IMG/VR virus record: IMGVR_UViG_3300042507_006967
Coordinates: 1 to 30,340 of that record
Direction: 5' to 3' (one strand)
Length of the DNA: 30,340 nt
Source: a virus
Made by a program: the position numbers and the translations under genes. Under the pieces are notes generated by a model that was not told the origin of the DNA, made no database searches, and was given only the letters and a program-made list of their open reading frames with translations. Positions 1 through 30,340 of this stretch are shown here, one piece after another; positions within the stretch are counted from its first letter, which is position 1, and every line of letters begins with the position of its first letter.

Positions 1-331
1 CTTTATCAATAGGTGAATAAAAAGAAAAAGAAGGGAGTTGATTCCAAGGAGTTTTAACTATAAATAACTGACAATTAAAATTACTTCCTTCTAAGTTTAT
101 TATAATATCTTGTAATTTAGTAATTGTAAAACCATTTTCTATGGCGTGGTGCTTTTTTAGTTCTTCAAGAAATATAGCACCCACATCAAGAGTAGTAGGT
201 TCATTATTATATTCTTTTGCTATTAGTGGTTTATTTATAATTTCACTTTCTTTTGCCCTTGATTCCCATCCCACAAAAGATTTCATCGCTTCGGGAAAAC
301 CTGAATTTAATGTCCATTCAGTATTACTCAT
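1..331 (-). CDS. Unknown protein, 3' part missing (runs off left edge)
   Basis: An open minus-strand frame starts at an ATG at 331-329 and stays open for 110 codons to the window edge, so the C-terminus is missing. The start overlaps the stop codon of the flavoprotein gene upstream in an ATGA arrangement, which indicates translational coupling in one operon and fixes the start. The visible part begins MSNTEWTLNSGFPEAMKSF and is mixed in charge, with no signal peptide, membrane segment or motif that I recognise. The opposite-strand open frame at 141-338 is its shadow. The function is unknown. The existence of the gene is well supported by the overlap and the uninterrupted frame. Confidence 0.75.
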   Translation of the reverse strand, partial: MSNTEWTLNSGFPEAMKSFVGWESRAKESEIINKPLIAKEYNNEPTTLDVGAIFLEELKKHHAIENGFTITKLQDIIINLEGSNFNCQLFIVKTPWNQLPSFSFYSPIDK

Positions 332-1068
332 TGTATAATCCTATCAGTTAAATCTAAAATATTTTTATCAAAGTCTATTGCGTCTTGAATGTAACCCTCT
401 GCACTTTCATCATACATATCTTTAGTCCATTGATTATTGAAAAATAGTTCATCTGGAGTTTCAAAACCAAACATTGATAGTATTTCCTTTTGTTGTTTAA
501 GAACTTCATTTCCTCTCCAATTATGACCCAACGCTATTAGTCCAGCAGATTTATCTTTAACTGGATTTTCTCCTTCCAAAGTGGATTGTATATTTTCAAT
601 CCATGTTAATCTTTCTAATAATTTTTGATAAGTAGAGTTCATAGAACCCCATCTTACTGATCCAAAGAAAACGATGCAATCCGCATAATATATTTCTTTG
701 GCTATCATCCAAAGTTCGTCATCTTTATTATTTAATGAAGCCCAGCATTTCATAAATCCATCGGGATTCCTCTTTGAATCTTTTAATGTTGCTTTCTTTA
801 CTCCACAATGATTTCCATCTCTATGAGAAATATTTCCTTCACATGGATGTATATTTAATCTAAATGCATCCATAATAATAATCTCAGAATCTATTAATTG
901 TGAAAGTGTAAATGCAAGTTCACTTGATTTCGGAAGTTCTTTATCCCATCTATTAGATGTAGTAATAAAAACGCTCCTCTTACCCTTTAAAAATTCTATT
1001 GTCTTTTCAAGAGGTTTGAAAACACCTGAATTGACTTCAAAGAGATTATATGGAGTTATATGATGCAT
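328..1068 (-). CDS. NAD(P)H-dependent FMN reductase / flavodoxin-fold flavoprotein
   Basis: This 246-residue protein looks like a flavodoxin-like NAD(P)H-dependent oxidoreductase. After an N-terminal extension of about 30 residues comes a first beta strand and a phosphate-binding-type loop (RSVFITTSNR, residues 31-40). Next is the segment with C76 and C88 that in this family carries the C-x-G-x-C...DD pattern (here IHPCEGN...CG), then C108 and DDELW, and finally ADCIVFFGSVRWGSMN (129-144), the usual flavin-edge loop. It probably binds FMN and transfers electrons from NAD(P)H; the substrate cannot be read from sequence. A GATATATA box lies 26 nt upstream of the start. The next gene overlaps its stop. 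It looks like an auxiliary metabolic gene carried beside virion genes. Confident about the fold family, not about the reaction. Confidence 0.75.
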   Translation of the reverse strand: MHHITPYNLFEVNSGVFKPLEKTIEFLKGKRSVFITTSNRWDKELPKSSELAFTLSQLIDSEIIIMDAFRLNIHPCEGNISHRDGNHCGVKKATLKDSKRNPDGFMKCWASLNNKDDELWMIAKEIYYADCIVFFGSVRWGSMNSTYQKLLERLTWIENIQSTLEGENPVKDKSAGLIALGHNWRGNEVLKQQKEILSMFGFETPDELFFNNQWTKDMYDESAEGYIQDAIDFDKNILDLTDRIIQ

Positions 1069-1094
1069 ATACTAAACTTAATTTTCATTTATTC

Positions 1095-1102
1095 TATATA
1101 TC
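1095..1102 (-). promoter_or_regulatory. GATATATA late-promoter-like box
   Basis: The minus strand reads GATATATA here, preceded by a run of eight T, 26 nt upstream of the flavoprotein start at 1068. The same octamer recurs at similar spacing before other units in the window. No -35 element is evident. Confidence 0.55.
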
Positions 1103-1119
1103 AAAAAAAACCCTTAATT

Positions 1120-1326
1120 ATGAATGATGCCAAAAAAATCAGAGAAATTGAGAAGTTATATTTTTTTGAATGTAAAGAAAATGAAGGTAATAAAGTTCTT
1201 CTCAATAAAACTTTACAGCAATATAGTCAACTGAAGGAATTTTGTAAAGTTTTATTAGAAACAAAAAATACCGATGATTTTGATATGGCTATAAATTATA
1301 TTAGATATCATTTAGAAAACTACTAA
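1120..1326 (+). CDS. Small charged helical protein, unknown
   Basis: A 68-residue plus-strand product beginning MNDAKKIREIEKLYFFEC. An upstream in-frame ATG at 1060 would add a hydrophobic stretch, but it would overlap the divergent flavoprotein start and its promoter box, so the ATG at 1120 is preferred. The protein is rich in Lys, Glu and Asn and predicted largely helical, without recognisable motifs. The gene is divergent from the flavoprotein gene and convergent with the SWIM-like gene, whose stop lies 5 nt beyond its own. No minus-strand frame fills this interval and the amino-acid composition resembles real genes of the phage, so I regard it as probably genuine. The function is unknown. 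Confidence 0.6.
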   Translation: MNDAKKIREIEKLYFFECKENEGNKVLLNKTLQQYSQLKEFCKVLLETKNTDDFDMAINYIRYHLENY

Positions 1327-1331
1327 TATGA

Positions 1332-1784
1332 TTATTTATTGCTCTTAATTCTATTATAAAAATCTTCCTTTATAGCAGCCAGATGTTTGCAGAATTTAGG
1401 TATTCTTTCAGGATTCATTTTTTTAAGAGGTTTTCCGTTTGATGAAATGATATTAGAAGAATCTTTAGTCCATAGCAACCATTCATTCTCATAGCGAAAA
1501 TCATTACAATTACAATGTACAATTACATTCTTTTCTAAATTATCCATAGTAATTTTCCTTAAATCAAATAATTGTAACCATTGTTTGTGTTTATTACCAT
1601 TTTCTCTTGTCGTTGTTTCATAATAATAACGACCCCTTTTAGTCTTTGTAATTAACTTAATATCAATACCCTCTGCTCTATCTTTGTATCTTTTAGGAGT
1701 TCTCTTATAAATATAGCTTAATCTCAATTCATTGAGACTATTATTTGTTTTTTGGGCAATATATTCTAAAAAAGATACTATCAT
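1332..1784 (-). CDS. SWIM zinc-finger-like phage protein
   Basis: This 150-residue protein has a C-terminal metal-site signature of SWIM type, C-x-C...C-x-H. C91 and C93 lie in VHCNCNDFRYENEWLL, and C132 and H134 lie in PKFCKHLAAI, separated by a Gly/Pro/Asn-rich loop (NGKPLKKMNPE). SWIM domains bind zinc and usually contact DNA or protein. The spacing with DFRYxxE after the CxC resembles small proteins that recur in large myoviruses, some annotated as structural; that recollection could not be checked here. The N-terminal half is basic (YKRTPKRYKDR). The start overlaps the stop of the ankyrin gene upstream as ATGA. The N-terminus contains FLEYIAQ followed by SLNEL, a weak match to the cleavable leader of the neighbouring proteins. 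Fold call fairly good, role unknown. Confidence 0.6.
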   Translation of the reverse strand: MIVSFLEYIAQKTNNSLNELRLSYIYKRTPKRYKDRAEGIDIKLITKTKRGRYYYETTTRENGNKHKQWLQLFDLRKITMDNLEKNVIVHCNCNDFRYENEWLLWTKDSSNIISSNGKPLKKMNPERIPKFCKHLAAIKEDFYNRIKSNK

Positions 1785-3991
1785 TTATTAGATATTTTTG
1801 ATTTATATGCTTGATAAATATCATCATCAAGTATATCATTTTCTTCAAGCATTTCTATTAATTGTTCTTGATAATCATCAACATCAAAATCTACATTATA
1901 TTGAATCCTTTCAAAATCCAATTCAGGTATTGTAGAACCTATATTGATTAGACCATCAATAAAATCTGAACTATCCCCAAATAATGATGTAATTACATGT
2001 TCTGTATCTATATCTTTTATCACTAATTTACTTTCTACCCATTGAAGTGGATTTTCTTTTTTATTGAATGTGTTTGCAGTTAGCCATTCATAAGCCCTTG
2101 AAATAACCGCATTATAATTAGCACTTTGATAGGAATTTTCATATGTTCTATTATATGCTTTTTCAATACATTCTTTAATCTTTTCTGCTACTTCATTTTC
2201 AGAATCTTCTATGTAATTTTGTAAATCACTTGACGATTCTATCTCCTCGATTTCTATTTCAGGATTTCTTCTAATTATGATATTTCTTAAAAGTTCTTCT
2301 GTTTCAGGTTTTAAATAATCAAAAAAAGAATCATCATATTTTTCATACCAATCATACCATAAATCCCAATTCAGAACATCCGTAACTGTATTTTCTTGTT
2401 CAGAAAAAAGTGGAGCTAAATCTGTATAATCATTTAAAGTTAATTCAAATTCATCTTTTGATGAATCGTATTTTAAATTACTTGGTAAATTATTCTTTAC
2501 ATATTCATCCTTTTTAATCAACTTAAATTCTTTGTTGTTTATTGGCAATTCATCATCTCTCCAATAACCCAGATTATCTCTGTCTTCATAATCTTCTAAA
2601 ATATCATCAATGTCTCCATAATAACAAGAGTCTTTATCAAAATCTAAAAATAAAATACTTTCCGCTTTTTCATAATAAAATGTATATGGATGTTCAAGAG
2701 AAAGTGGTATAAAAGTATAATTTTCCGAAAAAAGATTATCTTGCCCTGAATATTTCTTTAAATAAATTACTGATAAATCTGTTGATGACGACATCAGGTC
2801 TTGATTTCTATGAAAAATAGTTATATCATCTATGGTTTTAACATAAGTAAAGTATTTACCAACTAATTCTTTTTCTTCAACCAATCCATCAAAATCTAAA
2901 TTCAAATCTATTTTTTTTGATAAAAATTCTTCTCTTAAATTATAGTCTTTGATTTTTAATACCTGATTAATAGAAATGTCTATTTTTTGCAAAGTCATTA
3001 GATACTTTAACAATTCTTCATTAGGTTTTTCTTTTTCTATTTCATTAGAAAAACAAAAATCAATAGGATTTTTTTCACTACGAGGCATTTCAACATTTAT
3101 ATCTGCACCAGCTTTTACTAAAAATGGAACAATATCATTCTGATTATTAAAAATTGCAATGGTCAAAGGCGTATATTCACTACCTCTTTTATTCGCTTTA
3201 ATGTTTATATCTGCACCATTTTCTAATAATAATTTACATAATTCTTTATTATTGTCTCTTGCGGCATTATGTAAAGGCGTAAATCCCCAATCATCAATGG
3301 CATTTATATTTGCACCATTATCTATTAAAATTTTTACAATTTCTTCAATTCCTTCGTTTACAGCAAGATGTAGTGGACTAAAAGCAAGATAACCCTGCCA
3401 ATTAATATCAGCACCCTTTTCAATCAGTAATTTGGTGAGTATTATTTTTTCTTCTTTTAAATTGATACCTTTAATTAAAGAATGTAAAGCTGAATTATTG
3501 CCTGATGTAATTGCATTAACATCTGCACCTGCATCTATAAGTATTTTAGAAGTTTCATAATTATCACCCAAAGCGTATATTAGAGAAGTAGCCCCATCTT
3601 CATCTTTAGATTCTAAATTTGCTCCTGAATCAATCAATAATTTAACAATTACTTTATAATTGTTTCGTGATGCCTCAATTAAAGCAGTTCTACTATTTCT
3701 ACCTGTAATTTCAAGATTTATTTTATTATCTATAAGTATTTTTATAGTTTCTAAATCAGATGGAAAATTAATTACTCTATATAATAAAGCAGTTTTGTTT
3801 TTATCATCAGCTAAATCAATCAATTGAGTTTCAAGTAAATCTTTTAATAATTGATAATCAGGTTGTTCTCTAAATTCTATCTGACCCCAAAATAAATCTT
3901 TTATTTCTTTTGGAGACTTTAAAAATAAAGCACCTAACCTCTTTATGTCTTCATATTTATTTATTTCTTCAAATAATTTAATGTATTTCAT
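1781..3991 (-). CDS. Ankyrin-repeat protein with prohead-targeting-like N-terminus
   Basis: The product is 736 residues from the ATG at 3991. An ATG seven codons upstream would place the start inside the terminator hairpin at 4007-4031, so the internal start MKYIKLFEEINKYED is preferred; it also matches the leaders of neighbouring proteins. Residues about 65-330 form at least seven ankyrin repeats, with hallmarks such as GATSLIYA, SPLHLAVNEG, GFTPLHNAARD and repeated LL/LI-x-x-GA-D/N-I/V/L-N endings. The remaining roughly 400 residues are very acidic, with many aromatic residues, and I recognise no domain there. Ankyrin repeats bind proteins, so a host- or virion-directed partner is likely. 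The stop overlaps the start of the SWIM-like gene, giving coupled expression. Ankyrin assignment confident; role as a packaged effector is inference. Confidence 0.85.
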   Translation of the reverse strand: MKYIKLFEEINKYEDIKRLGALFLKSPKEIKDLFWGQIEFREQPDYQLLKDLLETQLIDLADDKNKTALLYRVINFPSDLETIKILIDNKINLEITGRNSRTALIEASRNNYKVIVKLLIDSGANLESKDEDGATSLIYALGDNYETSKILIDAGADVNAITSGNNSALHSLIKGINLKEEKIILTKLLIEKGADINWQGYLAFSPLHLAVNEGIEEIVKILIDNGANINAIDDWGFTPLHNAARDNNKELCKLLLENGADINIKANKRGSEYTPLTIAIFNNQNDIVPFLVKAGADINVEMPRSEKNPIDFCFSNEIEKEKPNEELLKYLMTLQKIDISINQVLKIKDYNLREEFLSKKIDLNLDFDGLVEEKELVGKYFTYVKTIDDITIFHRNQDLMSSSTDLSVIYLKKYSGQDNLFSENYTFIPLSLEHPYTFYYEKAESILFLDFDKDSCYYGDIDDILEDYEDRDNLGYWRDDELPINNKEFKLIKKDEYVKNNLPSNLKYDSSKDEFELTLNDYTDLAPLFSEQENTVTDVLNWDLWYDWYEKYDDSFFDYLKPETEELLRNIIIRRNPEIEIEEIESSSDLQNYIEDSENEVAEKIKECIEKAYNRTYENSYQSANYNAVISRAYEWLTANTFNKKENPLQWVESKLVIKDIDTEHVITSLFGDSSDFIDGLINIGSTIPELDFERIQYNVDFDVDDYQEQLIEMLEENDILDDDIYQAYKSKISNK

Positions 3992-4006
3992 AATAATTAA
4001 AGTAAA

Positions 4007-4031
4007 ACCCACCCATATTTATTGAGTGGGT
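4007..4031 (-). terminator. Intrinsic terminator after the WCTA/ankyrin gene
   Basis: The six-base stem ACCCAC / GTGGGT surrounds a 13-nt AT-rich loop. On the minus strand it is followed by TTTTAC. It lies 10 nt beyond the stop of the gene ending at 4042 and rules out the longer start for the next gene. The stem is short, so it may be leaky. Confidence 0.6.
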
Positions 4032-4041
4032 ATTTTATAGA

Positions 4042-5748
4042 TTAAACGCATCCTTCTTTTTTACTATATTCTAAGAATAATTCATGATATTCTTTAAATT
4101 CATCAGGATTTATAATATCAATAGCTTTCATATCTGGGGAAATTCCAGGTCTCAATGTATATCCAGAACAAGAACTAGCACCACATTCTAGAAATGCTTT
4201 ACTTAATAAATAAATGTTTTTCTTATTTCCCTCATTGGTTTCATTCATATATTGGAAAATAGTCATCAGTAGAGGTGAAACAAAACGACTTCCAATATTA
4301 GAATCATTAATTTTTAGACCTCTTTCAATCATATTATTTAGAAGAGTTTTGTAATCTTCATAACTAAAAGTATCAGAATTTGTTTTATTTCCAATTTTCA
4401 AATTCAAAAGAAATGAAGTGACTGAATTGATTTCATTTTTATTAAAATCTAAACCATTTTCAGCATTGTAATTAGGAAGTGTTGATAAAAGTAAAGCAGT
4501 TCTATGTTTTCTAACGTCTTGGAATATACATTCTAATACTATATTAGAAGAACCATTTTCTCTTGTACCTGAACCATCTGCACCCAAACTAATCAGGTAT
4601 TCAGCTATTTTTAATGAAATTTCATCTTGTTTTTCTTTTGAATATCCACCATAATTTGCAGATGCTAAATTCATAAGTGGTGTCATACCATTAGAAAGCG
4701 GAGTATTAATTTTATCTTTATTTTTATCAAAGAAGTTTTTGATAATACGCATATTATATGTTTGCAACCCTACTATAATAATTTTGTTTAATTCTTTATC
4801 TGACAATTCACCATCCATAATAGAATCAACTCTTAATATCAAACCACCAAGAGAAGAACGCTCAGAGTTTGGATTTTTAAGGAATTCAGAAAGGAATGAT
4901 TGCAAGCATTCTCTAATATTAAGAATTTTACTTTCTGGATATTTATTAGGAGATTCTAAAAAGTCATTCCAAAATTCTAAAATGGCATCACCAAATCCTT
5001 GTGATGAATACTTTTGTAAGAAATTATCAAAAGAAACAGAACTATTAGGACAATTATTAAATGAAAATGTACCATTAGATCCGAAATGTAATTGATGACT
5101 AAGTTCAGGATTTTTATAGTTATAAAAAATATAAAGAGGACCTGTGCTTGTATAACTATGCCAATGACCACCACCCCTTCTATTATCAGAATTATCTCCA
5201 GCAGTACACCAATTGCATCCTTCTTTTCCACCATGCCATCCCGCCCAGTATCTTGATTGTTCCCAAGTTAAAGGAATAACAATAGCCCATTCTGAATTAT
5301 CAAAAATTTTAATAAAATCACTCTCAATAGCAATTTTACTCATTTTAGTTTGTAATTTCTTTGAAATATTAAGTTTATTATCAGAGATAAATTTAACGAC
5401 TTCTGTAAATAATTCTGGAGTTTTAATATTTACAATATTCTTCCAATCTGAATATTCTTTAGGAATCCTATTTTTACCAGCATCATAAATTACCAACATA
5501 TCAAAAGCATTAGACAAGAAATTTATGAAATCTTCATAATTCATCGTCTTATACATATTGAATAACCATTGACGATAATTCTTATTTTCAGTAGGATCTG
5601 CAGCAAAAACAGATTGACCTAATTCATCTGTCATTTGAATACCATCTAATGATTTAGAATCAATGTGATATTTTTTATAATCTTCCCATTTCTTTTCTTC
5701 CAAAATTGAAGTGAAAAATGATTCAAATAGTTTAAATGAAGTAATCAT
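4042..5748 (-). CDS. WCTA-domain protein with ankyrin-like C-terminus
   Basis: This 568-residue protein begins MITSFKLFESFFTSILEEKK, an aromatic leader with an I-L-E site that could be a prohead-protease cut. The central part (about 150-230) runs WAIVIPLTWEQSRYW, then NWCTAGDN (W180, C181), then a Gly/His stretch and GPLYIFYN (203-210). A pattern of 'WCTA ... Y ... GPLYI' recurs in phage proteins of unassigned function as far as I recall, and no activity is known to me. Residues about 330-425 look ankyrin-like (GMTPLMNLASANYGG, AEYLISLGADGSG), echoing the bona fide ankyrin protein encoded just downstream. A terminator follows the stop. The gene is probably co-transcribed with the peptidoglycan-binding gene 9 nt upstream. 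Function unknown; possible packaged effector. Confidence 0.75.
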   Translation of the reverse strand: MITSFKLFESFFTSILEEKKWEDYKKYHIDSKSLDGIQMTDELGQSVFAADPTENKNYRQWLFNMYKTMNYEDFINFLSNAFDMLVIYDAGKNRIPKEYSDWKNIVNIKTPELFTEVVKFISDNKLNISKKLQTKMSKIAIESDFIKIFDNSEWAIVIPLTWEQSRYWAGWHGGKEGCNWCTAGDNSDNRRGGGHWHSYTSTGPLYIFYNYKNPELSHQLHFGSNGTFSFNNCPNSSVSFDNFLQKYSSQGFGDAILEFWNDFLESPNKYPESKILNIRECLQSFLSEFLKNPNSERSSLGGLILRVDSIMDGELSDKELNKIIIVGLQTYNMRIIKNFFDKNKDKINTPLSNGMTPLMNLASANYGGYSKEKQDEISLKIAEYLISLGADGSGTRENGSSNIVLECIFQDVRKHRTALLLSTLPNYNAENGLDFNKNEINSVTSFLLNLKIGNKTNSDTFSYEDYKTLLNNMIERGLKINDSNIGSRFVSPLLMTIFQYMNETNEGNKKNIYLLSKAFLECGASSCSGYTLRPGISPDMKAIDIINPDEFKEYHELFLEYSKKEGCV

Positions 5749-5757
5749 ATTATAGTA

Positions 5758-7038
5758 TTATATTATTATAGTTTTTTTAGGTTCACCATCTTTATTAGAT
5801 TCAGTTTCTGGCCATACTTTTTTCGCTTTAGTAGATTTATTTTCCCCTTCTTTATCTACCTTTTCTTCAGAAATATAAGGGATATATGATTTTAATATAT
5901 TTTCTAAAGCCCAACGAGTTTGTTTACCTACCCTACCATCAACTTTTAATTTATTACCATTCTCGTTGTATGAATTTTCTTGAAAACGGATAATAGCATT
6001 GTGGGTAAGTTCACCAAATTTACCAGTAAGACCACCTTTAAATAATCCCATAGATTGAAGTATTCTTTGGATTGTTTTTACAATAGAACCCTCTTGAATA
6101 CCATTATATCCAATCCAGGTTTTTGTCTCTGAATGAGATTGCAATTCTTCTGCATATTTTTTAGCAAGTCTTTTACTAATCTTTTCTTCTTCAATTAAAA
6201 TACAATTATCTATAAGGAGTTCTAAACAATGTACAATAACTGTTGCTCTCCAAGCATTATCAGCACCAGGAATTAAATCATAATAACGCATATGATAATA
6301 TGTATCCTGAATTGACTCTGACATCTTTTTAAGAGGTTTTTCCATAACCGAGATAAATTCTGAAAGATTTGTGATTTCTGTGCTTTCTCCAAAAATTGAA
6401 TGAAATGTCTCTAAATCATATTTCTTTACAAAATCTGATAAACTTACAAAAGTTTGACTCGGTTGATAATTGCTAATGAGGTTTGTTAAGAAAACACCAA
6501 TCATATAAATTGGATTTCTATACTTTCTCGTTTTAATCAAAATTTCCTTTTGTACTACATCAATAGCACTACTTGCATCCGTGTAATCAGCATCGCTTCT
6601 CTCAATTTTTACTTTACTTAGATTTTTAATTTGATCTTGTAAAATAGTTGATAAGAATGATTTATAGTTTTTGATGTCCTCTTTAAGAATTGAAGCTACC
6701 CCTTTGATTTTAGCTTTGTTTTCTTTCATATACATCAAATCCTGATATGCTTCTATATCTTCCAAATCTGTTGTTTGCTCAAGTAGAGTCAGCATACCAT
6801 TTGTACAAGATTTATATCCAACATCAATCATATTCCATAATGAAGATGTAGGAAGAAGGGCTTCTTGGAATGTTTCATTACCATTAAAAATTTCAATGGT
6901 TGATTGTGCGGAAAGGGCTGTAATCTGATATAAGTCAGACATTCTAAATTCCTTTAGTGTCAGACCATAATAACCATCATAAATACCCGAAACTTCGTTG
7001 AGTTTCTTTTCTTTGAATATGTTAAATCGTGTAATCAC
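5758..7038 (-). CDS. Peptidoglycan-binding putative internal virion protein
   Basis: This 426-residue protein starts MITRFNIFKEKKLNEVSG, nearly the same leader as the product of 11284-13398. LNE at 13-15 fits the L/I-x-E prohead-protease site. Residues about 314-385 form a PG_binding_1-type three-helix domain (GSIVKTIQRILQSMGLF...LTGKFGELTHNAIIRFQ...KVDGRVGKQTRWALENIL). The last 40 residues are polar and charged. The middle 250 residues are helical and not recognised. No transmembrane segment or catalytic domain is evident, so the protein probably anchors to cell wall rather than cutting it. A GATATATA box lies 22 nt upstream of the start, just after a terminator, so it heads a two-gene operon. 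Domain call confident, location inferred. Confidence 0.8.
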   Translation of the reverse strand: MITRFNIFKEKKLNEVSGIYDGYYGLTLKEFRMSDLYQITALSAQSTIEIFNGNETFQEALLPTSSLWNMIDVGYKSCTNGMLTLLEQTTDLEDIEAYQDLMYMKENKAKIKGVASILKEDIKNYKSFLSTILQDQIKNLSKVKIERSDADYTDASSAIDVVQKEILIKTRKYRNPIYMIGVFLTNLISNYQPSQTFVSLSDFVKKYDLETFHSIFGESTEITNLSEFISVMEKPLKKMSESIQDTYYHMRYYDLIPGADNAWRATVIVHCLELLIDNCILIEEEKISKRLAKKYAEELQSHSETKTWIGYNGIQEGSIVKTIQRILQSMGLFKGGLTGKFGELTHNAIIRFQENSYNENGNKLKVDGRVGKQTRWALENILKSYIPYISEEKVDKEGENKSTKAKKVWPETESNKDGEPKKTIII

Positions 7039-7060
7039 AGATGTAGTTTTAGGTTTGATG

Positions 7061-7068
7061 TATATATC
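7061..7068 (-). promoter_or_regulatory. GATATATA late-promoter-like box
   Basis: The minus strand reads GATATATA, continuing into CATCA, 22 nt upstream of the ATG at 7038 and directly after the T-rich tail of the terminator at 7079-7110. The terminator-plus-box arrangement is repeated at 18968-19002. Confidence 0.65.
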
Positions 7069-7078
7069 AAAATAAAAA

Positions 7079-7110
7079 GCCCTCTTTTCAATTTCTTCAA
7101 AAAAGAGGGC
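7079..7110 (-). terminator. Intrinsic terminator (10-bp stem)
   Basis: A perfect 10-bp stem GCCCTCTTTT / AAAAGAGGGC with a 12-nt loop, followed on the minus strand by TTTTTATT. It sits about 20 nt past the stop codon of the gene ending at 7131 and immediately before the next promoter-like box. Confidence 0.85.
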
Positions 7111-7130
7111 TACTATTTATAGTTTTTATA

Positions 7131-8042
<912 letters not shown>

Positions 8043-8061
8043 TTATATATTTTTATTTTAC

Positions 8062-9546
8062 TTAAACAATTGTTTGAGACCCTGTTATACTACCACTATT
8101 TTGATATTTTTGAGCATATCTATTAGAAATGGTTTGCATAAGACTTTTGGTCTCATTTCCAATCATACCATCCACTAATTTAGCCTTCATTGCTGCTTGG
8201 AATTTTTTTACTCCTTCTTCAGTAACCTTATCAAAATAAGAATCATTCAATTTGGATGGAGGAAGAGCATTCATATAAACAAGAAAATTATTAATAAGTT
8301 TAACCATATCAGATGACATTTTCTGTGAGCCTGACTTATAAACTAAACCACCTCTTGTATAAAATCCTTTAGAACTCAATTCATTTGAAGATGCTATTAG
8401 ATTTAACGCTCTTTGCTTTTTAGATTCAAGAGCTTGTGCTTCTGCTTCTTTTTTAAGTTCTTCTTCTTTTTGAACACCTGCCATTTCAACCTCAATATTC
8501 AAATTGATGAGTTTAAGTGCAAGAATAACAACCATACACATGAACATAACTTGTAGAGAAGGTGTAAAAATATTCTTTACAATTTCTTCTTGTTCAGAAA
8601 ATACACGTTTAATCAAAATTGAAGAAACCTCATTAAGTAAAGTTGATAAGGGTTCAAATACACTAATGTCCGTTGAAGGTATAGATTGCTTCAACGCTTG
8701 TATTGCATCTGGACCTACTATTGACCCATCTAAATTAATTGAACCATAATTTTCACCAAACTTCTCTTTTAGTCTTTGAGTATATGGAAACATTAACATG
8801 ACTAATTCAAAAAATGATGAAAAACGATCATAAACATCGGTAGATTCAAGCATTTTATTCAAATCTATATTAGAACCTATCATTACAGCAGGAAATGAAG
8901 ATGCTGAATCAGATTCAATCTTTTGTAAATCCATAGCATCTATTTTAGTATAAAGTGCTTTAAGACCTACAGTTGAACCATATTGCTCTAAACTAGCTAA
9001 AGTTTGTTTAATAATAACTGATAAATCAACATTATACAACGAAATGAAACTTTGTCTTAATGCTTCAGATTTAAAGTCAACAGAACCACTTTTTTTAAAC
9101 ATTTTTACGACTTCATCTATCTTTGGGATAACGGAAGATATTCCACTTGGACTTGTTATCTCTGAAACCTTTTTAACAGATTTCTTGAATCCTTGAGTTT
9201 TAGTTGCATCTAAAACTTGTTGAAATCCTTGTGCTAATTCTTTTTCAATAGTTTGAACTTTATTTTGAATATATCCAACTTGTGAACGAATAAACTCAAA
9301 AGAGTTTGTTATAGTTGATTTATCTTTTCCTAAAATAGAAGAAAGAGAAGGGATGATTGATTTGATAAAATTGTGCATCGCTTCAGACTTTTCAATATCC
9401 AAACCCTCAAAAAGTTTGTCAATTGTTAATTTATTTAGTCTGAATTCTGCATCAGTATCAAAAAAACCTGTCCAATCACTAGAAATAAAATTCCCTTCAT
9501 TGATATTGAAATCTAAGTTTGGATCGTTAAAATTCTTAAAAAGCAT
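8062..9546 (-). CDS. Membrane-spanning peptidoglycan-binding putative internal virion protein
   Basis: This 494-residue protein starts MLFKNFNDPNLDFNINEGNF, with INE-G at 15-18 matching the putative leader cleavage site. It is mostly helical, with a strong transmembrane segment at about 318-338 (LQVMFMCMVVILALKLINL) preceded by FTPS, then a charged Glu/Lys/Ala helix (346-370). A C-terminal PG_binding_1-like domain follows at about 402-465 (VKLINNFLVYM...GVKKFQAAMKAKLVDGMIGNETKSLM). It appears paralogous to the product of 9918-11267: both have GLEID/GLDIE near residue 50, KKSGS-x-D and I/T-PSLQ before the hydrophobic segment. A GATATATA box lies 26 nt upstream. Wall and membrane contact is consistent with acting during genome entry, which is inference. 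Confidence 0.78.
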   Translation of the reverse strand: MLFKNFNDPNLDFNINEGNFISSDWTGFFDTDAEFRLNKLTIDKLFEGLDIEKSEAMHNFIKSIIPSLSSILGKDKSTITNSFEFIRSQVGYIQNKVQTIEKELAQGFQQVLDATKTQGFKKSVKKVSEITSPSGISSVIPKIDEVVKMFKKSGSVDFKSEALRQSFISLYNVDLSVIIKQTLASLEQYGSTVGLKALYTKIDAMDLQKIESDSASSFPAVMIGSNIDLNKMLESTDVYDRFSSFFELVMLMFPYTQRLKEKFGENYGSINLDGSIVGPDAIQALKQSIPSTDISVFEPLSTLLNEVSSILIKRVFSEQEEIVKNIFTPSLQVMFMCMVVILALKLINLNIEVEMAGVQKEEELKKEAEAQALESKKQRALNLIASSNELSSKGFYTRGGLVYKSGSQKMSSDMVKLINNFLVYMNALPPSKLNDSYFDKVTEEGVKKFQAAMKAKLVDGMIGNETKSLMQTISNRYAQKYQNSGSITGSQTIV

Positions 9547-9572
9547 AGTTGTATTGTATTGTTTTATATGCC

Positions 9573-9580
9573 TATATATC
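9573..9580 (-). promoter_or_regulatory. GATATATA late-promoter-like box
   Basis: The minus strand reads GATATATA followed by GGCAT, 26 nt upstream of the ATG at 9546, in the 72-nt gap after the small gene at 9619-9882. The gap holds nothing else recognisable. Confidence 0.6.
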
Positions 9581-9618
9581 TATTATCAAAAATCATTATT
9601 TAAGTTTTCAATAAAGAT

Positions 9619-9882
9619 TTAAGCATAATATAATTGTTCTTTAGACTTATTTTGAGTTTGTGACTTTGAATCTTCTTTTTTTGAAATTGGAATTAGTTCG
9701 GATAAACCAACTAATTCATATAAAGCAGTTAAGTCATAAACATCAGCATTGATTTTTATTGTACGAACTCTTTCTTCAGATGATTTTGTTTCTTCATTAA
9801 CTCTTTCATCTAAAATAATGTTTTTATGAATGATATTGTTTTCATTCATTTGAACGAAATTTTTAAAATTTAATATTCTCAT
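9619..9882 (-). CDS. Small putative internal virion protein
   Basis: An 87-residue product consisting of little more than the shared leader, MRILNFKNFVQMNENN, then a charged polar segment. MNE at 12-14 fits the leader site, and a second candidate, VNE-E, lies at about residue 29. Its N-terminus is very like that of the product of 7131-8042 (R-I-L-x-F-x-x-F). The only other feature is a short hydrophobic patch, DLTALYELVGLSELIPI, in the middle. No domain was recognised. In size and make-up it is the closest match in the block to the small internal proteins of T4, which are a cleavable leader plus a small charged body. It lies between two larger members of the same block and shares their direction. 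Role inferred only. Confidence 0.65.
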   Translation of the reverse strand: MRILNFKNFVQMNENNIIHKNIILDERVNEETKSSEERVRTIKINADVYDLTALYELVGLSELIPISKKEDSKSQTQNKSKEQLYYA

Positions 9883-9917
9883 AGTTATTTACTTTTTTTA
9901 TGTGAAATTAATCACTT

Positions 9918-11267
9918 TTATACATTAGAAAGTTTTTCTACATCTTCCATAAAGACTTTCATAATAAAACGAGTATCTTTACCAATTCTACCATCAACCT
10001 TTATATCTTTACCTTTAATTTTAATATTTTGTTGAATTAAACGAACAGCTTGTCCTAAAAACTTTTTATCAAAATCACCTTTATTAAGGTATTCACTACC
10101 AACATTTTTAGTAATTAATCCAAGTTCATAGAAAAACTTTTTAAGTGCAATAATCATTTCTTTTTCACGATCAGTATAAGATTTATTTTCATAAAAAACT
10201 TTTGTGCTTTCCATGAAATCTGTACCTAAAAGATTATTATATGATTGTACCACTTTTTTAGTTTTTTCAATAGTTTCTTTAGAAACTTCACCATTTCCTA
10301 TTTCTCCTTTTACTGATTTACCTCTACCTAAACTTTTAACTATAACAGGTAAAGTCATAAAAGATACAAGAGCGATATATAAACTTTGCAAAGAAGGGAT
10401 TGTGATATTTTCTGAATATACTTCGGAGAGTTTTTCAACTTCTGGTTGTACAATTTGATTTCCAACACTATCAATCACATTCTTATAATTGCTCAATTCT
10501 GAAGTTGTAATAGATTCCGAACCTAATAATGGTATCAAAATAGAACTTAAAAACTCAAAAGGATTTTGATTATATGTAATATAAGAAATACCCTTTATTT
10601 TCATTGTTGATAAAGCCATTTCAAGCATTACTGAAATTCTTTTGATAGGATCACTAGATACTAATTCTTTATTGCTATCAAAAGAACCACTCTTTTTAAC
10701 CCAACCGCCTTGAATGTTTTCAGGTACAAAAGAATTAGATTTTAAACTAGGAAGTCCTAAATTATCAATAACATCATAAACAGAACTTTCTAAACCTGTT
10801 GAATTTGAATTAACTTTATCACTTAAAGAAGTAATAAACTTGTTAATCATATCAGCGTTAAAAGAATTTACTAAATTTTTTAATGGAGTAAAATCAATAT
10901 CAGATTCTTCTATTGTTATAGTTTTTTTAGATATATTTTTTTCAACATTTTGAATATATGAACTCACATATTCAAGTTGTCTAACTACTATTAAATTTGC
11001 TGTTTTTGTTTCAGCTGTACTTTCAATGAAAATATCTTTACAACTTGGTAGCATTGAAGCTAGTTTAGGATATGATTCATCAGATGTATCTATTTCTAAT
11101 CCACGCAAAAGATGATAGATACTTAATTGATTTAGTGTATCTTTTGCACTTGTTCTAAGTAATCCTCCTGAAAAACTTTCATTTATAGCAGATCCCGATG
11201 GAAAACTTCTATTAAGAGAGGTTTTTACTTCTTTTACTTTTTTAAAGTATGAATTATCAAATTCCAT
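9918..11267 (-). CDS. Membrane-spanning peptidoglycan-binding putative internal virion protein
   Basis: This 449-residue protein has the leader MEFDNSYFKKVKEVKTSLNR and SAINESF at 26-32, where INE-S fits the proposed cleavage site. A hydrophobic segment at about 289-312 (ITIPSLQSLYIALVSFMTL) is likely membrane-spanning. A C-terminal PG_binding_1-like domain lies at about 366-440, ending IKVDGRIGKDTRFIM, very close to KVDGRVGKQTRWAL in the product of 5758-7038. It is a probable paralog of the product of 8062-9546 from the order and local matches (KKSGS-x-D, PSLQ before the membrane segment). It lies 16 nt downstream of the large coiled-coil gene, with no promoter box of its own, so it belongs to the operon that starts at 14626. 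Confidence 0.78.
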   Translation of the reverse strand: MEFDNSYFKKVKEVKTSLNRSFPSGSAINESFSGGLLRTSAKDTLNQLSIYHLLRGLEIDTSDESYPKLASMLPSCKDIFIESTAETKTANLIVVRQLEYVSSYIQNVEKNISKKTITIEESDIDFTPLKNLVNSFNADMINKFITSLSDKVNSNSTGLESSVYDVIDNLGLPSLKSNSFVPENIQGGWVKKSGSFDSNKELVSSDPIKRISVMLEMALSTMKIKGISYITYNQNPFEFLSSILIPLLGSESITTSELSNYKNVIDSVGNQIVQPEVEKLSEVYSENITIPSLQSLYIALVSFMTLPVIVKSLGRGKSVKGEIGNGEVSKETIEKTKKVVQSYNNLLGTDFMESTKVFYENKSYTDREKEMIIALKKFFYELGLITKNVGSEYLNKGDFDKKFLGQAVRLIQQNIKIKGKDIKVDGRIGKDTRFIMKVFMEDVEKLSNV

Positions 11268-11283
11268 ATCATTTGTGTTTTTT

Positions 11284-13398
11284 TTATCTATTTGTTAATA
11301 CCGATTGCATTTGCTGTATATATCCCTGAACATTTTGTCTTGATTGTATTTCTTCAGGTGATACAACTCCTGCTAATATTTCAGGAGTAGCCATATTCAA
11401 AAGTTCTATTTGTTTTGCAAGATATGCTAATGTTAAAACATCCGCTTTACCATTAATTTCTATTTTATCGTTTGCATATTTACCATTTGTTTGAATACCT
11501 GCTACTATTTTTGAAAGTTCTACATCATAAATTCCATTAACCTCACCATCATAAAGATTTATCTTCTTTAAAGAATCTTGAAGAAGTTTTACATCAGAAC
11601 CTGTATCCCCTATTTGCATATATTGTCGTTCTTGTCCGTTATTATCAAAACGTTTGATAAGACCAATAGGTTTATCAAGATTTTTTGAGTCTGCTGTAAT
11701 AGGAACATTACCTGAGAAGAAAAAATTCTCAAAAGAAGATAGCATCGCTGCATATGCTGATATTGTTCCAAATGTGTATAAGCCTGGAGTAGGTAATTGG
11801 AAAGAACTTTCCCACTTTGTCTGTATAGATTGAAGCATCTGCTGTGGAGAAGCCATAGCCATCAAATAGTTATTAAAGGTTGGACTTGCAATCTGATCAA
11901 GACATTTTTTAGCATCATCACTTGACATAATTCTATTTGACTCAAGAGATTCAACACAAACCTTAAAGAAATCATGAGGATCTCCACTACTTGCCTTTTC
12001 TTGTTGTATTTTATAAACATTATGAAATGTTAAAAAGGGTTCAAATTTATCTTCAAACATTTCTAATTCTAATGCTGTTAATACTTTTGTTATAGGTTCA
12101 TTAGCAGTTTCTTTATTAGATTTATCAAACCATTGAGATAGCCAATAAATACCATAACCAATAGCACCCCATTTAATTGCAGCAGTAAACATTTTACCTT
12201 TGAAATAAGCAGATACCCAAGACAATAATTTATTAGTTCTATCTTGTTGGCGGATTCTTTGTTCTTCTAATTTTCTTAATTTCTCTTGTTCTTTAAGATA
12301 TCTTTTTTGATCTTTCAATGATTTTAATTCTTCGCTCTTTCTTTTTGATTCTTCTTTTTTCTTTTTATGATTTTCCCAAAATTCATCCCATTTGGATTTT
12401 TTATTAGCATCAATTGAATCATTTGCTTTGCCCTTTTTACCTTCACCGATTTTAACTTCACCAACTTTTAAATTTTCAACTTTACGAGGATTTTCCTTGA
12501 TTGGTGTAGACAAATCTATTTTCCCACTATTAATCGCTTCTTCTCCTTTAAATTTAATAGATGTTGTTACATTTTCAAATCCAGGAATTTTTCTCATAGC
12601 TTCTGTATCAATCTTTGAAAATTGAGAAGCGTTAACATTTATCTTTTCTACTCCACTTGCTACAGATTTTACCTCATCATCTACATGAGAAACAGCACTC
12701 GCTATACCCTTTTCATCTTTTGCTACCCCTCTTAATGTTTCACCAGTTTTTGTAAAAATACCCTTAAATAAAGACTTTCCACTTTTTACTATTTCAGATG
12801 CTCGACCAAAATTATATCTTTCATTTAATTCGCCATATTCTAAAGATTCATTAGTTCCTGAAGGGTTTGGCTCTATAACTTTATTATTCAGAGAATTAAC
12901 CAAAGAGTTTATAGGTTGTTCAGATTCATACCACCCCTTTAAAGAATTTGTTATAATAGTTCCAATAGTTATAGGATTGCTTTTCAAATCATTCAATACC
13001 GATTCATCTAATTTATTAATCTCAAAATCTGCACTCATACTTGAGATTTCATTAAGAATCTCTATTATGTTCTTAATATAATAATTATTAGTTACCTCTA
13101 TCATCGTACTATCTACTGTCAAAGGTTCTTCTAATTTTAATGTAGATAACTCATCTTCCTTTAAAATTTCCATAAGTTGAGCATATATTCCAATTCTCAA
13201 ATTGGCAATTGGAGTATTGTACATTTGTTTAAGACCTGCTGAAAGTTCATCTTCACCTAATGCAGCTTTATAAGCATCAGATGGGGAATATTCTCCAAAA
13301 AGTTTGCTCACAGGTTTAACAAGTCTTTGTTCAACCCAATCAGGAAACACAGACTCTTCGTTCAACTTTTGTTCATATTTATTAAATCTCGTAATCAT
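11284..13398 (-). CDS. Large coiled-coil, membrane and peptidoglycan-binding putative internal protein
   Basis: At 704 residues this is the second-largest product of the block. The leader MITRFNKYEQKLNEESV carries LNE at 12-14; another L-N-E (201-203 region, GELNERYNF) could be a second protease site. Residues about 336-396 form a highly charged coiled coil rich in Lys, Glu and Arg, directly followed by a transmembrane segment at about 403-423 (MFTAAIKWGAIGYGIYWL). A PG_binding_1-like repeat lies at about 593-662 (MQIGDTGSDVKLLQDSLKK...GIYDVELSKIVAGIQ). The organisation (leader, helical body, coiled coil, membrane span, wall binding) suggests a multi-part protein spanning envelope layers. Its stop lies 16 nt before the next gene and its start 4 nt after the preceding gene, within one operon. 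Confidence 0.8.
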   Translation of the reverse strand: MITRFNKYEQKLNEESVFPDWVEQRLVKPVSKLFGEYSPSDAYKAALGEDELSAGLKQMYNTPIANLRIGIYAQLMEILKEDELSTLKLEEPLTVDSTMIEVTNNYYIKNIIEILNEISSMSADFEINKLDESVLNDLKSNPITIGTIITNSLKGWYESEQPINSLVNSLNNKVIEPNPSGTNESLEYGELNERYNFGRASEIVKSGKSLFKGIFTKTGETLRGVAKDEKGIASAVSHVDDEVKSVASGVEKINVNASQFSKIDTEAMRKIPGFENVTTSIKFKGEEAINSGKIDLSTPIKENPRKVENLKVGEVKIGEGKKGKANDSIDANKKSKWDEFWENHKKKKEESKRKSEELKSLKDQKRYLKEQEKLRKLEEQRIRQQDRTNKLLSWVSAYFKGKMFTAAIKWGAIGYGIYWLSQWFDKSNKETANEPITKVLTALELEMFEDKFEPFLTFHNVYKIQQEKASSGDPHDFFKVCVESLESNRIMSSDDAKKCLDQIASPTFNNYLMAMASPQQMLQSIQTKWESSFQLPTPGLYTFGTISAYAAMLSSFENFFFSGNVPITADSKNLDKPIGLIKRFDNNGQERQYMQIGDTGSDVKLLQDSLKKINLYDGEVNGIYDVELSKIVAGIQTNGKYANDKIEINGKADVLTLAYLAKQIELLNMATPEILAGVVSPEEIQSRQNVQGYIQQMQSVLTNR

Positions 13399-13402
13399 AG
13401 AA

Positions 13403-14626
13403 TTATTGGGCTATTTGAGTTTCTTCTTCTGAAAAATCAGTAATAAGTTCATAGATAACTTCGCCTAAAACCCAAAACGCATAAATTGTTAGGAGAAACA
13501 TTACGAACTGACTTATACCTGGAATTGGAATTAATATACCCGCCAAACCAGCAATGATTTTGTCTATCAAAATATATTTTCCAAAATCCGACATTGCTGA
13601 AATCAATATTGCAAAAGTCGGACCCATAACCTTAAATTCATAAGGTCCTGCAACAGAAAAATGTTCATTAAGAAATTTTGAAGAATATTCAAGTGCTTGA
13701 TTACCATTAGTTTTGATATATTCCGAAAATTCTTTAATCCAACTAAATGGGGGAAGCATATCCAATTTAGAACAAGACCATTCATAAAACTTTTCAATCA
13801 TTTCAATAGACTCGTTCAGTTTTTTCATATCACTAAACGATTTTATTCTCATTGAAGAAGAATTGAGTTTTTTATGATTATTTATATCTACAATACCTTC
13901 CGTGATCGCCGAAGGTAAAAGTTCTATAATTGAATTTTTAATGTTGTTTTCAATATGATTATCTACTTTTGATTCATTAACGGCTTTATTTAATGACATC
14001 GTTACTTTAGAAGCAAATACTTCCCCATGTATAATATTACTTACGCTATCAACAAACATAGAACTTAATTGTCCAGTTTCTTTTGAAAGCGTATTCCATA
14101 TTTCTTTATATTCTTCTGATGAGGTTTCATTTAAGGATTCTTTGATTCCTGAAATCTGTTGATTCAAAGAAATCGTTATTTGTCTTTTTAGAGATTTATT
14201 ACCAGAAAACCAATTATTTGTTTCAATTTTAACTGCTTCCCATGTGCTTTTAACACTATCCATAATTTTCTTTACAACATCTTCAATAGCTTTTGCTAAA
14301 TTTGTTCCTAATTCAACTACCCAATTAACTGCACTACTAACAACACTTTTAACTGTATCAGCAGTTTTTCCAACAGTATCTTGAAGCCAAGTGTTCAATT
14401 TTGAAAACCACGAATCTTCCTTTAACATATACCAATCATAAAAAGATAATTGTTCATTACTTATAAATGAAAGAACATATCTTTGCGTTTCTGTTAAATA
14501 TATGTCTTCTGATTCCATAATTGCTTCAGCAATAGGGATATAGCATTTTTGAGTAATTTTCGTTTTAGAAAATTGCTTTGATTGAAAATAATCGTTGAAT
14601 GAAAGTATTTGTTCTCTATTTTTCAA
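13403..14626 (-). CDS. Membrane-inserting putative internal virion protein
   Basis: This 407-residue protein has the leader MKNREQILSFNDYFQSKQ and, at 31-35, PIAEA; I-A-E-A equals the site cleaved in T4 internal proteins as I recall them. Residues about 80-140 are amphipathic helices rich in Val, Ala and Trp (DTVGKTADTVKSVVSSAV, NWVVELGTNLAKAIEDVV), resembling tape-measure or pore-forming segments. Residues about 332-393 are strongly hydrophobic, with two or three membrane spans (IIAGLAGILIPIPGISQFVMF). The tail is acidic. No peptidoglycan-binding or enzymatic motif was found. It is the first gene after the GATATATA box at 14651. A pore or channel former is plausible but unproven. Confidence 0.72.
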   Translation of the reverse strand: MKNREQILSFNDYFQSKQFSKTKITQKCYIPIAEAIMESEDIYLTETQRYVLSFISNEQLSFYDWYMLKEDSWFSKLNTWLQDTVGKTADTVKSVVSSAVNWVVELGTNLAKAIEDVVKKIMDSVKSTWEAVKIETNNWFSGNKSLKRQITISLNQQISGIKESLNETSSEEYKEIWNTLSKETGQLSSMFVDSVSNIIHGEVFASKVTMSLNKAVNESKVDNHIENNIKNSIIELLPSAITEGIVDINNHKKLNSSSMRIKSFSDMKKLNESIEMIEKFYEWSCSKLDMLPPFSWIKEFSEYIKTNGNQALEYSSKFLNEHFSVAGPYEFKVMGPTFAILISAMSDFGKYILIDKIIAGLAGILIPIPGISQFVMFLLTIYAFWVLGEVIYELITDFSEEETQIAQ

Positions 14627-14650
14627 ATTATACTCTTTAATTTTATCTAT

Positions 14651-14658
14651 TATATATC
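14651..14658 (-). promoter_or_regulatory. GATATATA late-promoter-like box
   Basis: The minus strand reads GATATATA followed by ATAGA, 24 nt upstream of the ATG at 14626, in the 57-nt gap between the M15 peptidase gene and the membrane protein gene. No terminator hairpin was seen in this gap. Confidence 0.6.
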
Positions 14659-14683
14659 TGTTTTTATATTTGTTTTATGAATA

Positions 14684-15664
14684 TTACTTTGTCCAAAATG
14701 CACTCTTATGTCCTAATACATTTCTTACATCAACATGAGTAAATTTACTTCCAATATAAAGACCAATACCACCCTGATGAAAGGATTTTAACCATGTAGT
14801 GATTTCAGAAGGGGAAACTCCATCTATTCTGATGTCTGCTGCATTTCCAAACATATGTTGAGAAATTCCAGCCCCACCTATCTTTTTATTGTATGTAGGA
14901 GTTCTATATCCTGATATAATTGTAAGTTTCTTATTGTAATGTGCTATTATTTTTTCAAGAAGTTCTACTAAATATGGATTGATAAGAATAATGTCAGAAC
15001 CATCTTTACAAGCAAAATCTTTTACTTTTATGTGTTCTGATACATTTTTATCGCCATCTTTTGATTTGCTATATTGAATAGAAAATCTGTATCTATCAGA
15101 ATATTTTGAAAGTGGGAAATTTATTCCTTCTTGTCCACCTTCTCCCATACTAACAGATGATGGTGGTAAAATTATGCTTGATGGGGTGGTAACAGAAGGA
15201 ACTTCTTTAGGAAGTTCTTTTTCACCCTTTGTTTCACCTTCAACCTCTTTATCTTCAGGTTCTTTTTCTTCAAATTCTAAAAGAAATTGTATAAATTCAA
15301 AGGGAATTGTATTTTGAATTGTTATAGGTAGTTTAAAATTAGCAATCATACTTTTAACTGCTTCTAAAGTAGCAGCATCTAAAATTCCATCTGCTTTATG
15401 ATTCTTCAAAAAATCATAAGAAATTAAAATAGATTGTAAAACTGAAATATCTTGATTCTTTTCTGAAATAGTTAATATCTTTGTGCCATTAATAACATCG
15501 TCTGAAAAATAAGTCTTGGTTATTTCTTTTACCAATTCTTCTTTTTTTGATTTATCTTTTTCATCTTTAATTAGTTTTATGGCTTCTTCAGCATTCTGAA
15601 TTTTTATTTCATTCAAAACGAAATCTGAAAAATTTAGAATAAATCTATTTTTATTTAAATCCAT
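14684..15664 (-). CDS. Peptidoglycan-binding M15 (M15_3-type) peptidase
   Basis: A 326-residue probable zinc D,D- or L,D-carboxypeptidase or endopeptidase that cuts peptidoglycan peptide bridges. The leader MDLNKNRFILNFSDFVLNEI has LNE-I at 17-20. Residues about 64-112 are a PG_binding_1-like domain (ISVLQSILISYDFLKNHKADGILDAATLEAVKSM). An acidic Pro/Ser linker (132-175) follows. The catalytic domain at about 210-318 has SGYRTPTYN (251-259), SQHMFGNAADIRI (268-280) and FTHVDVR (308-314), giving likely zinc ligands H270, D277 and H310. All expected residues are present. It is encoded next to a second, differently built M15 peptidase and is the last gene before the 14651 promoter box. Enzyme family confident; packaging in the head is inferred from the leader. 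Confidence 0.88.
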   Translation of the reverse strand: MDLNKNRFILNFSDFVLNEIKIQNAEEAIKLIKDEKDKSKKEELVKEITKTYFSDDVINGTKILTISEKNQDISVLQSILISYDFLKNHKADGILDAATLEAVKSMIANFKLPITIQNTIPFEFIQFLLEFEEKEPEDKEVEGETKGEKELPKEVPSVTTPSSIILPPSSVSMGEGGQEGINFPLSKYSDRYRFSIQYSKSKDGDKNVSEHIKVKDFACKDGSDIILINPYLVELLEKIIAHYNKKLTIISGYRTPTYNKKIGGAGISQHMFGNAADIRIDGVSPSEITTWLKSFHQGGIGLYIGSKFTHVDVRNVLGHKSAFWTK

Positions 15665-15686
15665 AACTAATAATTATTTTTATAAA

Positions 15687-16658
15687 TCAAACAATATATT
15701 GAGTTGATTGAGGTGAAGATAGTTCAAAGTGCATACCGTCCTTTCTTCTTCTATAATGACCGCCCCAATAAAATCCTAATTTATTAGCAATAGGGACAAG
15801 TTCTCTAACACTACCTTTTTCTCCAACAGCAGGTGGAGTAACAAATAAACCATTGTATTTTGTATTAATATCAAAAGCAACCCCGAAGGCATGATTACTC
15901 AATGTTGTATTACTACCTCTTATAAATCTTGGATAATAACATCCATTAAATGTTATAACTCTTGAAAGCAAACCTGCATTTTCCCACTCTTGCCATAACT
16001 GAATCATCGATTTTGCGGCCAATCTATGACATTTCAATCTTGTGGATCTGGGGTTTTGTATTTTAGCAAGTTGAGGGATTTCTATTGTGATGATATTATC
16101 TTTTTCAAAATTATTAGTTATGATTATACCACCATCACCTTTTGATTTATATTCTAATGGACCATAAAGTCTTTGAGCATCTTCAACGGTTAAATATTTT
16201 AAGTCTGTCGGCACTGGTGGCCAATTATATCTATCTTCACTCGCTTCTTTTGGAAGGGTAGCAAAAACTTTACTCTTTACTTGTGGACTTTTTGTAATAT
16301 CTGTAGAGGTTATTGTATAAGTTGTAAATAAATCTATGATACCCTTTCCTATTGGTTGATTTACATCAAATGAAACATTGTATTTAGAACTATATGATTT
16401 TATGGCATAAATAGTTTTTTCGTCAATTTTTCCACTCATTTCATTATTTTTCAAATATCCTAAACCACATAGTATTGTTTGTAAAATTTTAACATCTTGA
16501 CTTTCATCTCCAATAGCCAATGATAATTGTCCTGATTGAAGTTCATCAGAAAAAAATTCTTTACTCACATATTGAACAATAGATTTAGTTTCTTCTGAAT
16601 TTTTTGAATTACGAAGAGCGTCAATTATGCTTTTAGGGGTTTCTAAATCAACTAACAT
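15687..16658 (-). CDS. Peptidoglycan-binding M15 (VanY/M15_4-type) peptidase
   Basis: This 323-residue probable zinc peptidase acts on peptidoglycan. Residues about 46-95 form a PG_binding_1-like domain (GDESQDVKILQTILCGLGYLK...GKIDEKTIYAIKSY). The catalytic domain covers about 190-313, with NGCYYPRFIRGSNTTLSNH, then HAFGVAFDIN (256-265) and DGMHFEL (307-313). H256, D263 and H310 are the expected zinc ligands, and WGGHYRRRKDGMHFE is typical of M15_4 members. Unlike most of its neighbours it lacks the aromatic leader and the x-N-E site, so it may be located elsewhere (tail or baseplate). Its N-terminal 40 residues resemble residues 25-60 of the other M15 enzyme (KEFFSDEL versus KTYFSDDV), so the two share an ancestral N-terminal module. 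Confidence 0.88.
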   Translation of the reverse strand: MLVDLETPKSIIDALRNSKNSEETKSIVQYVSKEFFSDELQSGQLSLAIGDESQDVKILQTILCGLGYLKNNEMSGKIDEKTIYAIKSYSSKYNVSFDVNQPIGKGIIDLFTTYTITSTDITKSPQVKSKVFATLPKEASEDRYNWPPVPTDLKYLTVEDAQRLYGPLEYKSKGDGGIIITNNFEKDNIITIEIPQLAKIQNPRSTRLKCHRLAAKSMIQLWQEWENAGLLSRVITFNGCYYPRFIRGSNTTLSNHAFGVAFDINTKYNGLFVTPPAVGEKGSVRELVPIANKLGFYWGGHYRRRKDGMHFELSSPQSTQYIV

Positions 16659-16667
16659 ATTTTATTC

Positions 16668-18467
16668 CTATTTCTGTAATAATTTCAATAAATAATCTGC
16701 ATATTTATCTACTACCAATTTTAGATATTCTTCAACCGCTTTATTCTTATTACTTATAAAAAAATAATTGCTCGGATTTTTATCATAAATAATAAATGAA
16801 CGATTATTTAATTCATCTCTGAAATATGAATCAGTCGAATTAATCAAATCATAAATCATTTCTTGATTAGCTTGTATGATTTTACTCTTTGAAGAATTTT
16901 TTATAACTCCAATAAGTTTGCTTTGGGTTTTATCAGGATTCTTGATAACCGATTCAATGTCTTTTATTTGATTATAAAGTTCCTGATAAAATTGGCTACT
17001 ATTAACTAATCGTTCTGATTCTGTTTTAGGTGCTTTCTCCTTTTCAGAAGCAATGAACATATCAATTTCATTTTGAGGTTCTTCTGTATTTTCTGAAGGT
17101 GTATTTTCAGATTCAATATCAGAAGGCATTTCACTTGCTAAAGAATCTTTAACGAATGAATAAAAACTATTAAGAATTTCTGGATTCTCATTAATAATGG
17201 TAGCAAGTTTTAAACCCTCATTATTAGTACCATCCATAAAATAATAAAGACCATCTACCATTTTTGATTTAATGAATATCTTCTTTTCAAGAGATTCAGG
17301 GCTAATTGTTTTATATTTACCAACCATAATATCATCAAGCATGATACTTATGAATGATGAAATTATTTGCTTTCTTTGAGTTCCTGAACTTACTTTATTA
17401 AAAATGGAATATAGTTTTGTTTGAATTGGAGTTTTGCCTTTTACACTTTCCAATGATAAAGTTGCATTTATTGCATTTGTAGTTTCTTCAACAATTAGAG
17501 TTTTTCTATCTACATTTTCCTTATCAGAAATTTCATATCCTTTTTCCACCTTTGGTTCAGAAATAGTCTTTTCTTCAGCACTCGGTTCGCTCTTTTGTTG
17601 ATTTTGTTGAGGCACACCTGATAAAATTTCATCTTCCATAGATTTTGAAGCATCTATAATTTCTTCTTTTTCTTCTTGTGGAATTTCTTCTATCTCTTTT
17701 TTCCAAGAACTCAAAAGTTCTTTTCTATCATAAGGTGGATTACCAACGATTAAAACTGGACCTTCAATCCCTTCAACTGATATATCTACAATATCAACAT
17801 TTTCAAATTTATTACTCTTAATGAGTTTTTTAAGAGCATTAAAAGGAACTTGTATATTTTGTGAAAGACTTGATAAAAATATCATCCCTGGAGTATCAGT
17901 TGTCTTATCATAATCAAAATAAGGATACTTTACAAGAAAACGAGTCACTTGTACATAAGCATTGTCTATGTTATATTCAGGAGTTGAGATTTCTTTATCG
18001 CTTTTAAGATATGACATAAAGTCTGAAAATATAGACTCATACATATATCTACTCGTTCTTTTCTTTCTTTTTGTACGATAACCACTATATCCAAAATCTT
18101 CTATGTAATCTGAAAATGTATTTATATTATAATCAGAAGAAGATTTAGAATAACCTTTACCAATCTTTTCTGAAGGTAATATTACTAAAACATCCCCACT
18201 CCAAACTTTAGAATTAATTTTAATAACTTTGAGATTTTCAATATTGAGTTCTTTTATGACTTTTTTAATATACTTCTCAGTCGTAACTATAGCTTGAGCA
18301 AGTTTTTCCAAAGGACAAAGCCCAGGTAAGCCTGTATTTACTTCATAGCCGTATTGCTTATTATTATTCAAGAATACTTGGATACGCTCCAAAGTTTTCT
18401 TGTATTCTTTTTGCTTTTTATCTTTTAAAAAATCAAAAAAAGATTCATGCACATTTGAATATCTCAT
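16668..18467 (-). CDS. Protein with duplicated ~100-residue N-terminal domain, unknown
   Basis: This 599-residue protein contains an internal tandem duplication. Residues 2-96 (SNVHESFFDFLKDKK...FLNNNKQYGYEVNTGLPGL...GDVLVI) align with 140-241 (YMYESIFSDFMSYLKSDKE...FLVKYPYFDYDKTTDTPGM...GPVLIV). Each copy ends in a beta strand of the form V-K/D-I-x-x-I/V...G-x-VLI. A Gly/Ser/Tyr and then basic spacer (RTKRKKR, 131-137) separates them. Residues 265-330 and 445-490 are acidic, Gln/Glu/Pro-rich linkers around a helical region. No enzymatic motif or membrane segment was seen. The N-terminus is aromatic but has no clear x-N-E site. It lies second in the operon that starts at 18941. Function unknown. 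Confidence 0.75.
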   Translation of the reverse strand: MRYSNVHESFFDFLKDKKQKEYKKTLERIQVFLNNNKQYGYEVNTGLPGLCPLEKLAQAIVTTEKYIKKVIKELNIENLKVIKINSKVWSGDVLVILPSEKIGKGYSKSSSDYNINTFSDYIEDFGYSGYRTKRKKRTSRYMYESIFSDFMSYLKSDKEISTPEYNIDNAYVQVTRFLVKYPYFDYDKTTDTPGMIFLSSLSQNIQVPFNALKKLIKSNKFENVDIVDISVEGIEGPVLIVGNPPYDRKELLSSWKKEIEEIPQEEKEEIIDASKSMEDEILSGVPQQNQQKSEPSAEEKTISEPKVEKGYEISDKENVDRKTLIVEETTNAINATLSLESVKGKTPIQTKLYSIFNKVSSGTQRKQIISSFISIMLDDIMVGKYKTISPESLEKKIFIKSKMVDGLYYFMDGTNNEGLKLATIINENPEILNSFYSFVKDSLASEMPSDIESENTPSENTEEPQNEIDMFIASEKEKAPKTESERLVNSSQFYQELYNQIKDIESVIKNPDKTQSKLIGVIKNSSKSKIIQANQEMIYDLINSTDSYFRDELNNRSFIIYDKNPSNYFFISNKNKAVEEYLKLVVDKYADYLLKLLQK

Positions 18468-18476
18468 AGTATAAAA

Positions 18477-18941
18477 TTATATTTCTTCGTGGCTGATTAC
18501 AGCAAATTTAGATTCTCCAACTTCTTCAATAGGCATATTCTCTTCGCTACTGATATAACGAATTGAACCATCTTGAAGAGTATATTTTCCAGCAGGAAAC
18601 GAGTTATTGAGATTGTTTTTAGTTGTATAACGAATAAGCAATTCAATTTCTTTTGCATTCTGTTTCCCTACAAGATTTGAAACAACAAGATTAATCTGTG
18701 CGTATTCAATAGCAGGACCAAATATACCCAATGCACCCCCTGATAAAGGATTAGATGTAAAAGTTTGACTATCACCATAATCTCTGTGAAGTGAAAGAAT
18801 TTCTACTTTAACTTTGTATGGTTTCAATACAACACTATTAATATGCTTTTTAATAGTCTCTAAATCTTCTTTCAAAGGTTCACCAGCAATAACTTTTGCT
18901 TCATTGACCTTGTTCTTCTTGTATTCTTCAAAAATTCTCAT
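18477..18941 (-). CDS. Small putative internal/structural protein
   Basis: A 154-residue protein whose leader MRIFEEYKKNKVNEAKV contains VNE-A at 12-15, followed by a compact domain of mixed alpha and beta character: VVLKPYKVKVEILSLHRDYG, a Gly-rich turn GGALGIFGPA, then strands AQINLVVSNLV and ELLIRYTT. No known domain was recognised. It is the first gene after the promoter box at 18968 and the first downstream of the portal terminator, the genomic place where T4 keeps its prohead core genes. That position, with the leader, favours a prohead-core or packaged protein. It is separated from the next gene by 9 nt. Confidence 0.68.
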   Translation of the reverse strand: MRIFEEYKKNKVNEAKVIAGEPLKEDLETIKKHINSVVLKPYKVKVEILSLHRDYGDSQTFTSNPLSGGALGIFGPAIEYAQINLVVSNLVGKQNAKEIELLIRYTTKNNLNNSFPAGKYTLQDGSIRYISSEENMPIEEVGESKFAVISHEEI

Positions 18942-18967
18942 AAAATTGGTCTAATTTTTAGATACCG

Positions 18968-18975
18968 TATATATC
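18968..18975 (-). promoter_or_regulatory. GATATATA late-promoter-like box
   Basis: The minus strand reads GATATATA, beginning immediately after the seven-T tail of the portal terminator and 26 nt upstream of the ATG at 18941. It would drive the first operon of the internal-protein block. Confidence 0.65.
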
Positions 18976-18980
18976 AAAAA

Positions 18981-19002
18981 AACCTCAGAGTTTTCTGAGG
19001 TT
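18981..19002 (-). terminator. Intrinsic terminator after the portal gene
   Basis: An 8-bp stem AACCTCAG / CTGAGGTT with a 6-nt loop, followed on the minus strand by TTTTT before the GATATATA box. It begins 7 nt beyond the portal stop codon and separates head genes from the internal-protein block. Confidence 0.85.
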
Positions 19003-19009
19003 ATTTTGT

Positions 19010-20641
19010 TTATACAGCAGGCTCTTCAGTTGCTGCTCCTGTTTCAACATCTTCATCACCTGGTTTATCACCAGCTTTCTTTTCTTTCTCTCTTATCATT
19101 GCTTTATTTTCTTGCAATTCATCACGAGTAAGATTCATAAAGTTTTCCATAGCAAAATCTAAATCGAAATAAGCATCATCTTTTGTCTTCGGAATATTAA
19201 GAAGTTCGTTGATAGCAGAAACACGTTTTTGCATAGTTTCAACCTTTCTTTGAGTATCAAAACTATTATCTCTATTAAATTTTATACCTACACTTGATCT
19301 AAAAAGATGATCTCCTTGAAATTCAGGATATTTCAACAATAGTTGTAAAACCAATGGTTTAAGCATTATTTCTTGAAAACCTGAACGAAGTCTATTTACA
19401 AAATTAAAAAATCTAATTTCGTCTCTTTGGATACCTTCAGCACTTGAACTGAAAGTACCTCCTCCACCCTCTCCAAAACGACCCAATGGGATTTTAGAAG
19501 CTCTACGGAGTTTTAATTCAAAGTATTTCAAGAAATCAGGATTAGATAAATCCACTCCCTGTCCACCAATTACCTCAACATTAGGTGAATTTCCATCCTT
19601 TGATGGAAACATAAAATGCTTAAAGAATGGAATAGATGGTCTTCCGTTAATGCTCAATGTTCCATCAGCATCATTGAAAAATATTTCTTCTTTATAGTTA
19701 TTAAGAATTTCAGAAAGTTCTTGTTTTGCTTTTTGAGGTGAATTACTTCCGATTGGTATGGTCATTTTCAAGCGAAATTGAGCATACATAATATGCCACA
19801 TGACTTTTGAGTTCTCTATGAGTCTGAGCAAGTTTAATGGTCTTACAAGACGCTCAACATAACTTACTCTGTCCATTTGCATATTTTGAGCATATGCAAT
19901 GTAAATGACAGATGAATCATAAATAACTCTTTCTACATCATTTCCGATTTTTTGAATCCATACAATATATTCTTCACCATCTTCACCGACAATAGTTGAT
20001 AATTGCAAAGTAGCTGGATCTAATTTATTTAACGCAATTACTTCTTCACCTTCTTCATCAGTTACAATTTCAAATGCTAAAAATCCATCTACAAGATATT
20101 GTCTAAATAGATTCCATGCTTTTGTATTATTGTTAAATCCAAATTTAACATACAATTTTCTAAATTCTTCATGAATTGTATTTACAATTTCTTCTTTCTT
20201 TTCGTCACTTAAAAAAGATTCTAATCCCTTTGTATCTGGATAACAAAACCAATTCTTATCATCATAAACAATAGCTTCATCTGAAATTGTATCTAATATC
20301 TCTACAACCTCATCATTCAAAGAAAATGAACGCAAGAAATCACGTTTAGTAATATAATTAGAATCATATATAGCAAGTGCTTTTAGACCACCAATATCTT
20401 GAATAGCCATAGCAGAAAGAAGTCTTTGATCCCATTGAGCCGTTGAATATCCACCATATACTGAATGACCTATTGCTCCAGAACCACCTTGATTGGTTTC
20501 GGTTTCACCAGCACCTTGTCTACGCTGAATGATTAAATCATCATAATACATCCCAAAAGAAGACAATTTTCTCACATTGTCTGCTGGTCCTGATGTAAAA
20601 CCATAAGTTTTAGCACCGTCTTTAGAAATAAATCCTGCCAT
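19010..20641 (-). CDS. Portal vertex protein (T4 gp20-like)
   Basis: This 543-residue protein has the features of the T4-type portal, the dodecameric ring through which DNA is packaged and ejected. Recognisable blocks are the wing region (WNLFRQYLVDGFLAFEIV, DEEGEEVIALNKLDPATLQ), the segment RLVRPLNLLRLIENSKVMWH that precedes the long helices, FRLKMTIPIG, and the late block KLRRASKIPLGRFGEGGGG...EGIQRDEIRFFNFVNRLR. The length is close to that of T4 gp20. The C-terminus is a flexible acidic tail (GDEDVETGAATEEPAV). It follows the small conserved gene by 18 nt in an operon with gp4 and is closed by a terminator. The assignment is firm. Confidence 0.93.
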   Translation of the reverse strand: MAGFISKDGAKTYGFTSGPADNVRKLSSFGMYYDDLIIQRRQGAGETETNQGGSGAIGHSVYGGYSTAQWDQRLLSAMAIQDIGGLKALAIYDSNYITKRDFLRSFSLNDEVVEILDTISDEAIVYDDKNWFCYPDTKGLESFLSDEKKEEIVNTIHEEFRKLYVKFGFNNNTKAWNLFRQYLVDGFLAFEIVTDEEGEEVIALNKLDPATLQLSTIVGEDGEEYIVWIQKIGNDVERVIYDSSVIYIAYAQNMQMDRVSYVERLVRPLNLLRLIENSKVMWHIMYAQFRLKMTIPIGSNSPQKAKQELSEILNNYKEEIFFNDADGTLSINGRPSIPFFKHFMFPSKDGNSPNVEVIGGQGVDLSNPDFLKYFELKLRRASKIPLGRFGEGGGGTFSSSAEGIQRDEIRFFNFVNRLRSGFQEIMLKPLVLQLLLKYPEFQGDHLFRSSVGIKFNRDNSFDTQRKVETMQKRVSAINELLNIPKTKDDAYFDLDFAMENFMNLTRDELQENKAMIREKEKKAGDKPGDEDVETGAATEEPAV

Positions 20642-20659
20642 ATTTTTTCCGTTAAATTA

Positions 20660-21271
20660 TCATAATGATTGAATTTGCGAAAGACTTTTATCACCTATAA
20701 CACCGAAAGGTACTAAAAGTGGTAGCCATTTCCAGTCTTCGTAATCTATGGGAACAACACTCGTTATTCTTAGTTTAGACCAAACATAAGTTTCTCTTGT
20801 CTTACTTACATTTAATCCCATATTTCCTATATATCCCTTAACAAAATCATTCAACCCATCCATTGACATTTGGGTGTAATCAGAATTTTCTAATCTTTTG
20901 TGGTTTTCATCAATATAGCGTTGAAAGAAGTGTGCAATGGCATCTATAAACATTGCTCTTTGTGATGAATTCCAATAATTAAGATTTAGTCCAAAAAGCA
21001 TTTGATCTACATTCTTATATGGAACTGCCTCTAAATGAAAAACAATAGGATAAACATCGTAATATCCTTTTTTAGGAACAGTTTTATTGTCATTTATGGC
21101 AAAATATATCTTACCTTTAGGAATTGAACTTGCTTGTGTATAAACTCTATCTTTAGTAGGACGAGACTTCGTAAAGTATTTCTGACGAAACCACTCCTGT
21201 AATTCTTCGCCTAATTCCTTTCGAGCTTCAATTAATCCACCTTTAAGTGTATTTATTGCTTCTATCTTCAT
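20660..21271 (-). CDS. Conserved T4-like virion-associated small protein
   Basis: A 203-residue protein with the pattern KKGYYDVYPIVFHLE (68-82), FGLNLNYWNSSQRAMFIDAI (92-111), KLRITSVVPIDYEDWKWLPLL (167-187). From memory, a similar succession (YYDxxP, GLNLHY, then late I-x-Y-x-DW) occurs in small proteins of uncertain role encoded in the structural regions of T4-like cyanophages. That comparison should be checked. The N-terminus is basic and helical with an aromatic RQKYFTKSRPTKDR. No membrane segment or catalytic signature was seen. Encoded between a glycosyltransferase and the portal, it is likely a neck, connector or DNA-end-associated protein. Presence certain, function not assigned. Confidence 0.7.
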   Translation of the reverse strand: MKIEAINTLKGGLIEARKELGEELQEWFRQKYFTKSRPTKDRVYTQASSIPKGKIYFAINDNKTVPKKGYYDVYPIVFHLEAVPYKNVDQMLFGLNLNYWNSSQRAMFIDAIAHFFQRYIDENHKRLENSDYTQMSMDGLNDFVKGYIGNMGLNVSKTRETYVWSKLRITSVVPIDYEDWKWLPLLVPFGVIGDKSLSQIQSL

Positions 21272-21284
21272 TTAACTTTACAAT

Positions 21285-22055
21285 TTATTGTTTTAATGGA
21301 TTAAATCCAAATGGAGAATCAACTAATTCATACTCATACCCATGAACACAATCTTTTCCTAAAAATGGTCTTGAAAAATGGTCTTCAATCAAATCTTCCC
21401 ATTTTCTTTCATTTTTATGACCCCAACCTCCGACCTTCTTTAATAAATCAGACTTTTTCCTAACCCAAGAAAAATGGTGAATATAATACTTATTACGATA
21501 TCCTGCCTTATAAAATCCATCCATCTTATCTATTATCGCATGACCACCTCTATCATATTTAGTAAAGACATTTCTTTTATTAAGAATATCCCTTTTAACA
21601 TAAATATGAGCATGCTCTAATGTTTTACTTCTGTATTTGAAGTCTCTGAAATACCAATACATACCAAAGGCGTATGTTTTATATTTTTGCCAAAAACCAT
21701 CTTCATTTTCTAAATATGACTGCAAAAATAAATCAGAATCTATGATTTCATCTGAATCAAGTTGCATAATATAGTCGGTTTTACACTTTTGTATTCCTAT
21801 CCATCGAGAATAACAATTCCAATAAAAATCAAAAGGAACATCTTTAACCCACTGATATTCAAGAATTTCTATATTTTTGTATTGTGAACAAAAAGACTTC
21901 AATTCATCAATACTTTGTTTATCTTCAGGTTCACCTGTGTATAAATGACTGGAAACTGAAATAAAAATGTTATTTGCAAACTTTAAGCATTGTTCAATAT
22001 TCTTTTGAATAAACAATTTATCTAAAGTGCAATAAGGAATAACTACATCAATCAT
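21285..22055 (-). CDS. Family 2 (GT-A) glycosyltransferase
   Basis: This 256-residue protein has a GT-A nucleotide-sugar transferase layout. The N-terminal strand MIDVVIPYCT begins at residue 1, followed by an alpha/beta region. The metal-binding DxD appears as QLDSDE (D100 and D102). A C-terminal part has HAHIYVKRD and YIHHFSWVRKKSDLLKKVGGWGH, a pattern common in GT2-like enzymes with an HxxW segment. It would transfer a sugar from a nucleotide donor; the acceptor is unknown. No membrane anchor was seen, so it is cytoplasmic. It is encoded inside the head operon between gp4 and the small conserved gene, which points to modification of a virion protein or of DNA rather than host cell-wall synthesis. 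Acceptor prediction is inference. Confidence 0.82.
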   Translation of the reverse strand: MIDVVIPYCTLDKLFIQKNIEQCLKFANNIFISVSSHLYTGEPEDKQSIDELKSFCSQYKNIEILEYQWVKDVPFDFYWNCYSRWIGIQKCKTDYIMQLDSDEIIDSDLFLQSYLENEDGFWQKYKTYAFGMYWYFRDFKYRSKTLEHAHIYVKRDILNKRNVFTKYDRGGHAIIDKMDGFYKAGYRNKYYIHHFSWVRKKSDLLKKVGGWGHKNERKWEDLIEDHFSRPFLGKDCVHGYEYELVDSPFGFNPLKQ

Positions 22056-22060
22056 TATTA

Positions 22061-22555
22061 TTATCTCTTAAATGGCCAATTTTCTTCGGTTAATACAACA
22101 TATTTCATATTTCTGTCAAGAGCCCATTTCATAGCAGCAATTTGTTTAGCTTTATTGACATGATACATTTTAGTTAGTTCTGCATGACGAAGGAGTTTCT
22201 TTTCAGTTACTCTACCTTCCAAAACAGGTTCTCTGCTAATTTGATTACTAGGTTTTATTTCTACAATATAACGATTTATTTTGTTATCATTATCCAAAAC
22301 CTCTATAAAAAAATCTACATTATAGATATGTTCTCTATGGTCTATTGGTGAAATATATTTGATTTTAACTGGCTCTGAACCCCATCTAGTTATTTGGGGA
22401 GTTAAATCACAAAGAATCATAAATTTACGCTCCCATGATGAACGAAATATAACAACTCTCGGATCACCTGCATATTTTTCAGGATTATTAACCTTGTAAT
22501 ATCCCTGAACGAATGGTCCGTTTGAATTAGGTTTAAGTTTCTTTATATCTTTCAT
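22061..22555 (-). CDS. Head-completion protein (T4 gp4-like, nuclease fold)
   Basis: This 164-residue protein matches T4 gp4 in length and motif order: QGYYKVNNPEKYAGD (18-32), VIFRSSWERKFMILCD (35-50), ITRWGSEPVKIKYISPID (55-72), YNVDFFIEV (79-87), then YIVEIKPSNQ. The IxD...ExK arrangement (D81, E99, K101 region) is the PD-(D/E)xK-like core of this family. gp4 acts late in head maturation, when the packaged head is made ready for tail joining. It is the first gene of the operon that continues into a glycosyltransferase, a conserved small protein and the portal. A TATATA box shared with the divergent plus-strand gene lies 23 nt upstream. The leader contains AAAGAGTAAT, the nearest thing to a Shine-Dalgarno sequence here. 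Confidence 0.9.
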   Translation of the reverse strand: MKDIKKLKPNSNGPFVQGYYKVNNPEKYAGDPRVVIFRSSWERKFMILCDLTPQITRWGSEPVKIKYISPIDHREHIYNVDFFIEVLDNDNKINRYIVEIKPSNQISREPVLEGRVTEKKLLRHAELTKMYHVNKAKQIAAMKWALDRNMKYVVLTEENWPFKR

Positions 22556-22576
22556 ATATTACTCTTTTCTATTTTA

Positions 22577-22586
22577 GATATATATT
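22577..22586. promoter_or_regulatory. Divergent TATATA promoter-like element
   Basis: The plus strand reads GATATATA at 22577-22584, 33 nt before the ATG at 22618. On the minus strand the same bases give AATATATA, ending 23 nt before the gp4 start at 22555. One near-palindromic element may therefore serve both directions. Confidence 0.55.
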
Positions 22587-22617
22587 TACATTATGTTCAA
22601 CAATTTTTTTAAGTTTT

Positions 22618-22995
22618 ATGGCAAATAATAAATTTCTTAGTGATGCTAAAAACGCATTTAAACAAATACAAAAAGAACTTATCAGTAAAGAAGAAGAAGA
22701 GGTAATGCAGAAAATCGCAGATAGATTAAACATTTCTTATGAAAGTGATAAATTAGAAGAAGAAAAAGCCAAAAAGAAGAAAATAAAACGATCCATTACC
22801 CTTGACGAAGAATCTTTAACCTTTGCAAATCAAACTCAACTATTAAGAGCTATTCTATCAAATGATATGGCAAAAAGAGAAGGTTTGACAGAATTTATAA
22901 AAAATCTCATAAAAGAAGAATGGAAAAGACTATTCACAACTTATGAGAACATAAGAAAAGATATTGAAAACGAGGAAAAAAACAATTTGCAATAG
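22618..22995 (+). CDS. Highly charged helical protein, unknown
   Basis: A 125-residue plus-strand product, MANNKFLSDAKNAFKQIQK onward, composed almost entirely of Lys/Glu/Asn-rich helices, with a dense basic and acidic stretch at about 47-58 (KLEEEKAKKKKIKR) and likely coiled-coil propensity. No domain, cysteine cluster or membrane segment was seen. Its own GATATATA box lies 33 nt upstream. It points away from gp4, in an island of three plus-strand genes within otherwise minus-strand structural operons. An assembly chaperone, scaffold component or small regulator is possible, but nothing in the sequence decides among these. Confidence 0.7.
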   Translation: MANNKFLSDAKNAFKQIQKELISKEEEEVMQKIADRLNISYESDKLEEEKAKKKKIKRSITLDEESLTFANQTQLLRAILSNDMAKREGLTEFIKNLIKEEWKRLFTTYENIRKDIENEEKNNLQ

Positions 22996-23002
22996 ATTAT
23001 TT

Positions 23003-23010
23003 GATATATA
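23003..23010 (+). promoter_or_regulatory. GATATATA late-promoter-like box (plus strand)
   Basis: GATATATA followed by GAAATAG, 27 nt upstream of the ATG at 23038. It shows the element also works, by position, for plus-strand genes. Confidence 0.6.
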
Positions 23011-23037
23011 GAAATAGTAACTAAAATATATTTTTCT

Positions 23038-23229
23038 ATGAAAACATTTACACAAACAACTGAACAATTTCGCAAACGTATCTATGAACAAGATGCAGAT
23101 GCAGCAAGAGAACAAGCTGTTAAAAACTATTTGACCAAACTTTATGAGTTCAATATTAATTCTATTACTGAACTTAATGAAGAAGAATTGGTTCAATTCA
23201 TTCATAGTCTTAAATCTTTAGAGGGATAA
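23038..23229 (+). CDS. Small protein, unknown
   Basis: A 63-residue protein starting MKTFTQTTEQFRKRIYEQ, helical, with an Asp/Ala/Glu-rich middle and a second helical half. The beginning, with an aromatic residue at position 4 and another at position 11, is loosely like the leaders of region 5, but no x-N-E site follows at the expected place. The gene has its own GATATATA box and its stop lies 1 nt before the start of the next gene, so the two are co-expressed. No function recognised. Confidence 0.62.
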   Translation: MKTFTQTTEQFRKRIYEQDADAAREQAVKNYLTKLYEFNINSITELNEEELVQFIHSLKSLEG

Positions 23230-23230
23230 T

Positions 23231-23560
23231 ATGCTAAAATTTTTTCGGCAATTATTTAAGAGAAAGCCGAAACAATCCAAGACTATTGAGATAGTCGAAG
23301 TTTCAGAAGATAATGGTAGAAATATCCATAATTTCAACGGATTTTCTGATTCTAATTATTGCACGATTTTAGGAGCAGTTGATTCAAATATCCATAGAGG
23401 ATATGATATGCTCAAAATTGTTTGGAAAAGCCCATCAAAGATAAAAATCGGTGATTTAATAATTTTATCTAAAAATGGTGAAAGAAAAACTATGAGACTT
23501 TTAGAAGTTTTGAGTGAAACAAACGAAGAAAAAATCGGAATTGCCTCTGCCTTGAAATAG
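23231..23560 (+). CDS. Small basic N-terminal beta-type protein, unknown
   Basis: A 109-residue protein with a strongly basic, amphipathic N-terminus (MLKFFRQLFKRKPKQSK) followed by a compact beta-rich region (IVWKSPSKIKIGDLIILSK, RKTMRLLEVLSE) reminiscent of small SH3/OB-like barrels. That resemblance is impressionistic. There is no signal peptide cleavage motif. The basic helix could bind nucleic acid or a membrane surface. It is separated by 1 nt from the preceding gene and is followed 1 nt after its stop by the bidirectional terminator at 23561-23586. Function unknown. Confidence 0.65.
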   Translation: MLKFFRQLFKRKPKQSKTIEIVEVSEDNGRNIHNFNGFSDSNYCTILGAVDSNIHRGYDMLKIVWKSPSKIKIGDLIILSKNGERKTMRLLEVLSETNEEKIGIASALK

Positions 23561-23586
23561 AAAAGCCCATCAAAAGATGGGCTTTT
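23561..23586. terminator. Bidirectional intrinsic terminator
   Basis: A perfect 11-bp stem AAAAGCCCATC / GATGGGCTTTT with a 4-nt AAAA loop, extended by T on the plus strand and by T on the minus strand through the A-rich flank. It lies between convergent genes ending at 23560 (plus) and 23609 (minus) and can serve both. Confidence 0.93.
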
Positions 23587-23608
23587 TTATTGCGCTTATA
23601 TTCAAAGA

Positions 23609-24355
23609 TTAACTGATTGTAGCACCAAGAACATTTGTCAAAATCCAAGCAGTGCCTGTCCAACGAAGTTGAACTGATTGATAATCATATGGGGAATTAC
23701 TGAAATGAACTGTTTGCGTTGTTAGATTTGCAATATTAACATTATCCATAAACACATTAGAAACAACACCTGTCTTTACAATAATTTCCAATGTTTGACC
23801 AGTCGTATTACCAACAGGAAGTTCAAATGATACTACATCTTTAGTAGTTCCGTTGTAAGTTGTAAAGTCAAGTAAAATTGAATGAACGCCAACAACTGCA
23901 AGTGTTGCTTGTGTTCCACTTACGGTACTAAAGGATGCAGGATCAGCAGCTTCAATAAAAGAATTTCCAAAGTCTTTACAAACAATCTCACCATCAAGAA
24001 CGAGTTTACCACTAATATCAAGTTTGTTAGAAGCATTACTTAAAAGTACATCACCACCTGTTACTGTAATACCTGTTGAAGCAGAAATAGAAGTTGAACT
24101 CAAACCGCTTGTTCCACTGATAGAGAGATTCCCTCCAAATACACCCGATGCTTCACATGTGAAGAGGGTTGTAGAAGTAGGATTTGAACCTCTTTCAATA
24201 TATTCAGATGTGGATGTGATAGCACCTGTTGATGAATTCAAATATCCCTCAAGAGCATCAATAGATGTCTTTACAGCAGTAAAGTTATTATTAATAATTG
24301 TTCTTGAAGCTGAAAACGAATTCGTTGCCAAAATTGTTTGTAATGTAATTGCCAT
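23609..24355 (-). CDS. Beta-rich fibre or decoration protein candidate
   Basis: This 248-residue protein has a composition of Ser, Thr, Gly, Val and Ile with almost no Lys, Cys or Trp, typical of phage fibres and head appendages. The N-terminus MAITLQTILATNSFSASRTI resembles starts seen in phage virion-attached fibres, followed by INNNFTAVKTSIDALEGYL, a short helical trimerisation-like segment. The middle (about 75-130) has repeated strand-turn units (GNLSISGTSGLSSTSIS, ASTGITVTGGDVLL). The C-terminal part (140-248) looks like a compact beta-sandwich ending YQSVQLRWTGTAWILTN, common in phage adhesion tips. A GATATATA box lies 28 nt upstream, and it has its own terminator. It stands alone as a transcription unit, which fits high expression. 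The exact attachment site is unknown. Confidence 0.7.
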   Translation of the reverse strand: MAITLQTILATNSFSASRTIINNNFTAVKTSIDALEGYLNSSTGAITSTSEYIERGSNPTSTTLFTCEASGVFGGNLSISGTSGLSSTSISASTGITVTGGDVLLSNASNKLDISGKLVLDGEIVCKDFGNSFIEAADPASFSTVSGTQATLAVVGVHSILLDFTTYNGTTKDVVSFELPVGNTTGQTLEIIVKTGVVSNVFMDNVNIANLTTQTVHFSNSPYDYQSVQLRWTGTAWILTNVLGATIS

Positions 24356-24383
24356 GATATTTCAGTATTTTATTATTTTATTC

Positions 24384-24391
24384 TATATATC
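24384..24391 (-). promoter_or_regulatory. GATATATA late-promoter-like box
   Basis: The minus strand reads GATATATA followed by GAATA, 28 nt upstream of the fibre-like gene start at 24355, in the 52-nt gap after the DUF1599-like gene. Confidence 0.6.
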
Positions 24392-24407
24392 TATTTTATA
24401 AAAAGAT

Positions 24408-25064
24408 TTAATTTTTACTATAGAGAAACCATGTATTTTCGGTATCTAAATTATTTTCTTCTATATTTTCATATTCCCAATCTTCACCTAGCCATTCCAT
24501 TTGACCTATTATTACAGCACTAAAAGTTTTATCATTAATAAGTTGTATCGGCTGAAATTCAATCAATTTAAAGGGATTATCTTCAGAATAAAGCAACACT
24601 TTTGAAAAATTAAACTCTGTTTTTTCTAATTTATTTTCCAAAGTTATAATCCAATTATTTTCCTCATCATCCTTTTTAATAAATGCTCTACTTGCAGGGT
24701 TTTTGGTAAAAGCATTAGATTCTGAATCATGAGTATCTTTTAAGTCTCCTTTCATATCTTCAAGCAGACATTTGAAAAGAACAAGATAAATAATAGCATC
24801 ATTGATTCTTTCTTCAATTGGTTCTGATGTTGTAGAAGGCATTGAAGGATTTTTACCTATTGCCCCTAAAATTGACATCGCTTGTTTTCCGAAATAAACA
24901 CCCCATTTTTGAAAAGGTGTAAGACCCAATGCTTCTGCATCCTGACTTTTAAAGTTTGAAAGAGCATCGGAATTAGTAGCATAATCTTTGGCTTTTCCAT
25001 ATTGAAGTTCTAAACAAGATTCAAAAAGTTCTTTAAATACTTCATTTTTTCTGTCGTGTGTCAT
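24408..25064 (-). CDS. DUF1599-like nucleotide-modification-associated protein with extra C-terminal domain
   Basis: A 218-residue protein. Residues about 12-105 match the pattern of the phage DUF1599 / nucleotide-modification-associated family: ELQYGKAKDYATNSDALSNF, GLTPFQKWGVYFGKQAMSIL, then EPIEERINDAIIYLVLFKCLLEDM. This is an all-helical fold related to MazG-like NTP pyrophosphohydrolases, with the acidic E-P-I-E-x-R-I-x-D motif expected to sit near the metal site. The C-terminal 100 residues (WIITLENKLEKTEFNFSKV, FKLIEFQPIQL, WYLYSKN-like end) form an acidic beta-type region not usual for the family. It probably acts in nucleotide metabolism or DNA modification, in a gene flanked by structural genes. 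Family assignment moderate, reaction not established. Confidence 0.6.
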   Translation of the reverse strand: MTHDRKNEVFKELFESCLELQYGKAKDYATNSDALSNFKSQDAEALGLTPFQKWGVYFGKQAMSILGAIGKNPSMPSTTSEPIEERINDAIIYLVLFKCLLEDMKGDLKDTHDSESNAFTKNPASRAFIKKDDEENNWIITLENKLEKTEFNFSKVLLYSEDNPFKLIEFQPIQLINDKTFSAVIIGQMEWLGEDWEYENIEENNLDTENTWFLYSKN

Positions 25065-25084
25065 AAATCTTTAAACAAAAAGTG

Positions 25085-25092
25085 GATATATC
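25085..25092 (-). promoter_or_regulatory. GATATATC variant of the late-promoter-like box
   Basis: The minus strand reads GATATATC, one base different from the common octamer, 20 nt upstream of the ATG at 25064. It is the weakest of the boxes by sequence but correctly placed. Confidence 0.45.
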
Positions 25093-25113
25093 TTTATTGT
25101 AATTTACGAAATT

Positions 25114-25416
25114 TTAATTAAAATCTCTCCATTTTTTTGAAAGAGCAAAATTATTATGCCTTTTTATACTCTTTACTGAATCAATGATGTAATTCATTAA
25201 CACTTCCATCAAACTAATAAGAGCCACTCTTTTAGGTTCACTTAATATAGAAGCACTAATAGACCTTAGAAATACATTATTTCTATAATCATAACCTATA
25301 TTCTTTATATCATTCTTTCTTGAAAGAGCATAATCTTTGTATGTAGGTCTAATATCACCATCAGTAATATCTAAATACTTTTCCCAGAACTCGTTATTTG
25401 AAATTTCATCTTTCAT
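25114..25416 (-). CDS. Small protein, unknown
   Basis: A 100-residue protein beginning MKDEISNNEFWEKYLDITDG, followed by a basic region and a hydrophobic helix (EPKRVALISLMEVLMNYIID), then a basic end KRHNNFALSKKWRDFN. There is no known domain and no clear membrane span; the hydrophobic helix is short and carries charges. It has its own GATATATA box 23 nt upstream, so it is transcribed at least partly independently of the baseplate genes before it. Function unknown. Confidence 0.65.
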   Translation of the reverse strand: MKDEISNNEFWEKYLDITDGDIRPTYKDYALSRKNDIKNIGYDYRNNVFLRSISASILSEPKRVALISLMEVLMNYIIDSVKSIKRHNNFALSKKWRDFN

Positions 25417-25439
25417 AGAAATAGATTATTTTACTGATG

Positions 25440-25447
25440 TATATATC
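25440..25447 (-). promoter_or_regulatory. GATATATA late-promoter-like box
   Basis: The minus strand reads GATATATA followed by CATCA, the same continuation as at 7061, 23 nt upstream of the ATG at 25416. It lies 2 nt beyond the stop codon of the gene at 25450-25848. Confidence 0.6.
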
Positions 25448-25449
25448 TT

Positions 25450-25848
25450 TTATTCCTCTTCATCCAAAGAATCTTTGATATTAATATCTGCTAAATTCTC
25501 AATACCATCCTTTTCATCTTCATTTGTTATTTCAATTTCAATAGGAGGAACATGAGATATGATATTTTTACAAATAAATTCATATAACTCAAAAGGTATT
25601 CTGGCTTCCTGTAATGCTTTTGGCTGACCATTTTCATCTATATTATCTTTACCTAACAATCCTTCCAATTCTTCTCTATAATTGGCAGAAATTTGATACA
25701 ATATAGTACGCATAGCAGTTTGTTTTAGCATATCCTCAATGTCTTCAGGTAATATGCCATCTTCAATATTAATACTATTGAGTTTTTCATCATCAAGTTG
25801 CATCCATACACTTGATGGTACATTATTTAGTTCTTCAGTATTTTCCAT
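25450..25848 (-). CDS. Acidic small protein, unknown
   Basis: A 132-residue strongly acidic protein (MENTEELNNVPSSVWMQLDD onward, ending IKDSLDEEE). A helical core at about 35-75 (EDIEDMLKQTAMRTILYQIS, NYREELEGLLGKDN) is followed by a second helix ELYEFICKNIISHV and an acidic tail. No motif was recognised. It is encoded 10 nt downstream of the gene at 25859-26686 and is the last gene of the baseplate operon. Its acidity and position would fit a tail or baseplate assembly factor, which is a guess. Confidence 0.68.
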   Translation of the reverse strand: MENTEELNNVPSSVWMQLDDEKLNSINIEDGILPEDIEDMLKQTAMRTILYQISANYREELEGLLGKDNIDENGQPKALQEARIPFELYEFICKNIISHVPPIEIEITNEDEKDGIENLADINIKDSLDEEE

Positions 25849-25858
25849 ATTTTTTCAA

Positions 25859-26686
25859 TTAAGTTTGTAAAAATCGTATGTAATAAAATTCTGGTCTTGA
25901 ACCCACTTTATCAATAGCATATTCTTGAGAGAGTGCTATGGATAAATCATCTGTTTTTTCAGAAATTTCCATCGTCATAGTATTATATACCATTACAATA
26001 CCAGGAGTTGATTCTTCTACCACTTGCGAACTCGCTATTAAGCAGAGTGAATCTGTATCAAGGTATTCTGATAAAAGTTGATACTTGATTTGTTTATGAT
26101 TCACTACTATATAGTCTTCTTTTATAGAATCTTTAATCTTATCAAATATAAATTGAGATAAGATTATGTGCTTTAATCCTATGTTATTAAGTTCTTTTAA
26201 TGCTGAATCACAAGATGCTAATCTGTAAAGTATTGCATCACCATTTGTATCTTTTGATATGGTAAAATTACCAATATTTTGTTTAATTTGACCATACCCA
26301 CTTGCAGTTATCCTACCCATTTCAGACATTAGAAAAAGAGACTCTTTGTCTAAATCTTCTGATATTTTTTCTTGTAGAAGTTTTATTCCATTTTGTAAAA
26401 GACTTTCTCTTCCGATATCTTTAACTTCATTTTGATTAAAAGTCAAAGTCTTTTCAATCTTTCTCGTTGTAGTTACAACATTATACAAATCTTCTTTTTT
26501 GAAGTTTATGGTATTCTTAAATTTATGCGCAATTATATTCTTTGTATAAATTCTTGCTGAAGTATTATTATCCAAAGAATAATGAGCAATATTTACAAAA
26601 CTACTAGTTATTGGTCGTAATTTGTAAATTTGCCCATTCTTTTCAGAAAAGATTCTTTTTATTTTATGTGCAATTTGTTCAATCAT
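25859..26686 (-). CDS. Unassigned structural-type protein
   Basis: A 275-residue protein with mixed alpha/beta content: YTKNIIAHKFKNTINFKKED, then a long charged helix region (IGRESLLQNGIKLLQEKISE, DLDKESLFLMSEMG), then alternating strands (NNIGLKHIILSQFIFDKIKD, YIVVNHKQIKYQLL, PGIVMVYNTM) and a late RPEFYYIRFL. The order (long helix, 'GxxxIxxS', late strand with P-x-x-Y-x-R) is loosely like HK97-fold coat proteins, but no decisive motif is present and the call is weak. Its ATG overlaps the stop of the glycosyltransferase gene before it (ATGA), so the two are translationally coupled. It might be the modified substrate or a partner of that enzyme. Presence certain, function not known. Confidence 0.62.
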   Translation of the reverse strand: MIEQIAHKIKRIFSEKNGQIYKLRPITSSFVNIAHYSLDNNTSARIYTKNIIAHKFKNTINFKKEDLYNVVTTTRKIEKTLTFNQNEVKDIGRESLLQNGIKLLQEKISEDLDKESLFLMSEMGRITASGYGQIKQNIGNFTISKDTNGDAILYRLASCDSALKELNNIGLKHIILSQFIFDKIKDSIKEDYIVVNHKQIKYQLLSEYLDTDSLCLIASSQVVEESTPGIVMVYNTMTMEISEKTDDLSIALSQEYAIDKVGSRPEFYYIRFLQT

Positions 26687-27924
26687 TCTGATGCAAGGGG
26701 ATCAAATGTATAATTTGCAAAATTTTCTGCCTTTGGTTTTTCTGACCAAAGATTAGCAGACCATCCAAGTTCATCTGACCAAGCATCATCATGAATACCC
26801 AATTCTACAAAACGATTATGTATATCGTTATCATAACGCTGTCTTACAAACCTTACAAGGCGTTGGATTTCTTGTCTTCTATAATTTTGAGTATTATCTC
26901 CACCTGCATTCATCCATTGAATATAACCAAGTTGAGCAATTCTCACAAATTTAGTCTTTAAAAATGTACGAATAATAATCTCATAGTCGTCACATACTCC
27001 AAGCATAGGACTATGCCCATTGATGTCTTTGTAAATATCGGCTCTCCAAGCCCTTATATGATTCGGAACACCTACAATGTGCCTAATTGTTCGAGGATTG
27101 ATATTACAACTTATATGAGTGAGATATGACCTATCTTTATACCAATCAACTTTATATGAACCATAGCCCATTGCAAAACCTTCGCCATAGACTACGCATT
27201 TACCATCCTCTTCATAAATTTCAGTACAATCTGTATAATAAAATCCTGCATCTGGAAATTTCTTATACGCTTGACTTATCCAATCTAAAGCATTTTCAGT
27301 TAATTCATCATCGTGGTCAAGTTCAAGGACAATTTGTCCCTGACAAAGATTTGCAGCATAAAATTTAGTTTCTCCAACTCTACCGCTATTTCTTCTACCT
27401 CTGAATATTTTTATTCTATGGTCTTTACTTGCCATATCTTCAAGCATATTCCATGTTTCATTATTATCATCGGAATCATCATAAATTATCCATTCCCAAT
27501 TATTAAATGTTCCATTTTTGAGAGAATTATAAGGACGTTGGAGTTTTTCTCCAGTTCTGTAAACAGGTGTAAATATGCTGATTAAAGGTACTGAATCCAA
27601 ACGATTGACAGAAGCATTAATAAATACTTTATATGCAGACTCTCCAATTTCAACAGGATTTGCATCTTCACTAAAACTTATCCATCTTCTTCTATCTTCA
27701 TAAGGCAAATTCATAAGACCTTGCCATAAAGAATCATCACCTATTGAAACTATGACTTGTGGTCTGATATCTGCAAATATCTCATAAAGATTGTCATCAT
27801 TAGTAAATCTACGAATATCAAAATCAAGTGGTTCCCAAGCACCAATGTCTCGTGTTTTAATAGAAATAGTCTCTCCTTCTTTTTGAAAGAGAGCTAAAAT
27901 CGGAAGACCTCTTTTAGTATCCAT
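26683..27924 (-). CDS. Family 2 (GT-A) glycosyltransferase with N-terminal extension
   Basis: A 413-residue protein from the ATG at 27924. A longer frame to 28032 would overlap the hub gene by 49 nt and add an unusual basic stretch, so the internal start MDTKRGLPILALFQ is chosen. Residues 1-110 form an N-terminal domain (IRPQVIVSIGDD) typical of glycosyltransferases that first have a GT-B-like or accessory segment. The GT2 domain starts at about 112 (VPLISIFTPVYRTGEKL), with WEWIIYDDSDDN and the metal site ELDHDDEL (D203, D205). Later come FYYTDCTEIYEEDG and GVCDDYEIIIRTFL, the usual catalytic-acid region. The acceptor is unknown. It sits between the baseplate hub and the coupled gene at 25859, so virion-protein glycosylation is a reasonable inference. 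Confidence 0.88.
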   Translation of the reverse strand: MDTKRGLPILALFQKEGETISIKTRDIGAWEPLDFDIRRFTNDDNLYEIFADIRPQVIVSIGDDSLWQGLMNLPYEDRRRWISFSEDANPVEIGESAYKVFINASVNRLDSVPLISIFTPVYRTGEKLQRPYNSLKNGTFNNWEWIIYDDSDDNNETWNMLEDMASKDHRIKIFRGRRNSGRVGETKFYAANLCQGQIVLELDHDDELTENALDWISQAYKKFPDAGFYYTDCTEIYEEDGKCVVYGEGFAMGYGSYKVDWYKDRSYLTHISCNINPRTIRHIVGVPNHIRAWRADIYKDINGHSPMLGVCDDYEIIIRTFLKTKFVRIAQLGYIQWMNAGGDNTQNYRRQEIQRLVRFVRQRYDNDIHNRFVELGIHDDAWSDELGWSANLWSEKPKAENFANYTFDPLASE

Positions 27925-27983
27925 AAGTAATTGAAAAGTGTGTAAATGAATATTATAGATAAATATACAAAATTGTTTTCTAA

Positions 27984-29462
27984 TTAAAAACTTTCTTCTG
28001 ATTGAGGAACTCCCCATTCCCTTCTTGTACAACGATATTTGGCTATCGTTCTACCAAGTTTTAAGTCATAATATAATTTAAAACCTTCAATTAAATAAAA
28101 TCCACTTAAAAATCTATCAACGCTAATAGTTAAATTTGTTATAGGGCTAAGAAAATTTTCTTCGTTATCCTTTATTTCCTTTTCACTCATAAAGTTTTTA
28201 TTATCATTAAAATTATTTAAAACAGTTATCAAAATAGGAATTCTTTCCATTTTTATAACAGCAGGATTCCAAGACCATAAATCAATATCAAGATACATTT
28301 TCTCAAGTTCTTTATTATTAACATAGTTTTGATATTGAGCAAGAGCAAAATTTTGATGTACATTACCACTTGGTAGAGAATATTGAATGCCGTACCAATT
28401 ATTACGCAAATGTTCCTTTTCTATAGTTTCATCTTTTAATCCACGTAATCTAATTTTAGTATCTTCTGTTCCAGGTGTAGCTAAAGGATTAAAAGTAATA
28501 AGATTTTCTTCACCGATAGTTTGTAATGTATGGTCATAAAAATACATCCTTTTACCATATCCTTGAGAATATGATATAGCTGAAGAATTATTAATAAGAT
28601 TGTAGTCTATAATTCTGTTATTAGAATTAGATGTAGATTCAAAATTCGATAATATCAAAGGAGCAGGAGAATTTGGTTGTTCATCTACTGGCATTGCTGG
28701 ATTGAAATCGTCAATAATATCTCTTTCAAATATAATTAAAGCCTCATCAAATTCTTTAGTTTGGTCTAGTTGTTTTTCTACTTCAATATAATTTACATTA
28801 TAAAAAATATCAATAAATACTCTATAAAAAGTGTTTTCATTTTTCCAAGCATGATTTGCTATATGTAAAATAAAATCTTTATAAGATTTCCAATCACATA
28901 TCCATGTCATTTCATCGTTAGTAACATCATCAATATTAGTAGCAAAACCCAATTCTAATTCAGTAGCAACTTTTTTAATAACATCTAATGATGTTCCCTT
29001 AAAAGCCTTGTTTTTTTCAATCCATATTTTTTTTATATTCAATATCCCACTTATTGTAAAAATTGTAAATGTACTTTCATCATTCAAGTTTTCAGTTTCT
29101 ACACGAGTTATGAGATAATCATTTCTAATGGGTTTATATGTGTCATTATGACTTCTGATATAAACCGAAACAATATCCCCATCTTTAGGAATATTTTTTG
29201 ATATGAAAGATTTTCTTGTTATAATAAGTTTAAGATGAATTATTGGTAAAAAATTAGTACAATCTATTTCTAAATTACCAATCTCTTCTTGTAGAAATCT
29301 CGTATTATTAATTAAAATATATGGAAATAATTTACCTAAAAACTTATCACTTTTATAGCCATCTGAATTTTTAAGATCAAGCATTTTTTGCTCTTGATCC
29401 ATATCAATCAGTATTATAGTAGGATTTGATACTGTTCTAATTTTGGTTTTTTCAAAAGCCAT
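27984..29462 (-). CDS. Baseplate hub protein (gp27 / late-control D type)
   Basis: This 492-residue protein has the signature of hub proteins of contractile tails. After an N-terminal beta domain (FLQEEIGNLEIDCTN, IPKDGDIVSVYIR, LITRVETENL) comes the conserved segment KGTSLDVIKKVATELELGF (155-173), then MTWICDWKSYKDFILHIANH and FYRVFIDIFYNVNYIEVE (213-230). These correspond to the helix and strand that follow the first barrel in late-control D/gp27/VgrG-like folds. The C-terminal part, with strands such as NLTISVDRFLSGFYLIEGF, fits the second barrel. The protein would form the trimeric hub carrying the tail spike. The preceding gp53-like gene stops 1 nt before its start. Confidence 0.8.
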   Translation of the reverse strand: MAFEKTKIRTVSNPTIILIDMDQEQKMLDLKNSDGYKSDKFLGKLFPYILINNTRFLQEEIGNLEIDCTNFLPIIHLKLIITRKSFISKNIPKDGDIVSVYIRSHNDTYKPIRNDYLITRVETENLNDESTFTIFTISGILNIKKIWIEKNKAFKGTSLDVIKKVATELELGFATNIDDVTNDEMTWICDWKSYKDFILHIANHAWKNENTFYRVFIDIFYNVNYIEVEKQLDQTKEFDEALIIFERDIIDDFNPAMPVDEQPNSPAPLILSNFESTSNSNNRIIDYNLINNSSAISYSQGYGKRMYFYDHTLQTIGEENLITFNPLATPGTEDTKIRLRGLKDETIEKEHLRNNWYGIQYSLPSGNVHQNFALAQYQNYVNNKELEKMYLDIDLWSWNPAVIKMERIPILITVLNNFNDNKNFMSEKEIKDNEENFLSPITNLTISVDRFLSGFYLIEGFKLYYDLKLGRTIAKYRCTRREWGVPQSEESF

Positions 29463-29463
29463 A

Positions 29464-30078
29464 TTATGAATTCAATTTGTTTTTCAATACTTGACTTATT
29501 AATTCTGCTTTACTAATCGGTTCAGTAGAACATTCAGAAGCATTTCTACCAACACCAGGAGCGAATCTTACTTTGTTATTGATAACTTCAACTTCACCTT
29601 GACCAAATTCGTTAAAATTAGGTGGTAAATTACTTGGAGATGGAGCAAGTGTATCTTTAGATAAATCTTTAAGGAAATTAAATTTATTAGAAAGTTTTTT
29701 AATATTAGAATCAGGTGTTGCAGCTTTATCTGGGTTAACATAACTATTCCTAACATCCGCATCTGAATCGTCACTTGTTGATTTAGGTGTAACTATAAGT
29801 GATGTAAAATTATTAGGGATAAATATAACATCATCTGTATCTAATGTAAATGGATTTGATATTGAATTACTTTTTAATAATTCAATAAAATCACCCATTT
29901 GACCTGTATCCAAAGACAATATGTCTGGTCTCATAATATGATTAAATTCTACAATATATTTTTCGCTAAAATTATAATTACCAATATAGTTCATAGATTG
30001 AGATGTCAAGTCAACAATTTTTTCTTGATTCTTTTCTATTTCTAACTTTTCCTGTAATATTTTAATATTTAAAGGCAT
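29464..30078 (-). CDS. Baseplate wedge protein (gp53-like, LysM-like segment)
   Basis: A 204-residue protein. Residues about 38-92 read SEKYIVEFNHIMRPDILSLD, FIELLKSNSISNPFTLDTDD, VIFIPN, the arrangement seen in gp53-like wedge proteins of T4-type phages and in LysM domains (R-P-D-x-L, then L-x-x-x-N-x-I-x-N-P-F, then I-P). In the baseplate the family joins wedges around the hub. The C-terminal half (95-204) is a Ser/Asp/Asn/Pro-rich linker with a short ordered part (VEVINNKVRFAPGVGRNASE) and a helical end. It lies directly before the hub gene, fitting the assignment. The middle is low complexity and unassigned. Confidence 0.75.
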   Translation of the reverse strand: MPLNIKILQEKLEIEKNQEKIVDLTSQSMNYIGNYNFSEKYIVEFNHIMRPDILSLDTGQMGDFIELLKSNSISNPFTLDTDDVIFIPNNFTSLIVTPKSTSDDSDADVRNSYVNPDKAATPDSNIKKLSNKFNFLKDLSKDTLAPSPSNLPPNFNEFGQGEVEVINNKVRFAPGVGRNASECSTEPISKAELISQVLKNKLNS

Positions 30079-30083
30079 TACTT

Positions 30084-30340
30084 TTATATTTTTGTTTTAA
30101 TGGGCTGAAATAAACCTGTCTTAAAATCATTCTTACTTTTAACCAATTCAAATGGTTTACTTCCAGAAGAATCTACTGATGTTGATCCAAAAGCATTTAA
30201 TGTGGTTAATTCCTTTTGTCTTAAACTCATACCTGAACTATATGTTGAACTTGATTTATTTACATCAACATCCGATTTTTCAGGATAGTAAATTCTACCA
30301 CCACCCCCATTAAATAGAGATTGAATATCACTTGCATCTC
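30084..30340 (-). CDS. C-terminal part of a baseplate-operon protein (5' part outside window)
   Basis: The minus strand is open from the right window edge to a TAA at 30086-30084, giving the last 85 residues of a gene that begins outside the window. The visible end reads DASDIQSLFNGGGGRIYYPE, then Ser/Thr-rich sequence, SGMSLRQKELTTLNAFGSTS, and FQPIKTKI at the C-terminus. It is flexible, with a Gly run, and holds no domain I recognise. The stop lies 5 nt before the gp53-like start, so it shares that operon and is probably another baseplate or tail protein. The frame was read by hand; other frames in this stretch contain stops. Confidence 0.7.
   Translation of the reverse strand, partial: DASDIQSLFNGGGGRIYYPEKSDVDVNKSSSTYSSGMSLRQKELTTLNAFGSTSVDSSGSKPFELVKSKNDFKTGLFQPIKTKI

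What the first reader, a model, noticed from the sequence alone, without database searches (positions are those of the whole stretch)
5758..16658. Six peptidoglycan-binding domains in one gene block
PG_binding_1-like domains occur in the products of 5758, 8062, 9918, 11284, 14684 and 15687. In four they are C-terminal on otherwise uncharacterised proteins and in two they precede an M15 peptidase. Several keep the K-V-D-G-R-I/V-G-K-x-T-R core, so they probably spread by duplication within the phage. This is far more wall-binding capacity than a single tail lysin requires and suggests a multi-protein assembly built at the host wall.
Basis: partly seen in the sequence, partly recalled or inferred. 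Interest (0 to 1): 0.68.

Follow-up and report, generated by a model that had tools for sequence, protein, structure and literature searches.

The report
Wall-binding proteins tagged for phage head
A huge T4-type phage carries, beside its portal gene, a family of cell-wall-binding proteins, most of which begin with what looks like T4's "pack me into the head" tag, so they are probably carried inside the virion and injected to grip or open the host wall, rather than being parts of the tail.

Summary
The six peptidoglycan-binding (PGB) domains are real, though uneven: two pass Pfam's cut-off outright, one passes in a domain scan, and three rest on orthologues, paralogy or profile comparison. The block lies directly behind the T4-type portal gene, where T4 encodes its prohead core. 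Most of its products, including four or five of the six PGB proteins, start with the motif [FY]xx[FY]…[LIV]xE. That motif is the capsid-targeting sequence (CTS) and protease site of T4 internal head proteins: T4 IPI, II and III match the same pattern. In the block it is found in 7 of 13 genes, against about 1.4% of internal windows. The two M15 peptidases are paralogues: every orthologue of one has the tag, and every orthologue of the other lacks exactly that tag. In a 200-kb relative, the prohead protease carries a scaffold-like tail of 14 copies of the same motif at a 14-residue period. Best explanation: head-packaged, ejected proteins that bind or cut the wall, resembling podophage ejectosomes. 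Packaging is well supported by sequence; ejection and wall action are inferred.

The parts
5758..7038 (-). PGB protein 1 (426 aa): CTS-like tag MITRFNIFKEKKLNE (6994-7038), ~300-aa helical body unique to this lineage, PG_binding_1 at 5908-6090
   Evidence: Pfam 40.6 bits; domain scan; tag aligned in 4 orthologues
7131..8042 (-). CTS-tagged protein of unknown fold (303 aa), tag ILKFQDF (7989-8042); only 27% identical to its G003 counterpart, tag kept
8062..9546 (-). PGB protein 2 (494 aa): tag FKNF..INE (9496-9546), helical body, hydrophobic helix 8494-8550, PG_binding_1 at 8137-8304; full-length paralogue of 9918
   Evidence: Pfam 28.5 bits
9619..9882 (-). Small protein (87 aa) with tag MRILNFKNFVQMNE (9841-9882)
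9918..11267 (-). PGB protein 3 (449 aa): degenerate tag with invariant NE site (INESF; N-terminal stretch 11178-11267), hydrophobic helix 10338-10394, PGB region 9939-10175
   Evidence: hhalign to 8062 family 100%; AlphaFold model pLDDT 77
11284..13398 (-). PGB protein 4 (704 aa): tag MITRFNKYEQKLNE (13357-13398), PGB region 11395-11631
   Evidence: sub-threshold in the window (15.8 bits); orthologues pass; profile hits SleB PGB E 0.004
13403..14626 (-). CTS-tagged protein (407 aa): ILSFNDYF (14582-14626), conserved YIPIAE possible cleavage site, hydrophobic C-terminus; no PGB
14684..15664 (-). PGB + M15 peptidase WITH tag FILNFSDFVLNE (15608-15664); PGB 15320-15457; M15_3 14729-15013
15687..16658 (-). 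PGB + M15 peptidase WITHOUT tag; PGB 16380-16502; M15_4 15720-15917
16668..18467 (-). 599-aa protein of unknown function, N-terminus MRYSNVHESFFDFLKD, in the same operon-like run
18477..18941 (-). 154-aa protein directly after the portal, tag MRIFEEYKKNKVNE (18900-18941); 81-90% conserved among close relatives; sits where T4 has gp67/gp68
19010..20641 (-). T4-type portal (gp20 family)
   Evidence: phrog_213 E 6e-66
20660..21271 (-). gp2-like DNA end protector (head)
   Evidence: phrog_429 E 5e-8
22061..22555 (-). gp4-like head closure protein
   Evidence: phrog_218 E 9e-41
4042..5748 (-). 568-aa CTS-tagged candidate cargo: MITSFKLFESFFTSILEE (5695-5748)
1781..4012 (-). Ankyrin-repeat protein, CTS-like MKYIKLFEE from internal Met8
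   Evidence: Ank_2 E 1e-72

Best explanation
The block is an expanded set of T4-type internal head proteins. A short N-terminal targeting peptide (aromatic at i and i+3, then a [L/I/V]xE cleavage site) docks each protein on the prohead core, probably by mimicking the coiled-coil repeat that forms the tail of the prohead protease/scaffold. The prohead protease then cuts after the E, freeing the mature protein inside the head. On infection the mature proteins leave with the DNA through the tail tube. Their C-terminal PGB domains, and in one case an M15 endopeptidase, then bind and locally open the host wall, as the ejectosome proteins of T7-like phages do. The untagged M15 paralogue (15687) stays outside the head and would serve in lysis or another role. 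Shown by sequence: the PGB domains, the motif, its T4 match, the tagged/untagged pair, the head-gene neighbourhood, the repeat in relatives' protease. Inferred: packaging, cleavage, ejection, wall action.
For: Motif [FY]xx[FY]..[LIVM]xE within the first 28 residues: 7/13 block genes against 1/18 other window genes and 1.4% of internal windows; in the 200-kb relative G003 7/12 against 17/189 and 2.6%. [LIVM]NE site in the first 35 residues: 8/13 against 5%. Experimentally known T4 CTS proteins IPI, IPII and IPIII all match the pattern; 1 of 27 T4 background genes does; residues 4/7 target and 8/10 process in T4 (PMC9026906). Tagged/untagged M15 paralogues: 6/6 against 0/7 orthologues, with the lost stretch being exactly the tag. 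Similar tags on unrelated bodies (5758/11284; G001 8203/17049). Position after portal, gp2-like and gp4-like genes, where T4 has prohead core genes 67, 68, 21, 22. G003 protease has 14 copies of [YH]xx[YH][LIV]x[EQ], nearly all at 14-residue spacing (shuffles max 3); more distant relatives have 5-8 motif copies and several have a tagged small protein between portal and protease. Precedent for wall-degrading ejection proteins: T7 gp16 and PhiM1 (PMC11440229).
Against: No virion proteomics is at hand for this lineage. The block was delimited after the motif was seen and its genes are partly paralogous, so the p-values are optimistic; the G003 block is orthologous and not an independent sample. 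9918 has only a degenerate tag and 15687 none. The protease and scaffold repeat were seen in relatives, not in this 30-kb fragment. T4's own gp22 and gp21 lack the repeat. Contractile-tail phages do not usually need an ejected trans-envelope channel. 14684, 15687 and 11284 PGB domains are divergent and may not bind peptidoglycan. The hydrophobic helices show no clear positive-inside bias, so membrane insertion is uncertain.
Confidence: 0.6

Rival explanations
1. Tail or baseplate wall-degrading assembly: the PGB proteins decorate the tail tip and anchor it to the wall.
For: M15 + PGB proteins are typical tail or free lysins (phrog lysis hits); 13403 has weak tape-measure-like hits.
Against: The block follows portal, gp2-like and gp4-like head genes; CTS-like N-termini; no hit to a tail hub or baseplate family among the six.
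Confidence: 0.12
2. Head-assembly platform: the proteins are made late, insert in the host inner membrane through the hydrophobic helix, hold the wall with the C-terminal PGB and bind the prohead core through the tag, tethering assembling heads to membrane and wall.
For: Conserved hydrophobic helix before the PGB in the 8062, 9918 and 11284 families; T4 proheads assemble on the inner membrane (PMC5694885).
Against: No clear charge bias for topology; a cleavage site behind the tag would cut the tether; the helix may be buried in the fold (model confident there).
Confidence: 0.1
3. The PGB fold has been co-opted as a protein-protein module within the head core and never meets peptidoglycan.
For: Several domains are far from the family consensus and below Pfam cut-offs; the family is restricted to a few related phages.
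Against: 5758, 8062 and 9918 keep the canonical VDG-x-[IV]G-x-x-T core; the tagged 14684 joins PGB to an M15 peptidase with a conserved H...D motif.
Confidence: 0.12

Closest known systems
T4 internal proteins IPI/IPII/IPIII and Alt with their capsid-targeting sequence
   Same: N-terminal aromatic i/i+3 motif followed by a hydrophobic-x-E site (IPI, IPII, IPIII tested); unrelated cargos behind one tag; location among head genes
   Different: T4 cargos are nuclease inhibitors and an ADP-ribosylase, not wall-binding proteins; here the tag recurs as tandem repeats in the relatives' protease/scaffold, which T4 lacks
Ejectosomes of T7, P22 and PhiM1 podophages
   Same: Proposed: head-stored proteins, some with peptidoglycan-active domains (T7 gp16, PhiM1; PMC11440229)
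   Different: Those are short-tailed phages with portal-mounted cores; here a T4-type phage with CTS sorting; no sequence or fold similarity detected
Ejection proteins of giant phage SPN3US / phiKZ
   Same: Giant phage with many head-packaged, protease-processed proteins (PMC5694885)
   Different: SPN3US propeptides are mostly much longer (over 100 residues) with A-x-E sites; here 10-30 residues, T4-like
PG_binding_1 + M15 endolysins
   Same: Domain pair in 14684 and 15687
   Different: 14684 and its aligned orthologues carry an added capsid-targeting N-terminus

Membership tests
PG_binding_1 (PF01471) | Profile score above the curated cut-off | tested here: inconclusive
   Met for 5758 and 8062 and for 14684 in the domain scan; met by orthologues of 11284; not met for 9918 and 15687, which rest on paralogy
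PG_binding_1 (PF01471) | Three-helix PGB fold | tested here: inconclusive
   9918: three confident helices in the right order, only weak Foldseek hits to PGB-like viral proteins; 11284 model unusable
PG_binding_1 (PF01471) | Binds peptidoglycan | not testable with these tools
   needs purified domains
M15 peptidase | Family profile match with catalytic-site motif | tested here: met
   PF08291 E 4e-21, PF13539 E 5e-17; H and D of SxHxxGxAxD invariant in 13 sequences, later H present in each group
T4-type CTS internal head proteins | Aromatic i/i+3 motif near the N-terminus followed by hydrophobic-x-E | tested here: met
   5758, 8062, 11284, 14684 and several neighbours; 9918 degenerate; 15687 not met
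T4-type CTS internal head proteins | Encoded by a phage with T4-type portal, prohead protease and major capsid protein | tested here: met
   portal in the window; S77 protease and Gp23 in close relative G003
T4-type CTS internal head proteins | Found inside the head, propeptide removed by the protease | not testable with these tools
   needs virion mass spectrometry
Podophage-type ejectosome | Homology to known ejection proteins | tested here: not met
   no Pfam, PHROG or fold match of that kind for the block proteins
Podophage-type ejectosome | Ejected before or with DNA and spans the periplasm | not testable with these tools
   needs infection assays or cryo-ET

The most novel reading that the evidence does not exclude
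A T4-type huge phage has built a head-stored wall-penetrating assembly from CTS-tagged PGB proteins and a tagged M15 peptidase. Its targeting tag works because it copies one repeat of a 14-residue coiled-coil array in the protease/scaffold protein, so docking site, tag and cleavage site are one and the same motif.
Probability: 0.35. Interest if true: 0.8.

Novelty: new variant of a known kind. Interest (0 to 1): 0.58.

Why it matters
If right, it shows that a T4-type phage sorts wall-binding and wall-cutting proteins into its head, which would extend ejectosome-like entry beyond short-tailed phages. It gives a sequence rule for predicting head-packaged cargo (ankyrin, RimK-like and KilA-N proteins with the same tag) in uncultured huge phages. 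It also suggests a concrete answer to how the T4 capsid-targeting sequence is recognised: by likeness to a scaffold repeat, which is directly testable.

Tried and rejected
A structure model of 11284 was too poor to use (pLDDT 44). PDB and viral fold searches with the 9918 model gave no significant match, so the ~300-aa helical body stays unidentified. A loose motif pattern was uninformative (35% against 19-22%) and was replaced by the T4-based strict one. De novo motif search recovered a K-Y-[IF]-x-[L]-F-E N-terminal motif with higher likelihood than shuffles, but the mixture fraction hit its ceiling, so it was not used for counts. Membrane topology by charge was inconclusive. Searches for the block proteins in GenBank phages (5758, 13403) and in bacterial and archaeal genomes (8062 family) found nothing, so the host could not be inferred. 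18477 is not detectably homologous to the small core protein of distant relatives. Literature searches found no report of PGB proteins as CTS-tagged head proteins or of CTS-like scaffold repeats in the open-access library; subscription papers were not searched.
Full report
Setting. The window is a 30-kb viral fragment, 25-33% G+C, without tRNA genes. Its portal protein (19010-20641, phrog_213 E 6e-66) is of T4 type and 32-39% identical to those of huge-phage records of 460-735 kb, including Lak phages. A gp2-like end protector and a gp4-like head closure protein stand on its upstream side. The block of interest is the next run of genes on the same strand.

The six domains. 5758 and 8062 pass Pfam's cut-off, 14684 passes in a domain scan, and 11284 passes only in its orthologues. 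9918 is supported as a full-length paralogue of 8062, with a confident three-helix region in the predicted model. 15687 is supported by its alignment to 14684. A profile of the six finds the solved PGB domain of spore lytic enzyme SleB (E 3e-7). The KVDGR core is exact in two of six and resembles the general family consensus.

Duplication. 8062 and 9918 are related over their full length (probability 100%), and relatives hold extra copies (G002 and G003). 14684 and 15687 share the N-terminal ~100 residues but have different M15 subfamilies. 5758 shares only the PGB region with 9918 and 8062 (94% and 69%), and 11284 only that region, weakly. So two duplications are supported and the other spread is not resolved. 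The expansion is peculiar to this small lineage: four close-relative records have 5-7 hits each, most more distant kin and T4 have none, and the bodies of the proteins were found only in a handful of related contigs.

The products begin alike: MITRFNIFKEKKLNE, MITRFNKYEQKLNE, MRIFEEYKKNKVNE, MRILNFKNFVQMNE, ILSFNDYF, FILNFSDFVLNE, FKNF...INE. In T4, ten N-terminal residues target internal proteins into the head; residues 4 and 7 do the targeting, 8 and 10 the processing (PMC9026906). The pattern built on that, [FY]xx[FY] followed within ten residues by [LIVM]xE, is met by T4 IPI, IPII and IPIII and by 1 of 27 other T4 genes tested. In the window it is met by 7 of 13 block genes, 1 of 18 others and 1.4% of internal windows; in G003 by 7 of 12, 17 of 189 and 2.6%. 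The [LIVM]NE site is likewise enriched (8/13 against 5%). I drew the block limits after seeing the motif, and the genes include paralogues, so the p-values (about 1e-8) are indicative only.

Two natural experiments support a sorting tag. All six aligned orthologues of 14684 have the tag, and all seven of 15687 start right where it ends. And similar tags sit on unrelated bodies, such as 5758 and 11284 in the window and 8203 and 17049 in G001. Outside the block, similarly tagged genes include a RimK-like ATP-grasp protein and ankyrin proteins in G003, and in G001 a KilA-N protein within the block. These look like candidate injected cargo.

The core. In G003 the S77 protease and Gp23 capsid genes lie far from the portal, whereas in more distant relatives they follow it as in T4. 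The G003 protease is a 672-residue protein. After the protease domain, residues 262-457 hold 14 copies of [YH]xx[YH][LIV]x[EQ], typically YSNYLAE, with a 14-residue period and one 21-residue step; shuffles of the region give at most 3. Proteases of distant relatives have 5-8 copies. In several of those relatives the gene between portal and protease encodes a ~110-130-residue protein starting with the same motif (FEQFISE, FEQFIFE). A tag that copies a scaffold repeat would dock by joining the coiled coil and would carry the protease site with it. T4's gp21 and gp22 do not show the repeat, so this is an inference about the present lineage.

How it probably works. Tagged proteins enter the prohead core, are cut after E, remain in the packaged head and leave with the DNA. 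The PGB domains would then hold the proteins at the wall and the tagged M15 peptidase would open it. Peptidoglycan-active domains in head-stored ejected proteins are known from T7 gp16 and PhiM1 (PMC11440229), and massive head cargo from SPN3US (PMC5694885). Hydrophobic helices in 8062, 9918, 13403 and the orthologues of 11284 would suit insertion in the inner membrane, but topology is unresolved. I put head packaging at roughly 0.75; the full account, with ejection and action at the wall, is scored 0.6 because those last steps rest on analogy.

Limits. Gene starts are predicted. The window's own genome is a fragment, so protease, scaffold and capsid are read from relatives. No virion proteome is at hand. 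One of two structure models failed, and fold searches gave no significant match.

Noticed in passing
L094 (G003:166459-168477, - strand): Prohead protease with a C-terminal array of 14 motif copies ([YH]xx[YH][LIV]x[EQ]) at 14-residue period, matching the T4 capsid-targeting motif; distant relatives have 5-8 copies.
   Followed up: yes
G003:25709-26710 (L087): Another PGB ORF; starting at internal Met38 it would begin MRTFYEYLNE, a perfect T4-like targeting sequence, so the longest-ORF start is probably wrong.
   Followed up: partly
G003:97289-98707 (L091): RimK-like ATP-grasp protein (PF08443 E 1e-31) with a targeting-like N-terminus (ILDYSSFLNES): a possible injected modifying enzyme, comparable in role to T4 Alt.
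   Followed up: partly
window 1781-4012: Ankyrin-repeat protein with a targeting-like N-terminus from Met8 (MKYIKLFEE); variable ankyrin genes lie at similar places in relatives.
   Followed up: partly
G003:12509-18730 (L086): Three ~240-aa proteins with nearly identical MKYLKLFE[NS]WLNE N-termini; two of the three bodies are clearly similar, no Pfam match for the one tested.
   Followed up: no
window 21285-22055 and 26683-28032: Glycosyltransferase-like genes set among head and tail genes (26683: PF00535 E 3e-15).
   Followed up: no
window 328-1068: Flavodoxin/FMN-reductase-like protein (PF03358, below cut-off) conserved at the far end of the block in G003.
   Followed up: no

Follow-up and report, generated by a model that had tools for sequence, protein, structure and literature searches.

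The M15_3-type zinc peptidase of an adjacent gene pair is, in the explanation we consider probable, a processed cargo protein of the phage head, with its M15_4-type neighbour an unprocessed partner derived from an endolysin. The homology of the two proteins, their zinc ligands, their adjacency, the restriction of a leader to one of them and, in a relative, the protease and capsid-site context can be read directly from the sequences. More interesting than the pair itself is its setting, a cluster of leader-bearing head genes with many peptidoglycan-directed modules. The window, i.e. the whole stretch of DNA analyzed, is the entire 30,340-base IMG/VR record IMGVR_UViG_3300042507_006967, and in addition to the features listed in Table 1 it encodes a gp2-like DNA end protector and a gp4-like head-closure protein (PHROG). 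By portal protein the closest sequenced relatives are uncultured megaphages, Prevotella Lak phages, PAU and Chryseobacterium phage MA9V-1, each with less than 60% identity. The host of PAU has been reassigned to Sphingobacterium, as reported in PMC3738902, and a strong Shine-Dalgarno-like motif was present in none of the 28 window ORFs of at least 100 aa; from these relationships and the missing motifs a Bacteroidota host is likely for the window phage. Two glycosyltransferase-like genes lie amid the head and tail genes, of which 26683-28032 matches a GtrB-like PHROG (6e-7), while 21285-22055 has no PHROG match and was recognized by eye only.

Table 1. Positions in the window of the peptidase pair, its domains and the surrounding genes.
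Feature	Position	Strand	Remarks
Portal protein, T4 gp20 type	19010..20641	(-)	phrog_213 E 6e-66; upstream edge of cluster
Cluster gene, leader MRIFEEYKKNKVNE	18477..18941	(-)	81-90% identical across other lineages
Cluster gene directly upstream of M15_4, conserved M[RK]YSN[VI]xE start, possible short leader	16668..18467	(-)	[VI]xE at residue 8, 6/6 rows
M15_4/VanY-type zinc peptidase gene, 323 aa, without leader	15687..16658	(-)	
Shared base of M15_4, aa 3-114	16317..16652	(-)	PG_binding_1 at 16380-16502
M15_4 catalytic domain, aa 248-313	15720..15917	(-)	Pfam PF13539 E 5e-17
Gene of the M15_3-type zinc peptidase (326 aa), comprising leader, shared base, disordered linker and M15_3 domain	14684..15664	(-)	
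Leader, aa 1-19 ending FVLNE, putative capsid-targeting propeptide	15608..15664	(-)	LNE invariant, 7/7 rows
Shared base of M15_3, aa 20-131, helical segment and PG_binding_1-like domain	15272..15607	(-)	PG_binding_1 at 15320-15457
M15_3 catalytic domain, aa 218-312	14729..15013	(-)	Pfam PF08291 E 4e-21; 1lbu Z 8.2
Cluster gene with C-terminal hydrophobic segments and a possible IP[IV]AE site (aa 34)	13403..14626	(-)	Site in 5/5
Cluster gene, leader MITRFNKYEQKLNE	11284..13398	(-)	C-terminal PG_binding_1-like module 11485-11604
Cluster gene, leader ending INE (aa 30)	9918..11267	(-)	Paralogous to 8062-9546; PG-binding match at C-terminus weak
Small cluster gene, leader MRILNFKNFVQMNE	9619..9882	(-)	
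Cluster gene with INE-ending leader and a hydrophobic segment (aa 333-351)	8062..9546	(-)	C-terminal PG_binding_1 8137-8304
Cluster gene, leader ending INE (aa 25)	7131..8042	(-)	
Cluster gene, leader MITRFNIFKEKKLNE	5758..7038	(-)	C-terminal PG_binding_1 5908-6090

Two M15 peptidases with a common N-terminal base

The preliminary description had reported two adjacent M15 peptidases of different subtype with all zinc ligands present in both, and we arrive at the same picture. The two ORFs span exactly 14684-15664 and 15687-16658, and their Pfam matches to M15_3 and M15_4, respectively, both lie above cut-off. The motifs read as quoted earlier, with SGYRTP at residue 251, SQHMFGNAADIRI at 268 (H270, D277) and FTHVDVR at 308 (H310) in the M15_3 protein, and SNHAFGVAFDIN at 254 (H256, D263) and DGMHFE at 307 (H310) in the M15_4 protein. 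H256, D263 and H310 of M15_4 were invariant in 17/17 aligned rows, and the M15_3 ligands were kept in all six complete rows, the seventh (L008) stopping at its contig end. By their His/Asp/His ligands, Pfam assignments and fold matches both proteins belong to peptidase family M15, with predicted activity. The predicted structure of M15_4 has a pLDDT of 85; that of M15_3 (66.6) is of low confidence overall, including leader and linker. The best structural matches of both models include PG-binding folds, M15 folds and hedgehog N-terminal domains. For the M15_3 model the best of these was 1lbu (Z 8.2, rmsd 3.2, 108 aligned), the Zn DD-peptidase of Streptomyces albus G, a secreted bacterial enzyme that likewise places a PG-binding domain ahead of its M15 domain but has no leader of the M15_3 kind. 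The M15_4 domain resembles Ply500-type and VanY/LdcB-type M15 peptidases in fold (2vo9 and 4jid, Z 6.7 and 7.8) and sequence (2vo9, E 1e-6), although these occur in another modular context. Among named phages, the M15_3 domain (14684-15664) was best matched by peptidases of human-gut phages and Microviridae (gokushovirus-type) at about 43-53% identity, which points to wide transfer of this domain.

The adjacent pair was found in six lineages (the window, G006, L008, G001, L070/L071 and G004). A further record, G003, is the same phage as the window across their overlap and ends inside the M15_3 gene. The zinc motif S.H..G.A.D was not flagged among the listed ORFs in the portal neighbourhoods of LR756500, Lak-C1, PAU and MA9V-1.

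That the N-terminal modules match, and that different catalytic domains were attached to a common base, had been proposed from short motifs, and both statements are well supported by the N-terminal alignment suggested at that time together with profile and tree data. The first ~112 mature residues of the two proteins are homologous almost end to end, with significant similarity in BLASTP (2e-12, 31% over 77 aa) and HHalign (probability 99.8, E 7e-28, 108 columns). HHalign pairs residue 3 of M15_4 with the first M15_3 residue after LNE, so that M15_4 looks like its partner minus the leader. A profile of the base retrieved only the pair at E<1e-40 in the ORF sets of the window, G001, G003 and G004 (in G003, which ends within M15_3, only M15_4 was listed); the next match, at 4e-4, fell in a neighbouring family of cargo proteins, in their PG-binding-like C-terminal module, and other cluster proteins in these ORF sets gave weak matches at the PG-binding level only. 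The shared module, which the preliminary description had not identified, is PG_binding_1-like by sequence profile and recurs in neighbouring leader-bearing genes. Pfam PG_binding_1 matched the bases of M15_3 and M15_4 with E 6e-4 and 9e-3; against the curated cut-off of 23 bits the protein scan gave 20.4 and 16.7, and the genome search placed M15_3 over (23.5) and M15_4 under it (19.5). Helical PG-binding folds were also the structural matches of M15_3 residues 52-132 (6tci, Z 8.2, rmsd 2.1, 72 aligned) and M15_4 residues 29-114 (9h68, Z 7.9, rmsd 2.1, 76 aligned); Z values of this size are suggestive only by themselves, and the sequence profile concurs.

Base identity was 25-30% between partners within one genome, compared to means of 47% among M15_4 and 54% among M15_3 orthologues, indicating that the duplication predates these lineages. 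In the base tree, which we rooted by choice with distant M15_4 enzymes as outgroup, the M15_3 bases group together (support 80/98), the paired M15_4 bases are poorly separated from them, and the bases of the pair split from those of distant free-standing M15_4 enzymes at 100/99. One duplication with a swap of the catalytic domain fits this tree. The simplest story would start from an endolysin-like PG_binding-M15_4 enzyme that gained the helical segment and was duplicated next door, after which an M15_3 domain replaced the catalytic domain behind a leader.

The N-terminal leader and its likely function

The M15_3 protein carries a conserved propeptide-like leader with a hydrophobic-x-Glu site in its orthologues, whereas M15_4 does not. 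Residues 1-23 of the M15_3 model have a pLDDT below 50, and among the seven aligned leaders LNE is invariant while other residues vary. No conserved [LIVMF]xE was found in the first 45 aa of M15_4 across the six lineages. A leader overlooked through a wrongly called M15_4 start was considered and ruled out: in 6/6 lineages the reading frame is closed by a stop 2 to 6 codons before the start, which leaves no room for one. The x-N-E leader first noticed on only one of the window proteins is thus a conserved difference between the partners.

Similar leaders are frequent in the neighbouring genes. For a motif of only three residues, [LIVM]NE within 45 aa of the start was present in 8/11 window genes between 5758 and 18941 versus 8/74 internal 45-aa segments (p 2e-6), and in 7/10 (p 6e-7) and 7/15 (p 9e-5) cluster genes of G001 and G004, respectively. 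Two more window genes (16668-18467 and 13403-14626) have other conserved hydrophobic-x-Glu sites, leaving M15_4 alone with none. Across all ORFs the excess over shuffled N-termini was clear for the window (10 vs 2.6) and G001 (31 vs 14.2), weak in G004 (11 vs 6.5, sd 2.3) and absent from G003 (6 vs 4.7). Within several orthologous leaders residues vary and a hydrophobic P3 and a Glu at P1 stay (VNE/VHE and INE/ISE, with VDE in a G004 paralogue); the YNE of the G004 row in the 9918-11267 family runs contrary to the rule for P3. Each of these family alignments comprises the window and at most five further lineages, some having two to five rows, and the alignments of 8062-9546 and 5758-7038, in which the L070 row is the 9918-11267 paralogue, were excluded from the conserved-site counts.

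In T4, internal proteins are targeted to the core by N-terminal propeptides of 10-19 residues, which gp21 cleaves off (described in PMC9026906 and PMC9958956), and longer propeptides with a similar inferred role are reported from giant phages (PMC5694885). The relative G001 encodes both an S77 prohead protease (Pfam 3e-11) and a Gp23 capsid protein (8e-40). An S77 protease was present in two of the seven records searched (G001 and G007), which may be fragments, and in none of the ORFs of the window, itself a 30-kb fragment. In a single nine-sequence alignment of capsid proteins, made without LR756500, LNE stands just ahead of the conserved domain in eight sequences and LME in that of PAU; according to the ORF list, the LR756500 capsid protein reads LYE near the presumed propeptide boundary. 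In the cultured relative PAU, five proteins with an MK[TS][LI]xxLYExxLNE start are encoded near the genes for portal, protease and scaffold, and two of the five bear the annotation internal capsid protein. Because a relative encodes a gp21-like protease and a gp23-type capsid protein with LNE, and because 8/11 cluster genes of the window carry such leaders, the M15_3 leader is best read as a capsid-targeting propeptide of the T4 type, from which we infer processing and packaging of the enzyme.

In the sequence of events that we propose, the M15_3 protein, encoded like its partner in a head-gene cluster downstream of the T4-type portal gene, would be made with its propeptide and built into the prohead core. 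The phage S77 (gp21-like) protease would trim it after LNE, and the enzyme would stay in the head until it exits with the DNA and cuts wall peptides at infection, with the PG_binding_1-type base holding either enzyme on peptidoglycan. The M15_4 enzyme, endolysin-like by ancestry, most likely acts unprocessed, either in lysis, which we slightly favour, or carried along by a partner. For these uncultivated phages, the model predicts packaging, cleavage and ejection as well as the activity, the bond that is cut and the part played by M15_4. Alternatively, M15_3 could be a lysis enzyme whose N-terminal tag has another function.

Two further observations concern G001. One 672-aa protein (L156:6459-8477, G001 166459-168477) combines the S77 protease with a subsequent coiled-coil-like part that is repetitive and contains several [VI]NE motifs, and is possibly a protease-scaffold fusion that digests itself. 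Three proteins (L148:12509-13234, 14054-14782 and 17996-18730) have the common leader MKY[LV]KLFE[NS]WLNE and no Pfam or PHROG match, and their genes alternate with those of signal-peptide-like proteins on the opposite strand.

The head-gene cluster around the pair

PG_binding_1-type modules were detected by genome search in 5/11 cluster genes (5758-7038, 8062-9546, 11284-13398, 14684-15664 and 15687-16658), three of them over the curated cut-off, and 9918-11267 gave a weak sixth PG-binding match (PG_binding_3, E 0.047). The PG-binding families of the cluster also match in G001, G004 and G006. Hydrophobic segments (hydropathy threshold 1.5) were present in 6/6 members of the 8062-9546 family and 3/5 of the 9918-11267 family, the two being full-length paralogues (HHalign 1e-38), and two or more occurred in 5/5 members of the 13403-14626 family. 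A tblastn search of 50,697 named-phage records with 8062-9546, 5758-7038 and 13403-14626 gave no match at E 0.01.

To judge from their leaders, most cluster products look like tagged, head-packed proteins. The combination of leader, hydrophobic segment and C-terminal PG-binding module would, by analogy, suit ejected, envelope-spanning proteins of the kind proposed for T7 and crAss001 in PMC10172136. Extending the analogy, T4-type jumbo-phage relatives might pack a cell-wall kit of trimmed M15 peptidases and several trimmed proteins that unite a hydrophobic segment with a C-terminal PG-binding module, which would be ejected before the DNA, breach the wall and secure an envelope-crossing conduit in the manner of a T7- or crAss-like ejectosome; we regard this as speculative and rather unlikely in its full form. 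It is improbable that the leaders are scaffold-core signals only, marking core proteins that are degraded or lost at maturation and whose PG-binding-like fold serves protein-protein contacts. Such a role would agree with the degradation of T4 core proteins by gp21 (reported in PMC9958956) and with the weak PG-binding scores of several members, but both M15 domains keep all their zinc ligands across lineages, which would be odd for purely structural proteins.

Leader-like starts were also seen in a window protein with ankyrin repeats (1781-4012, Ank_2 E 1e-72) and its neighbour without Pfam family (4042-5748). An ankyrin protein of G004 (L164:15651-16274) has a clear FILNE leader, suggesting that ankyrin proteins may be head cargo as well. 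The 150-aa product of 1332-1784 starts with ...NNSLNE and contains, by eye, a CxC...CxH zinc-finger-like motif; -NE leaders are likewise encoded by the genes that match it in G001 (67046-67495) and G004 (64997-65455).

Role of the M15_4 enzyme and comparison with known systems

The preliminary description had suggested that one enzyme is packaged in the head and the other held elsewhere. For M15_3, location in the head is reasonable because the leader asymmetry is conserved and the leader looks capsid-targeting; for M15_4, location elsewhere is a possibility on which relatives point both ways. Bacterial genomes, many of them of Bacteroidota, commonly encode free-standing PG_binding-M15_4 enzymes (287 stretches confirmed, of which the best 80 were kept), which also occur in other viral contigs. 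These distant relatives begin right at the PG-binding domain, and by eye some of their viral genes adjoin small hydrophobic, lipoprotein-start or membrane genes in an arrangement resembling lysis cassettes (10 proteins picked from 5 of the 9 loci listed). Spanin PHROGs matched weakly at two such loci (E 0.007 and 0.028), other neighbour annotation being mostly uninformative. Since distant relatives are free-standing and some lie in such settings, a lysis role of M15_4 is favoured, and like a canonical endolysin the protein has a PG-binding and a catalytic domain and no hydrophobic signal segment.

There is somewhat less than an even chance that M15_4 is the phage endolysin, encoded within a late head cluster, and M15_3 an entry enzyme, the two acting in separate compartments. 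The distant relatives with their PG-binding start, hydrophobic or lipoprotein-type neighbours and weak spanin matches, the abundance of such enzymes in Bacteroidota genomes and the leaderless state of M15_4 in 6/6 lineages all speak for this assignment. Against it, a search for hydrophobic segments in M15_4 and in the proteins encoded on either side of it, a head-cluster gene product and M15_3, found none, so that M15_4 has no holin or spanin candidate beside it, and a reading of the window pair as a lysis cassette was rejected for this reason. G001 furthermore carries a separate PG_binding-CHAP gene and an SLT protein with a hydrophobic N-terminus as possible wall enzymes, and the M15_4 base has the extra helical segment of its leadered partner, which is absent from the distant endolysin-like relatives.

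Another possibility, to which we give about one chance in three, is that both enzymes are head cargo and that the leaderless M15_4 enters by binding M15_3 or another core protein via the shared base. M15_4 sits within a run of leader-bearing genes, and a second M15_4 of G004, with a -VNE leader and no base, falls inside the paired clade (support 100/97, with 99/87 for its subgroup, in a tree that took in the 22/80 bacterial loci passing the motif filter). In G004 the M15_4 catalytic domain thus also looks head-addressed, and it occurs both with base but no leader and with leader but no base. Entry via the base is at odds with the only 25-30% identity of the two bases. Overall, the compartment idea is plausible for M15_3 and might also apply to M15_4.

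Each element of the proposed system has a known counterpart in the T4 internal proteins, the phiKZ inner body or T7 gp16. Like T4 IPI-IPIII and Alt, the leader-bearing cluster products have a short putative N-terminal propeptide followed by a hydrophobic-x-Glu site and are encoded in clustered head genes, with S77 and Gp23 in a relative; unlike them, the predicted cargo, with its predicted processing, includes M15 wall peptidases and PG-binding proteins. The phiKZ inner-body proteins are head proteins as well, present in abundance and with five of the six genes in a single cluster (PMC13282480), but belong to another phage lineage, are other proteins and have the cleavage motif SxE (PMC5694885). 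T7 gp16 and other capsid-inner virion-associated lysins are wall-degrading enzymes carried in the capsid and ejected (PMC6116005); gp16, however, belongs to the core of a podovirus, in contrast to an M15 peptidase that would lose its leader to a protease in a T4-type head. In the open PubMed Central text searched we found no description of M15 peptidases as prohead-protease-processed cargo of T4-type phages, the targeted cargo of T4-like phages described there comprising anti-restriction proteins, host-modifying enzymes and proteins of unknown role.

Unlike that cargo, the tagged set found here is rich in peptidoglycan-directed modules. Phages of this group, whose named relatives have Bacteroidota hosts, may therefore deliver wall enzymes by way of the head. 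The presence of [LIV]xE after a short leader provides a simple sequence rule for the prediction of such cargo, and the natural domain swaps, with leader on or off, base on or off and two M15 catalytic types, probe what addresses proteins to the phage head.
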